Shown here one piece after another: positions 1 through 64,000 of a stretch of DNA of 64,000 bases. A program made the translations under genes and the position numbers. This DNA comes from Bacteroidota bacterium (GTDB taxonomy: Bacteria; Bacteroidota; Bacteroidia; Bacteroidales; FEN-979). Position 1 is the first letter of the stretch, and each line of letters starts with the position of its first letter. The DNA lies in NCBI GenBank assembly GCA_026391355.1, contig JAPLDH010000056.1, positions 1 to 64,000 of the forward strand, in the 5' to 3' direction. The notes beneath the pieces are model-generated. The model was not told where the DNA came from and did not search any database. It worked only from the letters and a program-made list of their open reading frames with translations.

Positions 1-2
1 AG

Positions 3-122
3 TTCAAGTCTTTCACAGGAGCTGAGTCTTTTGCAATCCTGCGATCGGTCATCGATACTGCTATTAAAAATAACCTGAACCCTTTGCATTCCCTTTCCGA
101 AATTAATGCCCTATCTTTGTAA
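3..122 (+). CDS. 3' end of an interrupted ORF, possibly a transposase C-terminus
   Basis: An open frame enters from the left edge and stops with TAA at 120-122, giving 39 residues. The tail has the pattern of an aligned C-terminal helix (FAILRSVIDTAIKNNLNPLH), which resembles the end of IS66-type transposases, where a helix with a similar Ile-Arg-x-Val-Ile-x-Thr-Ala pattern precedes the stop. The 5' part lies outside the window, so neither the family nor the start can be confirmed. If correct, an insertion sequence abuts the left end of the polysaccharide cluster, which would fit an acquired locus. Confidence 0.35.
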   Translation, partial: FKSFTGAESFAILRSVIDTAIKNNLNPLHSLSEINALSL

Positions 123-127
123 GGGGT

Positions 128-176
128 GAATAGTTACAAAATACAAAGTACAAAATGCAAATGTACTAAAAAAAAT
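128..176. repeat. AT-rich imperfect tandem repeat (acaaaatac / acaaagtac units)
   Basis: Just after the truncated first ORF there are imperfect repeats of a 9-10 nt unit (ACAAAATAC, AAAGTAC, AAAATGCAA). The same AAAATGCAAAATAC wording recurs near 35203 and 36657, so this is one member of a dispersed family of low-complexity intergenic repeats. No gene is visible here. Confidence 0.5.
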
Positions 177-237
177 AATTTGAGAACCTTGCCGGGTCTT
201 AAAGAATATCCTTCCCCTGTTTGTAAAATCATTTTAA

Positions 238-245
238 TAACTTTG
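238..245 (+). promoter_or_regulatory. Candidate Bacteroidota -7 element upstream of the polysaccharide cluster
   Basis: TAACTTTG matches the Bacteroidota -7 consensus TAnnTTTG. It lies about 100 nt before the first cluster gene. A TTTG sits at 220-223, but the spacing (14 nt) is shorter than usual for a -33 box, so only the -7 match is supported. Confidence 0.25.
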
Positions 246-344
246 CCTGATTTTCATCTTGAAAAAAAGGTACTGAGGCACTGATGCACAATGTGTTGAT
301 TATCTTTCTGTTCATAAACATTGAAGTTCACCTATACACTTTAC

Positions 345-2597
345 ATGAGAAAACCACGACTTTATATCATCAGTGTTGCTGTCCTGATTGTTTCTTTGTA
401 TATACTAATTCTGATGAAAGGGCCTACTCCAATGCTACTCCCTGCCCAGGAAGTTGACCTGAGCGGAAAGATTGATGGTGTACCCATCAGTGATGGTTTT
501 TTGTTCATCCAGGAAATTACCTCAAAAAAAGAGTACATTTATGGATTGGCGATTGCCTTTTCGGATCAAAACAGGATAAACACAAATGATAATGTCATGT
601 TTGTGCTTGATGATGCGAATAAAATGCTGTTCAACACTTCTTTCAATTCGAATACCATCTCCAAACCAAAATATTATTCATACAATTTCAACAAAACAAT
701 TCATGTCGGAAAAGGGCATAAATTTTACCTGTGCCTCTATACTCCTGACGGAACAGCAGGAAATTGCATTGCAGTTGCCAGTAAGGTAAATGGAATCCTT
801 GGCAGGATATACGCGAGCAAGCTGATCAATAATGATATTGCCTCAGCTTTTCAAAACAAATCAAATGGATTTTCAGAAAATTTTGGAGTTAAAACCTATG
901 AATCAGACTTTCATTACGCTTCCTTGATCAAAGGTATCCTCATCCTTCTGGTTATATTGATTGCAGTCCCATTTGCATTTCCTGAAAAATACAAAAAATT
1001 GATTTCATCTGTAAATCTGGTTCCGGAGAAGGTTTACCCGTTTCTGGCAATACCATTTGGTCTGGTACTCATATTCCTTACCCCTCCCGGTCAAGTTCCC
1101 GACGAAAAAACCCATTTTGTAAGGTCTTATCAAATATCAGAAGGGAACATTTATCACTTTGACAAGACTGTACCTGCTTCCATCCTCAATTTTGATACAT
1201 CCTTAAGCAGGCTGACACATAATATAAGTGAAAAAACCAACCGGGCAGAAATAAAAAATACAGGAAAGACGAAACTCGATTCCCATTCAAGGAAACAAAT
1301 CAGCATACTCGATTATGTGATACCTTACCTGCCCCAGGCGGCAGGGATTACATTTGCAAGGATCTTTTCTGATTCAGTACTGATACTTCTGTATGCAGGA
1401 CGCTTGTTTAACCTGTTAATTTCGGTGATCCTCATCTATTTTGCCATCCGGATAATACCGGTCGGGAAATGGGTTTTCTTCCTGCTCGGAATGATGCCCA
1501 TGGCACTGTTTATGAGCTCCTCCTTATCCTATGATGGTTCACTATATAGCCTTTCTTTTTTAATCATTGCCATTTTATTGCGTCTTGTTCTTGATCCAAT
1601 AAAAAAGACCGGTTCTTCTGACCTGGTAATACTGTTCATTCTCGCTGCAATGCTCACGCTGTGCAAACCACCCTATTTTATTCTTGCATCTTTATTCCTG
1701 TTGATCCCTGTAAAGAAGATCGGATCTGTAAAACGGTATATTTTGCTGATTGGCTGTTTGATTCTCACCATTGCCCTTTCCACACAAATCTGGGGTATTA
1801 CCCGAAAGTTATTTGAACCCAAACAAACGACCGCCAAAGTTAAAACTGTAACACAGCCCACAGCAGGAATAATCAAATCAGTTTCAACCAAGACCATAAA
1901 ACCCAAGCCGGATCCATCCCCAAAGAATGTCATCATCGAGTCCCCTTTCAATGCATCTAAGCAAAAAGAGTTTATCCTTTCTAACTTGCCAAGATATGCC
2001 GGAATAATCATCAACACCATGCTCGATAGCGACCGGAGATACAATTACCTGCTGACCTTTGTCGGGCTTTTTGCATGGGTTGATACCCCGCTTCCTGACT
2101 TTGTAATTTACATTTACCTTTGCTTGCTAATATTCACTGCATTGAGCATTGGAAACAATACTATTTCCATCAACTGGAAGCATAAATTGGTATTTCTCGC
2201 TATCATTGTGACTTGTTTTCTCCTGATTGAAACCGGATTGTACCTTTATTCGAATGAAATTGGCGCTAAAATTATCACTGCAGTTCAGGGTAGGTATTTT
2301 ATCCCGTTTGCCCCGTTGTTGTTCCTCCTTTTTTACAATATAAAAACAGAAGAAAAGCTGAATATGTTTTTTAGTACAGGAAGTTTTAAACCGCAAAAGA
2401 TTGTTAAACCGCAAAAGGTTGCTAAATCACAAAAGTTCATTAACGCAAAGAAACAGATCAAAACCATCGTTGAAAAGCAAACATATCCATTGGTATTTAC
2501 AAAAACACTTCAGTTATTAATAATTGCCACTGTTGTGTTTTCGTTTGTATGCACGGTTTATGTCATCTTAGTACGATTTTATCTTGTTACTATCTAA
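345..2597 (+). CDS. DUF2142 family membrane protein (predicted polysaccharide/cell-envelope membrane enzyme)
   Basis: A 750-residue polytopic inner-membrane protein. An N-terminal membrane helix is followed by an extracytoplasmic beta-rich domain (about residues 40-190), then many hydrophobic segments. The family signature is visible at residues 247-254 (PPGQVPDE, then THF), the DUF2142 hallmark. DUF2142 proteins resemble GT-C type glycosyltransferases and are common in O-antigen and exopolysaccharide loci; the reaction is not known. A lysine/glutamine-rich loop near residues 675-705 contains short QK-V repeats. ATG at 345 is preferred because the hydrophobic N-terminus begins directly after it; a TTG at 321 in frame would add eight residues. 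It is the first gene of a long plus-strand cluster and ends 23 nt before the GT9 gene. Confidence 0.8.
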   Translation: MRKPRLYIISVAVLIVSLYILILMKGPTPMLLPAQEVDLSGKIDGVPISDGFLFIQEITSKKEYIYGLAIAFSDQNRINTNDNVMFVLDDANKMLFNTSFNSNTISKPKYYSYNFNKTIHVGKGHKFYLCLYTPDGTAGNCIAVASKVNGILGRIYASKLINNDIASAFQNKSNGFSENFGVKTYESDFHYASLIKGILILLVILIAVPFAFPEKYKKLISSVNLVPEKVYPFLAIPFGLVLIFLTPPGQVPDEKTHFVRSYQISEGNIYHFDKTVPASILNFDTSLSRLTHNISEKTNRAEIKNTGKTKLDSHSRKQISILDYVIPYLPQAAGITFARIFSDSVLILLYAGRLFNLLISVILIYFAIRIIPVGKWVFFLLGMMPMALFMSSSLSYDGSLYSLSFLIIAILLRLVLDPIKKTGSSDLVILFILAAMLTLCKPPYFILASLFLLIPVKKIGSVKRYILLIGCLILTIALSTQIWGITRKLFEPKQTTAKVKTVTQPTAGIIKSVSTKTIKPKPDPSPKNVIIESPFNASKQKEFILSNLPRYAGIIINTMLDSDRRYNYLLTFVGLFAWVDTPLPDFVIYIYLCLLIFTALSIGNNTISINWKHKLVFLAIIVTCFLLIETGLYLYSNEIGAKIITAVQGRYFIPFAPLLFLLFYNIKTEEKLNMFFSTGSFKPQKIVKPQKVAKSQKFINAKKQIKTIVEKQTYPLVFTKTLQLLIIATVVFSFVCTVYVILVRFYLVTI

Positions 2598-2620
2598 AAA
2601 AGCCTGAGAAAAACCCTTAA

Positions 2621-3724
2621 ATGGTCGGTATCCAGAGAATCATTGATAAATATGTGGGATATCTCATTATCGTTATCCTGTTGGTTTTCAGAATCCTTCG
2701 TAAGAAGCGAAGTGGACGACGAAAATTCCTTGTTATAAAACTATGGGCACTAGGGGATTCAATCCTTACCCTTTCATTGATCAAAGGAATCAGGGAGTCA
2801 TTCAAAGAAAGTAACATTGATGTACTTTTGAGAACAAAAGTAAAAGATGTTTATGAATGTTATCAGGTTGACCACATTTATAATCTGGATTCGCCTGCTG
2901 ATTTGATGAAATTGGTTAGTAAGTATCGTTACTACGATGTTGTCTTCGATTGCGAGCCTTACCTGAACCTGAGCGCAATTCTTGCTTTTTTTCTAGGGAA
3001 TGAAAGGATCGGGTTTTCAAACCAGTTTCGTTCCCGGTTGTACACAAAAACTACCGGATTCAGTAAGCAACAACATATGATTCAGAATTACCTGGACATG
3101 CTCAGGAGCCTTGGATTGCAATATGATACACAGAATCTGGAAAGATTATCTGTCAGCGGTTTCGACAAAACAAAAGTCGATAATTACCTTTCCCGTTCTA
3201 CTCAGGGAAAAACAATTGTCGGGATTACACCGGGAGTGGCTGAATCTTCAAAAAACAGGATGTGGTACGAGGAACGGTTTGCTGAACTTGCAGACAGGAT
3301 CATTGATTATCTGGATTGTGATGTGATATTCATTGACAGTCCTGACAATAAAAAAATTATGGATGGTGTCATCGCCCTGATGAAACAAAAGCCGGTAAAT
3401 ACCTTGGGAATATTCACACTTAGAGAAACATTCCATCTCATTTCAAAATGTACTGTCTTTATCAGTAATGACACAGGTCCAATGCATATTGCCGCCGCGC
3501 AGGGCTGCAGAACAATTGGGCTGTTTGGCCCAAATACGCCCGTGCTATGGGGACCTTATGGAACAGGTAACATCGCGATCTATAAGACCTTGCTGAAACC
3601 TGCCATCCAGAATGATAAAGGGATCTTCAGGGAAGGGGACAGGGAGGGTTACATGGGAGGTATTTCTGTTGATGATGTGTTTGAGGCAGTTAAAGAATGT
3701 CTTGGAACGATAAACAAATATTGA
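2621..3724 (+). CDS. Glycosyltransferase family 9 (heptosyltransferase-like)
   Basis: A 367-residue GT9 protein of the ADP-heptose:LPS heptosyltransferase type. A hydrophobic N-terminal segment (about residues 8-27) probably anchors it to the inner membrane, which is unusual for soluble WaaC/WaaF enzymes. The first Rossmann domain starts with VIKLWALGDSILTLSL, the family nucleotide-binding entry. The second domain carries the conserved donor-site motif SNDTGPMHIAAA followed by GLFGPN. The family transfers a sugar from a nucleotide sugar in LPS core or O-chain assembly on the cytoplasmic face; the exact sugar cannot be read from sequence. It sits between the DUF2142 gene and a lipid-linked GT2 gene. 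Confidence 0.85.
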   Translation: MVGIQRIIDKYVGYLIIVILLVFRILRKKRSGRRKFLVIKLWALGDSILTLSLIKGIRESFKESNIDVLLRTKVKDVYECYQVDHIYNLDSPADLMKLVSKYRYYDVVFDCEPYLNLSAILAFFLGNERIGFSNQFRSRLYTKTTGFSKQQHMIQNYLDMLRSLGLQYDTQNLERLSVSGFDKTKVDNYLSRSTQGKTIVGITPGVAESSKNRMWYEERFAELADRIIDYLDCDVIFIDSPDNKKIMDGVIALMKQKPVNTLGIFTLRETFHLISKCTVFISNDTGPMHIAAAQGCRTIGLFGPNTPVLWGPYGTGNIAIYKTLLKPAIQNDKGIFREGDREGYMGGISVDDVFEAVKECLGTINKY

Positions 3725-3761
3725 AACTAATAAGGCTACTATTTTTCTACATCTATAAATT

Positions 3762-4691
3762 ATGGCTGAACCAAAACTAACAATAATCATCCCCTCATTC
3801 AACGAATCGAAGAGCCTTCAACATTTTCTTCCGGAAGTGATCGATATATGCAAGGAGAGAAACTGGGATCTGATCGTAATCAATGACGGGTCAACAGATG
3901 ATACAAGGGTTGTATTACAGGATTTTTATACATCAGGGGCTCTGACAATTATCCATCATAAGTTGAACCGGGGGTATGGTGCTGCAATAAAAAGTGGTAT
4001 ATGTTCATGTGAAACCGAGTATTGCATTACCATCGATGCCGACGGACAGCACATGCTGGAGGATATTGAGAAACTATTTGAATGTCTGCTTCAACGCGAC
4101 GCCGATATGGTGGTAGGATCAAGAAAAGGGTTACAGTCTTCCTCACTGCTCAGGTCATTCGGCAAAACTATGATCCGTACGCTGGCGAAAATGCTGATGC
4201 CGGTACCGATCCATGATATCAACTCGGGCATGAAGATTTACCGCACCACCCTGGCAAAAAAATATCTCTACCTCTCCCCCGACACAATGGCGTTCAGCGA
4301 TATGATCACCCTTATTTTCATCAATCATCGTCACCTTGTGATTGAAGAGCCGATCCATATCAGGGAACGGTTGCATGGGACAAGCACCATCGGTGTCCAA
4401 ACGGCTTTCCAAACCCTGATGGAGGTGATCAATATCCTGGTCCTGTTCAACCCGATGAAAATATTTTTGCCGTTGTCGGTGATTACGATCTTTGTAACTC
4501 TTTGCTGGGGTGTTCCATTGATCTTTCTCGGCAGGGGGCTCAGCATTGGTACCTTGCTGGGATTTATTTCCGGAATCCTTTTCTTTTTGCTCGGGCTCAT
4601 CGCCGAGCAACTCTCCCTGATCCGCAGAAACCAACAAATGCCGGAAGACAGACCAGTCAAGATCATCAGGAAACAAAATAAAAGTTCATAA
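3762..4691 (+). CDS. Glycosyltransferase family 2, polyprenyl-phosphate sugar transferase type
   Basis: A 309-residue GT2 enzyme related to dolichol/undecaprenyl-phosphate mannosyl- or glucosyltransferases. The N-terminal GT-A domain shows IIPSFNESKSL, INDGSTDDT and the metal-binding ITIDADGQH (DxD). Two hydrophobic hairpin helices follow (about residues 230-285), as in DPM1/GtrB-like proteins that load a sugar onto a polyprenyl phosphate at the cytoplasmic membrane. The product would be a lipid-linked sugar donor for membrane GT-C enzymes such as the upstream DUF2142 protein (inference). ATG is preceded by 37 nt of AT-rich spacer. Confidence 0.85.
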   Translation: MAEPKLTIIIPSFNESKSLQHFLPEVIDICKERNWDLIVINDGSTDDTRVVLQDFYTSGALTIIHHKLNRGYGAAIKSGICSCETEYCITIDADGQHMLEDIEKLFECLLQRDADMVVGSRKGLQSSSLLRSFGKTMIRTLAKMLMPVPIHDINSGMKIYRTTLAKKYLYLSPDTMAFSDMITLIFINHRHLVIEEPIHIRERLHGTSTIGVQTAFQTLMEVINILVLFNPMKIFLPLSVITIFVTLCWGVPLIFLGRGLSIGTLLGFISGILFFLLGLIAEQLSLIRRNQQMPEDRPVKIIRKQNKSS

Positions 4692-4818
4692 AGATCGCGT
4701 TAAAGAACTTAACCGGCTATTTCTTTTTTTTTAAGTACCGGGGTCTCACTTTTCTTTACGATTGGACGACTTTAGAGTTACGATTGAATTGTGAGTTTGA
4801 CCATTAAATTTTCAGGGC

Positions 4819-4989
4819 ATGTTTTGTATTCAGGTAATTCTTACTTTTGCTTCATTCTGGAGTCAGAACATTCAATCATCGTATGTAACTGAAGAGGCGA
4901 AGCTGTATAAACCTGTTAAAGAAGGATTATTAATAACGGATGTTTTTGATACAAGACAGGATTCAAAAAAAATTAATGTTCATTATTAA
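4819..4989 (+). CDS. Small hypothetical ORF, 56 residues
   Basis: The 316-nt gap between the GT2 gene and the export permease holds one open frame of 56 codons starting MFCIQVILTFASFWSQ. A short hydrophobic start is followed by a polar stretch (YVTEEAKLYKP, LLITDVFDTRQDS). It could be a small secreted or anchored peptide, or the remnant of a larger envelope protein. There is no recognisable domain and no clear ribosome binding site. A run of nine T at 4723-4731 upstream could mark the end of the previous transcript. Coding status is uncertain. Confidence 0.25.
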   Translation: MFCIQVILTFASFWSQNIQSSYVTEEAKLYKPVKEGLLITDVFDTRQDSKKINVHY

Positions 4990-5007
4990 TATGTACTAAT
5001 CTATCAT

Positions 5008-5820
5008 ATGTTATATATTAAAATCTTCTGGAGTTTTATTGCCACGCTCTATAAACAGAAGTATGTAATCGGACAACTCGTCAAACGCGATTTTCAGAAT
5101 AAATACCTCGGCTCTTACCTGGGCCTTCCATGGGCCTTCATCCAACCGGGAATGATCATTCTCGTTATGTGGTTTGCTTTTACCTATGGCTTTAAAATGA
5201 CTGTGACAGATAACGGACTTCCTTTTGTACCCTGGTTCATCTGTGGTATGATCCCATGGCTTTTTATCAGCGAAATATTAAGCTCATCGTCGGGTTCGCT
5301 TGTTGAATATAAATACCTGATCCTGAAAACCTCTTTTTGGGTCAGCATGATCCCTCTGGTAAAAATTTTCACCGGATTCATTATTCATTTTTTCTTTATC
5401 GTGGTCATTGCAGTTTTAATGATCTCAAATGGTATTTACCCCAGCCTTTACTGGCTGCAGATCATCTATTACCTATTTGCCACTTTTGTTCTGTTATTAG
5501 GGCTGGGTTGGTTGTTTTCTTCTTTAAATGTCTTTGTGCGCGACATCAGCCAGATCATCAATGTCGGCATTTCAATCATCTTCTGGGCAACACCCATTAT
5601 GTGGTCCTTCAGCAGATTACCGGGAAATATGAGATACATCGCACTGTTCAATCCGTTCTTTTATATCACAGAAGGGTACAGATTCACATTTTTGCAAAAA
5701 ACCTGGTTCTTTTTCCATTGGGAGATGACCATTTATTTCTGGTGTGTAACCCTGTTTATTTTTATCCTGGGTGCTACGGTGTTCAGGAAACTCACTCCCC
5801 ATTTTGCGGATGTATTATAA
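5008..5820 (+). CDS. wzm: ABC-2 type polysaccharide export permease (Wzm-like)
   Basis: A 270-residue permease with six predicted membrane segments. The N-terminal amphipathic stretch ends in VKRDFQNKYLGSYLGLPWAFIQP, the typical ABC-2 polysaccharide-exporter motif (RDf..rY..S.LG..W..i.P). It should form the homodimeric channel that moves lipid-linked O-polysaccharide or teichoic-acid-like chains across the inner membrane, powered by the Wzt-type ATPase encoded at 6272. The ATPase gene normally follows directly; here a 120-residue four-helix-bundle gene and flanking repeats are inserted between them. Confidence 0.9.
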   Translation: MLYIKIFWSFIATLYKQKYVIGQLVKRDFQNKYLGSYLGLPWAFIQPGMIILVMWFAFTYGFKMTVTDNGLPFVPWFICGMIPWLFISEILSSSSGSLVEYKYLILKTSFWVSMIPLVKIFTGFIIHFFFIVVIAVLMISNGIYPSLYWLQIIYYLFATFVLLLGLGWLFSSLNVFVRDISQIINVGISIIFWATPIMWSFSRLPGNMRYIALFNPFFYITEGYRFTFLQKTWFFFHWEMTIYFWCVTLFIFILGATVFRKLTPHFADVL

Positions 5821-5827
5821 TAATATA

Positions 5828-5879
5828 GGGTTAAGTGTTAAGTTTTAAGGGTTAAGACAAGGATTAAGTTTTAAGAATT
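5828..5879. repeat. Imperfect TTAAGTG/TTAAGTTT tandem repeat, left flank of the four-helix-bundle gene
   Basis: About four imperfect copies of a 7-12 nt unit (TTAAGTG, TTAAGTTTTAAGG, TTAAGACAAGG) fill the space between the permease stop and the next start. TTAAGTGTTAAGT at 5831-5843 is the exact reverse complement of sequence in the right flank (6239-6266), so the two flanks form inverted repeats around the gene. Confidence 0.75.
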
Positions 5880-6242
5880 ATGGCGTATAGGTCTTTTGAA
5901 GAGTTGGATGTGTGGAAACGTTCATGTAAATTGGCTGTTGAGATATATCTTACGTTGAAAGCCTGCAAGGAGTTTAGCCTGAGAGATCAGATGAACAAAG
6001 CGGCGGTTTCAATCTCTTCAAATATTGCAGAAGGGGCTGAACGCAATTCAGTAAAAGAGTTTATCCGCTTCCTGCACATCGCAAAAGGATCTTCTGCAGA
6101 ATTACGAACTCAACTTTATATAGCAGAGAAGATAGGAATTCTTACTGCCAAAACCACTCGTCCCTTAATTACAGAAACTAAAGAAATATCATCCATGTTA
6201 CAAGGTCTTATCAAATCAAAAGAACTCAAAACCAAACTTTAA
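5880..6242 (+). CDS. Four-helix bundle protein, 23S rRNA intervening-sequence (S23) type
   Basis: A 120-residue protein of the TIGR02436 / S23 family. The family pattern is plain: FEELDVWKRSCKLAVEIY near the start, then LRDQMNKAAVSISSNIAEG (residues about 39-57) and FIRFLHIAKGSSAELRTQL. Family members occur inside intervening sequences of 23S rRNA genes and, as free-standing genes, in many Bacteroidota; the Avd protein of diversity-generating retroelements has the same fold. Family members bind nucleic acid or reverse transcriptase; no enzyme activity is known. It lies between wzm and wzt, where nothing is normally found, and is bracketed by inverted TTAAGTG repeats, so it looks like a compact inserted cassette. 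Confidence 0.9.
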   Translation: MAYRSFEELDVWKRSCKLAVEIYLTLKACKEFSLRDQMNKAAVSISSNIAEGAERNSVKEFIRFLHIAKGSSAELRTQLYIAEKIGILTAKTTRPLITETKEISSMLQGLIKSKELKTKL

Positions 6243-6266
6243 CACTTAACACTTAACACTTAAAAC
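6239..6266. repeat. TTAACAC tandem repeat, right flank of the four-helix-bundle gene (inverse of the left flank)
   Basis: Three copies of a 7-nt unit (TTAACAC, ending TTAAAAC) begin inside the stop codon of the four-helix-bundle gene and end 5 nt before the wzt start. ACTTAACACTTAA here pairs with TTAAGTGTTAAGT in the left flank. Transcribed together, the flanks could form a stem with the gene in the loop. Confidence 0.75.
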
Positions 6267-6271
6267 TAACT

Positions 6272-7633
6272 ATGCCCTCCCCCGATTTCGCTATCCGTGT
6301 ATCCTCCCTCTCCAAGGTTTACCCTCTTTATAATTCACCCCGCGACCGCCTTAAGGAGGCGCTTCATCCGATGCGAAAGAAATATCATCATGATTTTTAT
6401 GCCCTTAAGGATGTCAGCTTTGAGGTTGAGAAAGGAGAAACTGTCGGTATCATCGGGCAAAACGGGAGCGGTAAATCCACCCTGCTCAAAATACTCTCAA
6501 ATGTACTGACCCCTACGAGCGGAAGTTGCATGATCAATGGCAAGGTTTCTTCCTTATTAGAACTTGGCACCGGTTTTAACCCCGAACTTACAGGGATCGA
6601 AAATGTCTATTTTAACGGAACCCTGCTTGGTTTTTCACGGGAGGAGATGGATGCCAAGCTGGATGATATTCTGGCTTTTGCCGATATTGGTGAATTTGTG
6701 CGGCAGCCGGTAAAAACTTATTCGACCGGAATGTATGTAAGAATGGCATTTGCTGTAGCAATCAGCGTTGATCCGGATGTATTGATTGTGGATGAGGCAC
6801 TCTCGGTAGGTGATGAACTTTTCCAGCGAAAGTGCTTCTCCCGGATAGATAAAATGCGCTCCATGGGAGTTACCATCCTTTTTGTATCTCACTCAGGAAC
6901 TACAATTGTTGAACTTTGCGACAACGCAATTTTATTTGACAAAGGTGAAAAAATGATTGCAGGTAAACCTAAACAAATTGTCGGCTACTATCAAAAACTG
7001 CTTTATGCTCCTGTTGAAAAACAGGAACTCATTCGCGAACAATTTCGTCAGAAGAATAGAAATTATCCAACGATACCCGGATATTCTGAAGAAATAATTA
7101 GCGCTAATTCCAAACCGGATGAACCGGCATTTGTATTGAAGGAATCCTTTGACCCAAATCTTAAGCCCACAAGCACAATTGCTTATGAATCCCATGGGGT
7201 TATCATTGATTCTCCTGCTGTGTTTACCTTAAGCGGAGAAATTGTGAACAATCTTATACGCGGGAATACGTATCGTTATGCATACAAAGTACTCTTCAAT
7301 AAAAGCGCATCAAATGTCCGGTTTGGCATGTTGATTAAAACTACTACCGGCGTTGAACTTGGAGGAGGATCTTCCGCTAAATCAAATTTTAATGGTATAC
7401 CTTACATTGAGGCAGGAACGATTTATTTGGTTGAGTGGCGGTTTCATTGTAACCTGAATCCTGGTGTATACTATTTAAATGCCGGTGTGACAGGTACTTT
7501 AAATACAAATGAAACCTATTTGCATCGCTTGATTGACATCGCCATGTTCAGGGTAATGCCAGATACAGAAAATATTGCAACAGGAATTATTGATTTCGGT
7601 TGCTATCCGGAAATTGAACTTCAGATTTCTTAG
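6272..7633 (+). CDS. wzt: ABC transporter ATP-binding protein for polysaccharide export with C-terminal substrate-recognition domain (Wzt-like)
   Basis: A 453-residue ATPase partner of the permease at 5008. The N-terminal ABC domain has Walker A GQNGSGKST (62-70), the signature YSTGMYVRMAF (150-160) and Walker B VLIVDE (170-175). Residues from about 290 to the end form a beta-rich extension like the Wzt carbohydrate-binding domain of E. coli O9a and O8 systems, which recognises the modified non-reducing end of the chain. Such a domain implies that export is coupled to a terminal modification; methyl-, sulfo- and acyltransferase genes downstream are candidates (inference). Confidence 0.9.
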   Translation: MPSPDFAIRVSSLSKVYPLYNSPRDRLKEALHPMRKKYHHDFYALKDVSFEVEKGETVGIIGQNGSGKSTLLKILSNVLTPTSGSCMINGKVSSLLELGTGFNPELTGIENVYFNGTLLGFSREEMDAKLDDILAFADIGEFVRQPVKTYSTGMYVRMAFAVAISVDPDVLIVDEALSVGDELFQRKCFSRIDKMRSMGVTILFVSHSGTTIVELCDNAILFDKGEKMIAGKPKQIVGYYQKLLYAPVEKQELIREQFRQKNRNYPTIPGYSEEIISANSKPDEPAFVLKESFDPNLKPTSTIAYESHGVIIDSPAVFTLSGEIVNNLIRGNTYRYAYKVLFNKSASNVRFGMLIKTTTGVELGGGSSAKSNFNGIPYIEAGTIYLVEWRFHCNLNPGVYYLNAGVTGTLNTNETYLHRLIDIAMFRVMPDTENIATGIIDFGCYPEIELQIS

Positions 7634-7674
7634 CATACAAACAAGCAACATTCCCTGACCAGACAATACCTTAG

Positions 7675-8409
7675 ATGAAAGTTTCTTTTTTAATTGTGGG
7701 AGCTCAAAAAAGCGGAACAAGCGCTTTATCATATTTCTTAACTCACCATCCCAATATATTCATTCCTCCTCAAAAAGAGCTCCATTTTTTTGATAATGAA
7801 AAAATTTATAAAACTACTCAAGTTGATTATAATCAGTATCATGATTATTTTCAACCAAAGGAGCAACAGATTATTATGGGAGAAGCAACCCCTATTTATA
7901 TGTATTGGAAACCGGCTGCCAGGAGAATTCATGAATATAACCCGGATATGAAATTAATTTATATCCTCCGTAATCCAATTGACAGAGCTTACTCAAACTA
8001 TGTTATGGAAATTAAACGGAACCAGGAATTTTTACCCTTCAAACTTGCTTTATTCTTTGAGCCAATAAGGCGTTTGTTAGCCTTTCCACTCCAAACCAGG
8101 ACCTATTCCTATTGTAACAGGGGATTTTATACAAAATGCATCAAAAGAATGCTAAATTTTTTTCCAAGTTCTCAAATGCTTTTTCTTAAAACGGAAGATC
8201 TGCTTTTGGATCATCTACAAACTTTGAAAAAAATATTTGAGTTTCTTGAAATTCCAGAATACGACAATATCGAACAAAAAACTATTTTTCCGAATGATTA
8301 TCTTCCTATGAAGAAGTTTGACAGACAAGTGCTTCGCAAAATATACTTGAAAGAGATTGAAGAATTGGAAAGAATGCTTTCCTGGGATTTATCAGATTGG
8401 AAAAAATAA
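7675..8409 (+). CDS. Sulfotransferase domain protein
   Basis: A 244-residue soluble sulfotransferase. The 5'-phosphosulfate loop is near the N-terminus (IVGAQKSGTSALSYFL) and the 3'-phosphate motif is at YILRNPIDRAYSNY, both hallmarks of PAPS-dependent sulfotransferases. It likely moves sulfate from PAPS to a hydroxyl or amino group of the polysaccharide or a lipid-linked intermediate. It follows wzt by 41 nt and precedes a giant protein that also begins with a sulfotransferase-like domain. Confidence 0.85.
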   Translation: MKVSFLIVGAQKSGTSALSYFLTHHPNIFIPPQKELHFFDNEKIYKTTQVDYNQYHDYFQPKEQQIIMGEATPIYMYWKPAARRIHEYNPDMKLIYILRNPIDRAYSNYVMEIKRNQEFLPFKLALFFEPIRRLLAFPLQTRTYSYCNRGFYTKCIKRMLNFFPSSQMLFLKTEDLLLDHLQTLKKIFEFLEIPEYDNIEQKTIFPNDYLPMKKFDRQVLRKIYLKEIEELERMLSWDLSDWKK

Positions 8410-8432
8410 ACAGACCAACATTAGATTAAAAG

Positions 8433-11400
8433 ATGAATAATAAATTAATTGTCGTACTAGGCATGCACCGTAGTGGCACAAGCGCTATTACCCGTGGGCT
8501 TCAGATTTTGGGTGTTCAGCTTGGTGAAAACCTTCATCCTGCGGGGTTTGATAACCCGAAAGGGTTTTGGGAAGATCGTGATTTTTTGGGTATTAACGAA
8601 GCATTGCTACACCGTCTTGGATCTGCTTATGATCGTTTAGGTTTGGCATGGTCGGATTTCGATAATGATTCGGTCATCAGCGCCCTTAAGAATAATGCAA
8701 TACAGCTTCTCTCTCAAAAGTTGGCAGAAAACCAAGGTATATTTGGATTTAAAGATCCACGAACTTGCAGGTTATTGGGTTTTTGGCGGTCTGTTTTTAA
8801 GATAACTGGCTGCGAAGTTTTTTACGTAATTGCATTGCGTAGCCCATTAAGTGTTGCATTATCCTTGACAACACGAAACAACATTCCATTTGAAAAGAGT
8901 TGCATCCTTTGGCTTCAGCATATGGTTCCCGCTGTAACTGATAGTGCGGGAAGCCCAAGAATCGTTGTCGATTATGATCTCCTAATGGATAATCCCTTAG
9001 AGCAATTGAAAAGAATTTCCTCGCGTTTTACATTAATGATGGACGACGAAAACAGCCCGATTGTCAATGAGTATGTTAATGATTTTTTGGAAAAGGGCTT
9101 ACGACACTCCATATCTACCGAAGCGGAGCTTTTATCAGATAGACGGATTCCACCTGATGTCGTGGAGGCTTATGAGCTTCTGCTGCAAGCGGCAAAAGAT
9201 AATATTTCCCTAAAATCAAAGGAATTTACTGAACATTTCGAAGCGTTAGCAGAACGGCTAAATGCATTTTCTACTGTTTTCTCCTACGCGAATTCACTTG
9301 AAGATGAACGAGTTAAAAGAGATCTGCTAATAATAAACTTAAATCAACAATTGGCTAAACAAGAACAACAAAATCAGGATAAAGAAAAGTTAATTTCACT
9401 TAAGAATGAAGACCTAAACCAAAAGAATGAAGACCTAAACCAAAAGAATGAAGACCTAAACCAATATAAAGAGAAACTGAGCCAAAAGAAAGAGGAACTA
9501 TATCAAAAGGATCAAACTCTGAATCATAAGAATGAAGAACTTAGTAATTATAATGTTTTACTTCAGGAAAAGGAAAAGGTTCTTCAGGATTTCAGCAACA
9601 TTATTCTCGAAAAAGAGAGTCTGATAATTACAAAAGATCATGATATTTTTGAATTATCGCATTCAAACTTGGAAAAAGATAAGTTAATTCAGGAGAAAGA
9701 AAGAGAGCTTTTTGAGGCATGGAATTCGATTCAAGAGAAAGATACTTTTTATACAATCGCTAATGAAAAACTCCGCGAAGCATCCTATATATTCAAAAAG
9801 AACGAAAGAACCATACAAAATCATGAACAAAAGATTGATGCTCTATATAAATCTTATTCTTGGAAAATTTCTAAACCTTTTCGTTGGTTATTTCCACGAA
9901 TGCTCACTTTTTTCTACTTTTTCTGTCCCTATGGTTCTAAAAGGTGGTTGATTGTAAAAACATTTCTCAGAATATTGGCACATCCCGGATTTTATGTTAA
10001 AATAATCAATACAAAAAATATTTCTGAATATATCAAGATATTGACCAATGCAAATTTAATCACGTATAATCAAGGTATTGAGAGTAAAAATTTAGTTTCT
10101 GAGAATATCGACCCAACTCTTCTTTTGCATAATATTACTATGAACACTGAGAACAATCTGGTGATTCCCAATTATTCAACGCCTACTGTATTATTTTATT
10201 ATGTAAGTGTTTACAGTGAAGAACGACTTTTCAATTCGGTAAGTTCAATTATTAGGAATACAATGGTACCATTCAAAATTATTGTTGCTGAAAATTCAAA
10301 ACATCTTAACTATAATTCTATCCAAAATATTGAAAGCATTGAAATATATGAGGTTCTTCATTACCTTTCAAAGTATCCGGCAATCAAATACATCTGTCTT
10401 CTGGATTGTGCAACCCTGATTCGACCAGATACTATAACTACTTGTGTTAGTACTTTGGAAATAGATAATGATTTTTCAATGGTGGTTCCGGCGATTTTAG
10501 ACAACCACGGAATGCTTGAATCTGCGGGTTCAATTCTATGGAGTGATGGTTCATATAGCTTATTGGGGAATAGCGAAGATCCATACAAGCCGGAATTTCT
10601 GTATCTCAGGGAAACTGATACAGGTAACCATTTTGCAATGGTCAGAAATGAAGTGTTTTGTCACTGGTTCAATTCTGAAACCATGGCATTTAATACCTGG
10701 CCATACCCTATTCATGACCTCTCGATGGTTATCCGTGGATCTCATGCAAAGGTGATTTACCAGCCTAAGGCACAAGTTGTTAATATTTCTCAATCGATCG
10801 AAATTCTTCCTGAAACTATTTCTTTGTTCTATAACAAATGGAAAGATCAGCTATTGAATGATCATGTACCTGATGCTAAGGAAAACTATTTTGTAGCAAG
10901 GGAAAGGGGACAGGGAAAGCAATACATGCTCATGATCGATCATTATGTTCCAACTTTTGATAAGGATGCAGGTTCCCGGACCATGAAGTCTTACATGGAA
11001 TTATTTTTAGAAAACAATATCATTTTGAAATTCCTTGGTGATAATTTCAATCCGGAGGAGAAATATGTAAACTATTTTCAACAAAAAGGAATTGAAATTC
11101 TTCACGGAGAATATTACGAAAAAAACTGGCTGCAGTGGTTGAAAAAATACGGGAATTTGTTTAATTATGTTTTCTTAAGCAGGCCGGCAATTGCAATTAA
11201 ATATATTGATATCCTCAAAGAATCTACAAATGCCAAAATCTTTTTTTATGGGCACGATCTTCATTATTTACGGGAATTCCGGCAATACCAATTGGAAAAA
11301 AAGGAGGAGTTGCTTAAGGGCGCAATGAAATCAAAAGAGATCGAGCAGAAGTTATTTGAATTTGTGGATTTTATTTATTATCCTTCACAGGCTGAGATTG

Positions 11401-14114
11401 ACATTATTTATAAAGAGTTCAAAATAAAAGGAAAAGCCCGTAAAATTGTTCCTTACATTTTTGATGAATTCTTGAAACCGGATTATCATTTCGATGAAAG
11501 AAAAGATATTTTATTCGTTGGAGGTTTTTACCATCAGCCTAATTGTGATGCTATGCTATGGTTCCTTGTGGAGATTTTTCCTGCAATCAATAAATCTATA
11601 CCTGGCATTAAACTTTACATTGCCGGTTCAAATCCAACGGAAGAGATAAAATCAAAAGTTGCGGACAACATTATTGTGACCGGTTATCTTTCCGATGAGG
11701 AATTAAAACAACTCTATAAAAAATGCAGGCTTGTTGTTGCTCCATTGCGTTTTGGAGCAGGAATAAAAGGGAAGATCGTGGAGGCTATGTATTGCGGTCT
11801 TCCAGTTATAACGACATCCATTGGCGCTGAAGGATTAACCGGTTCTGAAACTTTGCTTACCATCGCAGATAATGCTGAAGACTTCGCACAACAAGTAACC
11901 CTACTCTACTCTGATGAAAAAATATTAAAAAAAGTTTCACTCGATTCATTTGAATATGTAAAAGCCAATTTCTCAAAAGAGAAAGCCTATTCAATCATCC
12001 GGCAAGACCTGGTTCCCTGTCCTGATTATTTTAACTGCAAACCCATACCTTCTGCAAAAATCTTATTTGTCTCTCATGATGCAAATTTAGGTGGTGCCCA
12101 GTTTCTTCTACTTTCGATGCTCCGATGGTTCAAAGCACATACAGCCATTGATATACGAATAATGTGTAACAATGGTGGGATATTGCTGGATAAGTTCAAG
12201 GAGATCACCGAAACAATAGTTTATTCAGATCTTGAAAACACATACCAATCAAAAAAAGAGAGGGAATCTGTAATTCTTACCTTTTGCAATGGAATACCTG
12301 ATCTCATTTATGGCAATACAGTTGCAGCCGGCAAGAGTTATAGTTTATTGAAAGCTTTCGGTGTTCCCATTTTGACTCATGTGCATGAATTGCAAATGAG
12401 TATTGATCATTATGCTGGTGATTTTATTGATGATGTTATTCGAAACAGTCAGTTCTTTATTGCTGCATCTAATGCTGTTGCTGAAAACCTTAATAATTCT
12501 TTAAAGATCGAACAGGGAAAGATCAAGGTTATCTATGAATACATAGAAGATGTTGTAGTGCCTTCTATAACATTTAAAGCCAAAACTGCCTTGCGGAGAA
12601 AACTGGGGCTTGATGAAAAGAAATTTCTTATTTTCGGATGCGGAGTTGCTCTTTTCTGGCGGAAAGGCGGGGACCTGTTTATAGATGTTGCAAATAAGTT
12701 AAAAAACGAAGGTCTTGATAATTTGCACTTTTATTGGATTGGCACGTTTGATGAACTGGAAAAAGACACTCCATTTGGTACATGGGTTGACCAGCTTCAA
12801 TTGATAAAAAAATGGGAACTTGACAAATATATTACATTCCTCGGCAGAAAAGACAATGTAATGGAATACCTCAGGGCCGGAGATGTTTTTTTGCTGCCAT
12901 CACGGGAAGATCCGTTTCCTTTGGTTTGTCTCGAAGCCGCCCAGAAAGGGCTCCCTGTCATTTGCTTCAGGGATGCAGGAGGAATGCCTGAATTTGTTGA
13001 AGAAGACGCAGGTTTCGTTGTTCCTTTTGAAGATACCAGTGCCATGGCCGAAAGAATTGTTACCCTGCAAAACGATCCCGAATTGCTTTCCCGGCTTGGG
13101 AATACTGCGAAGGAAAAAGTCAAATCCAGGCATACCATTTCTATTACCCTGCCCAAAATTTTATCAACATGTAGAACTATTGCCGGTAAAAATCCAATGA
13201 TATCCGTCATTGTGCCAAATTATAATTATGGGAGATTCTTGGAAAAACGGTTGGAAAGTATTTCCAGGCAGACCTTCCAGGATTTTGAACTTATCATCCT
13301 CGATGATGCATCAGAGGATAACAGCCTCGAAGTGATTAACAGGTTCTCATCGATGCATGAAACTCAAATGTTTTTCAATCAGAACAACAGCGGCTCAGTA
13401 TTTAAACAATGGTACAAAGGATTGTCACTGGCTAAAGCAGAAATTATCTGGGTGGCTGAAGCGGATGATCTTTCGGAACCTGATTTCCTGGAAAAGATGC
13501 TTCCATTAATGAACGATCCTGAAGTGAATCTTGCCTACTGCAATTCGCATGTTATTGATGACAACGGACTGGTTACTAAAAATTTTTACCTTAATACAGG
13601 ATGGTATGACAACTTACCGAGAGGAAATAAATGGTGGAACAGTTATATCAATAACGGGCATGTTGAAATGAATGGTGGACTTGCTGTTAAGAATATCATT
13701 CCCAATGCAAATGCGGTTCTGATAAGGAAGTCATCGATCTTGAATATAAATACAAATGAACTATTTTCATACAGATGTTGTGGTGACTGGTACATTTACA
13801 TGAACAGCATAAAAGTCGGGAAAATTGCTTATAATTCCTTATCCTTAAATTATCAAAGGCGTCATAAGAATTCAGTCGTTGGTAAAAGTGTAAATTCTGC
13901 TTCCGAGACAATTCCGGAATACTTTAGAATCCACAAATTTGCCATTGAAAACTTTTTTCTGGAAAAAGAAACGTTCGAAAAACAAGCTGATTTTGTGCTT
14001 CGCGATTTGCGTGGGTTATGGCCGGGCGTAAAAGATAAAGTGTATGACGGATTATATGATATTCATGAACTTCAGCGTTGTTTTATAAATAAATTTCATC
14101 CCACTCAAACCTGA
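8433..14114 (+). CDS. Giant multidomain protein: sulfotransferase-like, coiled coil and four glycosyltransferase-like modules
   Basis: One uninterrupted frame of 1893 residues. Residues 1-290 are sulfotransferase-like (VLGMHRSGTSAITRGL loop). About 300-470 is a charged coiled coil, including three identical 7-residue repeats. A hydrophobic/basic patch near 480-520 may touch the membrane. From about 584 to 815 is a GT2-like domain without a clear DxD, possibly inactive. About 829-1195 is a GT4-type domain (MIDHYVPTFDKDAG; later FVGGFYHQPN and APLRFGAGIKGKIVEAM). About 1207-1580 is a second GT4 domain (FVSHDANLGGAQ; PSREDPFPLVCLEA). From 1589 to the end is an intact GT2 domain (SVIVPNYNYGRFL, LDDASEDNS, EADD). 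It probably builds a repeat unit by several linked transfers and sulfates it; acceptors are unknown. Confidence 0.85.
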   Translation: MNNKLIVVLGMHRSGTSAITRGLQILGVQLGENLHPAGFDNPKGFWEDRDFLGINEALLHRLGSAYDRLGLAWSDFDNDSVISALKNNAIQLLSQKLAENQGIFGFKDPRTCRLLGFWRSVFKITGCEVFYVIALRSPLSVALSLTTRNNIPFEKSCILWLQHMVPAVTDSAGSPRIVVDYDLLMDNPLEQLKRISSRFTLMMDDENSPIVNEYVNDFLEKGLRHSISTEAELLSDRRIPPDVVEAYELLLQAAKDNISLKSKEFTEHFEALAERLNAFSTVFSYANSLEDERVKRDLLIINLNQQLAKQEQQNQDKEKLISLKNEDLNQKNEDLNQKNEDLNQYKEKLSQKKEELYQKDQTLNHKNEELSNYNVLLQEKEKVLQDFSNIILEKESLIITKDHDIFELSHSNLEKDKLIQEKERELFEAWNSIQEKDTFYTIANEKLREASYIFKKNERTIQNHEQKIDALYKSYSWKISKPFRWLFPRMLTFFYFFCPYGSKRWLIVKTFLRILAHPGFYVKIINTKNISEYIKILTNANLITYNQGIESKNLVSENIDPTLLLHNITMNTENNLVIPNYSTPTVLFYYVSVYSEERLFNSVSSIIRNTMVPFKIIVAENSKHLNYNSIQNIESIEIYEVLHYLSKYPAIKYICLLDCATLIRPDTITTCVSTLEIDNDFSMVVPAILDNHGMLESAGSILWSDGSYSLLGNSEDPYKPEFLYLRETDTGNHFAMVRNEVFCHWFNSETMAFNTWPYPIHDLSMVIRGSHAKVIYQPKAQVVNISQSIEILPETISLFYNKWKDQLLNDHVPDAKENYFVARERGQGKQYMLMIDHYVPTFDKDAGSRTMKSYMELFLENNIILKFLGDNFNPEEKYVNYFQQKGIEILHGEYYEKNWLQWLKKYGNLFNYVFLSRPAIAIKYIDILKESTNAKIFFYGHDLHYLREFRQYQLEKKEELLKGAMKSKEIEQKLFEFVDFIYYPSQAEIDIIYKEFKIKGKARKIVPYIFDEFLKPDYHFDERKDILFVGGFYHQPNCDAMLWFLVEIFPAINKSIPGIKLYIAGSNPTEEIKSKVADNIIVTGYLSDEELKQLYKKCRLVVAPLRFGAGIKGKIVEAMYCGLPVITTSIGAEGLTGSETLLTIADNAEDFAQQVTLLYSDEKILKKVSLDSFEYVKANFSKEKAYSIIRQDLVPCPDYFNCKPIPSAKILFVSHDANLGGAQFLLLSMLRWFKAHTAIDIRIMCNNGGILLDKFKEITETIVYSDLENTYQSKKERESVILTFCNGIPDLIYGNTVAAGKSYSLLKAFGVPILTHVHELQMSIDHYAGDFIDDVIRNSQFFIAASNAVAENLNNSLKIEQGKIKVIYEYIEDVVVPSITFKAKTALRRKLGLDEKKFLIFGCGVALFWRKGGDLFIDVANKLKNEGLDNLHFYWIGTFDELEKDTPFGTWVDQLQLIKKWELDKYITFLGRKDNVMEYLRAGDVFLLPSREDPFPLVCLEAAQKGLPVICFRDAGGMPEFVEEDAGFVVPFEDTSAMAERIVTLQNDPELLSRLGNTAKEKVKSRHTISITLPKILSTCRTIAGKNPMISVIVPNYNYGRFLEKRLESISRQTFQDFELIILDDASEDNSLEVINRFSSMHETQMFFNQNNSGSVFKQWYKGLSLAKAEIIWVAEADDLSEPDFLEKMLPLMNDPEVNLAYCNSHVIDDNGLVTKNFYLNTGWYDNLPRGNKWWNSYINNGHVEMNGGLAVKNIIPNANAVLIRKSSILNINTNELFSYRCCGDWYIYMNSIKVGKIAYNSLSLNYQRRHKNSVVGKSVNSASETIPEYFRIHKFAIENFFLEKETFEKQADFVLRDLRGLWPGVKDKVYDGLYDIHELQRCFINKFHPTQT
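9402..9464 (+). repeat. Three exact 21-bp tandem repeats inside the giant gene
   Basis: The unit AAGAATGAAGACCTAAACCA plus A occurs three times head to tail at 9402, 9423 and 9444 with no differences. It encodes three copies of a 7-residue heptad (NEDLNQK type) in the coiled coil, so copy changes would lengthen or shorten the coil by exact heptads while keeping the frame. Perfect identity suggests recent expansion. Confidence 0.9.
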
Positions 14115-14173
14115 TTCTTTCATTCACCTGTCATTATTTTGGATATTGATAGTCAAAATAAAAATTATTATAT

Positions 14174-15325
14174 ATGATAATGTTTACTATTTGCTCCAGA
14201 AATTTTACCGCTTATGCAAAAACCCTTTTTAAATCACTTAAATTACATCATCCAGATTCGGAATTTTATATGTTTCTGGGCGATGAGGCGGATGAAACCT
14301 ATGATACTGAATTATTGCCATTTAAAATTATTCCGTTTTCCGAATTAGATATACCGGATCTGACAGGTATGAGCCAGCGATATAATATTACAGAATTTAA
14401 TACATCCATAAAACCTTTTGCATTTCTTTATTTATTTAAAAATTTAAAAAGTGATTTTATTTTTTATTTTGATCCGGACATTCTTATTATCAGCCCGATG
14501 AAGGAATTACTTCATGTAATTTCAAATGGTAGCAATTGTATTATGACACCTCATTTGTTATCGCCTGTTGAAAATTTTGAAATATCTGATCAAACAGTGT
14601 TACTGCATGGCATCTATAATCTCGGGTTTTTAGGATTACGCAATAACGCTGGTGTAATTAAGGTAGTTGAATGGTGGTGTCGGCGTATGGTCAATCAATG
14701 TGTTATTGATCTTGAAAGAGGTTTATTTGTCGATCAGAAATGGGCTGATCTGTTTCCAGCCTTTATTGATAAGTTGACTATTCTGCGTCATCCAGGATAT
14801 AATGTCGCATACTGGAATATAATCAATCGCAAGGTGACATTGGTTGATGGACAATGGTACTCAAATAATTATCCACTTCGCTTTTTCCATTTTTCCGGAA
14901 ACAACCTGGAGGATCCAAATATTTTGTCACGGCATACACCATCCTACCATCGTAACAATATTGGCGATGTCAGATCTTTATTGGATTTATACCGGGAGCA
15001 AGTCTTTGCAAATGGATACGAATATTATATTAAACAGAGGTATTCTTTTAAGTGGGGAGGAGAGAAGGGGATTAATCAGCATACTCCCGAACCGGTTCAT
15101 GAAATGAATGATTCAAAAAATACTCAGCAGGATTTATTATCTATGAAAGAAAAATACAAAAAACCAAATTGGTTAGATATAATTTTTGCTGCCCGATCTA
15201 GACATGGAGGCTGGCTCAAGATGGGTATCAGAACTGTAAGAATTATCCATGTATCAGGAATAAAAGGACTCCGGCAGGGTTTTAATGATACTAAAACAAT
15301 AGCTGATAAAATTAACAAGTCATAA
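14174..15325 (+). CDS. Putative GT-A fold glycosyltransferase (GT8-like nucleotide-diphospho-sugar transferase)
   Basis: A 383-residue protein starting IMFTICSRNFTAYAKTLFKSLK, the usual first strand and helix of GT8-like transferases. A DxD metal-binding motif is visible in FDPDILI (residues 100-102), and FVDQKWADLFP in the middle resembles the acceptor-site region of related enzymes. The C-terminal about 70 residues are basic and may contact membrane or partner proteins. The sugar and linkage are unknown. The gene opens the very AT-rich part of the cluster. Confidence 0.65.
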   Translation: MIMFTICSRNFTAYAKTLFKSLKLHHPDSEFYMFLGDEADETYDTELLPFKIIPFSELDIPDLTGMSQRYNITEFNTSIKPFAFLYLFKNLKSDFIFYFDPDILIISPMKELLHVISNGSNCIMTPHLLSPVENFEISDQTVLLHGIYNLGFLGLRNNAGVIKVVEWWCRRMVNQCVIDLERGLFVDQKWADLFPAFIDKLTILRHPGYNVAYWNIINRKVTLVDGQWYSNNYPLRFFHFSGNNLEDPNILSRHTPSYHRNNIGDVRSLLDLYREQVFANGYEYYIKQRYSFKWGGEKGINQHTPEPVHEMNDSKNTQQDLLSMKEKYKKPNWLDIIFAARSRHGGWLKMGIRTVRIIHVSGIKGLRQGFNDTKTIADKINKS

Positions 15326-15404
15326 ACCTCCATTGAATTTCATGGATTCCTATGATATAAGTAAATACATATTTTATTGAAAAAATTATCAATTCTGAAA
15401 AAAA

Positions 15405-16028
15405 ATGAATGATTTATTAGTTACGGAATGGTTTCTTCCTATATATTTTTCCCAACAACAAAGGGATAATATTATAGCCCGAAATGATCCGGTCAGATAT
15501 GGTTCCATTCTATTGGCAATGGAACAAATCAAGAAAGAAAATATTTTCGGATCATTTGCAGAATGCGGTGTTTATAAGGGAACTCTTTCCAAATTTATTC
15601 ATGATACCTGTCCTGATCGTATTCTTTATTTATTTGACACCTTCGAAGGCTTTGATAAACGGGATCTGGAATCAGGAGAGGATAGTCGGTTCAGTGACAC
15701 TGATATAGAATCGGTTCAAAGGTATATTGGTGGTAATAATAATATAAAAATCAGGAAAGGTTTTTTCCCGGAAACGACGGCCAGCATAACCGGTGAAAAA
15801 TTCTCACTGGTAATTCTTGATTTTGACAAATATAATCCGACACTCGCCGGTTTAAACTTCTTTTATCCCCTGATGAATAGCGGAGGTTTTATATTTGTTC
15901 ATGAATACTCCAGTCCCGAATCCAATTGGGCTTGTTCAAGAGCATTGAACAGCTTTTTAATTGGAAAACCTGAAAAACCAATTTTAATCCCGGACTCCTG
16001 GGGTTCAGCGATAATTAGAAAAATATAA
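15405..16028 (+). CDS. TylF/MycF-like class I SAM-dependent methyltransferase
   Basis: A 207-residue methyltransferase of the macrocin O-methyltransferase type. FAECGVYKGTLSKFIH is the SAM-binding G-loop in the TylF variant (E-x-G-V-x-x-G), and YLFDTFEGFD is the following acidic strand with the family's DTF-GF signature. Members O-methylate sugars; here it could methylate a residue or the chain end of the polysaccharide recognised by Wzt (inference). It is followed after 22 nt by the MBOAT gene. Confidence 0.75.
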   Translation: MNDLLVTEWFLPIYFSQQQRDNIIARNDPVRYGSILLAMEQIKKENIFGSFAECGVYKGTLSKFIHDTCPDRILYLFDTFEGFDKRDLESGEDSRFSDTDIESVQRYIGGNNNIKIRKGFFPETTASITGEKFSLVILDFDKYNPTLAGLNFFYPLMNSGGFIFVHEYSSPESNWACSRALNSFLIGKPEKPILIPDSWGSAIIRKI

Positions 16029-16050
16029 TAGATTATATTCTAATCACATT

Positions 16051-17508
16051 ATGCTTTTTAATTCATTACAGTTTATCGTTTTTTGCCTGATTATTATCCC
16101 TGTTTATTTCATACTACCAAACCGGTTTCAAAATATACTGTTATTACTGAGTTCTTTCTTTTTCTATTTTGCTTTCGGCCCTTTTATTATACTTATCCTA
16201 CTTGCCATCATTTTTTTCGATTTTTTAATCGGTATTCAGATCGAGACCTCATCTGGGTATGCAAGAAAAATTCTATTTATCCTCGGATTGCTTGTCAATA
16301 TCCTTGTTCTGCTCGGTTTTAAATACTACAATTTTATCAATTAAAACCTCGGAAATATTCTTGCTTTATTTCATCATTCAACACCTTTTCCACACCTTTC
16401 AATCGTTGTGCCGATTGGCCTGTCATATATTACATTTCAATCGGTGAGTTATAAAACTGAAATATACAGAAAGCATATCGCGGCTGAAAGGGATATAGGA
16501 ATCTATGCTCTGTTTCTGATGTTGTTCACAAAAGTAATTGCTGGGCCTATCGAACGAGTGCAAAATCTGATACCCCAATTCAGGATCAGGCACAATTTTG
16601 ACTTTACCCTTTTTAAAGCTGGGATGATGCAAATAGCCTTTGGTTTTTTTAAAAAAGTGGTTATCGCTGACCGGTTAGGAATTGTTGTTGATAAAGTGTA
16701 CCAAAATCCATTGGCTCATAATGGGACCGAATTAATTATTGCAAGTTTATTTTATTCATTCCAGGTATATTGTGATTTTTCAGGATATACTGATATTGCG
16801 CTTGGTGTTTCTAAAATCATAGGAATTAACCTGACCGATAATTTTAACAAACCCTACTTTTCCAAATCCATATCTGAATTTTGGAAAAGATGGCATATCA
16901 GTCTTTCATACTGGTTAAGGGATTATATTTTTCTGCCCATTTCTTATAGATTATCCCGAAAATGGAAAGAAGAACGATATCTTTTTGTACGTACGGAAAA
17001 ATGGATCTATTTTTCTGCAATAGTAGTGACATTTCTTATTTGCGGTTTCTGGCATGGATCTGCCTGGCACTACGTTGTATGGGGTCTATTGTTCGCGGTT
17101 TATTTATCTTTTTCCATTGCCACTTTATCGTATAGAAGAAAATTTTATAAAAGGATCAAACTTACAAATTACCCTCGATTTTTTTCAGCTACAAAACTCA
17201 TTACGACCTTTTTGCTAGTTACCTTCACATGGATCTTTTTCAGAGCCGAAAGCATCGGACAAGGATGTTACATTGTAAAAAAAATAACCTCTATATCTGT
17301 GAATGACACATTAAGGTTACCATTAAATTACACTGAAATGGCATTTTCTTTCCTCCTTATTCTTATTTTGATCGTAAAGGAAAAATTCTTTTATTTAATC
17401 CAAACCAGTAACACCCCAAAATGGTTTCTTATAATTGTACTATTAAGTTTATCGTGTTACTTTTTCGGAATTTTTATTATGAAACAGTTTATTTATTTTC
17501 AATTTTAA
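16051..17508 (+). pseudogene. MBOAT family O-acyltransferase (AlgI-like) interrupted by one in-frame stop
   Basis: Reading one frame from ATG 16051 to TAA 17508 gives a full-length AlgI/DltB-type protein of about 485 codons, but codon 98 is TAA (16342-16344). Upstream is the N-terminal membrane part (LFNSLQFIVFCLIIIPVYF to GFKYYNFIN); downstream, in the same frame, NLGNILALFHHS continues into VPIGLSYITFQSVSY and the catalytic histidine region GFWHGSAWHYVVWG. No bases need to be inserted or deleted. Either the gene has a recent nonsense mutation, the assembly has one error, or an internal start (ATG 16408) makes a 366-residue piece lacking the first helices. Intact homologues transfer acetyl or acyl groups across the membrane onto polysaccharide, with an SGNH partner like the next gene. 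Confidence 0.85.
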
Positions 17509-18605
17509 TGAAGTCGTTTTTTTGTTTTTTACTGAGTCTCCTTTCTCTGTCGCTTTATATTTTAAGTTCGACAGATGGCTTGATGAAAACAATCGCCCAG
17601 TACCGGTTTAAAACAGCTAGTTTTCTAAAATCATCGCGCTACCATTACGGTGATCTTTATGGAATTAGTTTTCTGCCTAGTTACAAAAACGAAATCTGGC
17701 CTAAAAAAGCTTTTATAAAACTGGACTTGTACAATATACAGAGATCAGTCAATCTGTATTGTATCTGTGACAGCTATCTATGGAGTTTTGTCAAATCAGG
17801 ATCCGTATTCTGCGGTGTAAAGTCTTATAAATTCACAAGATGGGGGTATGATGGAACGATGGAGGTCAAATTAGATACATCTCAGGTAAATGTTTTACTG
17901 ATCGAAGTGGCAGAACGGTTTTTTCGTATAAAATCCAAAACAAATTATATTGACAAGATTAAGTTCATAAAAAACACTTCGCAATCCTCTTATGGTAACA
18001 GTCCCAAAGTTGTAGTTACTGCAGATTTATCAATGAACAAGGAAGAATTAATGAAATTTTATAACACTATCAATAATACAAAACTTAATCAAAACCTAGA
18101 GTTTAATTTATTTGACTACACTATTTTCAGCTGCCTCAAAGAAATGAAAGCATGGCTAAATTATAAACTTTTTGGCAGAGTTCCTCAGGAAATATCTGTT
18201 CTTGATAATTGTCCCTATTTATTTCTTAGTGAAACGGTTGATCCATTGTCTGACCAGAGTTCGTTTAAGTTTTTACCAGATGAGGAGGTAAGTGACATTG
18301 TTTTGAGACTAAATTCTGTTTATGAATATTACAAAAACAAAGGTTTTAAATATGTCATTATTTCAATTATCCCGAATCCTATTAGTATTGTTTATCCTTT
18401 CTATAAAACCTATAATGATATCATCAGGCGTGTTCAAAACCATCCTGGTTTAATCATGCCCATGATTAAAATTTATGATAAATTTGATTCTATCGGAAAT
18501 ATTTTGTATCTACCCTCGGATTCACATTGGAGTCTGACTGGATATTATATATGGTTGAACGAATTTAACAAATATCTTAGTACCGTCGAAACAGTAAAAA
18601 ATTAA
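17508..18605 (+). CDS. AlgJ/AlgX-like SGNH-fold acyltransferase partner of the MBOAT protein
   Basis: A 365-residue protein with an N-terminal signal/anchor (MKSFFCFLLSLLSLSLYIL). CICDSYLWSF resembles the GDS block of SGNH enzymes and YLPSDSHWSLTGY carries the DxHW-type catalytic block used by AlgJ, AlgX and DHHW proteins. The start overlaps the MBOAT stop by one base (TAATG), as expected for a translationally coupled pair that acylates exported polysaccharide in the periplasm. Divergence from known families is high, so the assignment rests mostly on the two motifs and the coupling. Confidence 0.65.
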   Translation: MKSFFCFLLSLLSLSLYILSSTDGLMKTIAQYRFKTASFLKSSRYHYGDLYGISFLPSYKNEIWPKKAFIKLDLYNIQRSVNLYCICDSYLWSFVKSGSVFCGVKSYKFTRWGYDGTMEVKLDTSQVNVLLIEVAERFFRIKSKTNYIDKIKFIKNTSQSSYGNSPKVVVTADLSMNKEELMKFYNTINNTKLNQNLEFNLFDYTIFSCLKEMKAWLNYKLFGRVPQEISVLDNCPYLFLSETVDPLSDQSSFKFLPDEEVSDIVLRLNSVYEYYKNKGFKYVIISIIPNPISIVYPFYKTYNDIIRRVQNHPGLIMPMIKIYDKFDSIGNILYLPSDSHWSLTGYYIWLNEFNKYLSTVETVKN

Positions 18606-18812
18606 ACAGCAATTCAGTCAAAAGAATTCATATTTTCAATTATTGTAAAACTTCTATTAAACCAGTAATACAACTCTATTGACTGTTATTAGTTGCATTA
18701 ATATTAGTATAATTATTACGAATCGGAACAGGTTTGCAAAGTCATAGCCTTCGTTTTGTTCAGTATATTAGGTAAAAATGTTATTTACAATAAAAATATG
18801 GGAGATCGAAAA

Positions 18813-19739
18813 ATGAAATCATTTAAGAAGTATGCAAAAATCACATTGGCTGTATTAATTTTTATTGCTATTATCTTTTTCACCTATTATTATTTTAATG
18901 TAGTTAAAAAAACCGGCGAGGAGGTGATACTTGTTGAGATGAATCTGCCAAATGAAACACAAAATATAAAATTTGCTATCGAAAAGGTGAAAAGGGAAAC
19001 CTTAAATGATAAGGATGTTCTGTTGCTAAAAGGGTGGGTTTTCAAACAAAATTCTAAGGAAGCGAAAAGAAAGCTCTACTTAGTGCTGAAGTCCGTAAAA
19101 AAGACACTTATCTTTTCTGTTACCAAGGCTAACCTAGCCAGACCCGACGTTACAAAGTATTTTCATATGGATGGAAATACAAATAATCATGGCTTTGAAT
19201 TAACAGTTCCGGGTAGCCTGTTGAACGAAGACACCTATCAGATTGGATTTATCATTGAGGATGAGACTGGTAAAAACTTTATAATGACAGTAATGGTATT
19301 GCGTCCATCCGATGCTACTGTAACACAGAACAAACCTAAATTACACGATATAAAATTCATTTCCAGCAAAGTGTCTCTAACACAAAAAAAACCGACCAGT
19401 ATCCTTAATTCTAATGTTGAATCTGTCCATAAATCTGATACCAATATAACTATCAAGGGATGGGGGTTTCTTCAGGGAATGAATTCAGAATTTCTGAAAT
19501 CTTATATTCTGTTAAAGAAAAACGAAACGGTTATTGCTTTTTCAGTGGAAACTCAGGGCAGACCGGATGTGACCACTTATTTCAAGAAATCTGGATTAAA
19601 CTTTGATTCATCCGGTTTTTTTGCTAAAATTCCGGTCACATTACTGGAGAAAGGTCATTACCGGATTGGTCTTTACATAGTGAGAGGTAATCAAACAGGG
19701 TTGAGTTATTCTGATAAATTCATAGATATTGCTAAATAA
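18813..19739 (+). CDS. Membrane-anchored protein with two repeated beta-rich domains (paralogue of 21381 gene)
   Basis: A 308-residue protein with one N-terminal membrane helix (residues about 8-27) and two related extracytoplasmic domains. Both domains share a KGWgF segment, a K-LYLVLK or KSYILLK strand, an RPDVT-YF motif and an IG-Y/F-I strand near the end (RPDVTKYF and RPDVTTYF). Similar domains occur beside polysaccharide membrane enzymes; no activity is known. The ATG at 18813 is chosen because GGAGA lies about 8 nt upstream and the hydrophobic segment starts at once, matching the paralogue; ATG 18798 is possible. It could bind the growing glycan or a partner enzyme (inference). Confidence 0.6.
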   Translation: MKSFKKYAKITLAVLIFIAIIFFTYYYFNVVKKTGEEVILVEMNLPNETQNIKFAIEKVKRETLNDKDVLLLKGWVFKQNSKEAKRKLYLVLKSVKKTLIFSVTKANLARPDVTKYFHMDGNTNNHGFELTVPGSLLNEDTYQIGFIIEDETGKNFIMTVMVLRPSDATVTQNKPKLHDIKFISSKVSLTQKKPTSILNSNVESVHKSDTNITIKGWGFLQGMNSEFLKSYILLKKNETVIAFSVETQGRPDVTTYFKKSGLNFDSSGFFAKIPVTLLEKGHYRIGLYIVRGNQTGLSYSDKFIDIAK

Positions 19740-19898
19740 ATCAGTTATTGTTAACAAATACAGGCTTGTTTACACGCTTGTTTTCCGAATTCCTTTTATG
19801 GGGTACTTAATATTTATAGAGTTTTGTAAAAAAGAACCTTATATCGGGCTTAATGTCACTTGATAATTTTAATCTTAACAAGGAACAAAAAAATAAAA

Positions 19899-21380
19899 AT
19901 GAAATTCAGCAAAAAAGATGCTTTAGTTTGGGTAACCCCTGCTTTCACCGTATTGCTATTTGCATTATATCCCCTTTTAGCTTTATACGCATATAATGTT
20001 GGCGAATTAGTATTGACACAATTATCCTTGCCCATAATTTTCACCCTGGCATTGTCAACTGTCCTTTTTGGTTTGTGGCTGATAATATTAAAAAACAACT
20101 TTAAAGCAAGTTTAGCAACAGTAATTTTTTTGATATTATTCTGGAATTACGAATTTATTTACATGGGTATTACCAAAATAGTAAATTTACAATACTGGCA
20201 TTTAATCCCTCTGTTGTTTTTTATTTATTTTCACCTTGTATATTTCATCACAAAAATCAAGCAACAAAAAACACTGATCAATTTGAATACAATATTATTG
20301 TTGCCAATATCACTCTTAATCATTATTAATGTTGTAACTATCTTGCCATCTGAATTCAGAAAAAATAAAACATTAAATAATATTAAAGTAAATCAACAGG
20401 TACAAAAAGAAATTACCGGTAAATCTTATCCAGATATCATTCTGCTTCTTTTAGATGAGTATGCCAGTATTAAAACCATGAAAGAAGAATGGGGTTATGA
20501 TAACAGTGCTTTTGGCCTGTTCTTAAAAGAAAAAGGGTTTTTTATTGCGGAAGAAAGTAAATCCAGGTTTGATAAAACTTTAACCGCAATGCCATCTCTG
20601 CTTAATCTCGACTATGTGGATAAAAATTCTACTGATGTAGAATTATATCAGAAATATAATAACAATTATTTATTTAATTTTTTTGATAAAATTGGATATA
20701 AAATATTTTTTCTGGATGCGTTTAGTCGATCTCAACACACCTTGAAATTAAATAATATTATACATATTTATTACGAAGACATTGATATTGAGCATGGATA
20801 CAGGCTTGATGAATTTAGCAAATTGATAGCCAATCAATCCATGTTAAGTCCTTTTATTTATTTGTTTGAAGGCACAAAAACAAATGTGTTCTACGAAGTT
20901 AATAAATATTTTTTCAATTATATTTATAATTATCCTTTAACAACAAAAACAATCAAGCAACCGACTTTTTTATACACGCATTTTAATTGTCCACATTTAC
21001 CGTACGTTTTTGACCGTAATGGCAATTTCACCGAAAATCCTACAAATTATTGGGAGTATGGCTCAGTAGATAAAATTGTCCTTAAAAAGTTATACTTGGA
21101 ACAATATATTTATCTTACTAAAAGGATATCAAATATTGTAAGTAAAATATTGGAAACATCAAAAAATGAACCGATAATTATAATTCAATCAGATCATGGT
21201 CCAAGAAGTTCCAGTGTTGGTGTTGAAAGTGAAGTACAACATTACCGGGTTTTTAATGCTGTATATTTTCCTGACGGGGTTTATAAAAATTTGTATAACA
21301 GCATTGCTCCGGTTAACACGATTAGAGTTATACTAAATAAGTATTTCGGAGAGCATTATAAAATATTGGAGGACAAATAG
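19899..21380 (+). CDS. Sulfatase/alkaline-phosphatase superfamily membrane enzyme (LTA synthase or phosphoethanolamine transferase-like)
   Basis: A 493-residue protein: four or five N-terminal membrane helices (to about residue 150), then an extracytoplasmic sulfatase-fold domain. Metal-binding blocks are visible as PDIILLLLDE (178-187) and IQSDHG (D432, H433); a threonine near 226 (FDKTLTAMPS) is the likely nucleophile. The closest roles known for this architecture are transfer of phosphoethanolamine or phosphoglycerol to a surface glycan, with sulfatase an alternative. The gene is flanked on both sides by the two paralogous anchored proteins and touches the second directly. It is extremely AT-rich. 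Confidence 0.75.
   Translation: MKFSKKDALVWVTPAFTVLLFALYPLLALYAYNVGELVLTQLSLPIIFTLALSTVLFGLWLIILKNNFKASLATVIFLILFWNYEFIYMGITKIVNLQYWHLIPLLFFIYFHLVYFITKIKQQKTLINLNTILLLPISLLIIINVVTILPSEFRKNKTLNNIKVNQQVQKEITGKSYPDIILLLLDEYASIKTMKEEWGYDNSAFGLFLKEKGFFIAEESKSRFDKTLTAMPSLLNLDYVDKNSTDVELYQKYNNNYLFNFFDKIGYKIFFLDAFSRSQHTLKLNNIIHIYYEDIDIEHGYRLDEFSKLIANQSMLSPFIYLFEGTKTNVFYEVNKYFFNYIYNYPLTTKTIKQPTFLYTHFNCPHLPYVFDRNGNFTENPTNYWEYGSVDKIVLKKLYLEQYIYLTKRISNIVSKILETSKNEPIIIIQSDHGPRSSSVGVESEVQHYRVFNAVYFPDGVYKNLYNSIAPVNTIRVILNKYFGEHYKILEDK
21368..21373 (+). promoter_or_regulatory. Strong Shine-Dalgarno site before the second paralogue
   Basis: GGAGGA lies 7 nt before ATG 21381, inside the last codons of the sulfatase-fold gene. 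Strong Shine-Dalgarno sites are uncommon in Bacteroidota, so this supports the chosen start and tight coupling of the two genes. Confidence 0.6.
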
Positions 21381-22310
21381 ATGAAAATTAACAAAATTTT
21401 TCTTCTTTATACATTTGCAGTTTTAATTTTTGCTTTTTATTTGTTTTTTGCAAATTACATTTTCAATGTTATTTTCAAATCAGCTAATGAAGCACAACAA
21501 ACCAATATCAGTCTGCCTTCAGAAACACAAAATATTAAATGCGGATTGGAGAAAGTAAAAATAGAAAAATTAAATTGGAAGGATGTTTTGTCCATAAAAG
21601 GATGGGGTTTCAAACAAAACCTTAAGAAACAAAAAAAAGAGTTATACTTAGTTCTTAAATCAAAAAAAAGTACACTCATTTTTAAAGTAAAAAATGATAA
21701 AAAAGAAAGAGTTGATGTAACAGATTATTTTCATTTAGAAAGAAGTGTCAATGATCATGGATTTGAAATATGCTTTCCACTTTACTTGTTGAAAGAAAAT
21801 ACTTATCAGGTTGGATTTGTCGTATACGATGAATCAGGAAAAGATTTTTCAATGACCTCAAAGGCTTTATCAATATCTGAGCATACAGCAACCTTATTCG
21901 ATTCAGGATCTGAACAAGATTTAGAAATAAAATCTACTCCGGTGTCAATAAAGCTAAATAATCCGACCAGTTCCGTTAATAATAATCTTGAAACTGTAAA
22001 TCTCTCTGATAATAATCTCACTATAAACGGATGGGGTTATCTTAAAGGAATGAATACGGACTTTTTAAAATCGTATATTCTGTTAAATAAAAATGAAAAA
22101 GTGAATGCTTTTTCAGTGAGAGTGAAAATCAGGAAGGATGTTACTGATTATTTTAAAGAATCTGGCTTAAACCTTGATTCATCCGGTTTTCATGCCCATA
22201 TTTCAACCGAGAAACTGGAGAAAGGCAAATACCGTTTAGGCTTATATATTGTTAAGGGTGATCAAATTGGAATGGCTTATTCTGATAAGTATATCGATAT
22301 TGGTAAATGA
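21381..22310 (+). CDS. Membrane-anchored protein with two repeated beta-rich domains (paralogue of 18813 gene)
   Basis: A 309-residue protein colinear with the 18813 product over its whole length: membrane helix (about 8-27), NLPSETQNI-like linker, first domain (KGWGFKQN, RVDVTDYF), second domain (NGWGYLKGMN, RKDVTDYF, KLEKGKYRLGLYIV) and the same YSDK-IDI C-terminus. It starts immediately after the stop of the sulfatase-fold gene. The pair clearly arose by duplication around that enzyme gene. Function is unknown; a structural or glycan-binding role next to the membrane transferase is the simplest guess. Confidence 0.65.
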   Translation: MKINKIFLLYTFAVLIFAFYLFFANYIFNVIFKSANEAQQTNISLPSETQNIKCGLEKVKIEKLNWKDVLSIKGWGFKQNLKKQKKELYLVLKSKKSTLIFKVKNDKKERVDVTDYFHLERSVNDHGFEICFPLYLLKENTYQVGFVVYDESGKDFSMTSKALSISEHTATLFDSGSEQDLEIKSTPVSIKLNNPTSSVNNNLETVNLSDNNLTINGWGYLKGMNTDFLKSYILLNKNEKVNAFSVRVKIRKDVTDYFKESGLNLDSSGFHAHISTEKLEKGKYRLGLYIVKGDQIGMAYSDKYIDIGK

Positions 22311-22410
22311 ATTAAGATTAAGAACTATGCTTATAATAATTCTCAGATATTTAACAACAAGGAATTTTTTAAAAATTTGTGATAATATCGAATAAATACC
22401 GACGAAACAA

Positions 22411-23787
22411 ATGACTCCGAAAAAAATCGTTGAAAGTTCATTCAGAGACCCGAGCGGTTTCCTGTTTTACGAAGGTGAAAAATTGCTGAGGCAAGTAAAT
22501 CAATGTTATCAAGAAGATTATGACCATCTAACCCGGTCAGGTCTCTTTGATAAACTTTGTAATAAAGGCCTGTTGATCCCACATAAAGAAGTTGACAACC
22601 ATAAAGGGCTGGACAGTGAAACCTACAAAGTGATTGAACCGGAGAAAATCAGCTTTATATCCTATCCCTACGAATGGTCTTTCAGCCAGTTAAAAGATGC
22701 CGCTCTCACCACCCTGGAAATTCAAAAGATTGCCATGGAACATGGGATGACCCTGAAGGATGCAAGTACTTATAACATCCAATTTCATAAAGGCAAACCG
22801 GTTCTCATTGATACCCTATCTTTTAAGATATATCAGGAGGGTAAACCCTGGGAAGCCTACCGGCAATTTTGCCAGCATTTTTTAGCGCCGCTTGCATTGA
22901 TGAGCCATACCGACATCCGGTTGAACCAGTTGCTGAAAATATACCTTGATGGCATTCCCCTTGACCTTGTATGCAAACTATTACCCATTAAGACAAAATT
23001 GAATTTTTCGTTGTTAATGCATCTTCATCTGCACGCTAAAGCACAACAAAAATATGAACACAAAGGCTCTGCTGCAAGAGATATAAAAATCACAAAGTCC
23101 AATCAAATTGCGCTGATTCAAAGCCTGAGAAGCACTGTGAAAAATTTCAGGATAAACAGGCAAAAGACAGAATGGGGAGATTATTATACCTTCACAAATT
23201 ATTCTGACAGATCATTTATCAATAAAAAAGAGATCATTTCCGGTTTTGTTGAATCTATCAATCCTTATACAGTATGGGATTTGGGTGCAAATACAGGTGA
23301 GTTCACCCAAATTGGCAGTCAGCACGGAGCAGAATGTGTTGCCTTCGATATTGATCCATTGGCAGTGGATTCCAATTATAATTATATCAGGAAACAGCAC
23401 ATTGAGAATGTTTTGCCCCTGGTTATGGATCTTACAAATCCAACCCCTTCCATTGGCTGGAACAACGAAGAGAGGATGGGATTCAAGCTGAGGTCATTGC
23501 CGGACGCTGTATTTGCTCTTGCACTCATACACCATTTAGCCATTTCCAATAATTTGCCTTTTGAAAAGATCGCCAGGTTTTTAAGTGAACTGAGCAAAAA
23601 CCTGATCATTGAATTCGTTCCCAAATCGGATTCCCAGGTAAAAAAATTGCTTATATCGAGAAAAGATATATTTAAAGATTATAAGGAGGAGACATTCGAC
23701 AGGGAATTTGAGGTGTTTTACAACATCAGGGCAAAAGAAAAGGTCATTGATTCTGAAAGAATAATTTACCGGATGGAAAGAAAGTGA
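22411..23787 (+). CDS. SAM-dependent methyltransferase of the NoeA/nodulation type
   Basis: A 458-residue two-part protein. The N-terminal half (SFRDPSGFLFYEGEKLLRQV; YPYEWSF; LKDASTYNIQFHKGKPVLID) is the region typical of NoeA-like methyltransferases and resembles a kinase-like acceptor-binding lobe. The C-terminal half contains the SAM-binding loop VWDLGANTGEFTQIG (about 289-303) and a following acidic strand (AFDIDPLAV). NoeA-like genes modify glycans. Its base composition returns toward the genome average after the AT-rich block. Confidence 0.75.
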   Translation: MTPKKIVESSFRDPSGFLFYEGEKLLRQVNQCYQEDYDHLTRSGLFDKLCNKGLLIPHKEVDNHKGLDSETYKVIEPEKISFISYPYEWSFSQLKDAALTTLEIQKIAMEHGMTLKDASTYNIQFHKGKPVLIDTLSFKIYQEGKPWEAYRQFCQHFLAPLALMSHTDIRLNQLLKIYLDGIPLDLVCKLLPIKTKLNFSLLMHLHLHAKAQQKYEHKGSAARDIKITKSNQIALIQSLRSTVKNFRINRQKTEWGDYYTFTNYSDRSFINKKEIISGFVESINPYTVWDLGANTGEFTQIGSQHGAECVAFDIDPLAVDSNYNYIRKQHIENVLPLVMDLTNPTPSIGWNNEERMGFKLRSLPDAVFALALIHHLAISNNLPFEKIARFLSELSKNLIIEFVPKSDSQVKKLLISRKDIFKDYKEETFDREFEVFYNIRAKEKVIDSERIIYRMERK

Positions 23788-23860
23788 AGATTATCTATTT
23801 TTGCAACCCGGGCAATTGCCTTTGGATATTTCTTAAACTGTCAAATTTAACAAGCAAACC

Positions 23861-24094
23861 ATGAATAACATTTTACTGAGTTTACTAAGTACCCCGTTAA
23901 TATCATTCATTCCGAAGACTTTAGCCTATATAGATCCGGGAACGGGCAGTATTCTTCTGCAGGCACTTGTTGCCACTGTTGTAGGAGCAGCGGTTGCTGT
24001 CAAGCTATTCTGGCACCGCATCCTTAAGTTTTTGGGGATTAGGAAAAGCGCCAATTCCGATCCTTCAGGTAAAGAAGGTGATGGCAAACAATGA
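23861..24094 (+). CDS. Small membrane protein with IDPGTGS motif
   Basis: A 77-residue protein with a hydrophobic start, the conserved segment AYIDPGTGSILLQALVA and one long membrane helix (about 31-52), followed by a basic tail. This small family is recognisable by its DPGTGS motif and occurs in polysaccharide loci; no function is established. Its stop overlaps the YidC-like gene by 4 nt (ATGA), so the two are probably made together and may interact. Confidence 0.65.
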   Translation: MNNILLSLLSTPLISFIPKTLAYIDPGTGSILLQALVATVVGAAVAVKLFWHRILKFLGIRKSANSDPSGKEGDGKQ

Positions 24095-24825
24095 CCTTTA
24101 TTACTCTTAGTTTCCTGGTTTTTTCCGGGCTTTGGGGCTGGATGAGCTGGATTAGCAGTGGCTTATTTGGCCTTCTGGAATTCATCCATTACATAATTCC
24201 GGATTGGGGTTTGTCGATCATTGTGTTGGCGCTGATCGTGCGTATCTGCCTGTATCCGCTGGCAAGCAAGGCCATGAAAAGCCAGCAACGCTTTACTGAC
24301 GCCCAGAAGCTCATGCTTCCCGAATTAAAAGAGATTAAGAAAACTTACAAAGGCGGTGAACAGAGTGAAAGGATACTGCAATTATATAAGAAACATAACG
24401 TAAGCCCTTTTGCCGGGTTAAAGCCACTGCTGATCGTCCTGATCCAATTACCGATCCTTATTGCTCTTTTTCATGTGCTCGGATCGGCTGATGAACTCCG
24501 TGTTGCACATTTCCTATGGATTAAAACCCTGGCTGAACCTGACAAACTTTTTTACCTTGGATTTAATATCCCTTTGCTGGGTAGCTATTTTAATCTTCTC
24601 CCGGTACTCATGTCATTTTTTACCCTCCTTTCATTCAAACTGGCGCCTGCACCCACATCAAGTGAAGAAGGAGGCGGATTACAGGTCCTTTTCCTGATTG
24701 CGATGACCGTCGTTTTTTTCTTTCTGTTTTATTCATTTCCGGCAGGAATGGTCTTGTACTGGACATTTGCCAATATTTTTCATATCGGCCAGTACAGGAT
24801 CATGGTACGCAAGCAGGTTGTTTGA
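24091..24825 (+). CDS. Stand-alone YidC/Oxa1-type membrane insertase paralogue inside the polysaccharide cluster
   Basis: A 244-residue protein of the YidC/Oxa1/Alb3 family consisting only of the membrane core. The conserved positively charged residue in the hydrophilic groove is R51 in LALIVRICLYPLASKAM, followed by a cytoplasmic hairpin (KSQQRFTDAQ to KHNVSPFAGL) and four more helices. It lacks the large periplasmic domain of housekeeping Gram-negative YidC, which is about 600 residues in Bacteroidota. It overlaps the 77-residue membrane protein gene. It may insert or stabilise a dedicated membrane component of the polysaccharide machinery (inference). Confidence 0.85.
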   Translation: MTFITLSFLVFSGLWGWMSWISSGLFGLLEFIHYIIPDWGLSIIVLALIVRICLYPLASKAMKSQQRFTDAQKLMLPELKEIKKTYKGGEQSERILQLYKKHNVSPFAGLKPLLIVLIQLPILIALFHVLGSADELRVAHFLWIKTLAEPDKLFYLGFNIPLLGSYFNLLPVLMSFFTLLSFKLAPAPTSSEEGGGLQVLFLIAMTVVFFFLFYSFPAGMVLYWTFANIFHIGQYRIMVRKQVV

Positions 24826-24900
24826 AATACTACCTAAAAAACGCTGTATTTCAGGAATACAGCAAGATAAACATACCTGTATCAATAAACAGACCTTCAA

Positions 24901-25848
24901 GTGCCGAAAGTCTCTGTAATTGTTCCAAATTACAACCACGCTCTTTTCCTCAGGCAAAGGCTTGACAGTATCTTTGCTCAAACCTATACAGATTATGAGG
25001 TTATTCTCCTGGATGATTGTTCCACTGATAACAGTGTTGAGATTTTATCGGAATATTCCCGCCATTCTAAAGTATCTCAGTTTATTGTCAACAGTGAAAA
25101 TAGCGGGAGCCCTTTCAAGCAATGGAAGAGAGGAATTGAACTTGCAGCAGGTATATATATTTGGATTGCCGAATCAGATGATTGGGCAGAACCGACTTTC
25201 CTTGAAAAAATGACAAATATACTTGAGATGGGTTGTGGGTTAGCCTGTTGCCGATCCTATTTTATCAGAAACAATCAACCTGAACCCTCTTTCTGGCCGG
25301 AAAGAATGGATCCGGATCATTGGAAATCTTCCTTTATCCATGAAGGAATTCAGGAAATCAGGCAATTTCTTATGTATTACAATATCATTCCTAATGCTTC
25401 CTCGTGTGTGTTTACCAGAAATCATCCTATTCCATATGAAATTCTCGGGATGAAATATGCAGGGGATTGGCTTTACTGGCTTAAAATACTCGAAAAGAGC
25501 CCTATCGGGTATGTTCCCGAACCCTTAAATCATTTCAGGATAGATAACGCTCTTTCGCTTACAGATAAGTCCCGTATGGAAGAATTGATAAGATTCAAGG
25601 AAATTTCCAAGGTCATTTTGTATGCACGCCAAGTTACCTCCTCCGGTGGAATTAGATGCAAGGAATGTCCCAGATATGCATGGATAATAAATATTTATTT
25701 AAAAAAATCAAATATTCTGGGGTACAAAACATTCACTCCTCCATTTCCTTTTATATTAAGCCTTTATCTATACAAGATTTTCATTGTTAATTTGACACTG
25801 CGGATAGTCTCTAAAATAGCAGTTCTTTTTCGTAAGGTATTAAAATGA
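24901..25848 (+). CDS. Glycosyltransferase family 2
   Basis: A 315-residue GT2 enzyme with VSVIVPNYNHALFL, LLDDCSTDNS and the metal-site IAESDDW. It starts with GTG. The N-terminal 110 residues closely match the C-terminal GT2 module of the 1893-residue protein (shared SGS-FKQW and EPxFLEKM), so it is a free-standing paralogue of that module. A C-terminal hydrophobic/basic helix may bind the membrane. The stop overlaps the next gene by 4 nt. Confidence 0.85.
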   Translation: MPKVSVIVPNYNHALFLRQRLDSIFAQTYTDYEVILLDDCSTDNSVEILSEYSRHSKVSQFIVNSENSGSPFKQWKRGIELAAGIYIWIAESDDWAEPTFLEKMTNILEMGCGLACCRSYFIRNNQPEPSFWPERMDPDHWKSSFIHEGIQEIRQFLMYYNIIPNASSCVFTRNHPIPYEILGMKYAGDWLYWLKILEKSPIGYVPEPLNHFRIDNALSLTDKSRMEELIRFKEISKVILYARQVTSSGGIRCKECPRYAWIINIYLKKSNILGYKTFTPPFPFILSLYLYKIFIVNLTLRIVSKIAVLFRKVLK

Positions 25849-26927
25849 AAGGTATTTCGGTCATACTTTGCTGTTACAACAGCGCTGATCGTTTGCCTGA
25901 GACACTCAGGCATATTGCCTCGCAGGATTTACCAGAGTACCTGATGTGGGAAATCATCCTTGTAAACAATTCCTCAACGGATGATACGCGGGCCATTGCT
26001 GTTAAAGAATGGGAGCAATATTTTTCCCTGGTACCTTTCAGGGTCATCGATCAACCTATCCGGGGGCTATCTTCAGCAAGAGCAAAAGGAATCTCTGAAG
26101 CAAAATTTGATTATTTAATATTTTGTGATGATGATAACTGGCTTGATCCGGATTATGTTAGAACAGCTTTTAAAATAATGGAAAATCATCCGGATATTGG
26201 GATTGCCGGAGGCCAATTAAAAGGATTTTTCGAAACAGATGAACCTGATTGGTTCAGGACTTTTTCACAATCGTTTGCAATTGAACAACCTTTGGTGTTA
26301 AGTGGGGATATTCCCCCTGAACGTGGGTATGTAGCTGGTGCAGGTATGATTTTAAGGAAGGAATTTATTGAAACATTGGAAAAATTACAATTTATTCAAA
26401 TACTTTCTGATAGAACGGGAAATAATTTATTATCCGGAGGAGATACTGAATTATGCTTGATTGCCCGGTTTGCAGGTTTCAGGATTTATTATGATGAAAG
26501 TCTGAAGCTCACGCATTACATGCCCAAAGAGCGTCTTACCTGGGACTACTGCTTAAAAATGACAACTTTCGGACATGCAATTCCTGAAATTTATTTGGAT
26601 ATCTACCGGATGCTCTTTAAAGACAAAGAACCAGGGTATCTTATTTTCTCAAAGCTATACAGAACACTTTTAATGAAGAACCTTTACGATCTTCTTTTTC
26701 CGGAAGGGCTAAGCTTTTTAAATTGCCTTAAATGTGTTTTCAACATCAAGTATTTTATTAAACTCTTTCCGGGCTCAATGATCCAGCAAAGAATACTGTC
26801 AGCAAAAAACAGACTTTTATTCCTATTGAAGAATAAAAGGGAACTGTCTGATAAATTTGTGGAGATTAACGCTTTTGTGAATCGGCTGAAAGAGTATAAA
26901 TCTCAAATTTCATCGAACAATAACTGA
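25845..26927 (+). CDS. Glycosyltransferase family 2
   Basis: A 360-residue GT2 enzyme. Motifs: ISVILCCYNSADRL, LVNNSSTDDT and IFCDDDNWLDPDY (DxD). Its start overlaps the previous stop (ATGA). It resembles the next gene product in length and in the rare CDDDNWL-PDY block, suggesting tandem duplication followed by divergence of acceptor specificity. It probably adds one sugar of the repeat unit at the cytoplasmic face. Confidence 0.85.
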   Translation: MKGISVILCCYNSADRLPETLRHIASQDLPEYLMWEIILVNNSSTDDTRAIAVKEWEQYFSLVPFRVIDQPIRGLSSARAKGISEAKFDYLIFCDDDNWLDPDYVRTAFKIMENHPDIGIAGGQLKGFFETDEPDWFRTFSQSFAIEQPLVLSGDIPPERGYVAGAGMILRKEFIETLEKLQFIQILSDRTGNNLLSGGDTELCLIARFAGFRIYYDESLKLTHYMPKERLTWDYCLKMTTFGHAIPEIYLDIYRMLFKDKEPGYLIFSKLYRTLLMKNLYDLLFPEGLSFLNCLKCVFNIKYFIKLFPGSMIQQRILSAKNRLLFLLKNKRELSDKFVEINAFVNRLKEYKSQISSNNN

Positions 26928-26940
26928 ATATTTCTTAACT

Positions 26941-27951
26941 GTGGCACCATTCGGCATATCCGTCATCATCTGCACCCATAACGGGGTAAAACGTATTGGC
27001 CCAACACTAGAAGCCTTGAAAAGCCAAAATATCCCGTCCGGCTTGCAATGGGAGATCCTCATCATCGACAACGGATCGACTGATGATACTGGTAAAATAA
27101 CTGAAAATTTCAGAGACAGCTTTCAACTAAATGTTCCAATCCGGTTCTTCCATGAACCGTTATTAGGCAAGGCTTATGCCCTGGTGAAAGGATATAATGA
27201 ATCAAAATTTGAACTGATGCTTATATGTGATGATGATAACTGGCTTCAACCGGATTATTTACATATAGCGGCTGGAACGTTCAGGCAAAACCCGGAAATA
27301 GGGATCCTGGGAGGATATGGGATTGCAGAATTCAGGGGAGAAGAAAGGCCGTCATGGTTCGAAAAGTGGCAGCAATGTTATGCGTGCGGGAAACACCATG
27401 ATAAAACCGGTTTTTTATCTCCCGGGGATGTTACAATATGGGGAGCCGGTTCTGTAATAAGGAAAACCTTGTGGCTTTTCTTGCAAGAAAATGGGTTTCA
27501 TTTTATCAATAACACCGGACCAGGAAAACCGCTGGGCGAGGATGTGGAACTTTCACATGCAGTCATCTATTCCGGGACCAGACTTTATTTCGATGACCGG
27601 TTATGGTATTACCACGATCTTAGTGGTGGCCGGATTACAAGGGAAAATCTAATGAAGCAGGTGAAAAGCAGCGGCAGCACCTTGTTCGTCATTTATTCAA
27701 TTGCTTATAAAAATAGCCCTGACCGGAAGAACAGATACAACAGATCCTTTGCAAGGATGATTATTTCATTGATTATTAACCTGTTCTTCCAATCCCTGAA
27801 AAAAAACAATGAATTGTCACGCAAACATCTTTCCATTCAACTCATTGAACTGGCAACCCACAGGAAAATGTACAGGTCAATCTATTTTGATATTTTTCCA
27901 TGGATAAGCCATGTAAAAGGGGCTTGTCCGTTAAAAGGAACATCGCTTTGA
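26941..27951 (+). CDS. Glycosyltransferase family 2
   Basis: A 336-residue GT2 enzyme with SVIICTHNGVKRI, IIDNGSTDDT and LICDDDNWLQPDY. It starts with GTG 13 nt after the previous gene. It is related to the preceding GT2 product through the metal-site block and the AYALVKGYNESKFE region. The acceptor and sugar are unknown. Confidence 0.85.
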   Translation: MAPFGISVIICTHNGVKRIGPTLEALKSQNIPSGLQWEILIIDNGSTDDTGKITENFRDSFQLNVPIRFFHEPLLGKAYALVKGYNESKFELMLICDDDNWLQPDYLHIAAGTFRQNPEIGILGGYGIAEFRGEERPSWFEKWQQCYACGKHHDKTGFLSPGDVTIWGAGSVIRKTLWLFLQENGFHFINNTGPGKPLGEDVELSHAVIYSGTRLYFDDRLWYYHDLSGGRITRENLMKQVKSSGSTLFVIYSIAYKNSPDRKNRYNRSFARMIISLIINLFFQSLKKNNELSRKHLSIQLIELATHRKMYRSIYFDIFPWISHVKGACPLKGTSL

Positions 27952-28952
27952 ATCAGGCAAAGATCAGTGTTATCATACCTGTTTTTAATGTCGAATCCTA
28001 TTTGCGTCAATGCCTGGATTCGGTTATCAGTCAGACCTTAAAGGAAATTGAAATAATATGTATCAACGATGGCTCAACGGATCATTCTTTAAAAATATTA
28101 AATGATTATGCATCAAAAGATAATCGCATTACGATCATTGATAACAAAAAAAAAGGCCAGGGATTTGCCAGGAATATTGCGATTAAAAAAGCATCAGGTG
28201 AATATTTAAGCTTTGTTGACAGCGATGACTGGATTGACATCAATATGTTCCAGGAACTTTATGAATCGGCAAAACAATTTTCATCTGACGTAACAATCTG
28301 TGAGTTTGAATTGTACAATCCAAAAACAGGCATCATTTCGCAACCTGCGTGGACTAAAATTCCAATAACCGGAAAATTTGACAATCATCCTTTTCATTGG
28401 TCTGACATTCCTGAAACTCTGTTCCTGATCAATTCAGGTCCATGGAATAAAATTTTTAAGACTGATCTCATAAACTCAATCGATGCGGGATTCGCGGAAG
28501 GTCTGAACTTTGAGGATATTTTGTTTGTTTTTAAATGTATTCTCAATGCAAAAACTATGACTTATATCAGAAAGCCCCTCTATGTTAACAGATATTTAAG
28601 GCCAGGTTCAATAACTTCAAGCAGAGGGAAAAAGCAATTCGATATTTTTAACGTTCTGCAATTGCTCGAGAACGAGATTTATCAGGATAAAAAGTTAACT
28701 AAAATAAGAATAAGATTTCAGGAATATAAAGTGTCCCAGTTCTTTGATCATTTAAATCAAGTGACTATTAAGTATAAAAAGCAATTCTGGGATTGTATGA
28801 AATTTGAGTTTACTAAACTTGATAAGGAAACTAACGATTATTTATTAAAACACAACGCTAAGTTCAGAATTGCCATGAAGAATAGTCTTTTTTATTACCA
28901 GACCCATTTATATTCCGGGATGTTTCTGAATTTTTTAATCCGGTTACGGTGA
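27948..28952 (+). CDS. Glycosyltransferase family 2
   Basis: A GT2 enzyme of 334 residues if started at TTG 27948, which overlaps the previous stop (TTGA) and gives MNQAKISVIIPVFNVESYL; an in-frame ATG at 27900 would add 16 residues and lengthen the overlap to 52 nt. Motifs are CINDGSTDHS and SFVDSDDWID (DxD). The downstream half (WNKIFKTDLI, FEDILF) matches the acceptor part of the common bacterial GT2 group with capsule and O-antigen enzymes. Confidence 0.85.
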   Translation: MNQAKISVIIPVFNVESYLRQCLDSVISQTLKEIEIICINDGSTDHSLKILNDYASKDNRITIIDNKKKGQGFARNIAIKKASGEYLSFVDSDDWIDINMFQELYESAKQFSSDVTICEFELYNPKTGIISQPAWTKIPITGKFDNHPFHWSDIPETLFLINSGPWNKIFKTDLINSIDAGFAEGLNFEDILFVFKCILNAKTMTYIRKPLYVNRYLRPGSITSSRGKKQFDIFNVLQLLENEIYQDKKLTKIRIRFQEYKVSQFFDHLNQVTIKYKKQFWDCMKFEFTKLDKETNDYLLKHNAKFRIAMKNSLFYYQTHLYSGMFLNFLIRLR

Positions 28953-28955
28953 AAA

Positions 28956-29024
28956 TCAATTGGTATGAACCCCAGGGCAAGCTCTGGACTCAAATTCCGC
29001 AGCAAGCCCCGGGGAATTAACCCA
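28956..29024. repeat. Dispersed intergenic element, copy 1 (shared ends with copy at 45858)
   Basis: The element starts TCAATTGGTATGAACCCCAG and ends GGGGAATTAACCCA. Both ends and an internal AAATTCC block are shared with a copy 17 kb away, while the segments between them differ. Here the variable parts hold CCAGGGCAAGCTCTGG and a CCCCGGGG palindrome (29007-29014). It fills the left half of a 174-nt gap between two glycosyltransferase genes. Confidence 0.75.
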
Positions 29025-29025
29025 A

Positions 29026-29087
29026 TACCCACCCCTTTAATCCCCTCCCTTTAAAAGGGAGGGGAAGACCGAAGGTCTGGGTGGGTA
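29026..29087. repeat. Nested inverted repeats able to fold as a three-way junction
   Basis: An outer 9-bp stem (TACCCACCC at 29026-29034 with GGGTGGGTA at 29079-29087) encloses an 11-bp hairpin (CCCCTCCCTTT at 29042-29052 with its complement to 29064) and a small GACC-GAA-GGTC hairpin (29067-29077). All stems are perfect. It could act as an intercistronic RNA structure or as a palindromic repeat; there is no T-run after it, so it is not a standard terminator. Confidence 0.7.
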
Positions 29088-29126
29088 CATTAAAAAGGAA
29101 TTCTTGTCAAAATTATTCCACCAAAA

Positions 29127-30317
29127 ATGAAACTTCTCTTTATATCGAATGAGGCTACCAGGACCGGTGCACCCATTGTATTGCTGACATTTCTTGAATG
29201 GCTTAAAAAAATGCGAAAGGTGGAGATCTATATCATTTTCTTATTTGACGGGGAACTCGAAGAAAGATTTAAAGCTACGGGAAAAACGTTGTTCCTTCAT
29301 AGAAAAAGAGGAAAGTTTGGCACCTATTTCAGGTTTGGATTAAAGGAGGTCGTTCCATTTATACCGGAAACCTTTCAGCATTGGAAAATAAAGATGTTCC
29401 TTCGAAATTTCAGCCCCGATCTGATCTATACCAATACTATTCTTTCTGCAAAAATTTTGAAAGATATTATCACATCTGAACCTTATCCCGTGATTTGCCA
29501 TATCCATGAATCAGAGACAGCCATTTGGAATTACCTTGGAGTCGAGGGGTTTACCCCTTTCGTCAAATACATCGATAAGTACATCACCGTTGCTAAGATC
29601 CATTCCAGGATGATAAGCGCCTGCCATCACATCCGGGAAGAAAAAATTGATATGATTTACCCGCATATTCAGAAGGTTTCTTCTACAAATCCAATGCAGG
29701 ATATTCGGAAGAAATTAAATATTAGTCCTGATATATTCCTTGTTTTAGGATGCGGTACTCCATCCTGGTATAAATCCCCGGAGATCTTTGTCATTACGGC
29801 TAAGGAAGTGGCAAAGAGAACAGGGAGAATTTTTAAATTCATTTGGATCGGGAGCTACGAACAACCGGGTTTTTATAGGAATCTTTTACCGGATTATTAC
29901 CGGCAGGTGCTTTATGATATTGAAAAATCAGGATTAAAGGAATTGGTTGAGTTTAAAGGGTATCAGGAAAACCCGTTTGATTATTATGCAGTATGTGATC
30001 TGTTCTTTCTATCCTCGAGAGAGGATAGCTTTCCGTTGGTTTGCCTGGAGGCAGCCTCATTTGGAAAACCTGTTATTTGTTTCGATAAAAGTGGCGGCAT
30101 GCCTGAATTCGTGAAGGATGATGCCGGTTTTGTCGTGCCTTACCTGGATATCACTGCTGCCGCCGACAGGATTGTTCAATTGATGGAGAATCCAGGGCTG
30201 AGGGAAAGTTTAGGAAAAACAGGGCAACAGCGCGTTTCTGAATTGCATTATATTGAGACGACAGGACCGAAAATCTTTTCGGCTATAGAAAAGACCATCA
30301 GGGAAAAAACAAATTGA
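29127..30317 (+). CDS. Glycosyltransferase family 4
   Basis: A 396-residue GT4 (GT-B fold) enzyme: N-terminal LLFISNEATRTGAPIVLL and the donor site FFLSSREDSFPLVCLEAASFG followed by GGMPEF. The C-terminal half is very similar to the second GT4 module (about residues 1207-1580) of the 1893-residue protein, including the SREDxFPLVCLEA and GGMPEFV-DAGFVVP blocks, so the two share recent ancestry. It probably transfers a hexose or deoxyhexose to the growing chain. Confidence 0.85.
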   Translation: MKLLFISNEATRTGAPIVLLTFLEWLKKMRKVEIYIIFLFDGELEERFKATGKTLFLHRKRGKFGTYFRFGLKEVVPFIPETFQHWKIKMFLRNFSPDLIYTNTILSAKILKDIITSEPYPVICHIHESETAIWNYLGVEGFTPFVKYIDKYITVAKIHSRMISACHHIREEKIDMIYPHIQKVSSTNPMQDIRKKLNISPDIFLVLGCGTPSWYKSPEIFVITAKEVAKRTGRIFKFIWIGSYEQPGFYRNLLPDYYRQVLYDIEKSGLKELVEFKGYQENPFDYYAVCDLFFLSSREDSFPLVCLEAASFGKPVICFDKSGGMPEFVKDDAGFVVPYLDITAAADRIVQLMENPGLRESLGKTGQQRVSELHYIETTGPKIFSAIEKTIREKTN

Positions 30318-31375
30318 GACCGAATATTTACATTAACGGACGTTTCCTGTCTCAAAAGATGACAGGTGTCAACCGGTTTGCATTTGAACTTTGTAAAGCC
30401 CTCTATAAAAAGGGTTTTATTTTTGAAGTGGTTGCCCCAAAGAAAATACGTAATGATTATTATCCGGATTTTCCAGTGGTCAATTGGGGAAATCTGAGTG
30501 GACCTTTATGGGAAATGGTCAGTTTACCCCTTTTCCTGTCAAAGCATGAAAATTCTTTTTTGTTGAGCTTCAGCGGCCTTGGGCCAATATTCTATAAAAA
30601 CCAGGTTATCACAATACACGATCTGGCTTTCCTGGTAAACCCAGAATGGTTTACAAAACGATATTACTGGTTTTATAAAATTTTTACACCAATTATTGCC
30701 CGAAATGCCGGGAAAATCATTACCGTCAGCGAATTTTCCAAAGGAGAGATTATGCAATATCTTGGTATTCAAGAAGAAATGATAGTAGTTGTGAATAATG
30801 CAGTGAATTTCGAAAAGTCCAAAGTTCCTCCCACAGGTAAAGTCATCGAAGGAAAATATTTACTCGCAGTAAGTTCCCTGGATCCGAGGAAGAACCTGTT
30901 ACGGATAATTGAAGCATACAAACAAACGGGTATTGACGGAGAATATAAGCTGGTACTTGTTGGAAAGAGTGACCGGGTATTCAACATGGAAGCAACGACA
31001 GAAATTACTGAACGATCGTTGGGGTATGTTTCCGATGATCAGTTGGTACAATTGTACAGGAATGCATCGTTGCTTATTTATCCATCGTTGTATGAAGGGT
31101 TTGGGATTCCACCCCTGGAGGCTATGTCGCTGGGTTGCCCTGTGTTGATTTCTGACATCCCTGTTTTCCGGGAAGTTTTCGGGGATGCAGGATGGTATGT
31201 CGATCCGAAGGACACCTCTGATATTCGAGACGGAATACTAGCAATATTGAAGAATTCTGAATTGAGAAGAACACTTATTAACCAGGGATATAAATGTGCT
31301 GAAAGTTATCGTTGGGAAAGATCTGCCGGTAAAGTCATTGAAATGGTCAACGAGATGCTTTATACCGATGAATAA
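30314..31375 (+). CDS. Glycosyltransferase family 4 (mannosyltransferase-like)
   Basis: A 353-residue GT4 enzyme starting with TTG that overlaps the previous stop (TTGA). YINGRFLSQKMTGVNRFAFE is the N-terminal signature of the WbdB/mannosyltransferase-like group, and the donor site reads YPSLYEGFGIPPLEAMSLG. Membership suggests mannose or rhamnose transfer in O-chain synthesis; this is family knowledge, not proof. It overlaps the next gene by 8 nt. Confidence 0.85.
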   Translation: MRPNIYINGRFLSQKMTGVNRFAFELCKALYKKGFIFEVVAPKKIRNDYYPDFPVVNWGNLSGPLWEMVSLPLFLSKHENSFLLSFSGLGPIFYKNQVITIHDLAFLVNPEWFTKRYYWFYKIFTPIIARNAGKIITVSEFSKGEIMQYLGIQEEMIVVVNNAVNFEKSKVPPTGKVIEGKYLLAVSSLDPRKNLLRIIEAYKQTGIDGEYKLVLVGKSDRVFNMEATTEITERSLGYVSDDQLVQLYRNASLLIYPSLYEGFGIPPLEAMSLGCPVLISDIPVFREVFGDAGWYVDPKDTSDIRDGILAILKNSELRRTLINQGYKCAESYRWERSAGKVIEMVNEMLYTDE

Positions 31376-32249
31376 CATTTGCATCTGTATCTGTATTCTG
31401 AATTACAATAATGGGCTCAAGACTGTTCATTGCCTGAAAAGTATTTTTGCCCAAATCGTTGATAACTGGAATATTGTACTGATCGACAATGCATCTACCG
31501 ATGATTCAATCTCCATTATTAAATCGTACCTGGAAGATGCCAGTAGCTATGATTATTTCGTTTCAGCAGTTGCCGAGTATGAGGCTATTACTAGTTCCAG
31601 TCCAAAAATTCTTTTTCTTCTCAACCCAATGAATGTAGGATATTCCGCAGGAAACAACATTGGTATCCATTATGCCAGGGCACATTCAGAATTCACACAT
31701 TTTTTGATCATTAACAATGATATTGCTCTACCATCTGACTTCCTTGAAAAGATCAGCGCCGAATATTCAATATTGAAATCGCTGAATAAATCAAATCTGG
31801 CTTTGGGAGTAACCGAGTATAATAAACAAGGGAAAGTCACTCACAGAGGGTTTCATTATCTTCACCTTCTTTCTGCGCTTGCTTTTGATAAACCTCTCTT
31901 CCCATGTTTTAAATATATTGTAGGCTCCTGCATATTTCTGGATAACCCTGCACCTTTGATGGATGAATCATATTTTCTTTATTTTGATGATGTTCAGTAC
32001 TCAAAGATATTGTTGGCTGCCAAATATCATCTGGATTCGATTGGCAGTGTTGGTTATATACATGATGTGGGCTATCTGACAACAAAAAGTACGACAACTG
32101 ACAGGATCATTTTTCACAGCATGAAGATTTTTTACCAGAAAAATTATCCTTCTATTTATCCCTTTGTTGTTTTTATCCGGGTCCTTTTAAATATAATCAT
32201 AGGACGTTTTAGGACAGCATTGATGCTTCTGAAAATTTCTGTTACCTGA
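31368..32249 (+). CDS. Glycosyltransferase family 2 (rhamnosyltransferase-like)
   Basis: A 293-residue GT2 enzyme. Start chosen at ATG 31368, 8 nt inside the previous gene, because the first strand (CICICILNYNNGLKTV) follows at once. LIDNASTDDS, NVGYSAGNNIGI and LIINNDIALP are the blocks of the rhamnosyltransferase-like GT2 group. It is the last gene of the cluster and is followed by a hairpin with a T-run. Confidence 0.85.
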   Translation: MNNICICICILNYNNGLKTVHCLKSIFAQIVDNWNIVLIDNASTDDSISIIKSYLEDASSYDYFVSAVAEYEAITSSSPKILFLLNPMNVGYSAGNNIGIHYARAHSEFTHFLIINNDIALPSDFLEKISAEYSILKSLNKSNLALGVTEYNKQGKVTHRGFHYLHLLSALAFDKPLFPCFKYIVGSCIFLDNPAPLMDESYFLYFDDVQYSKILLAAKYHLDSIGSVGYIHDVGYLTTKSTTTDRIIFHSMKIFYQKNYPSIYPFVVFIRVLLNIIIGRFRTALMLLKISVT

Positions 32250-32276
32250 AGAGGTATTCCTTGATGCTATAAAAAT

Positions 32277-32304
32277 ACGATCTTTATGGGGTCGTTTTTT
32301 TTTT
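32277..32304 (+). terminator. Probable Rho-independent terminator ending the polysaccharide cluster
   Basis: ACGATC (32277-32282) can pair with GGTCGT (32290-32295) with one G-U pair and a 7-nt loop, followed directly by about ten T. It lies 28 nt after the stop of the last glycosyltransferase gene, where gene direction and content change. Confidence 0.6.
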
Positions 32305-32404
32305 CCAACCCTTGGCCTTGGATGATTTCATGGTTCCATTGTAAAAGGTATTGTATTGTTTATTTTGTCCTTTTATACAAGTATAAAATAATACATTTTT
32401 GTCC

Positions 32405-32617
32405 TTATAAAATGATATATAACCGAAATGTAAAGTCGGGAAAACGAAGAGTGAACCATAGTTTTCTGAAGTCGCTTTCTTTCAGCCATTCAAGTATTTC
32501 ATTATTCAGATCCTCATTTGAAATTCCCTGACCTTTTCTTAACTGTTTACGACTTTCTCTAAGCTTTATTTTAAGGTTTTCAGAAATTTGAAAAACAGTT
32601 TCGGTTGTATATATTAA
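32405..32617 (-). pseudogene. Remnant of a small antitoxin-like gene
   Basis: On the minus strand an open stretch of about 70 codons without an ATG, GTG or TTG start encodes VFQISENLKIKLRESRKQLR then GISNEDLNNEILEWLKE. This resembles the DNA-binding antitoxins that pair with RelE/ParE-type toxins in Bacteroidota (pattern R-SRKQ-x-GxGIS-EDL--EI-EWL). The start has been lost and no toxin follows. The rest of 32305-32736 shows nothing coding. Confidence 0.5.
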
Positions 32618-32736
32618 TTACCTATCCTTTACATCAATGAGATGATTTTGAATCTTGTTTATTTACAATGAATATTATTGTTCATTCGGAATGAACACTT
32701 ATACTTGCATCAAAAAAAATCAAAAAACTAACGATA

Positions 32737-33212
32737 ATGATAAAGCAATCCGTTCTTAAAAATGTGGTAGAGCTGCAACAGGAGCGGTTGAATGAAACTG
32801 AAATTCTTATAAAGTTCAGTTCGTCAACCCACGCAAAGTATATTTTATTGATATGGGATTGTTGAGTGTGATCTATAGTTCATTTAATAAGGATGATGGT
32901 CGAAAGTTAGAGAATATGGTTTTTTGGGAATTGCGAAGGCAACAAAAGGAAATATTTTACTATAACGAAAATGGCAAAGAATGTGATTTTGTGGTATGTA
33001 AAAACAATAAAGCCGAACAACTAATACAGGTTTGTTACTATTTGAATAAAGATAATGAAGTTAGAGAGCAAGAGGCTTTATTTGAGGCAATGGATTTTTT
33101 TAAATTAGAAAAAGGGATAATCATAACCTTTAATCGACAGGATGTTATCCTTCGTGAAGGTAAACGGATTGATGTAATGCCGGTGTTTGATTTTTTTTCA
33201 GATATGTTTTAA
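32737..33212 (+). pseudogene. Internally deleted AAA/DUF4143 ATPase, mainly C-terminal domain left
   Basis: ATG 32737 opens a reading frame (MIKQSVLKNVVELQQERLNE) typical of the first residues of DUF4143 ATPases, but the Walker region and most of the protein are missing. In another frame from about 32817, FVNPRKVYFIDMGLLSV joins the DUF4143 C-terminal domain (KLENMVFWELRRQ, YYNENGKECDFVV, FFKLEKGIIITFN). The large internal deletion and frame change make it a relic. It is the first of three ATPase fragments in a row. Confidence 0.75.
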
Positions 33213-33300
33213 CCCAAATTTGTCTTTACAAACGAATATTTAGTTATGTTTTCGCTTATATCAAAAAATATTGCATATTTGGAGAAATATTCAGTTATGA

Positions 33301-33480
33301 CTGATAGATTTGCAAAGTTACAACATAAAAGATGCACGTTTACTGCAGGATGTTTTTTCATTCCTGGTAATTAATGCATCGAATTTAATTTCTATCAGCA
33401 GCATTGTAAATTATTTTGCCGGCAAAAACAGGAAAACCAATTACGAAACTATTGCCAATTATATGCGGAATGCCCAATAG
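33301..33480 (+). pseudogene. Central fragment of a second DUF4143 ATPase
   Basis: The frame 33301-33480 reads LIDLQSYNIKDARLLQDVFS, then SISSIVNYFAGKNRKTNYET and IANYMRNAQ before TAG. This is the middle segment of DUF4143 ATPases (the winged-helix-like region between AAA and DUF4143 domains). It has no start, no Walker motifs and no C-terminal domain, so it is a relic distinct from the fragments on either side. Confidence 0.65.
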
Positions 33481-33615
33481 AAATGGAATACAACACAAAT
33501 TAGCCTGGCAACTCAACGGGATTCTTTAATGTTGTCATGTTTTCCAAAAGCATTTGTTGGTCAGAACAACCCACCCGGATCCTGAAATTCTTGCACCAAT
33601 ATCAACTGAAATCAC

Positions 33616-33666
33616 AATATGGTTTACTTTGTATCAAATATTTGAAATAATATGGTTTACTTTGTA
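33616..33666. repeat. 18-bp direct repeat upstream of an ATPase fragment
   Basis: AATATGGTTTACTTTGTA occurs exactly at 33616-33633 and 33649-33666, 33 bp apart (about three helical turns), just before the start codon of the next ATPase fragment. The spacing suits two operator sites on one DNA face, or it is a duplication scar. Confidence 0.6.
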
Positions 33667-33668
33667 GA

Positions 33669-33775
33669 ATGTATAAAAGAAAACTGAAGGGCGAATTAAA
33701 TCGATGGAAAGTCAGCCCTGCCAGAAAACCCTCATAATCACGGGTGCAAGGCAGGTTGGCAAAAAACTCTCCTAA
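33669..33775 (+). pseudogene. N-terminal fragment of a third AAA ATPase
   Basis: ATG 33669 reads MYKRKLKGELNRWKVSPARK and then stops; in a shifted frame the sequence continues as TLIITGARQVGKK, a Walker A motif, before a stop at 33773. This is the normal beginning of DUF4143-type ATPases with a frameshift. It runs up to the next gene, whose start lies 10 nt later. Confidence 0.65.
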
Positions 33776-33785
33776 GGCAATAAAG

Positions 33786-35177
33786 ATGAAAATCACACTA
33801 TATGGCGCGGCCGGTGATGTGACCGGATCAGCGTATCATGTTCAGACTGAGCGGGGGAATGTGCTTGTGGATTGCGGTATTTTCCAGGGAGGAAGGGATG
33901 CCGAACTCAGGAGCAGGAAGCCTCCTCCTATCGATTATTCGAGGCTCGATGCCGTGCTCCTCACCCATGCCCACCTTGACCATACCGGTCGTTTGCCCCT
34001 GGTTGTGAAAGCCGGATTCAACCGTCCGATCTATGCAACTCCGGCAACGATTGAGATGACCTCCCTTGTATTGCACGATTCGGTGAAGGTGCAGTCGTAT
34101 GATCTGATGCGCCTGAACCGGAAACGGCTGAGAACAGGCCTTACTGCCCAACCTCCGCTGTATGGCGATGAAGAGGTAAAAAAGGTAGAGCACCTTCTCA
34201 GGCCAATACCTTATAACGAATCCATTGAGGTAGCGGAAGGGATCAGGATGAGGGCGGTTGAAGCGGGACATATTCTGGGATCAGTGAGCATTGAACTGAG
34301 CATCAAAGAAAAAGGAACAACGAAAGTGGTGGTTTTTTCCGGGGACCTGGGTCCGCAGGGAATGGCAATTTTGAAGGATCCCATGCCATTCCGCAATGCC
34401 AATATTGTATTCCTGGAATCGACCTATGGTGACAGGGACCATAAATCATTGAAAGAAACCCTGGCAGAGGGTGAAGAGATCATCCAGTATGCCATTGCCA
34501 ATAAGGGGAAGATACTTATTCCCTCCTTTGCCATCGGCCGTACACAACAACTGTTATATTACATTGCTGCTTCTTTTCATAATGAAAGATTGTCGCAATT
34601 CAATGTGTATGTCGACAGTCCGATGGCGATTGAGGCGACAAAGATCTACCTGAAACATACGGAACTCTACGATGCGGAGGCCATGGAACTATTGAACAGC
34701 GGGCACCTGAAGGCCGACCTCAGTCATGTAAAATACGTCGTTACACCTGAAGAATCGATGGCGCTGAACAATGTTCCCGGACCAATGCTGATCATTGCCG
34801 GGGCAGGGATGTGCAATGCAGGCCGGATCCTGCATCACCTGAGGCATAATCTGTGGATGCCGGAAACTTCGGTTGTGATCGTTGGCTACCAGGGTGAAGG
34901 GACACTTGGCAGAAGGCTGGTGGAAGGCGCAACAACCATTACTATTTTCGGAGAGAAGATAGCAGTGAGGGCACAGATACACAAATTGGGCGGACTCAGC
35001 GCACATGCCGGCCAGACTGACCTTTTGCGATGGTTTGACGCCATTGCACCTTCCCGGCCAACTGTGGTCCTGTCACATGGAGAAGACCGCGGTCGGATAC
35101 CCCTTGGTCAGATAATTGAGCAACGGTACGGAATTAAACCGGTTTTGCCGGAATATGGAGACCAGATCGAAGTGTAA
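33786..35177 (+). CDS. MBL-fold beta-CASP RNase-like metallohydrolase
   Basis: A 463-residue protein of the RNA-specificity-domain MBL family (KH-less CPSF73/YSH1-like). The zinc site is LLTHAHLDHTGRLP, the beta-CASP part includes ESTYGDRDHK and SFAIGRTQQLLYY, and the C-terminal LGGLSAHAGQTDLL and LSHGEDRGR complete the metal ligands. Bacterial members process or degrade RNA in the cytoplasm. ATG 33786 gives the usual family start (MKITLYGAAGDVTGSAY). It is not part of the polysaccharide cluster and has higher GC. Confidence 0.9.
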   Translation: MKITLYGAAGDVTGSAYHVQTERGNVLVDCGIFQGGRDAELRSRKPPPIDYSRLDAVLLTHAHLDHTGRLPLVVKAGFNRPIYATPATIEMTSLVLHDSVKVQSYDLMRLNRKRLRTGLTAQPPLYGDEEVKKVEHLLRPIPYNESIEVAEGIRMRAVEAGHILGSVSIELSIKEKGTTKVVVFSGDLGPQGMAILKDPMPFRNANIVFLESTYGDRDHKSLKETLAEGEEIIQYAIANKGKILIPSFAIGRTQQLLYYIAASFHNERLSQFNVYVDSPMAIEATKIYLKHTELYDAEAMELLNSGHLKADLSHVKYVVTPEESMALNNVPGPMLIIAGAGMCNAGRILHHLRHNLWMPETSVVIVGYQGEGTLGRRLVEGATTITIFGEKIAVRAQIHKLGGLSAHAGQTDLLRWFDAIAPSRPTVVLSHGEDRGRIPLGQIIEQRYGIKPVLPEYGDQIEV

Positions 35178-35184
35178 AATTCAA

Positions 35185-35204
35185 CCTGCCTGCCGGCAGG
35201 CAGG
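35185..35204. repeat. Perfect 20-bp palindrome after the beta-CASP gene
   Basis: CCTGCCTGCCGGCAGGCAGG is its own reverse complement. It begins 8 nt after the stop codon and is followed by AATGCAAAATGCAAG, part of another dispersed repeat family. It could be a REP-like palindrome or help end transcription, though no T-run follows. Confidence 0.85.
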
Positions 35205-35242
35205 AATGCAAAATGCAAGTCCCTATTGCCTATTGCCTTAAA
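35203..35242. repeat. AATGCAAAATGCAA and CCTATTGCCTATTGCC low-complexity repeats
   Basis: Two short unit types follow each other: AATGCAA twice and CTATTGC twice. The same units recur at 36657-36735 and near 59761, all between genes. Confidence 0.55.
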
Positions 35243-35292
35243 TCAAATATTCAATTACTCAAAATTAAGAGTAAAGTTGCTAAAATAATTAC

Positions 35293-35300
35293 TAATTTTG
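35293..35300 (+). promoter_or_regulatory. Candidate -7 promoter element of the DUF4143 ATPase gene
   Basis: TAATTTTG fits TAnnTTTG and lies 41 nt before the ATG. A palindrome (35307-35328) sits right where transcription would begin, consistent with repression. No properly spaced -33 box is obvious. Confidence 0.3.
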
Positions 35301-35306
35301 CATGAA

Positions 35307-35328
35307 ATCGGTAAGAATTATTACCGAT
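35307..35328. promoter_or_regulatory. Palindromic operator-like site upstream of the ATPase gene
   Basis: ATCGGTAA (35307-35314) and TTACCGAT (35321-35328) are perfect inverted half-sites separated by 6 nt, located 13 nt before the start codon. The layout suggests a dimeric repressor site, perhaps for autoregulation. Confidence 0.45.
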
Positions 35329-35341
35329 ATACAAATGTGAA

Positions 35342-36649
35342 ATGATACAACTACTGAAAGAAATAATCCTTGATGCGCAGGAATACCTATTATTCACGGG
35401 GGTGACCCGGCATCTGGAGGTATTTCCTGTTTCGCGGAAAGCCACAATTGTGATTGGAGTCCGCCGATGTGGAAAATCAACTTATCTGAATCAGATTGTG
35501 AACCATTTACGATCACAGGGAGTCAAACAGGAAAACATCCTGTATCTGAATTTCTTCGATGACCGGCTCTCAAATTTGAAAAATGACGGATTGGGCAAGG
35601 TGTTGGAAGCGTATTTCTTACTTTATCCGGAAAAGAAAAACGGTGAAAGAATTTATTGCTTTTTCGATGAAATTCAAGTAATACCTGGTTGGGAAGCTTT
35701 TATCGACAGAACCCTTCGAACTGAGAACTGTGAAGTTTATATTACGGGTTCTTCTGCCAATATGCTTGCCAGCGAAATAGCAACTCAAATGAGGGGGAGA
35801 GCTTTGTCTTGGGAGTTATTTCCCTTTTCGTTCAGGGAGTTTCTTGATTATCACAACATAAAAAGCGGGTCACCTTTAAATACCCAGGCACGCCTCTCTA
35901 TTCAAAAAGCTTTTGATTTCTATTTGGAAAAAGGCGGATTCCCCGAGGGCTTTAATGTGGAAAAATTTTTACGTGTAAAAATACACCAGGAATATTTTAA
36001 CTCAATTCTTTTTCGTGATCTGATCGAACGGCATGATATTTCACATCCTCGGGCAATTGTTGATTTAGCGCAACGATTGATTGAAAATACTGCTTCTTTA
36101 TACACACTGAACAGTTTAACAAACTATTTAAAATCATTGGGACATAAAGTTCCTAAAAGCTCAGTATCTGAATATATTTCCTGGTTTGAAGATGCTTATT
36201 TTTTATTTACTGTACGTATTTTTGATGCTTCATTAAGTAAATCCAATGCAAATCCAAAGAAAATATATTGCATTGATCATGCAATGGTAAAATCAGTTAC
36301 CTCAGGGATACTGATAAATTCGGGACATCTTCTGGAAAACCTTGTTTTTGTTGCATTACGCAGGTTTTATTATAATATCTATTACTATAAGACAAGGGGT
36401 AACCTCGAAATTGATTTTCTGGTACAAACTCAAAGACGGAAAAAAATGTTATTTCAGGTTTCAGAATCATTAGTTAATCCTGCTACCCGTCACAGAGAGC
36501 TTCAATCATTGCAGATTGCCATGTCGGAGCTTGGTTTGACCTCTGCTACCATAATTACCTTATACGAACAGGAGCAAATCAAAACAGAGCAGGGAATGGT
36601 AGAAATTATTCCGGTATGGAAATTTCTTTTAGAAGAATTGGAAGGTTAA
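35342..36649 (+). CDS. AAA ATPase with DUF4143 domain
   Basis: A 435-residue intact member of the family represented by fragments upstream. The AAA_14 domain has Walker A GVRRCGKSTY and Walker B IYCFFDEIQVIPGW, with a sensor TGSSANML. The C-terminal DUF4143 domain (SGHLLENLVFVALRR, YYYKTRGNLEIDFLV) has a PD-(D/E)xK-like acidic pattern. The physiological role of this family is unknown; the genes are numerous and patchy in Bacteroidota and often decay, suggesting transfer between genomes. Confidence 0.85.
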   Translation: MIQLLKEIILDAQEYLLFTGVTRHLEVFPVSRKATIVIGVRRCGKSTYLNQIVNHLRSQGVKQENILYLNFFDDRLSNLKNDGLGKVLEAYFLLYPEKKNGERIYCFFDEIQVIPGWEAFIDRTLRTENCEVYITGSSANMLASEIATQMRGRALSWELFPFSFREFLDYHNIKSGSPLNTQARLSIQKAFDFYLEKGGFPEGFNVEKFLRVKIHQEYFNSILFRDLIERHDISHPRAIVDLAQRLIENTASLYTLNSLTNYLKSLGHKVPKSSVSEYISWFEDAYFLFTVRIFDASLSKSNANPKKIYCIDHAMVKSVTSGILINSGHLLENLVFVALRRFYYNIYYYKTRGNLEIDFLVQTQRRKKMLFQVSESLVNPATRHRELQSLQIAMSELGLTSATIITLYEQEQIKTEQGMVEIIPVWKFLLEELEG

Positions 36650-36656
36650 GCAGGAA

Positions 36657-36735
36657 TTCAAAATGCAAAATGCAAAATACAAAAATCAAAATTACTCGTG
36701 CCTGGTGCCTCATGCCTAATGCCTAATTACGACGA
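36657..36735. repeat. AAAATGCAAAATAC and TGCCTAATGCC repeats before pyk
   Basis: An AAAATGC-unit run is followed by an imperfect GTGCCTGGTGCCTCATGCC run with drifting 7-8 nt units that ends 4 nt before the pyruvate kinase ATG. The repeat fills the whole ATPase-pyk junction. Confidence 0.65.
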
Positions 36736-36738
36736 CAA

Positions 36739-38154
36739 ATGACGAATAGAATCCGCCGGACAAAGATCGTCGCTACGATCGGGCCGGCAAGCTGTTCCCC
36801 AAAGGTGATGCGCGAGCTGATGAAAGCCGGGATGAATGTTGCACGGCTTAATTTCTCCCACGGCAATTATCAGGACCATGAGCAGGTAGTGAAGAACCTT
36901 CGGGCAGTTTCAGACGAGCTTGGAATCCCGATGACGATCATGCAGGATTTGCAGGGGCCGAAGATCCGTGTCGGAAAGCTGATCTCTGACGAGATAACCC
37001 TGAAGCCGGGGGAGAAGGTTATCCTAGTTCCTGAAGCTGTATATCATGGGCAACCTGCAACGATCCCGCTTGATTATTCTTATGTGGCGGAAGAAGCCAG
37101 GCCGGGAATGCAGGTGTTAATGGCAGATGGCCTGTTTGAACTGGAGATCACGGCAATAAAAGGAGATACGGTAGAATGTGTGGTCAAAGAAGGAGGCATT
37201 CTAAAAAGCCGGAAGGGAGTGAACTTCCCTGACCTGAACCTCCGGCTTCCTTCATTGACAGAGAAGGACATCAGGGATCTTGAATTCGGGCTCACCCAGG
37301 ACATTGACTGGATCTCATTGAGTTTTGTGCGTTGCGCTGAAGATGTAAAGGCTCTGCAAGGTTTCCTGGAAAGCAAGGGTAACCTGAAACCGGTGATCGC
37401 AAAGATCGAGAAACCCCAGGCACTGGATCACCTGGAAGAGATCATCCGGGTGTCGGATGGCATTATGGTTGCCCGCGGGGATCTGGGGGTGGAGATCAAC
37501 CCGGAACGGGTGCCGATGATCCAGAAAAAGATCATTGAACAATGCAACCGGAAAGGGATTCCGGTGATCACCGCTACGCAGATGCTGGAAAGCATGATCC
37601 ATGAACCGAGGCCGACACGGGCTGAGGCCAGCGATGTGGCCAATGCGATCATTGATGGAACGGATGCAGTGATGCTTTCGGGTGAATCTGCCATCGGGGA
37701 TTTCCCGGTTAAGGCGGTGGAAATGATGGCCAGGATCGCCTGTGAGGTTGAATCAAAGATTGATTTCAAGGTCTACCCGCCGGCAGGGGATTCCGATGTG
37801 CATGCATTGAGCCAGGCCGCAAACGGAATTGAAAAGATCCTGAACCTGAAATGCATCGTTTCGCTTACCACCAGTGGGAAAAGTGCGCAGGCCGTTGCCT
37901 CCGAGCGACCTAAAACTCCGCTGTATGCACTCACAAGTGATCTTAAAGTATATCACTCACTGAATCTCTTCTGGGGAATTACTCCCGTGCTGATCAGTGA
38001 ACATCCTGCTACATTTGAAGCGCTGGTTGCGTGTACTGAGTCTGTAATGAAAACCAGGGGAATTGCAAACCCGGGTGATAAGATCATGATTGTGGCAGGA
38101 ATCCCGGCAAATCATCCGGGGGGGACGAATTTTCTGAAGATTCATACTTTATAG
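36739..38154 (+). CDS. pyk: Pyruvate kinase
   Basis: A 471-residue glycolytic enzyme converting phosphoenolpyruvate and ADP to pyruvate and ATP. The N-terminal TKIVATIGPASCS and ARLNFSHG blocks, the active-site region AKIEKPQALD, the metal-binding MVARGDLGVEI and the MLSGESAIG motif are all present, followed by the C-terminal allosteric domain. Length is normal for the family. The ATG sits just after a drifting repeat, leaving little room for a classical ribosome binding site. Confidence 0.97.
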   Translation: MTNRIRRTKIVATIGPASCSPKVMRELMKAGMNVARLNFSHGNYQDHEQVVKNLRAVSDELGIPMTIMQDLQGPKIRVGKLISDEITLKPGEKVILVPEAVYHGQPATIPLDYSYVAEEARPGMQVLMADGLFELEITAIKGDTVECVVKEGGILKSRKGVNFPDLNLRLPSLTEKDIRDLEFGLTQDIDWISLSFVRCAEDVKALQGFLESKGNLKPVIAKIEKPQALDHLEEIIRVSDGIMVARGDLGVEINPERVPMIQKKIIEQCNRKGIPVITATQMLESMIHEPRPTRAEASDVANAIIDGTDAVMLSGESAIGDFPVKAVEMMARIACEVESKIDFKVYPPAGDSDVHALSQAANGIEKILNLKCIVSLTTSGKSAQAVASERPKTPLYALTSDLKVYHSLNLFWGITPVLISEHPATFEALVACTESVMKTRGIANPGDKIMIVAGIPANHPGGTNFLKIHTL

Positions 38155-38243
38155 GAGCGAGGGATCAAGGGAGCGAGGGATGGGTTTGTAATATGTGACC
38201 ATTTTCCAACTCACCAGTTCGCAAGTTCACCAGTTCACCAGTT
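38155..38243. repeat. GAGCGAGGGAT and CACCAGTT repeats between convergent genes
   Basis: Two low-complexity runs lie between pyk and the minus-strand gene: GGAGCGAGGGATCAAG twice, then ACTCACCAGTTCGCAAGTTC with repeated CACCAGTT units. The second run extends into the coding region at 38227-38243 and provides the last four codons and stop of the minus-strand gene. Confidence 0.65.
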
Positions 38244-38826
38244 TTATCGCACATACTGCCTGCAAAGAGTAAAAAACGTCATTGGTCTTGCCAATGCTGA
38301 AAAAGAGAAATTCTCCTCCCAGAGAAAAGGTTTTGTTCAATGGATAGAGATAAGAAGCGGTGGCTTCGAAATTCGAGAATGACCATTCGTGAGACTCAAC
38401 CTTGTCGCCTATTCCACTCAGACGTGAATAAAGAAGGCCAACCCCCGGTGCAATTGTAAGATAAAAATGATCGACTATCCGCATGCGAACCATCAACATA
38501 AGCGGGATAAAATGAAGCCTTGAATCGCCCATGATTTGTTGCAACACCATCTTGTTTACTTTATAGATACGGTAATAGCCTGTTTCAACCCCCATGCTGA
38601 TCCTGTATTGTGGTTCCCACATGAAACGTGCTGAGATCCCAACAAAATCTTTCTTAACTTCATTATTGGAGATAACCACCATCGAATTGATATAATGCGA
38701 CCAGCCAATACCCGGTGTAAATGAGAAATGGCCTTTCACTGTTCCTGTCGAATCACCGGCCTGCGACCAAGAATGTGCAGCGAACGAAAATAACACAATG
38801 AAGATGATCAAAAACTTCTCCTTCAT
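38227..38826 (-). CDS. Hypothetical outer-membrane beta-barrel protein
   Basis: A 199-residue protein with a signal peptide (MKEKFLIIFIVLFSFAAHSWSQ) and alternating hydrophobic strands typical of small barrel proteins (FSFTPGIGWSHYI, FYLTIAPGVGLLYS, FSLGGEFLFFSIG). No specific family is recognised. ATG 38826 is chosen because the signal peptide begins there. Its start is one base from the stop of the GDPD gene, so the two are cotranscribed. The C-terminal residues LVNW come from a CACCAGTT repeat. Confidence 0.6.
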   Translation of the reverse strand: MKEKFLIIFIVLFSFAAHSWSQAGDSTGTVKGHFSFTPGIGWSHYINSMVVISNNEVKKDFVGISARFMWEPQYRISMGVETGYYRIYKVNKMVLQQIMGDSRLHFIPLMLMVRMRIVDHFYLTIAPGVGLLYSRLSGIGDKVESHEWSFSNFEATASYLYPLNKTFSLGGEFLFFSIGKTNDVFYSLQAVCAIKLVNW

Positions 38827-38827
38827 A

Positions 38828-40087
38828 TTAATTCTCCCTGATATAGTGATAATAAGCAACAATCGACGGATAGTTGGTCAGTATCCCGTCAAAATGTCCT
38901 TCCCTCGAATATTCTTCAATAAATGAGATGTCGTCAAGGGTCCAGCAGTATGCTTTCCGGCCCTCATTGTGCATGGCCTGAACATCTCCATCCAGAATTC
39001 CTCTGGTCCATCTTGGTCCCCAGGCCTTTGCATTGACATCCCTTACATCATCAAGGGTCAGCTCACAAAGTGAGAGAATATCCCTGTATCCTGCTATTTG
39101 CTTAAATTCATCAACCACATTGGAAGCCGGAAGTCCTATGTAAATTTTAAGGTTTCTCCCTGCCTGGTTCACTTTTTCCATCATCCGTTTCTGGATGGGT
39201 ACAACAGCCGACATTGAATTGCTTGAGGATTTCATATCCAGCCAAACGAATTTAATTTCTGTGCTGTCGATCACAAAATTGAGCGCATCTTCGAGTTTTG
39301 GTATCTTTTCTCCATGGATCAATGTCACAAAAGCCGAAAGCTGATTCCAGGTAAAGTCTCCCACCGGCCCCATCACCGGCCCTTTGCGGGTAAGCCGTAT
39401 GTTTATATCATCATCGTGATAAAGGATCGGCACCCCGTCTTTGGTAAGCTGAACATCGATCTCAATTCCGGTGGAACCAAAATAACCGGTGTAACTGATC
39501 ATCGGAATACTGTTTTCAGAATAGGGAAGATGATCAGAAGTCCTTCCTCCGGAACGATGTGCAACAATATCAAAATCGCCGTTTTTTACTGTGTCAGAGA
39601 ATGGCCTCATATATTGGAGTGTGATGAACTTGTCAGGGAGATTTGAAACGCCATCTCCAATCGATCCCCTCATGATAATTGTCTGAATATTCTGCTTCAT
39701 TGCTAGGAGATCCGATCCCCCTTCTTCTTTTGAGATATTGAACCTGACCAGGCCGGTATTGTCGTTTAACGAATATCTCCAGTACCCTTCCAGCATAATG
39801 GCAGAATCCTTATAACCGGCTTCCATGATCATGTAACGGCCATTGCCGCAGAAAACAGAGACTTTATTCCGGTTCCATTTCATTACTACCGTTTCTCCAA
39901 AGCGGTCAACACCGGCAATAACCTCATAAACCCCTTCCATAAGCTGCCTTGATGGACCCTGTAAAGCAAGGGCATCTTTCAATGTCGAAGCCGCACCAAA
40001 CACGGGAACCTGGACAAATGAATCTTTGTTGCATGCTGCCAGCAGCAGGAGATAAAGCAGGATACAGGTCAGAAATGATTTTTTCAT
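38828..40087 (-). CDS. Glycerophosphodiester phosphodiesterase family lipoprotein
   Basis: A 419-residue lipoprotein: the signal ends in LLLLAAC, so C19 should be lipidated. Residues about 170-419 form a GDPD TIM barrel with IVAHRSGG, a following ENS, the acidic EIDVQLTKDGVPILYHDDD and the late ILTNYPSIVAYY strand. GDPD enzymes hydrolyse glycerophosphodiesters to glycerol 3-phosphate and an alcohol. The N-terminal 150 residues are an additional domain without a recognised family. It heads a minus-strand pair with the barrel protein. Confidence 0.8.
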   Translation of the reverse strand: MKKSFLTCILLYLLLLAACNKDSFVQVPVFGAASTLKDALALQGPSRQLMEGVYEVIAGVDRFGETVVMKWNRNKVSVFCGNGRYMIMEAGYKDSAIMLEGYWRYSLNDNTGLVRFNISKEEGGSDLLAMKQNIQTIIMRGSIGDGVSNLPDKFITLQYMRPFSDTVKNGDFDIVAHRSGGRTSDHLPYSENSIPMISYTGYFGSTGIEIDVQLTKDGVPILYHDDDINIRLTRKGPVMGPVGDFTWNQLSAFVTLIHGEKIPKLEDALNFVIDSTEIKFVWLDMKSSSNSMSAVVPIQKRMMEKVNQAGRNLKIYIGLPASNVVDEFKQIAGYRDILSLCELTLDDVRDVNAKAWGPRWTRGILDGDVQAMHNEGRKAYCWTLDDISFIEEYSREGHFDGILTNYPSIVAYYHYIREN

Positions 40088-40172
40088 TTTTTAACATTAC
40101 GATATCAGAAATTCTGTTTATTCAGGTTTTGAATTTAGAATGTCTTAAAAGTATAGAATCATTTTCAACTTT

Positions 40173-40904
40173 TCATAACAGCCAGCTGAAATAAAGTTCG
40201 GGTATATGATACCGTCGGCTGAAGGTCGTGAATACCGGCCATGCCGGCCAGTAAAACTTCAGATAATTATCCTTGATACCGGTTACAAATCCCATTTTTT
40301 TCCATAGACGCTGTTCGACATATATGCCAACAGTCAGTCCATCGATCATATCTTTTGTACGTATGATCTCATTCCCTCCAGCCCGTACAGAAAATTTTGT
40401 CAATACGGGTATTTCAATTTTCAGGGTAAAAAGGAGATCATTTACAGAATAACCCAGGGAAAGATTTGGATAATGCACCCAGGCCTTGACTGTATTATCA
40501 AATCCCAGGATGGTCATATACCCATAAACGAAAGCAACGTCATAGGCTATGTTCATTGAAAAGTTGTGATGGCGCATATTCCACCTGGGACCGACCATAA
40601 ACTGGTTTGAAACGATCAGCGTATTGATATCTCCCAAAATGGAAAACCCGGCAGGTAAACCCAAGTTCATGCGCAGATCGACCACTGGAGCTTCGATGGC
40701 TGTTTCTACCCAATCGTAAGGCAAACGTACCATCGAAAACCCGGCCGAAAAACGAACTTCCGCAGGCTTATATATATGCGGGAAAAACATACTTTTTGAA
40801 ACAATATCAAATGAATCAAGCTTTGCCTGAGCATTTATAAACTCTGTTTCAAATAACAGAAGGAACAAAAGAATAAATTTGTAATGGTTGAGCAAGACAT
40901 TCAT
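40173..40904 (-). CDS. Hypothetical envelope protein
   Basis: A 243-residue protein with a signal sequence (MNVLLNHYKFILLFLLLFETEFINAQ) and a beta-rich mature part (VRFSAGFSMVRLPYDW, GFSILGDINTLIVSN, HNFSMNIAYDVAFVYGYM) consistent with an outer-membrane barrel. No known family. ATG 40904 is preferred over an upstream in-frame ATG at 40928 because of the signal. It is divergent from the Gly/Tyr-rich protein gene. Confidence 0.5.
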   Translation of the reverse strand: MNVLLNHYKFILLFLLLFETEFINAQAKLDSFDIVSKSMFFPHIYKPAEVRFSAGFSMVRLPYDWVETAIEAPVVDLRMNLGLPAGFSILGDINTLIVSNQFMVGPRWNMRHHNFSMNIAYDVAFVYGYMTILGFDNTVKAWVHYPNLSLGYSVNDLLFTLKIEIPVLTKFSVRAGGNEIIRTKDMIDGLTVGIYVEQRLWKKMGFVTGIKDNYLKFYWPAWPVFTTFSRRYHIPELYFSWLL

Positions 40905-41000
40905 GTTTATAAATGATATTCCGTTCAAAAATAAATAAATTCCTTAATTTTGTTCGATTTGAATTACTTAAATACAGATAAAATGTTCAATATTCATATT

Positions 41001-43316
41001 ATGAGAACAACTTTTCATCAATCGAGGCCATGCATATATGCAACAATGATTACCCTGTTGCTATTTTGCAATTTTGGATTTGCCATTGCCGGGAGCATTG
41101 ACTGGCCCAAGCAGATCATTACCGACAAAGCTACCATCCTGATCTACCAGTTTCAACCGGAATCATTCGCAGGGAATATTCTTTCATCAAGAGCTGCTGT
41201 TTCAATCACAAAGGCAGGTGAAACACAACCTGTTTTCGGCGCTATATGGACTGAAGCAAGGGTGAATACCGACAGGGAATCCAGGATGGTTACGCTGATG
41301 GAGATAAAAATCAAGGATGTGAAATTCCCTTCTGCAATTCCGGCAGAAAAAATAGAAAAATTCAAGGCCTTACTGGAGGAGGAAATTCCAAAATGGGATC
41401 TTGAATTCTCGCTCGATGAACTGCTCTCCTCATTAAAAGTGAATGAAGCTGCCGTAAAGGTTTCGGAGAATATGAATAACGATCCTCCCGATATCATATA
41501 TTCAAAACTTTCATCTATCTTGCTGATATTTGACGGGGATCCGAAATTTGTGCAGATACCGAAAAGCGATCTAAAAAAGGCAGTCAATACACCATTTTTC
41601 CTGGTTCAGGATACAAAAAGCGGAAATTTTTACCTTTTTGGCGGGAATTTCTGGTATGCCACGATGGACCTGCTGAATGGCAACTGGACAAGTGTCGACC
41701 CCCCGAAAGCAGTGAAGAAAATACAGGAAGAACTCAATGCAGAAGCCGATAAACAGTCCAATCCAAATGAGGAAAAGAATGAAACCGATGCAAAACCTGT
41801 TGCACAGATTTACGTCAAAACCACTTCGTCGGAGCTGATCCAGTCGGACGGAGAGCCAAATTTCGCTCCGATCCAGGGAACCAACCTTCTCTATATGACC
41901 AATTCTGATAATGAAATTTTCATGAATATCGACAAGCAGCAATATTATGTACTGTTGTCAGGAAGATGGTATATTTCACCTGCAATTAGCGGCCCATGGA
42001 CATTTTTACCAGCCGATAAACTACCCTCCGACTTTGCAAATATTCCTGAGGGCAATGAAAAAGATATCGTGCTGGCAAGTGTTCCGGGTACGGATGCTGC
42101 GCAAGAGGCAATTCTTGACGCACAGTTACCCCAGACTGCAGCGGTTGACCGTAAATCAGCCAATACCAGCGTTCAATATGACGGGGATCCGAAATTCGAA
42201 CAGATAAAAGGGACAAATATTTACAGGGGAATAAATACGAACAGCACGGTTTTACTTTACCAAAAAGTATATTATGTTTGTGACAATGCGGTATGGTTCA
42301 CGAGTATAGGACCGGAAGGGCCATGGATTGTCGCTACCACATTGCCTGATGAGATCCAGAAGATCCCTCCCGATGACCCGGCTTATAATGTAAAGTACGT
42401 TTACATATATGATGTTCAGCCGGAAATAGTTTACATGGGATATACCCCTGGGTATATGGGATGTTATATTTATGGACCAACCGTAGTTTACGGTACCGGG
42501 TGGCGATATCATAGCTGGTATGGGAATTTTTACTATCCACGACCTTATACATGGGGTTTCTCAATGCATTATAATCCCTGGACGGGCTGGAGCATGGGAT
42601 ATAACATGACAACAGGCTTTTTCAATTGGGGTTATGGGCCGCATTATCATGGAGGATGGTGGGGTCCCCCTCACTACAGACCCCCCTACTTTGTGCCCTT
42701 CAACCATTATTATGGTCCACGTCCTTTGATGATAAAACACACCAATATCCCCATAAACAACTATTACCGGAATAATTCCCAGACGAGAAACATATACAAC
42801 AATGTAGGTAAAGGTGTCAGACCTTACAGCCGTCAACAGGTACAGGAGCCTTCAACACGCCAGATACAAAAGGAATCAAAACCACCCGCAGGAAGGGATA
42901 AAGCCGGTACCCAACCAGGTCAGAAGACCGGCCAGACCGGCGTCCGCACCAGCCCCGGAAAAGCCCCGGTACCCAATAATGTGATTACGGATAAAAATGG
43001 GGATGTTTACCGGAAGAAAGGCAATATCTATGAAAAGAACGACGGAAAGGGGTGGAAACCTGTGGACCGGCGAAACGACACAAAAACCGGAGCGAAACCG
43101 GCAGATAGGAATAACCAGCAGACTCAACCTGCCCCTTCAGTAAAGCCGGATGGTTTCAACCGGCAGGAGCTTGAAAAACAAAATAAAAATCGTGACCGGG
43201 GTGTTCAGCGCCTGAATAATCAAAATAATTTCCAGCGCAATATGGCACCCGCAGCACCGAAGATCAATAAACAACCCGCTCCCGCAAGGCAGGAACAGAA
43301 GAAAGGAAGAAAATAA
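41001..43316 (+). CDS. Secreted repeat protein with three DGDPKF-type domains and a Gly/Tyr/Trp-rich region
   Basis: A 771-residue exported protein (signal: CIYATMITLLLFCNFGFA). Three related domains start with FDGDPKFVQIP (about 174), SDGEPNFAPIQGTN (about 280) and YDGDPKFEQIKGTN (about 392), each followed by a Y-hydrophobic-W-GPW block. Residues about 475-575 are rich in Gly, Tyr, His and Trp (GYTPGYMGCYIYGPTVVYG). Then comes a Gln/Asn-rich, charged tail with one DVYRKKGNIYEKNDGKGW beta motif. Proteins of this kind are often labelled carbohydrate-binding family V/XII; no function is known. ATG 41001 fits the signal best; ATG 40983 is possible. Confidence 0.65.
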   Translation: MRTTFHQSRPCIYATMITLLLFCNFGFAIAGSIDWPKQIITDKATILIYQFQPESFAGNILSSRAAVSITKAGETQPVFGAIWTEARVNTDRESRMVTLMEIKIKDVKFPSAIPAEKIEKFKALLEEEIPKWDLEFSLDELLSSLKVNEAAVKVSENMNNDPPDIIYSKLSSILLIFDGDPKFVQIPKSDLKKAVNTPFFLVQDTKSGNFYLFGGNFWYATMDLLNGNWTSVDPPKAVKKIQEELNAEADKQSNPNEEKNETDAKPVAQIYVKTTSSELIQSDGEPNFAPIQGTNLLYMTNSDNEIFMNIDKQQYYVLLSGRWYISPAISGPWTFLPADKLPSDFANIPEGNEKDIVLASVPGTDAAQEAILDAQLPQTAAVDRKSANTSVQYDGDPKFEQIKGTNIYRGINTNSTVLLYQKVYYVCDNAVWFTSIGPEGPWIVATTLPDEIQKIPPDDPAYNVKYVYIYDVQPEIVYMGYTPGYMGCYIYGPTVVYGTGWRYHSWYGNFYYPRPYTWGFSMHYNPWTGWSMGYNMTTGFFNWGYGPHYHGGWWGPPHYRPPYFVPFNHYYGPRPLMIKHTNIPINNYYRNNSQTRNIYNNVGKGVRPYSRQQVQEPSTRQIQKESKPPAGRDKAGTQPGQKTGQTGVRTSPGKAPVPNNVITDKNGDVYRKKGNIYEKNDGKGWKPVDRRNDTKTGAKPADRNNQQTQPAPSVKPDGFNRQELEKQNKNRDRGVQRLNNQNNFQRNMAPAAPKINKQPAPARQEQKKGRK

Positions 43317-43346
43317 TTCGTAACGCGTAACGTGTGACGCGTAACG
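43317..43346. repeat. GTAACGCGTAACG low-complexity repeat
   Basis: Imperfect CGTAACG / CGTGTGACG units directly follow the stop codon at 43316. The same vocabulary, on either strand, occurs at 53289-53320 and 56936-56966. Confidence 0.7.
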
Positions 43347-43384
43347 AAATTTCCTCCCAACGTTTTTCAGGTCGGTCTAAATTG

Positions 43385-43392
43385 TAAATTTG
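43385..43392 (+). promoter_or_regulatory. Candidate -7 element before the helicase gene
   Basis: TAAATTTG matches TAnnTTTG 19 nt before the GTG start. No clear -33 box is seen at the right spacing, and the leader would be very short. Confidence 0.3.
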
Positions 43393-43411
43393 GGCAACCA
43401 AAAAATGCTTT

Positions 43412-45769
43412 GTGGGAGACCTGTTTAAAGATCTGAATGAAGAGCAGCGTAAGGCTGTTGAATTTACCGATGGACCGGTGATGGTCATCGCAGGAGCAGG
43501 CTCGGGAAAGACCCGCGTACTGACATATCGTGTTGCTTACCTGCTTGAACTTGACGTTGATGCCTTTAACATCCTTGCACTTACCTTTACCAATAAGGCT
43601 GCACGTGAGATGAAGGAAAGGATCATCCGTCTCGTGGGCGGAACCGAAGCCCATAATGTCTGGATGGGCACATTTCACTCCATCTTCGCCAAAGTGTTAC
43701 GAATCGAAGGCCACTACCTGGGCTATCCTCCCAATTATACCATCTACGATACCGATGATTCAAAAAGACTGATAAAAACCATTCTTAAGGAAAATAACCT
43801 GGATGATAAACAATATCCTCCCTCCTATATTTTAAACAGGATATCGGCTGCAAAAACAAGTCTGATTGCCCCCCAGGAATACAATTCAAATACTGACGTC
43901 CAGGATTACGACTCCTCATCAGGCAAACCCCTCACCGGGCAACTTTACCAGCAGTACCAGTCAAAGTTGTTTCGCGCTTCTGCCATGGACTTTGATGACC
44001 TGCTCTTCAATATGAATGTCCTGCTGAGAGATTTCCCGGATGTTCTCTATAAATACCAGCAGAAATTCCATTACATCCTGGTGGATGAATACCAGGACAC
44101 CAATTATGCACAATACCTGATTGTCAAGAAGCTCGCTGCAAACAATGAGAACCTTTGCGTTGTGGGTGATGATGCCCAGAGCATCTATTCATTCCGGGGC
44201 GCCAACATCCAGAACATCCTGAACTTCAAAAGTGATTATCCTGATCTGAAGGTATTCAAACTGGAACAGAATTACCGTTCCACCAAGACCATTGTATCGG
44301 TCGCCAACAGTATTATCGTAAATAATAAAAAGCAGATCTTCAAAGAGATCTGGACTGAGAACGAAGAAGGTCCGAAGATCACTCTTCTTCATGCTTCAAC
44401 CGATACGGAAGAGGGCAACCTGGTTGCTCAATCTATCTTCGAAAACAAGATGAACAACCAGTTGCCAAATGCTTCATTTGTGATCCTTTACCGCACCAAT
44501 GCGCAATCACGTTCGCACGAGGAGGCATTGCGCAGGCTGAATATTCCCTGCAGGATTTATGGAGGATTGTCTTTTTACCAGCGGAAGGAGATCAAGGATG
44601 TTCTTGCCTATTATCATTTAGCGATCAATCACAAGGATGATGGCGCCTTACTGAGGATCATCAATTATCCTGCAAGGGGGATCGGAAAAACGACGGTGGA
44701 AAAGCTGATCGTAACTGCAGACAAGTATAAAAGAAGCATATTTGAGATCATCTCCGATCCGGCCGGTTTCCCGGTTGATATTTCCTCCGGTACCTTGGCT
44801 AAAATGAGTATGTTCGCAACCATGATCGAAAGCTTTACGGCCCAACTGACCACCCGTTCTGCTTTTGACCTGGCAAAGCATATCGTAAACTCTACCGGTC
44901 TCCTGAAAGAACTGTATGTTGATAAAACTCCCGAAGGCGTCAGCCGGATTGAGAATATCGAAGAACTGCTGAATTCCATCAAGGAGTTCACCGAAAATCC
45001 AGTCAGCCAAGACTTGCAGGTTAACGATTTACAATTTGACCCGGGCCTGAAGGCAACCACCCCGGACCCGCAAACAGAAGCTACGGGTCCGGTGATAAAA
45101 ACCCTCGGTATGTATCTGCAGGATGTGGCATTGCTGACCGATATGGATTACGATGATAATGAGAATCAGGACAAGGTATTGCTCATGACGATCCATGCTG
45201 CAAAAGGGCTGGAGTTCCCGTATGTCTATTTGGTCGGGCTTGAAGAGAACCTTTTCCCATCCATCCAGTCACTTGGGTCCCGCGCAGATCTTGAAGAAGA
45301 ACGAAGGTTGTTTTATGTTGCCATTACACGGGCCCAAAAAAAGCTGACCCTCAGCTATGCCGAAAACCGTTACAAATGGGGAGACCTGACTATTTGCGAA
45401 CCAAGCCGTTTCATCAATGAAGTCCCTGAACAGTATATCGACTTTCCGAAACGGACCTCCATTCATACCGGCACTTTTCAATCGAAGGATAACTTTTCCA
45501 ATATGTTGACGGGAGTCCAGGAAAGCATCCGGAAGCCCTTGTCGATGAAAAACTTCAAAAAAGTCACCCCGGTCGAGGATAAAGGATCCGGTGATACCGG
45601 CGATCTCGAAGAGATCCAGCCGGGGAGAGAAGTGGAGCACGAACGTTTCGGAAAAGGAAAAGTGATCAGTCTTGAAGGTAACGGACCCAATAAAAAAGCG
45701 ACTGTATTCTTCGCCGGGATCGGACAGAAGCAGTTGCTATTGAGGTTTGCAAAACTCAAGTTGTTATAG
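43412..45769 (+). CDS. pcrA: ATP-dependent DNA helicase UvrD/PcrA
   Basis: A 785-residue superfamily 1A helicase that unwinds DNA 3' to 5' in repair and at stalled forks. Walker A is IAGAGSGKTRVL (residues 27-34 core), motif II is HYILVDEYQDTN, motif III is VVGDDAQSIYSFRGA, motif IV LEQNYRSTK and the late motif VAITRAQKKLTL. The C-terminal 50 residues (VEHERFGKGKVISLEG) match the Tudor-like RNA-polymerase-binding tail of PcrA/UvrD. The start is GTG; a nearby ATG at 43405 is out of frame. Confidence 0.95.
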   Translation: MGDLFKDLNEEQRKAVEFTDGPVMVIAGAGSGKTRVLTYRVAYLLELDVDAFNILALTFTNKAAREMKERIIRLVGGTEAHNVWMGTFHSIFAKVLRIEGHYLGYPPNYTIYDTDDSKRLIKTILKENNLDDKQYPPSYILNRISAAKTSLIAPQEYNSNTDVQDYDSSSGKPLTGQLYQQYQSKLFRASAMDFDDLLFNMNVLLRDFPDVLYKYQQKFHYILVDEYQDTNYAQYLIVKKLAANNENLCVVGDDAQSIYSFRGANIQNILNFKSDYPDLKVFKLEQNYRSTKTIVSVANSIIVNNKKQIFKEIWTENEEGPKITLLHASTDTEEGNLVAQSIFENKMNNQLPNASFVILYRTNAQSRSHEEALRRLNIPCRIYGGLSFYQRKEIKDVLAYYHLAINHKDDGALLRIINYPARGIGKTTVEKLIVTADKYKRSIFEIISDPAGFPVDISSGTLAKMSMFATMIESFTAQLTTRSAFDLAKHIVNSTGLLKELYVDKTPEGVSRIENIEELLNSIKEFTENPVSQDLQVNDLQFDPGLKATTPDPQTEATGPVIKTLGMYLQDVALLTDMDYDDNENQDKVLLMTIHAAKGLEFPYVYLVGLEENLFPSIQSLGSRADLEEERRLFYVAITRAQKKLTLSYAENRYKWGDLTICEPSRFINEVPEQYIDFPKRTSIHTGTFQSKDNFSNMLTGVQESIRKPLSMKNFKKVTPVEDKGSGDTGDLEEIQPGREVEHERFGKGKVISLEGNGPNKKATVFFAGIGQKQLLLRFAKLKLL

Positions 45770-45857
45770 AAACCAGTTTCCAGTTCCCAGTTTCCAGTTC
45801 CCAGTTTGCAGTTCACTATTCGTCCCTTATGACTAATGACCAATGACTAATGACTAA
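45770..45857. repeat. CAGTTTCCAGTTCCC and AATGACTAATGACC repeats
   Basis: Four or five CAGTT(T/C)CC units follow the helicase stop, then a run of (C/T)AATGAC(T/C) units leads straight into the dispersed element at 45858. The first unit overlaps the end of the helicase gene junction. No gene is present. Confidence 0.75.
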
Positions 45858-45939
45858 TCAATTGGTATGAACCCCAGGGTCCCGAATACTCGGGAGACCC
45901 AAATTCCATCCCGAGTACTCGGGACGGGGAATTAACCCA
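45858..45939. repeat. Dispersed intergenic element, copy 2 (shared ends with copy at 28956)
   Basis: It shares the opening TCAATTGGTATGAACCCCAG, the internal AAATTCC and the closing GGGGAATTAACCCA with the copy at 28956, but its variable segments are two nearly identical 16-bp palindromes: TCCCGAATACTCGGGA (45880-45895) and the perfect TCCCGAGTACTCGGGA (45909-45924). Confidence 0.8.
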
Positions 45940-45975
45940 AATAAAAATTTGAAAGATAATTAAGGAGAGAACCAG

Positions 45976-46010
45976 ATTACGACTTACAACTTACAACTTA
46001 CGACTTATCA
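45976..46010. repeat. TTACGACTTACAAC repeat at the end of the DUF2339 gene
   Basis: Five imperfect ACTTA(C/T)(A/G)A units end exactly at the stop codon of the minus-strand gene (46011). Same drifting-unit style as the other junction repeats. Confidence 0.65.
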
Positions 46011-47684
46011 CTAATTCAGTTCTTTCTTCTGTGTAACCTTTTTCCTGAGCTTTCTTACATAAAATGAGGAAAGCACCAGCGATATGATCGCCAGGAAGAG
46101 AAAGGCCACGATCCTGTAAATGATCTCCAGCCGGGCAAGGTCAACAAGAAAAAGATTGAGCGCTGTCGCAACCATATTGGCCAATGCAAGCCACCGGTAT
46201 TTCATATTGTGAAGGATGAGGCTGGCCAAAAAGTAAACGATCGCTACAGCGGTCCAGGAAAGCGTGACATATTGTAAGGGAAAAGCCTTGTAACAGGCAT
46301 ACAGCATGGTCAGGAACAGGAAGAAGAGGTATATGTTCCGGATCATTTCGGTCTTAATCTTCAGCCGTTCTTTTTTCCAGTTGATGATACGTGCCGAAAT
46401 AAAGGCCACTACAGGGAAAGAGAAGTTGATCCAGTCGATCGATCCGCTGATGACCAGATAGGTGATGAGTAAGAATATATAAAGAATAAAATTCATCACA
46501 ACAATGATCTTTGAACGGAACCATAAGGCTACAGAAACCACAAGCAAACTCTGGATGGAAAGAAGGAAAAACGACCGGGGAATACCATTGAGACCATAGA
46601 TGGTAACACTCAGCGCAACAAACCCGAACAACACATAGAGTGCAGGGGAGAATTTCCAGTCCGAGAATTTTTTCAGGGCGACTGCATATGCGATACAAAA
46701 AAATGTGATGGAAGTGAATAGCAAAACATAGTTTTTTGGGAAAAACAGGGTCACTTCGATAAACAGTAACAGTGAAAAACCCAGTCCGTTTAAAATCATG
46801 GAGGTCAGTATTGCGCTTTCAGGATACTTACCCTTTTTCATGATCAGGGGTACAAGCGAATAGATCACGGCACAGGTCGCAATATAAAAAAAGCTGTTCT
46901 GGTGAGTTGCCACTGCCTGTAAAGGATGTCCCATGACCGGATTGCTCAGCATCCAGATCAAAATGGAGAGATATACTATAATTATCGAAAATATAAGGGT
47001 CTTGTGCCACTCAAACTTGTAAAAAAGGTAAACAGCCCCTCCTGCAATGAGGGTTTCCATCGCAAGCTGGAAGGGAGTGGAATCGCTGATAATGGCAGTG
47101 AAAAAAGTAAGGATCAATGCTACCACAGTAAGAAATTCTGATTTTTTCCGGATGGCAAAGAAATACTGAACACCGATAAGGATGAGCAGAAGGATGATTG
47201 AAACAGACAGGCTGGAAATTACAGGATTTACAGTAAAAAAATGCAGCCTGAGGATGATATAATAGAGAAGCACCTGTCCTGAAAGATTGAACAGAAAAGA
47301 GAGCTGGGAGTAATCCTTACCAATAAATTTCGAAAAGACAAGCATTCCTGAAACCAGGATAATTCCTGTCACCATAGAGATCACAGGGTGTCCGAGCCGG
47401 ATGATGTATTCTGTAATGAAGATAAATCCAAGGAACAACACGATACTGCCCATCCATGAAAGCCCAAATTCACCAAATTTTGATTCAATCAGGGATTCAT
47501 CATCATTTTCATCAATTGCAGTCAGGATTGAATCGTTCTCTTGTTCGCTGTATACAGGACTGACATCACTGACGAAAACAGTACCCATTTTAGCTTCCAG
47601 TGCAGAGACCCTGGCTTCAAGTTCATTGATCTTCCCCTGGATTGTCAAACCATCCGGATTGTTTTCGTAAACATTATCTGGCAT
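46011..47684 (-). CDS. DUF2339-like polytopic membrane protein
   Basis: A 557-residue inner-membrane protein. The first about 70 residues contain a short coiled coil (GKINELEARVSALEAKMG) and an acidic linker; SKFGEFGLSWMGSIVLFLGF begins a series of about 14 hydrophobic helices. Coiled coil plus F-G-x-x-W-x-x-x-x-G and many helices is the DUF2339 pattern; no function is established. It is the last of a minus-strand group after the NrfD gene, separated by a repeat-filled 178-nt gap, so it may have its own promoter. Confidence 0.65.
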   Translation of the reverse strand: MPDNVYENNPDGLTIQGKINELEARVSALEAKMGTVFVSDVSPVYSEQENDSILTAIDENDDESLIESKFGEFGLSWMGSIVLFLGFIFITEYIIRLGHPVISMVTGIILVSGMLVFSKFIGKDYSQLSFLFNLSGQVLLYYIILRLHFFTVNPVISSLSVSIILLLILIGVQYFFAIRKKSEFLTVVALILTFFTAIISDSTPFQLAMETLIAGGAVYLFYKFEWHKTLIFSIIIVYLSILIWMLSNPVMGHPLQAVATHQNSFFYIATCAVIYSLVPLIMKKGKYPESAILTSMILNGLGFSLLLFIEVTLFFPKNYVLLFTSITFFCIAYAVALKKFSDWKFSPALYVLFGFVALSVTIYGLNGIPRSFFLLSIQSLLVVSVALWFRSKIIVVMNFILYIFLLITYLVISGSIDWINFSFPVVAFISARIINWKKERLKIKTEMIRNIYLFFLFLTMLYACYKAFPLQYVTLSWTAVAIVYFLASLILHNMKYRWLALANMVATALNLFLVDLARLEIIYRIVAFLFLAIISLVLSSFYVRKLRKKVTQKKELN

Positions 47685-47688
47685 AAGA

Positions 47689-47694
47689 CCTCCT
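47689..47694 (-). promoter_or_regulatory. Strong Shine-Dalgarno site of the DUF2339 gene
   Basis: On the minus strand AGGAGG lies 4 nt before the ATG at 47684. It fixes the start codon and is unusually canonical for this genome. Confidence 0.55.
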
Positions 47695-47759
47695 CTTTCA
47701 AATTACATAAAATGAACCCAAATTCCCTGCCTATACCGGGTTGACTAATTAGCATTTTC

Positions 47760-47850
47760 TCAACACGGATTACACAGATAGCACAGATTGACACAGATAC
47801 ATGATTATCAAATATTTTAATCAGCGTATTCTGTGTAATCTGTGGTTGAT
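47760..47850. repeat. GATTACACAGAT repeat with 11-bp inverted arms
   Basis: Three imperfect (A)CACAGAT(T) units occupy 47764-47800; GATTACACAGA at 47768-47778 pairs perfectly with TCTGTGTAATC at 47830-47840. It lies between the NrfD and DUF2339 genes and could form a stem in the transcript. Confidence 0.7.
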
Positions 47851-47862
47851 CTTAATGATTGA

Positions 47863-49074
47863 TCAGATCGTTACAGTTTCTGCCAGTTCTTCCGACTTCT
47901 TCCATGGCGGAAGGAGCCATAACAGAAATGCAAGGATTAACAAAGGAACAATGATCCATACAGAAGCCATCAGGTAGCCTTCTGTACCAATGAGCCCGAT
48001 TTTAAAACTGGTGAACCCATAAAAACTCTTTGAGAAAAGTTGCCCGCCAATCACGACATTCCACCGCATGAAGAAAATACCAACCAGGATGAGCATGCTG
48101 ATCACCAGGTAAATGGTATGGCGAATCTTATCCGTTGGTTTTTTGAACTGAAGGAAGGCCAATGTAACCAATGGGACGAGTGTCCCCAGCAGTACCTGCA
48201 TGATGATGAGGGTAATATAAAGTTTTCCCTGGATAAGGAGCGAGATGATCTCAAAAGATTCTTCTGCTACATAGATGCGATGGATCTGGTCGAGGGCTTC
48301 AAGAACAAAATCAAGGATCAGAATATAAAAGAGATATTTGGCAATGGCATCAAGACAATTCATATCAGCCTTCACCTTGCGGATCTTCGATACGATCATA
48401 TAAACAAACATCACCAGAGCGATCCCTGAGACCATTGCAGAAAAGAGAAATATCACGGGCATGAGTACCGTTGACCACCATGGATTGGCCTTGACTGAAC
48501 CAAAGATAAAACCGACATATCCATGTAAAAGAAAGGCTGACGGGATACCGATGATCGTAATGATATATCCGATTTTTTCATCAAAAGCCACTGCTTTCGG
48601 GGAAATATCATATGATCCGAGGGTTAATATCTTATAGAGCCGGCTCTTCCACCCGGTAGTCTGATGCGCCCAGACTACCATATCTTTCCTGTAGTCAAAC
48701 CAAATCTCCAGGAGGATAACGACCATCAGGTACCAGAGGTAAACAAATCCGAATATCGCCATGGCAGATGTTGCGTGGGGGGTCGTCATGATTTCATAGG
48801 CACGAAAAGGCTTCCCCAGGTGATTGATCAGAGGCATTGTTGCCGTCAGCAAAAAGGCAAGAGCTGTAAGCAATGCCAGGGTGTACGTAGGTTTGAGTAC
48901 CTTCACCTTGAAGACCCTTTCGAGGGATGCCAGGATAAAGGCCCCTGCTACCAACCCTGTAATATAGGGATAAAGAACGATCAGGATACTCCAGTTGAGA
49001 TCGATCTCATTGGGATAAATGTACCCCTGAACCTGTGACATTACGTCGTATAACTGCTGAAAATGATGTTCCAT
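47863..49074 (-). CDS. NrfD/PsrC-type quinone-interacting membrane subunit
   Basis: A 403-residue membrane protein with about ten helices. The N-terminal block LYPYITGLVAGAFILASLERVF is the NrfD/PsrC entry with the conserved Y-G-A pattern, and HATSAMAIFGFVYLWYLMVVILLE continues the family core. NrfD proteins exchange electrons with menaquinone in the inner membrane for polysulfide, nitrite or other reductases. The gene follows the ferredoxin gene by one base and completes a cytochrome-ferredoxin-NrfD trio. Confidence 0.85.
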   Translation of the reverse strand: MEHHFQQLYDVMSQVQGYIYPNEIDLNWSILIVLYPYITGLVAGAFILASLERVFKVKVLKPTYTLALLTALAFLLTATMPLINHLGKPFRAYEIMTTPHATSAMAIFGFVYLWYLMVVILLEIWFDYRKDMVVWAHQTTGWKSRLYKILTLGSYDISPKAVAFDEKIGYIITIIGIPSAFLLHGYVGFIFGSVKANPWWSTVLMPVIFLFSAMVSGIALVMFVYMIVSKIRKVKADMNCLDAIAKYLFYILILDFVLEALDQIHRIYVAEESFEIISLLIQGKLYITLIIMQVLLGTLVPLVTLAFLQFKKPTDKIRHTIYLVISMLILVGIFFMRWNVVIGGQLFSKSFYGFTSFKIGLIGTEGYLMASVWIIVPLLILAFLLWLLPPWKKSEELAETVTI

Positions 49075-49075
49075 A

Positions 49076-49843
49076 TTATCTTACCTCCCCGCTTAGTGCA
49101 TTATAATAAAGCTTTGAACCCGTATTCAGATGAGGTTTCAGTACCAGGCAATTATGGTCTCTAAGGAATTTCACCAGGGGACCAGATTTATCCCTGAGGT
49201 TGCCGAAAACCCTGGCACCGGTAGGACACATTTCAAAACAGGCCGGTTGAATGCCTTTCTTTATCCTGTGATAACACAAGGAACATTTATCCGCAACCTG
49301 CTTAGCCGGATGCAGGTAACGGCAACCATAAGGGCAAGCCTGGATGCAATAGCGACATCCAATACAATATTTTTCATCAACCAGGACAACTCCATCGGGG
49401 GACACATATGTTGCCCCGACCGGACAAACCTGAACGCAGGGTGATTTGGAGCAATGGTTACACATCTTGGGAACAAAAAATGACTTGAAGATCTGGTCAT
49501 CCGGGAGTTCCTGTTTGAATCCGTCAATTCCCCCGTTCGGTGATTCCACTTTTACCGAGCCATCCTTGGCGATCGTATATTGTTCAACCCAGGAACGAAA
49601 AAAGAAAGGTTCCATCGGGACATTGTTCTCCAGTTTACAGGATTTGGCGCACTTCCCGCAACCAATACATTTTTCGATATCGATCCCGATCCCATACCAT
49701 GGGGTATCTCCTTTGGGTTCCTCGCCTGCGACTACAACCCCATTGAAAGGTTTCAGCACGGTGCCTGCAACAACACTGCCCGCCAGGACCAATCCTGCCC
49801 TGAGAAAGCCTCTCCTGCTTGTTTTATCTTTTTTTTCACTCAT
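49076..49843 (-). CDS. Tat-exported 4Fe-4S ferredoxin subunit (NrfC/PsrB/DmsB-like)
   Basis: A 255-residue electron-transfer subunit. Residues 9-17 (SRRGFLRAG) are a twin-arginine signal. Four cysteine clusters can be read: CIGCGKCAKSC, CNHCSKSPCVQVCP, CIGCRYCIQACP and CSLCYHRIKKGIQPACFEMCP, which place four 4Fe-4S clusters in the periplasmic module. It would pass electrons between the tetraheme cytochrome and the NrfD subunit. It lies 12 nt after the cytochrome gene and one base before nrfD. Confidence 0.9.
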   Translation of the reverse strand: MSEKKDKTSRRGFLRAGLVLAGSVVAGTVLKPFNGVVVAGEEPKGDTPWYGIGIDIEKCIGCGKCAKSCKLENNVPMEPFFFRSWVEQYTIAKDGSVKVESPNGGIDGFKQELPDDQIFKSFFVPKMCNHCSKSPCVQVCPVGATYVSPDGVVLVDEKYCIGCRYCIQACPYGCRYLHPAKQVADKCSLCYHRIKKGIQPACFEMCPTGARVFGNLRDKSGPLVKFLRDHNCLVLKPHLNTGSKLYYNALSGEVR

Positions 49844-49855
49844 CTTAACATAGAA

Positions 49856-50365
49856 TTAATATGGGTCATGTGGAAAATGACAATCGATACATTTCAGCGA
49901 TTCATTGTTTTTATCAACCAGGTTATGTTTCATCACATCCACCTGCTTTATCATAGAAATATTAACCGTATCATTCCGGAATTTTATCCTTGCCATATTC
50001 CTGTTATGACAAAGGGCACAGTTCTTTCTTTCTGCCGGTTTATCCAGCAGAAGTGAATCCGGAAGCTTCGCATGGGGTAATGTATCCGCGTATGTAACAT
50101 GTTTCAATGCAGGTCCATGACAGGTTTCACAGGCAAGTCCTGCATGGTGTCCGCGGCTTTTTTCCTCCACAATGCTCTTGTGGCATTTTATGCAGGATGA
50201 ATTACCTGTAAATTGCAGGGGTTTGGCAGCATTATCCTCAAGGGACCGGCCACGGTAATGTCCATACTCGCCAAATGACGTTGGGATCATCACGTAGCGT
50301 AAGACCAGGAAAAGTGCAATAAATACTGCAAATGCGACCAATAGCCGCCGGATCTGTTGTGGCAT
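49856..50365 (-). CDS. Small tetraheme cytochrome c
   Basis: A 169-residue cytochrome with an N-terminal membrane anchor (LLVAFAVFIALFLVLRYVM) and four CxxCH heme sites at C58, C79, C116 and C159 (CIKCH, CETCH, CALCH, CIDCH). Nearby histidines can act as distal ligands. It is the first gene of the trio and probably links the module to a periplasmic partner, like NrfB or small NapC-independent tetraheme proteins. A catalytic molybdenum or heme reductase subunit is not encoded nearby. Confidence 0.85.
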   Translation of the reverse strand: MPQQIRRLLVAFAVFIALFLVLRYVMIPTSFGEYGHYRGRSLEDNAAKPLQFTGNSSCIKCHKSIVEEKSRGHHAGLACETCHGPALKHVTYADTLPHAKLPDSLLLDKPAERKNCALCHNRNMARIKFRNDTVNISMIKQVDVMKHNLVDKNNESLKCIDCHFPHDPY

Positions 50366-50398
50366 AAAAATTTATTTATATATTGTTATTCATCTATA

Positions 50399-50406
50399 CA
50401 AATGTA
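50399..50406 (-). promoter_or_regulatory. Candidate -7 element for the cytochrome-ferredoxin-NrfD operon
   Basis: On the minus strand TACATTTG matches TAnnTTTG about 34 nt before the cytochrome start codon, a suitable distance for a short leader. A -33 box is not clear. Confidence 0.4.
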
Positions 50407-50505
50407 TTAATTTTTTATAAAACCCGGAATATCCTGATTTTTTTTTTGCATAAGAAATCGATTTTAAATATGTTGCCCTGATCATAGTATCACCAAATTA
50501 TTTAT

Positions 50506-50513
50506 TACCTTTG
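50506..50513 (+). promoter_or_regulatory. Candidate -7 element for the DUF4290-murA operon
   Basis: TACCTTTG fits TAnnTTTG and lies about 150 nt before the DUF4290 gene in the 301-nt divergent gap 50366-50666. Apart from this and the minus-strand element the gap shows no gene or structure. Confidence 0.35.
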
Positions 50514-50666
50514 CCATCTGTTAAACACCGATCCTGGTACTCTCCTGCAATTTGCATCGGTATTGAATTACCAGACACAAATAAAATTAAGACAGGACAA
50601 CAGGTAAAAACAAGCGGTAATATACCTTGAAAAATCCTTTTTCATAATTTTTAAATCATTGATTTT

Positions 50667-51296
50667 ATGGAATATAACACCAATAGAGGGCTGTTATTCA
50701 TCTCTGAATACGGAAGAAATATCCAGAAGATGGTACATTACATCACAACCATCGAGGACCAGGAAAAAAGAAATAAAGCGGCAAAATTCATCATCAATGT
50801 GATGAGCCAGATGCATCCCCAGGTTAGGGATACGGTGGATTACAAGCACAAGCTCTGGGATCACCTTTACCAGATCTCGGATTTCAAGCTGGATGTGGAA
50901 TCGCCATACGGGCCCCCTCCGCCGCTTGCCCTGAGCACAAAACCTGAAAGGATCGGGTATCATGATAAAGAGATCGAATTCAAGCATTATGGTAAAAATA
51001 TTGCCATGATCATTGAGAAAGCGACTGAGTATGAAGAGGGGCCTGAAAAAGATGCTCTTGTGAAGACCATCGCCAATCATCTGAAAAAATCCTACCTGAA
51101 CTGGAACCGTGATTCAGTAGCAGATGAGCTGATCGAGGAACATCTCCGGATCCTCTCGAAAAACAAGCTGAAACTGCATGAATCGATCAAGCTTATTACT
51201 ACCACCGACCTGCTGGCCCGAAACAACAAACGGCGTAAGTTCATCAAACCCCGTGACAATGGAAATAATCTGAAAGGCAGAAAAAAGATGCAATGA
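50667..51296 (+). CDS. DUF4290 domain protein
   Basis: A 209-residue cytoplasmic protein confined to Bacteroidota. The family start MEYNTNRGLLFISEYGRNIQ is clear, followed by helical segments (FIINVMSQMHPQVRDTVDYK) and a proline patch (ESPYGPPPPLAL). Function is unknown, but the gene is commonly followed by murA, as here with a 4-nt overlap (ATGA), so a link to peptidoglycan precursor synthesis is likely (inference from context). Confidence 0.85.
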   Translation: MEYNTNRGLLFISEYGRNIQKMVHYITTIEDQEKRNKAAKFIINVMSQMHPQVRDTVDYKHKLWDHLYQISDFKLDVESPYGPPPPLALSTKPERIGYHDKEIEFKHYGKNIAMIIEKATEYEEGPEKDALVKTIANHLKKSYLNWNRDSVADELIEEHLRILSKNKLKLHESIKLITTTDLLARNNKRRKFIKPRDNGNNLKGRKKMQ

Positions 51297-52597
51297 GTTC
51301 TTTTGAGATCACAGGCGGTAAAAGACTAAAAGGGGAGATCATACCCCAGGGCGCCAAGAATGAAGCGCTCCAGGTGATTTGTGCCTGCCTGCTTACGCAG
51401 GAGAAAGTCACCATTCACAATGTGCCGGAGATACGGGATGTCAACAAGCTGATTGAATTGCTGAAAACGATCGGGGTAAAAGTTGATAATCCTCAACCAT
51501 CCACTTTTACATTCCAGGCCGATAAAATTGATCCTGCTTATTTACAATCGGAAGAATTCAGGGAGAAAGCCGGTACCCTGCGAGGGTCCATTATGATCCT
51601 TGGCCCTATGCTTGGGCGGTTCGCGAAGGGATACGTTTATATCCCGGGAGGTGATAAGATCGGGCGCAGGCGTTTGGATACTCATTTTACAGGCCTACAG
51701 AACCTCGGTGCAAGATTTGAATACGATGCTGAAAACCAGATGTATACAGTTCGTGCACCGGAACTGACAGGTACGCATATGCTGCTGGATGAAGCGTCTG
51801 TTACCGGGACTGCCAATATACTGATGGCTTCTGTAATGGCGAAGGGAGAAACCGTTATTTTTAATGCTGCCTGTGAACCCTATCTTTCCCAATTATGCAG
51901 GATGTTAACCTGCATGGGTGCAAAGATCCAGGGAATCGGATCCAATCTTCTGACAATTACCGGAGTTGATCATATGCAAGGCTGCGAGCACACACTCCTG
52001 GCCGATATGATCGAAGTAGGAAGTTTTATCGGGCTGGCAGCCATGACAGGATCCGAAATTATAATCCGCAATGTGAATTTCAGGCAACTGGGGATTATTC
52101 CGGAGGTTTTCAAACGACTTGGCGTCCAGTTGTTCCGTCAGGATGATGATATTTTTATTCCATCGCAGGAACACTATGAAGTGGAATCCTTTATGGATGG
52201 TTCTATCATGACCATATCGGATGCCCCCTGGCCAGGCTTTACTCCTGACCTGATCAGTATCATGCTTGTTGTGGCAACACAGGCAAAGGGCAGTGTGCTC
52301 ATTCACCAGAAGATGTTTGAAAGCCGGTTGTTTTTTGTGGACAAGCTCATTGATATGGGTGCGAAAATCATTCTTTGTGATCCTCACAGGGCTACAGTGA
52401 TCGGCCTTGATAAGCAATATCCCTTAAAGGGTATCCGGATGTCGTCACCTGATATCCGTGCAGGCGTTGCTTTACTGATAGCAGCCCTTTCTGCCCAGGG
52501 AAAAAGCATCATCGATAACATTGAGCAGATTGACAGGGGTTATCAACACATCGACAAGCGCCTTCAACTCCTTGGCGCAGATATTAAAAGAGTCTGA
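51293..52597 (+). CDS. murA: UDP-N-acetylglucosamine 1-carboxyvinyltransferase
   Basis: A 434-residue enzyme that transfers enolpyruvate from PEP to UDP-GlcNAc, the first committed step of peptidoglycan synthesis. The substrate residues K22-N23 (QGAKNEALQ) are present, and the active-site loop reads PGGDKIGRRRLDTH. The position of the usual reactive cysteine (C115 in E. coli, GGCTIGAR) is aspartate D121. Natural Cys-to-Asp MurA enzymes, as in Mycobacterium and Chlamydia, stay active but are insensitive to fosfomycin. It is translationally coupled to the DUF4290 gene. Confidence 0.95.
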   Translation: MSSFEITGGKRLKGEIIPQGAKNEALQVICACLLTQEKVTIHNVPEIRDVNKLIELLKTIGVKVDNPQPSTFTFQADKIDPAYLQSEEFREKAGTLRGSIMILGPMLGRFAKGYVYIPGGDKIGRRRLDTHFTGLQNLGARFEYDAENQMYTVRAPELTGTHMLLDEASVTGTANILMASVMAKGETVIFNAACEPYLSQLCRMLTCMGAKIQGIGSNLLTITGVDHMQGCEHTLLADMIEVGSFIGLAAMTGSEIIIRNVNFRQLGIIPEVFKRLGVQLFRQDDDIFIPSQEHYEVESFMDGSIMTISDAPWPGFTPDLISIMLVVATQAKGSVLIHQKMFESRLFFVDKLIDMGAKIILCDPHRATVIGLDKQYPLKGIRMSSPDIRAGVALLIAALSAQGKSIIDNIEQIDRGYQHIDKRLQLLGADIKRV

Positions 52598-52698
52598 ACT
52601 GTCAATTTGTCCTGATCTCATCCATGGCAGGTTTTTTGATGTTTTGCGACAATCTTAAAATTTATTGAGAGATGATGAATAATGATTTATAAGAAGAA

Positions 52699-53280
52699 AT
52701 GATGCAGGAAGAAAACTTTATACAAAAGGAAGATCCCGTTGAAGAAAATAATGAAATAAAGAACGATGAGAGCGGGAATAAGGAAGAAGGAAAAGAAAAA
52801 TCCCACAAATCAAAAGGGAAAAAGGATCCGAAACTTGAACAGGCAGAAGAAGAGGTTGCAAAGTTGAATGACAAATATCTGCGGTTGTATTCCGAATTTG
52901 ATAATTACCGGAAACGTACGCTGAAGGAAAAAATTGAACTGAGTAAAAACGCAGCGACCGAAGTTATTTACTCCCTTCTTCCTGTTCTTGATGATTTTGA
53001 AAGGGCAATAAGTGCTATCGAGTCGGCTTCCAACGATCCGAAAGCCTTGAAAGACGGGGTAATCCTGATCTATTCAAAACTATTGAACCTGCTGAACCAG
53101 CAAGGGCTTGAACCGATGAAAACCATCGGGGAACCCTTCGATACCGACTTCCATGAAGCGATCACCAACATTGCGGCCACTTCTCCTGAACAACAGGGGA
53201 AAGTCCTCGATGAGGTTTCAAAAGGGTACCTGTTGAATGGAAAGGTGATAAGGTACGCCAAGGTAGTGGTAGGAAGTTAG
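52699..53280 (+). CDS. grpE: Nucleotide exchange factor GrpE
   Basis: A 193-residue co-chaperone that releases ADP from DnaK. A lysine/glutamate-rich N-terminal tail (about 1-50) leads into the long coiled-coil dimer helix (LEQAEEEVAKLNDKYLRLYSEFDNYRKRT) and the beta domain with TDFHEAITNI and GYLLNGKVIRYAKVVV. It precedes dnaJ by 75 nt, a gap taken up by an ACGCGT repeat. No HrcA/CIRCE operator is visible upstream. Confidence 0.95.
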   Translation: MMQEENFIQKEDPVEENNEIKNDESGNKEEGKEKSHKSKGKKDPKLEQAEEEVAKLNDKYLRLYSEFDNYRKRTLKEKIELSKNAATEVIYSLLPVLDDFERAISAIESASNDPKALKDGVILIYSKLLNLLNQQGLEPMKTIGEPFDTDFHEAITNIAATSPEQQGKVLDEVSKGYLLNGKVIRYAKVVVGS

Positions 53281-53288
53281 CATAAAAT

Positions 53289-53320
53289 ACGTTACGCGTT
53301 ACGCGTCACGCGTGACGATT
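53289..53320. repeat. ACGCGTTACGCGTCACGCGT repeat between grpE and dnaJ
   Basis: Three ACGCGT cores separated by TT or TC; CGTCACGCGTGACG at 53304-53317 is a perfect 14-bp palindrome. Same family as 43317 and 56936. Confidence 0.75.
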
Positions 53321-53355
53321 TACAGTTTTAAGACCTTATAACAGGGAATATAGTA

Positions 53356-54516
53356 ATGTCGAAGCGTGATTTTTATGAAATACTGGAAGTTTCAAAAGAT
53401 GCTTCACAGGAAGAATTGAAAAAGGCTTACCGGAAGCAGGCATTGAAATGGCATCCCGATAAGAACCCGGGGAATAAAGATGCGGAAGAGAATTTCAAGG
53501 AAGCTGCCGAAGCATATGAGATTCTGAGCGATCCCGATAAGAGGAAGCGTTATAACCAATTCGGGCATGCCGGGGTCAGCGGTAACTCTTCAGGTTTTTC
53601 AGGATTCGGAGGAGGAATGAGCATCGACGAGATATTCCGTCATTTCGGGGATATTTTCGGAGGCGGATTTGATGACCCTTTCGGATCCATGTTTGGAGGA
53701 GGACGAAACCGTAGGGTTGTCAACAAGGGAAGCAACCTGCGGGTCAAGGTGAAACTTACGATCGAAGAAATCGCACACGGAACTGAAAAGAAAATCAAGG
53801 TCAATAAATACATTGCATGTGAAACCTGTCATGGAACAGGAGCAAAAGGCGCAAATGCCTTCCATACCTGTTCAACATGCAATGGTTCAGGACAAATAAC
53901 CCAGGTCACAAGGACATTCCTTGGACAGATGCAAACTACCTCAGTATGTCCTCACTGTGGTGGTGAAGGGAAGGTTATTACTGACAAATGTCCTGATTGC
54001 GCAGGAAACGGGGTAATTAAAGGGGAAGAGGTTATTTCGATTAAATTACCTGCCGGTGTTGCAGAAGGTATGCAGCTTTCGCTCACCGGCAAAGGGAATG
54101 CTGCCGCAAGAGGCGGGGAACCGGGTGATCTGTTTGTACAGATCGAAGAGATCAAACACCCTGATATTGAACGTGATGGAAATAACCTTCTTGTTAATCT
54201 TTTTATCAGCTTTATTGATGCAACATTGGGAACTTCTGTAGATGTTCCTGCGATAGACGGAAAAATCAAGATCAGGATTGAACCCGGAACGCAAAGCGGA
54301 AAAATTCTTCGTCTGAAGGGGAAAGGATTGATGAGTATCAATGCCTATGAAGGGAAAGGTGACCTGATGGTAACATTTCATGTATGGACTCCCAGGAGCC
54401 TGACAAAAGAGGAGAAATTAATACTTGAAAAACTGGGAAAATCATCCAGCTTTACCCCTCACCCTGATATAAAGGACAAGAATTTTTTTTCAAGGGTTAA
54501 GGATTATTTTGAATAG
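53356..54516 (+). CDS. dnaJ: Chaperone protein DnaJ
   Basis: A 386-residue Hsp40 that stimulates DnaK ATPase and delivers unfolded proteins. The J domain has HPD at residues 33-35 (KWHPDKNPG), followed by a Gly/Phe-rich linker (GFSGFGGGMS), four zinc-binding repeats (CETCHGTG, CSTCNGSG, CPHCGGEG, CPDCAGNG) and the C-terminal substrate domains. All type I DnaJ parts are intact. It forms a heat-shock pair with grpE. Confidence 0.97.
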   Translation: MSKRDFYEILEVSKDASQEELKKAYRKQALKWHPDKNPGNKDAEENFKEAAEAYEILSDPDKRKRYNQFGHAGVSGNSSGFSGFGGGMSIDEIFRHFGDIFGGGFDDPFGSMFGGGRNRRVVNKGSNLRVKVKLTIEEIAHGTEKKIKVNKYIACETCHGTGAKGANAFHTCSTCNGSGQITQVTRTFLGQMQTTSVCPHCGGEGKVITDKCPDCAGNGVIKGEEVISIKLPAGVAEGMQLSLTGKGNAAARGGEPGDLFVQIEEIKHPDIERDGNNLLVNLFISFIDATLGTSVDVPAIDGKIKIRIEPGTQSGKILRLKGKGLMSINAYEGKGDLMVTFHVWTPRSLTKEEKLILEKLGKSSSFTPHPDIKDKNFFSRVKDYFE

Positions 54517-54563
54517 ACTATTATACGATACCAACCTGAACTGACAAACCATAACCACATTTC

Positions 54564-55508
54564 ATGGATCTTTTTACGGCAACCAACGTTTCGAAAACCT
54601 ATGCGGCACACAAAGCGTTGGATAAAATCAATATCCGGGTTCCGGAGCAAAGTATTTTCGGTCTTCTTGGCCCGAACGGTGCAGGAAAAACAACCTTTAT
54701 CCGGATCGTAAACCGCATTATTGCACCTGATGAAGGGGAACTGATCTTCAACGGAAAAAAACTCGGACCGGAGGATATCGGTAAAATAGGCTATCTCCCG
54801 GAAGAAAGGGGATTGTACAAGAAGATGCTTGTCGGTGAACAAGCGCTCTATCTCGCACAGCTTAAAGGATTATCCCATCATGATGCCCTGATAAAGTTGA
54901 AATACTGGTTTGACAAATTCGAGATCCGGGGTTGGTGGAACAGGAAAGTAGAAGAACTCTCCAAGGGGATGCAGCAGAAAGTGCAATTCATTGTAACCAT
55001 CGTCCATAACCCCAAACTCCTGATCTTTGATGAGCCATTCAGCGGTTTTGACCCGATCAATGTTAACCTCCTGAAGGAAGAGATCCTTTCCTTGCGTAAC
55101 AATGGTTCCACGATTATCTTCTCTACCCATAATATGGGTTCCGTTGAAGAACTTTGCGACCATATTGCCCTGATCAATAATGCAAAAACCATCCTGGAAG
55201 GAAATGTTAATTCCATTAAGAAAACATTTAAAACCAACACTTTTGAAATCTGCTATACCGGATATGATGAGGATCTCCGGAATATCCTCTCTTCCGGGGA
55301 GAATGTCATTCTGCAGGAGAAAGAAGATGATCACTTCAAAGCCACTGTACAACTGCCTGCAGGATTAACCACCAACAGCCTTATCCGGGAAATGATCCTG
55401 CATGTGACACTTCAATCTTTCAATGAGATCATTCCCAGTATGAACGATATTTTTATCCGTACAGTTACCGAAAAACATACGATTTCACCAAATCTTCCCT
55501 TAAATTAA
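54564..55508 (+). CDS. ABC transporter ATP-binding protein (Nat type)
   Basis: A 314-residue ATPase: Walker A LGPNGAGKTTF, signature LSKGMQQKVQ, Walker B LLIFDEPFSGFDP and an H-loop STHNMGSVEELCDH. The C-terminal about 90 residues form the DUF4162 extension typical of NatA-like exporters. It pairs with the permease that starts 2 nt downstream. The substrate is unknown; Nat-type systems export sodium or small molecules. Confidence 0.9.
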   Translation: MDLFTATNVSKTYAAHKALDKINIRVPEQSIFGLLGPNGAGKTTFIRIVNRIIAPDEGELIFNGKKLGPEDIGKIGYLPEERGLYKKMLVGEQALYLAQLKGLSHHDALIKLKYWFDKFEIRGWWNRKVEELSKGMQQKVQFIVTIVHNPKLLIFDEPFSGFDPINVNLLKEEILSLRNNGSTIIFSTHNMGSVEELCDHIALINNAKTILEGNVNSIKKTFKTNTFEICYTGYDEDLRNILSSGENVILQEKEDDHFKATVQLPAGLTTNSLIREMILHVTLQSFNEIIPSMNDIFIRTVTEKHTISPNLPLN

Positions 55509-55510
55509 GC

Positions 55511-56887
55511 ATGAAAAAGATTTTACTGATCATCCGCCGCGAATATCTTACCAGGGTTAAGAAAAGATCCTTCATCGTAATGACTATTCTTGGGCCATTG
55601 CTGATGGCAGCCGTCTTCGTCGTTCCCATATATCTTGCCACAAATTCTAATGAGATGAAGAATGTGGCAGTACTTGATCAATCGGGTCTGTTTTTTGAGA
55701 AATTCAAGGATTCGGATAATATTAAATTTCATTACATCACTGAGGATCTTACGACTGCCAAGGAGAATTTTCCCAGGAGTCATGACTATGCATTGTTATT
55801 TATACCGAAAACAGAATTGAGCCTGCCGGAAAATGCGATCATCTATTCATCAGGGCAGGTCAACATAAATGTGAAAAGTTATGTCTCCAATGTAATGTCG
55901 AGGCAGATCGAAGAGTTGAAGCTGGAAGCCAAGATTCGCGATCTGCAGCCCGGAACGAATGTAAACAGCACCACAACGGATATCCTGAAATCAATCAAAT
56001 CGAACGTTGATATCAGTACCATAAAACTTGGAAGCAACGGAGAGGAACAAAAAAGCTATCCCGAAGTGAGCATGGTACTTGGAATGTTCAGCGCTGTGCT
56101 GATCTATTTCTTTATCTTCATGTTCGGATCACAGGTAATGAGGGGGGTTATTGAAGAAAAAACCAGCCGTATCATCGAAGTGATCATCTCCTCTGTAAAA
56201 CCCTTCCAACTCATGATGGGGAAAATCATCGGGGTTGCATTGGTTGGTCTGACGCAATTCATGCTGTGGGTGATACTTACCTTTGGGATCGTCACCATTG
56301 CCACATCCGCATTTACCGGAAAATTGAAGTCGTCGCTGCCCAATGAGCAGGTCATTACAAACCAGGGACAGTCATTCCATGCTGATAAACTGGCGCATGC
56401 ATCTCACCCTGCCAATACAAACCAGGAAGGAGTTAATGAAGTTTTCAGCGCTATCAACTCCATCGATTTTCCGGTCATGATCGGATCATTCCTTTTCTAT
56501 TTCCTGTTCGGATATCTCCTCTATGCAGCTTTATTTGCTGCTATCGGTTCTGCCGTCGACAGCGAGTCGGATACCCAGCAATTCATGTTACCCATTACCA
56601 TGCCGCTGATATTCGCTTTTGTAACAGCGCAATATATCATCCAGGAACCGCAGGGTCCATTGGCATTCTGGCTATCGATCATTCCATTGACATCGCCGGT
56701 CGTGATGATGGTGAGGATCCCTTTCGGGGTTCCTGTTTTGCAGGTTATCCTTTCCATGATATTGCTTTTGCTGGGCTTTGTAGGAACAACATGGATGGCA
56801 GGAAAGATCTATCGTACAGGTATCCTGATGTACGGTAAAAAGGTTAATTACAAGGAGCTGTGGAAATGGCTTAAGTATAAGAATTAA
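55511..56887 (+). CDS. ABC-2 type permease (NatB-like)
   Basis: A 458-residue permease with one N-terminal helix, a large extracytoplasmic loop (about 45-185), and five further helices near the C-terminus. Start MKKILLIIRREYLTRVKKRSF is the NatB-like cytoplasmic lead, and GVIEEKTSRIIEVIISSVKPFQLMMGK is the family's coupling region. It works with the preceding ATPase. Confidence 0.88.
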   Translation: MKKILLIIRREYLTRVKKRSFIVMTILGPLLMAAVFVVPIYLATNSNEMKNVAVLDQSGLFFEKFKDSDNIKFHYITEDLTTAKENFPRSHDYALLFIPKTELSLPENAIIYSSGQVNINVKSYVSNVMSRQIEELKLEAKIRDLQPGTNVNSTTTDILKSIKSNVDISTIKLGSNGEEQKSYPEVSMVLGMFSAVLIYFFIFMFGSQVMRGVIEEKTSRIIEVIISSVKPFQLMMGKIIGVALVGLTQFMLWVILTFGIVTIATSAFTGKLKSSLPNEQVITNQGQSFHADKLAHASHPANTNQEGVNEVFSAINSIDFPVMIGSFLFYFLFGYLLYAALFAAIGSAVDSESDTQQFMLPITMPLIFAFVTAQYIIQEPQGPLAFWLSIIPLTSPVVMMVRIPFGVPVLQVILSMILLLLGFVGTTWMAGKIYRTGILMYGKKVNYKELWKWLKYKN

Positions 56888-56966
56888 TGCAGGAATGCAG
56901 AATGTAGGAATGCAGGAGTGCAGAAAACGGATTTTCGTCACGCGTCACGTGTTACGCGTCACGATC
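56888..56966. repeat. GGAATGCAG and CACGCGTCACGTG repeats at a convergent junction
   Basis: Four AGGA(A/G)TGCAG units are followed by GTCACGCGTCACGTGTTACG units. Both families recur nearby (58008-58134 and 53289-53320). The second run reaches into the 3' end of the minus-strand DHS-like gene. Confidence 0.75.
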
Positions 56967-57977
56967 TAACATTTTAGTCCATTCATATCTTTTCCGATCC
57001 CTCCAATCCCCCTTATGGTAAACATAACTTGCAATCAGTGGTAATACTGAAGTAGCTTCCGCATAAACCATTTTCTCAAATTCAGTTTCGACTTTTCCCC
57101 ATGAAGATGCTTCTTTCAGCGTAGAACTTGAGCAGGCGCCATCGCGTGCATCGGCAACCGTGATCTGGACGGCATATTGGTGCATGGGGACTTCTTTGCC
57201 GAGAACTTCTGCACAAATAACAGTATCCTGAACAAAGTTTTTTGGAACTCCCCCACCGATCATGAACAATCCGGAGGTTACGGCAGCCATCTTTATTTTA
57301 GTGAGTTCTAGAAAATCCTTCACCGAATCAATGGAAACGTGTTTTTCAGGATTTTCCCACTGGTGCTTCACCAATCCGAAACCTGCGCTGCTGTCGCTGA
57401 AAGCCGGACAGAATATGGGAACATTATTTTCGTAACAGGCCTGGACAAGAGAATCCGGCTTTTTTGAATTGGTGACAAGGTATTTGCCCATTTCCCTTAT
57501 AAATTCACGCGATGAATAGGGTCGTGGCTCGAGTGAATCGGCAATTTTCTTAATGGTCATATCACATACCTGTAGCTCTTCTTCATCAATGTAAGTATCG
57601 TAGATCCTGTCAATGTAGAACTTCCGCAGAAGCTTATCATCCATATTATAAGATCCCTGATAATGTTTAAATCCCAGGGCTTCAAAGAAATCCATATCGA
57701 CGATGGAAGCCCCGGTGGAGATTATTGCATCCACCATGTTACTTTTTACCATATCGACATAAACCTGCATGCAACCACCTGCACTTGTACTTCCTGCAAT
57801 GGTCAGAAAAACTGTACAATCTTTATGATTGATCATACGGTTCAGGATATCGGCTGCTGATGCCGTATCGCGGGATGTGAAGGACATACCGCGCATGGCG
57901 TCGATTACAGGGATTGTGTTGATCTGCTTGATATCGAAGTGTTGAACAGGGTCTTTTAACAGGTCTTTTTTATTCAT
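56952..57977 (-). CDS. Deoxyhypusine synthase-like protein
   Basis: A 341-residue NAD-dependent enzyme of the DHS family. ADILNRMI, the NAD-binding ISTGASIVDMDFFEALG and the lysine motif GGGVPKNFV (equivalent of the catalytic Lys of eukaryotic DHS) are all present. Bacteria have no hypusine; homologues such as SpeY make homospermidine from polyamines, so a role in homospermidine or a related polyamine is likely (inference). The arginine decarboxylase gene directly upstream supplies agmatine, supporting a polyamine pathway. Confidence 0.85.
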   Translation of the reverse strand: MNKKDLLKDPVQHFDIKQINTIPVIDAMRGMSFTSRDTASAADILNRMINHKDCTVFLTIAGSTSAGGCMQVYVDMVKSNMVDAIISTGASIVDMDFFEALGFKHYQGSYNMDDKLLRKFYIDRIYDTYIDEEELQVCDMTIKKIADSLEPRPYSSREFIREMGKYLVTNSKKPDSLVQACYENNVPIFCPAFSDSSAGFGLVKHQWENPEKHVSIDSVKDFLELTKIKMAAVTSGLFMIGGGVPKNFVQDTVICAEVLGKEVPMHQYAVQITVADARDGACSSSTLKEASSWGKVETEFEKMVYAEATSVLPLIASYVYHKGDWRDRKRYEWTKMLDRDA

Positions 57978-58007
57978 AATTCAATCGTTATTATCATGTT
58001 AGACAAA

Positions 58008-58134
58008 TGCTGGAATGTAGGAATGCAGTAATGCAGGAATTTAAAATTTTTTGTAAAAATAGATAAAAATCGATTTTATTCCACATTCCAAAATACTTAT
58101 CCAATTCCTGCATTCCTACATTCCTGCATTCAAC
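58008..58134. repeat. Inverted GGAATGCAGG repeats between the decarboxylase and DHS-like genes
   Basis: A run of GGAATGTAGGAATGCAG at 58008-58043 has its near-exact reverse complement (ATTCCTGCATTCCTACATTC) at 58100-58134, with about 56 nt of AT-rich sequence between. The two arms could form a hairpin of about 30 bp in the polycistronic transcript. Confidence 0.75.
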
Positions 58135-58136
58135 GC

Positions 58137-59528
58137 TTAGTACCCCAGAATTTTCAGCATCGACTTAAAACTTTGTTCTTTTGAAAAAAGCTTGGTATAG
58201 ATTTCATCATTTTCATCGTAATCGATCAGGACATGTTTCGGGGCAGGGATGAGGCAATGCTGGATACCGCCGTAACCGCCGATAGCTTCCTGGTAGGCTC
58301 CGGTATGAAACAAACCAATGTACTGGCTCTCATTGTTGGTCAGTTTCGGAAGATAAACTGCATTGGAATGGCCTTCGGAATTATAGTAATCTTCACTGTC
58401 GCAGGTAAGTCCACCCAGGAAAACCCGCTCATATTCCTGATCCCAGTTATTGATTGCAAGCAAGATAAACCGCTTATTGATCGCCCAGTTATCCGGTAAA
58501 GTGTTCATAAAGGAACTGTCGATCATGTTCCAGATCTCTCTGTCATTTTGCCTTTTCTGGTCAATAATAGAGAAAAGAACTGCCCCGCTTTCACCAACTG
58601 TGAATGATCCGAATTCAGTAAATACGTCCGGATCAGGCACTTCATTCCGCTCACATATACTTTTTATTTGTGCAATGATCTCCTCGGCCATGTATTCAAA
58701 TTCATAATGAAATGCAAGTGAGTTCTTTATAGGAAATCCTCCCCCGATATTCAGGGATGTGAGTTCCGGACAAAGTTTTTTCAACTCACAATATACATTC
58801 ACACTCTTGCTTAACTCATTCCAGTAATAGGCAGTATCCTTGATCCCTGTATTGATAAAGAAGTGCAGCATCTTTAATTCAAACTTCGGATTATCTTTAA
58901 TTTTTTCCTGGTAATAGGGTATGATGTCATTATACCTAATGCCAAGGCGGGATGTATAAAAGTCAAACTTGGGTTCTTCTTCCGAGGCGATCCTGATGCC
59001 CAGTTTTATTTTCTGTGGGAAATCGCCCTGGTACATATCGAGCTCAAAAAGGTTATCAAGTATGGGCATGGTATTCACAAAACCTTCACTGATGAGTTTC
59101 AGGATAAATTCGATGTATTGCGGACGCTTAAAACCATTGCATATGATATAATGTTCCTTGTCGAGTTTTCCGTTCTCAAACAAGGCATTAATGATCGGTA
59201 TATCGAAAGCAGACGAAGTCTCCAGGTGAATATCATGTTTCAGCGCTTCTTCCAGTACAAAACTGAAATGGGAACTCTTAGTACAGTAACAATATTGATA
59301 ATCTCCTTTGTAATCAACCTTGGCCATGGCAACATTAAAAAGCCTTTTGGCTTTCTGGATCTGTGATCCGATTTTGGGAAGGAAGGATATTTTTAACGGT
59401 GTACCGTACTGTTTGATGATATCCATTAAGGGAACATCATGAAAATAAAGTTCATTATCAACTACTTTAAACTCTTCCTGTGGAAAATCAAAGGTCTGGT
59501 CGATGATGTCAATGTATTTGTTGCGCAT
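58137..59528 (-). CDS. speA: Arginine decarboxylase, alanine-racemase-fold PLP enzyme
   Basis: A 463-residue fold-III decarboxylase of the short Bacteroidota arginine decarboxylase type. The PLP lysine lies in CTKSSHFSFVLEE, followed by LETSSAFDI, the phosphate-binding LNIGGGFP and the late EFGSFTVGESG strand; HTGAYQE near the C-terminus carries the substrate-side acidic residue. It makes agmatine from arginine for polyamine synthesis. Diaminopimelate or carboxynorspermidine decarboxylase are related families but the N-terminal region fits arginine decarboxylase better. Confidence 0.75.
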   Translation of the reverse strand: MRNKYIDIIDQTFDFPQEEFKVVDNELYFHDVPLMDIIKQYGTPLKISFLPKIGSQIQKAKRLFNVAMAKVDYKGDYQYCYCTKSSHFSFVLEEALKHDIHLETSSAFDIPIINALFENGKLDKEHYIICNGFKRPQYIEFILKLISEGFVNTMPILDNLFELDMYQGDFPQKIKLGIRIASEEEPKFDFYTSRLGIRYNDIIPYYQEKIKDNPKFELKMLHFFINTGIKDTAYYWNELSKSVNVYCELKKLCPELTSLNIGGGFPIKNSLAFHYEFEYMAEEIIAQIKSICERNEVPDPDVFTEFGSFTVGESGAVLFSIIDQKRQNDREIWNMIDSSFMNTLPDNWAINKRFILLAINNWDQEYERVFLGGLTCDSEDYYNSEGHSNAVYLPKLTNNESQYIGLFHTGAYQEAIGGYGGIQHCLIPAPKHVLIDYDENDEIYTKLFSKEQSFKSMLKILGY

Positions 59529-59569
59529 GGCGGTAGATTTTAAGATCTGTCGAAATCAGCTATTTGGTG

Positions 59570-59612
59570 ACAGAGTGACAAAGTGACAAAGTGACAAAGT
59601 GACAAAGTGATT
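59570..59612. repeat. GTGACAAA tandem repeat
   Basis: Five near-perfect copies of GTGACAAA (first copy GTGACAGA) occupy the start of a 367-nt gene-free gap (59529-59895). The rest of this gap is AT-rich and ends in the drifting AATGAC repeat. Confidence 0.8.
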
Positions 59613-59796
59613 AAATACTTTTCAATGCAAGTGAACTGGTTTGGTCAAATTTGATCAATGTAACTAACATGAATTTCAAAAAGAATGCAAATGTAAAACA
59701 ATAGTATGCCTAATTCAAAAAACCTTTCACAAATTCTAAAATTTGGATAAATTTGACAACAAAATGCAGGAATTCAAAATTACTATTGCCAAATTT

Positions 59797-59900
59797 CCAA
59801 TGACCAATGACTAATGACTTAATGACTTAATGACCTAATGACCTATTGACCTATTGACTTATGACTTATAACTTAAGACTTAAGACTTATGACCAATGAC
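59797..59900. repeat. Drifting AATGACTT/AATGACCT repeat reaching into the next start codon
   Basis: About thirteen 7-8 nt units in which each differs from its neighbour by one or two bases, from CAATGAC through CTTAATGA, CCTATTGA and CTTATAA to CTTAAGA and back to CAATGACG. The last unit contains the start codon of the gene at 59896. Confidence 0.8.
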
Positions 59901-60438
59901 GAATAACCAAACCCTCGAAGACCTCCTGCTGGTCGAGACTTCCAGGCGGAATACCGATCTGATTGCAGATCTGGTGTTTAAGAAGCATGAAGTATTTGAT
60001 GAGTTGATAACGATTTATCTGCGTAATGAGGAGCCGGTAAGTCGCAGGGCCGCATGGGTGGTGGATGCAGTTAGCCGGGAAATCCCGGAACTTATTAAGG
60101 CCGAACACCTTGAAAAGATCACAGAGAAACTGGGAATTTTCTCACATGATGGGTTAAAGCGACATTCTTTATGCATCCTGGCCCGTTCTCCCCTGCCGGT
60201 AACGCAAACCGGTGTACTGATCAATACCTGTTTTGACTGGCTGCTTTCGCCGAAAGAGCCGGTGGCTGTGAAGGTCTGGTGTATGGAGATCCTTTACCGT
60301 ATCTCGCTTACCGAACCTGAAATCAGGAAAGAACTTGCCGACTCCATTGAATGGAGGATGGAGGAGGAAACACCGGGATTCAGGAACAGGGGGATGAAGA
60401 TACTAAGGAAACTTAGGAAGCATGATAGTGCGACGTAG
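59896..60438 (+). CDS. HEAT-like helical repeat protein
   Basis: A 180-residue all-helical protein: paired helices such as DLIADLVFKKHEVFDELITI and RRAAWVVDAVSREIPELI, then KRHSLCILARSPLP and AVKVWCMEILYRISL, fit HEAT/ARM-like repeats and are probably protein-binding. No known family. It starts inside the drifting repeat, so it lacks a conventional leader, and its 3' end overlaps the upstream part of the OsmC region. Confidence 0.5.
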   Translation: MTNNQTLEDLLLVETSRRNTDLIADLVFKKHEVFDELITIYLRNEEPVSRRAAWVVDAVSREIPELIKAEHLEKITEKLGIFSHDGLKRHSLCILARSPLPVTQTGVLINTCFDWLLSPKEPVAVKVWCMEILYRISLTEPEIRKELADSIEWRMEEETPGFRNRGMKILRKLRKHDSAT

Positions 60439-60478
60439 CTTCTTTTTATTGTTAATTTTACAGGATAAAACAGCGGTC

Positions 60479-60889
60479 ATGAATATGAAAACAGTCGAAA
60501 CTATCTATTTGGGAGAGCTGAGGACAGAAGCAACCCATGTCAGATCAGGAACAACCATCATCACCGATGCGCCGGTTGATAACCAGGGGAAGGGGGAATC
60601 TTTTTCTCCTACTGATCTTGTTGCCACTGCACTCGGAAGTTGTATGATGACTATTGTGGGGATTGTCGCCCGACAGGAAAATTTTAATGTTGACGGAACG
60701 AAGTTATCCATCACCAAGGTGATGGCAGAAAACCCCCGCCGGATCTCGGAGATCATCATTGACCTTGATTTTCCGGAAAACAACTTTACAGAGAAGCAGA
60801 AATCCCTGATTGAACATGCGGCAAGGACATGTCCTGTGGCGAAGAGCATTCATCCTGATATCAGGCAGACATTGTCGTTCAATTTTTGA
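60479..60889 (+). CDS. OsmC/Ohr family peroxiredoxin-like protein
   Basis: A 136-residue OsmC-type protein. The two redox cysteines are in LGSCMMTIVGI and ARTCPVAKSI, with the family pattern SPTDLVATALGSC before the first. OsmC proteins reduce organic hydroperoxides with thiol cofactors. Start chosen at ATG 60479; an upstream in-frame ATG would read through the end of the helical-repeat gene. Confidence 0.85.
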   Translation: MNMKTVETIYLGELRTEATHVRSGTTIITDAPVDNQGKGESFSPTDLVATALGSCMMTIVGIVARQENFNVDGTKLSITKVMAENPRRISEIIIDLDFPENNFTEKQKSLIEHAARTCPVAKSIHPDIRQTLSFNF

Positions 60890-60895
60890 TTCCCC

Positions 60896-61759
60896 TTACC
60901 CCAGGTAAGCTTTTAATAATTTACTGCGGGAAGAATGTTTGAGCCTTCTGATTGCTTTATCCTTGATCTGACGGACACGTTCGCGGGTAAGATCGAATAT
61001 ATCGCCAATCTCCTCCAGTGTATAGCTGTGGGGAACCCCGATCCCATAAAACAGGTTGATGATCTCCCGTTCCTTTTCGGCCAGGGTGGCCAATGACCTT
61101 TGAATTTCCTGCGCCAGTGATTCCCTGATCAGTGGTTCGTCGGTTTCAGGTGAATCATTTGAAACAAAGACGTCGAGAAACTTCAGATCCTCATCGGCAT
61201 CGAGGGGTGCATCCACAGAAATGGTGCGGGTAGCCATCCTCATCGTTTCCCGGATCTTTTGTTCCGGAAGTTCCATCGCTGTTGCGATTTCGTCGGCAGA
61301 AGGTGGGCGTTCGAACTTCTGTTCAAGTCTTGAAGATGTTTTATTTACTTTACTGAGTGAACCAACCTGGTTCAATGGTAAACGGATAATTCTCGACTGC
61401 TCAGCCAGTGATTGAAGGATGGATTGACGGATCCACCACACAGCATAGGAGATGAACTTGAATCCTCGGGTTTCATCAAAACGCCCGGCAGCCTTGATCA
61501 GACCTAAATTTCCTTCGTTGATCAGGTCGGGTAAGCTTAATCCCTGGTTCTGATATTGCTTGGCAACAGATACAACAAACCTCAGATTGGCTTTACAAAG
61601 TTTCTCAAGGGCAGCCTGTTCACCAAGTTTGATCCGTTGCGCCAGGTGCACCTCTTCTTCCGGTGTAATCAGTTCTTCCTTGCCAATGTCCTGCAAATAT
61701 TTATCGAGCGATGCAGTTTCACGGTTGGTTATTGATTTTGAAATTTTTAATTGTCTCAT
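60896..61759 (-). CDS. rpoD: Primary RNA polymerase sigma factor
   Basis: A 287-residue sigma-70 of the short Bacteroidota type. Region 1.2 starts at [20 protein letters not shown], region 2 contains [19 protein letters not shown] and [10 protein letters not shown], region 3 is [15 protein letters not shown] and region 4 has [20 protein letters not shown]. No N-terminal 1.1 region is present. It recognises TAnnTTTG promoters in this phylum. Its gene lies 6 nt from the convergent OsmC gene. Confidence 0.93.
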
Positions 61760-61846
61760 AACTCATCTTCCTCTTTACCTTAAATTAATAACCGCCAACA
61801 AACGAGAAAGAAGGGTGACACGGGGTGAACCGGATGATCAGGCTGA

Positions 61847-63283
61847 TTAATTCCCGATACCATAATAAACCCTCAACCCACTTGGATAAACACCCTCAAT
61901 CAATATTCCACCACTTTTCGAAGTCAATGCTTCCTTCAAATCATGTGCTGTATGTATGGGTTGTCTATCAATGGCTGTCACAATGAATCCTTCCCTGATC
62001 CCTGCTTTTCTGAAAAGACCGTTATCCAGATGGATTATCTGAAATCCATCATCAATATGGAGACGGCTTTTCTCTTTCTGTGTTATTCTCTGGAATGTAG
62101 CATCCTGAATTATAACCGATGTATTCGTCGCCACAATTTTGTTTTCACTCTGCAATGTGAGTGGAAAATCGATTGTTTTGCCTTCCCGTTCCACCTGCAC
62201 ATTCAGTTTATCACCGGGACTATGCTGTGCTACAACTTCCAGTAGTTCTGATTTACTATTGATCGGCATGTTGTTTAACCTGACCACTACATCACCTTTC
62301 TTAATCCCTGCCAGCGCTGCTGCCCCACCTTCAACAAGCTCCTGCACATAAACTCCGTTTATATCGGGTAATCCCTGGTCCTTGGCAAACTGGGCGTCGA
62401 TCTCCTTATAATAAATTCCAAGGTAAGCCCTGTCAACCTTCCCCGTCTTTATAAAATCATCTACTACCTTTCTCACAATATTGGAGGGAATGGCGAAGGA
62501 ATACCCGACATAGCTTCCTGTTCCTGAAGCAATGGCCGCATTGATCCCGATCAACTCACCTTTTGTGTTGACCAACGCACCACCACTGTTGCCAGGATTC
62601 ACTGCTGCATCCGTCTGAATAAAAGACTCAATGGCTCCCTGGGAACCCAAAATATTGATATCTCTTGCCTTTGCACTGACAATCCCTGCTGTAACTGTTG
62701 AAGTAAGGTTGAATGGATTTCCGACCGCAAGCACCCATTCTCCCACCTTCACCTCATCAGAATTTCCAAACGTCAGGAAAGGAAGGTTCTTCTCCTCAAT
62801 CCTGATCACAGCCAGGTCGGTACTTGGATCTGCCCCAACAATTGTGGCTATATAAATTCTTTTATCATTCAACGTGACATTGATCTTATCCGCATCCTGT
62901 ACAACATGATTATTGGTTACAATAAATCCTTCTGAATTGATAATCACACCAGAACCCATTGCTGTAATGGGTGTCATTCTTTCATCAGGAACAGGGTTTC
63001 CAAAATTGAAAAAATCAAACCAGTCATTATAAACCCCGCTTTTACGATGAAATTCAGTTTTGATATGTACTACCGCAGGAACAGAAACCGAAGCAGCGGT
63101 TTCAAAATCAGGAAGATTAAAACCTGCCGACGGGTTATAACTGGCCGTATGCACCGGAACTCCTACTCCCGGTGAATAACTGTACTGTACCGGAAGCTCT
63201 TTCTTCTCAATTATTTTCGATAATCCAAGAGTAACGGCGCCTCCAAGCATTGCAATCAGCAAAATTCCAACAAATCTTTTCAT
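61847..63283 (-). CDS. htrA: HtrA/DegP-type periplasmic serine protease
   Basis: A 478-residue Do-like protease with an N-terminal signal/anchor (FVGILLIAMLGGAVTLGLS). The catalytic triad is H126 (TNNHVVQD), D156 (PSTDLAVI) and S233 (NPGNSGGAL). Two PDZ domains follow (about 270-375 and 385-478). It degrades or refolds misfolded envelope proteins. It lies just upstream of the primary sigma gene on the same strand. Confidence 0.93.
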   Translation of the reverse strand: MKRFVGILLIAMLGGAVTLGLSKIIEKKELPVQYSYSPGVGVPVHTASYNPSAGFNLPDFETAASVSVPAVVHIKTEFHRKSGVYNDWFDFFNFGNPVPDERMTPITAMGSGVIINSEGFIVTNNHVVQDADKINVTLNDKRIYIATIVGADPSTDLAVIRIEEKNLPFLTFGNSDEVKVGEWVLAVGNPFNLTSTVTAGIVSAKARDINILGSQGAIESFIQTDAAVNPGNSGGALVNTKGELIGINAAIASGTGSYVGYSFAIPSNIVRKVVDDFIKTGKVDRAYLGIYYKEIDAQFAKDQGLPDINGVYVQELVEGGAAALAGIKKGDVVVRLNNMPINSKSELLEVVAQHSPGDKLNVQVEREGKTIDFPLTLQSENKIVATNTSVIIQDATFQRITQKEKSRLHIDDGFQIIHLDNGLFRKAGIREGFIVTAIDRQPIHTAHDLKEALTSKSGGILIEGVYPSGLRVYYGIGN

Positions 63284-63454
63284 TGAATCAAACCCTCATT
63301 AGTTAAATGTCTAATTTAGAACTATTCTTTATAATAATTATTATGCAGGTACTGTTAAATTTTCTTAAAGTCCTTTTCGTCAAGATTTTTATTACCCTGC
63401 TTTTTTTTCACAGGATGTGTGACCTTTTGTGTTTTGAAACGATAAACACTTACA

Positions 63455-63490
63455 AAAATTATGAGTTAAGAATTATGAATTATGAAAACA
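63455..63490. repeat. AATTATGAGTTAAGAATTATGA repeat
   Basis: Three imperfect (G/A)AATTATGA units precede the last gene. The wording resembles the flanks of the four-helix-bundle gene (TTAAG and AATTATG). Confidence 0.5.
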
Positions 63491-63500
63491 CATGAGATTT

Positions 63501-64000
63501 ATGAAAAATTTAACATTTAAAATCCATTGTTCATTTGGTTACTCCGTTCCTCTTACCCATTTTTCCTTTCATGATCTGCTCTTTATCCTTATTGTGAACG
63601 GCTTGTTTTGCAACTCTTGCTTTAGTCAAAATATGACAGAAAGACAGCGTGCCCGGAATTCCGAAAAGTATGCCACTTGCAATTTTAACATTAAATCAGG
63701 ACAAAATGTCAGGGTCGTATTTTACAATGTTGAAAACCTTTACGATCCTTACAATGACAGTGTGAAGCGAGATGACGATTTTACTTCCACCGGGGGTAAA
63801 AGGTGGACTTATAGCCGTTTCCTGGCAAAGCTTCTTCATCTTTCGAAGCTATTCATTTCAATCGGGGAAGGCAATCCTCCGGCAATCATTGGGATGTGTG
63901 AGGTGGAGAATGATTATGTACTTCAGAAACTGATCTATGCGACCCCATTAAAGAATACCCGGTACAAGATCATTCATTATGATTCACCGGATGCAAGGGG
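63501..64000 (+). CDS. Endonuclease/exonuclease/phosphatase family protein, 5' part only
   Basis: The frame from ATG 63501 runs off the right edge after 166 codons. A signal-like start (HDLLFILIVNGLFCNSCFSQ) is followed by VRVVFYNVENLYDPYND, the first metal-site block of the EEP superfamily, and MCEVEND, the catalytic glutamate. Family members are secreted or periplasmic nucleases or phosphodiesterases. The shorter ATG at 63633 is unlikely because it would lose the signal. Confidence 0.7.
   Translation, partial: MKNLTFKIHCSFGYSVPLTHFSFHDLLFILIVNGLFCNSCFSQNMTERQRARNSEKYATCNFNIKSGQNVRVVFYNVENLYDPYNDSVKRDDDFTSTGGKRWTYSRFLAKLLHLSKLFISIGEGNPPAIIGMCEVENDYVLQKLIYATPLKNTRYKIIHYDSPDAR

Follow-up and report, generated by a model that had tools for sequence, protein, structure and literature searches.

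An S23-family gene between inverted heptamer arrays at a Bacteroidales wzm-wzt junction: a probable copy of a compact mobile element

The stretch of DNA analysed here, 64,000 nucleotides of a Bacteroidota genome (the window), carries between its wzm and wzt genes a compact unit that consists of an S23/IVP gene and two inverted arms (Table 1). S23 genes are small bacterial genes, best known from inserts in ribosomal RNA genes. The window gene matches the profiles PF05635 (E 1.7e-34, 118.6 bits against a curated cut-off of 33.8) and TIGR02436 (E 4.7e-34, 116.9 bits against a cut-off of 24), and its stop codon, at 6240-6242, lies inside the right arm. A first-pass annotation of this DNA had described an S23 gene flanked by inverted TTAAGTG repeats at this place, with a 13-bp perfect match between the flanks; both statements hold, the match being GTTAAGTGTTAAG on the left and CTTAACACTTAAC on the right. 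Tandem Repeats Finder reports heptamer arrays on both flanks, and the arm pair is the longest of 12 inverted pairs (at least 20 nt, spacing at most 2 kb) reported in the window. The inverted flank score of the locus is 40; for 462 mispaired flanks from the same genome the 99th percentile is 32.8 and the highest score 42. By itself this score is strong, yet not unique, and it is the class-wide flank result that decides. PADLOC gave no match, and a defence role was rejected on that result. Elsewhere in the window, an in-frame 21-nt tandem repeat of 6.5 copies (9402-9538) encodes a NEDLNQK-like stretch within a 1893-aa ORF (8433-14114).

Table 1. Features of the unit and of the host genes around it (positions in the window).
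Feature	Position	Strand	Basis
Whole unit, S23/IVP gene with two inverted arms, between wzm and wzt	5826-6268		
wzm-type ABC permease (ABC2_membrane), host gene upstream of the unit	5008-5820	+	ORF and profile
Left arm, heptamer array (GTTAAGT / TTAAGTG units), 30 nt	5826-5855	+	87% complementary to right arm; Tandem Repeats Finder
Second, weaker block of left-arm units, ATTAAGTTTTAAG, reaching the start codon	5859-5880	+	Direct repeat; Tandem Repeats Finder row 5831-5875
S23/IVP four-helix-bundle gene, 120 aa	5880-6242	+	ORF and PF05635/TIGR02436 profiles
Right arm, heptamer array (TTAACAC), 30 nt, includes the gene's stop codon	6239-6268	+	Inverted-repeat search; Tandem Repeats Finder
wzt-type ABC ATPase with Wzt_C domain, host gene downstream of the unit	6272-7633	+	ORF and profile

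The window unit has an S23 ORF between complementary arms, as rRNA intervening sequences do, but it lies between wzm and wzt and not inside an rRNA gene: no Rfam family matched positions 1-12000 of the window at E 0.1 or better. Its flanks pair over 46 bp in the minimum-energy RNA fold, and flanks pair over at least 12 bp in the predicted folds of 87 of 99 elements, compared with 78 of 198 control windows. This pairing arises because of the arms and is hence no proof of processing or function. An exceptional fold of the whole element was rejected, since the window element taken alone folds in an ordinary way (z -1.31).

The genome from which the window comes (4.83 Mb, 81 contigs) contains 22 PF05635 genes over the cut-off. 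At these loci short tandem units lie to the left and their reverse complement to the right, and the unit mostly differs from locus to locus; GGCACGA, GGGACAT, GTCGTAA, GGTTAAT, GTAGGAAT and GGTGAACT are among them. When each left flank was aligned with its own reverse-complemented right flank, 18 of the 22 loci scored above the 99th percentile of the 462 mispaired combinations. Six exceed the corresponding threshold in direct orientation, L004 and L016 in that orientation only, and L014 and L019 show no flank relation above threshold, inverted or direct. A second IVP gene of the window's contig (L007, G000:C70:64786-65103) lies just past the window end and has GTCATTA-type arms. By eye, a shared leader of about TGACCTTTT, followed after some 10-12 nt by GATTAA and GAAAA, stands between the left arm and the start codon at L002, L003, L004, L009, L016, L017, L018, L020 and L022, and a stretch resembling it is found at about 63417-63445 of the window. 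This leader is possibly a promoter.

When one genome per species was scanned, 207 relatives were confirmed. The best 80 were named (53-80% identity), from Bacteroidales, Desulfobacterota, Verrucomicrobia, Planctomycetes, Nitrospira, Lentisphaeria, Gammaproteobacteria and others; as the best of 207, they lean towards the window's subfamily. Four (L085, L106, L108 and L150) were dropped for a truncated frame or N. Among the 76 usable loci of these best 80 of 207, 63 have inverted flanks above the 99th percentile of 760 same-contig control windows, 48 score above the highest control and 13 miss the threshold; in direct orientation 11 exceed the 99th percentile of controls. Compared with 414 other ORFs of the same contigs, 58 of the 76 exceed the 99th percentile, and a score of 40 is attained at 39 of the 76 and at 1 of the 414. 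Tandem arrays cover 18% of bases up to 150 nt from the gene at the named loci and 21% at the own-genome loci, compared with 1.3-1.7% and 1.3-2.7% farther away. The periods near IVP genes are mostly 7, 8 and their sums, and arrays are called on both sides within 150 nt at 33 of the best 80 of 207 and at 11 of the 22 own-genome loci. On plasmids, where 17 records contain a match, flanks were first examined for eight copies (seven from cyanobacteria, one from Riemerella), and all eight have an inverted score above the highest local control, although L285 does so barely (50 against 45) and its direct score is higher, 129. The survey of TIGR02436-type genes proposed in the first-pass annotation thus found inverted flanks to be usual. 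There was no match among 50,697 phage records at E 1e-5, so phage carriage was rejected.

Most copies seen lie at junctions between genes, in unrelated host operons (metK, ahcY, queA, tgt, cysN and sdhA were named by eye from translated ends). The idea that the window unit had "escaped" into a protein-coding operon is right about the intergenic location and understates it, since that is where most copies are. A four helix bundle gene between the genes for guanylate kinase and nucleotide adenylyltransferase is reported in the available text on Flavobacterium columnare (PMC5524665). The loci compared at the cas6-cas4 junction are L285, L286 and L290: two cyanobacterial plasmids have IVP units there, and in a Dolichospermum plasmid, with 99% identity over the matched parts, a gene-less palindrome of another kind occupies the junction. 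The S23 family is listed among genes newly associated with CRISPR adaptation modules (PMC10910872, available text), and insertion of units between cas6 and cas4 is a possible and simple cause of that association.

The arms belong to the gene. In a cross-arm test over 122 loci, the left arm of one copy is compared with the reverse-complemented right arm of another, a relation that orthologous flanks cannot fake. Pairs above a fixed score make up 0.7, 0.3, 5.8, 18, 49 and 78% of those in protein-identity classes of <30%, 30-40, 40-50, 50-60, 60-70 and >70%, respectively. Within the TTAAG-type subfamily, the arms of one copy match better than the arms of different copies, and over its 34 loci the true arm pairing sums to 1578, above all of 10,000 permutations (highest 1449). 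The rise of cross-arm similarity with protein identity, together with the advantage of true pairs over permutations, shows that the arms travel with the gene: arm sequence follows the gene rather than the insertion site, and the two arms of one copy change together.

Particular junctions show how patchy the occupancy is. In the comparison of wzm-wzt junctions that the first-pass annotation had called for, the pair found to be nearest to the window's (67% identity, in G004) lacks an IVP gene and has 49 nt between the two protein matches. G001 belongs to the same genus as the window's host. An IVP there, which shares 80% identity with the window's and has the same TTAAGTG arms, follows another wzm (27% identity), and the gene after this unit (L042) is not wzt; by eye it encodes a RhuM-like protein. 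The same arms behind a different wzm, taken with the gene-less orthologous junction, mark the window unit as mobile as far as sequence can tell. An IVP gene lies between wzm and wzt also in L038 and, by eye from translated ends, in L113 and L099. In a midpoint-rooted tree of 130 IVP sequences (L042, which takes the same place as L082, was left out), the five tips behind a wzm are scattered, with a common ancestor that spans 107 of the 130 tips, and this kind of site was therefore entered more than once. The junction of sdhA and sdhB behaves differently: an IVP lies directly upstream of sdhB at 9 of 37 such junctions read (in six of the nine the sdhA end is also visible), and these nine fall within a clade of 11, L172, L174 and L190 being represented in the tree by fragments. 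The site is therefore mainly inherited or re-entered from near relatives, and much of its distribution may be vertical descent. Several gene-less sdh junctions carry arrays or palindromes instead (by eye); those of G001, G006 and G023 look clean, with small palindromes at two of them (GATTACCTAATC in G023 and ATTAGGTAAT in G001).

That some junctions are common to a clade would also suit an operon gene that is useful to the host, retained for some cellular function and now and then transferred horizontally, with the hairpin acting as a regulatory or RNase III site. The protein is under purifying selection (dN/dS 0.037-0.144 in 10 of 14 IVP pairs with computable dS, dS exceeding 1 in some of the ten), and the neighbours are both co-directional with the gene at 52 and both opposite at 17 of 104 loci scored (binomial p 3e-5, with direction taken from a crude longest-frame caller). 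Against it stand the patchy occupancy of the sdh junctions (9 of the 37 read), the lack of relation among the host operons, and the gene-less copies, which insert too, one of them inside an IVP gene. We regard this explanation as improbable. The first-pass annotation had named two outcomes that would speak against its own reading, a uniformly conserved operon member or a lack of inverted repeats around other copies; what we find is a gene that is not a uniform member of the operon, and inverted flanks that are common around other copies.

Filled and empty alleles are seen in Nostoc plasmids that share three consecutive genes for hypothetical proteins, here called A, B and C, and that are 88-95% identical to pNsp_c over the matched parts. 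pC052_B, pC052_A, pNsp_b and p057_H are empty at both the A-B and the B-C junction, and no arrays were seen at these empty junctions. In pNsp_a, pC052_D and pNPM1, a unit with TCAGGAG/TCAGAAG arms lies between A and B and is 420 bp long (602 in pNPM1, which holds an additional insert). At the B-C junction of pNsp_c lies a different unit, whose arms are of GGGAAAA type, and the A-B junction of p057_A is occupied by another small gene. Units related to the 420-bp one at 78-81% DNA identity were seen at unrelated sites in plasmids of Aulosira, Trichormus and Scytonema, with one site common to the Trichormus and Scytonema copies, and the similarity among these relatives stops at, or a few bases from, the outer arm ends. 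The 420-bp unit is thus found at unrelated sites and has empty alleles, as a mobile element would. Degenerate and nested copies also occur. L305, a 170-bp copy, has lost most of the gene. In pNPM1 a gene-less palindrome of 182 bp, made of the same heptamers, interrupts the IVP gene, and a similar palindrome is present in pC052_B. A second copy related to the GGGAAAA unit of pNsp_c (79.5%) lies elsewhere in the same strain and is itself interrupted.

Our preferred reading, to which we give a probability of roughly 0.6, is that the window unit represents one copy of a widespread compact mobile element, about 420-500 bp long and built as arm, S23/IVP gene and arm. A compact mobile cassette had been suggested in the first-pass annotation, and sequence comparison supports it through the gene-less wzm-wzt pair, the same arms elsewhere and the filled and empty Nostoc alleles.

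Arrays of the same kind also occur without a gene. In the window, inverted AATGCAGG-type octamer arrays at 58006-58041 and 58103-58131, 61 nt apart with no gene between, look like a gene-less relative of the GTAGGAAT-arm units (L009). Another gene-less inverted pair, with unit CACAGATTACACAGAT, lies at 47764-47789 and 47819-47844, 29 nt apart, and further intergenic 7- or 8-nt arrays without an IVP are at 36655-36692, 38211-38243, 43319-43346, 45773-46007, 53290-53317, 56886-56963 and 59567-59910; several of these IVP-less arrays are built of units that also make up arms at IVP loci in other parts of the genome. No paired inverted arrays were seen in four 20-kb stretches drawn at random from the same genome. 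Gene-less arrays outnumber genes in several IVP-rich genomes, and 75 arrays were counted in ~758 kb of fifteen IVP-bearing genomes (five of the fifteen having none) compared with 3 in 313 kb of five IVP-free genomes. An apparent tracking of IVP number by array density (rho 0.60, p 0.018, 15 genomes) was discarded when it was lost at 20 genomes with IVP neighbourhoods masked (rho 0.33, p 0.15); in the 14 genomes of other families alone rho was 0.02 (p 0.95). Published heptamer arrays include 70 inverted GGGAATC pairs in X. campestris (PMC4692102) and TAACTGA repeats in Beggiatoaceae and five Bacteroidetes (PMC4679880). The arrays of Xanthomonas, Nostoc and Beggiatoaceae resemble IVP arms in being 7-nt tandem units between genes but, unlike IVP units, are reported in the available parts of these papers without a link to S23 genes.

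If the host itself made such intergenic arrays and palindromes, and IVP genes inserted into their hairpin loops, the arms would belong to the site. Such a model would account for the abundance of gene-less arrays in the window's genome and at many sdhA-sdhB junctions (by eye), for the small palindromes at the two clean-looking junctions, and for the position of rRNA intervening sequences in a 23S rRNA helix (PMC4990558, available text). It fits poorly with arm sequence that tracks protein identity across different sites, with copies at unrelated sites that share their arms and nothing outside them, with empty Nostoc alleles that have no array at the junctions, and with the 3 arrays in 313 kb of the IVP-free genomes. 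The cross-arm test and the empty Nostoc alleles disfavour this origin of the arms, and we would give it only a slim chance.

Another reading is an ordinary non-autonomous transposon, with the IVP gene as cargo and a resident IS transposase that recognises the inverted ends. It would explain the inverted ends and the gene-less and deleted copies, and Y1 transposases are present in 34 of the 41 genomes of our panel. One transposase would not, however, be expected to recognise by sequence the ends of units most of which differ within one genome, and five IVP-bearing genomes (G004, G013, G015, G019 and G037) have no Y1 match, an absence that is provisional in draft genomes. A target-duplication candidate, the 5-bp TTCTA of L294-L296, which stands at both ends in L294, was withdrawn because the element end of L302 likewise carries TTCTA. 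We consider such a transposon unlikely. MITEs and REP/BIME palindromes are also small, palindromic and mostly intergenic and have gene-less derivatives. Their ends are common across a genome and fit a known transposase, whereas at most IVP loci the unit is particular to the locus, and the gene belongs to the S23 family.

The protein itself is predicted with high confidence scores (pLDDT 96.1) to have the four-helix bundle fold of XCC0516 (2gsc; TM 0.82-0.88 by query) and BT_0352 (2rld; TM 0.76-0.80). The X. campestris homologue has been reported as a pentameric ring (PMC4990558, available text). Avd (4dwl) and the DGR ribonucleoprotein (8ub7) rank after 2gsc and 2rld in Foldseek (TM 0.71-0.78 by query; E 0.02 and above, probability 1.00), and phrog_3206 (Avd) matches the window IVP at E 1.4e-5. 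The window IVP and the Avd of diversity-generating retroelements thus share a fold and a distant sequence relation, but those retroelements have a reverse transcriptase and template and variable repeats, and the IVP copies examined show none of these alongside and have flanking arms instead. This relation to Avd had led the first-pass annotation to suggest a link to reverse transcriptases, and a driven element could be imagined in which IVP acts like Avd with a host-supplied enzyme. The window's genome does encode group II intron reverse transcriptases: of three RVT_1 matches, on contigs C57 and C63 and away from the window locus, two are of this type by curated cut-off and the third is a same-kind fragment below it. 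No reverse transcriptase lies in the locus of the window IVP, none is annotated within ~1.5 kb of the first eight plasmid IVP genes retrieved, and 19 of the 35 IVP-bearing genomes in the panel of 41 lack an RVT_1 match, among them G022 (21 IVPs, 85% complete), G011 (15, 96%) and G018 (14, 96%). G013, G015 and G037 lack both RVT_1 and Y1 matches. Since these are drafts, the absences are provisional; they nonetheless disfavour either enzyme as an obligatory resident helper. The suggested link is not supported, and we think a reverse-transcriptase-driven element very improbable, more so than any of the other alternatives.

The mobile-unit reading also brings the window into relation with the 23S rRNA intervening sequences of Coxiella and Leptospira that contain an S23 ORF. 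According to the available text of PMC4990558, these resemble the window unit in having the ORF in the loop of a stem, a length of about 430 bp and heptamers beside the ORF. The Coxiella sequence has three tandem heptamers just upstream of its S23 ORF, which strengthens the likeness that the first-pass annotation had drawn, and mobility of intervening sequences had been suggested earlier. They differ in lying inside 23S rRNA, from which RNase III excises the Coxiella one, whereas the present units sit between protein-coding genes and have an arm unit of their own in each lineage. The arm-gene-arm unit is probably the general form, and the intervening sequences of rRNA that bear an ORF its special, ribosomal case.

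How such a unit might move can be outlined. Its arms would form a long hairpin, either in host-operon RNA or in DNA that is single-stranded, and the gene would occupy the loop, much as it does in rRNA intervening sequences. The Avd-like protein, which is probably pentameric and ring-shaped, would bind its own arm stem and help the stem-loop to get copied or inserted at a new intergenic site. If one arm were copied from the other by fold-back, with slippage of the 7-8-nt units, both arms would change together and grow as tandem arrays. This scheme of hairpin, arm-stem binding, movement and arm writing is what we infer from the units described here.

A search of the open-access literature, with preprints and most subscription journals outside its scope, returned no paper in which heptamer arms are connected with S23 genes located outside rRNA. 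We offer a wider hypothesis, tentatively and at somewhat less than even odds, that S23/IVP units are overlooked, transposase-less mobile elements of many phyla, that each protein recognises its own arm hairpin, that fold-back copying both writes the arms and maintains their likeness, that the intergenic heptamer arrays of cyanobacteria, Xanthomonas and Bacteroidota are largely their footprints, and that copies which inserted into rRNA became the intervening sequences that carry an S23 ORF there. It raises a testable question, namely whether each IVP binds its own arms and not those of others. If true, a common orphan protein family, with 22 copies in this one genome alone, would gain a role, two old puzzles (the rRNA intervening sequences that bear an ORF, and the heptamer arrays between genes) would be linked, and a mobile element would be added whose ends differ between copies yet match within a copy.
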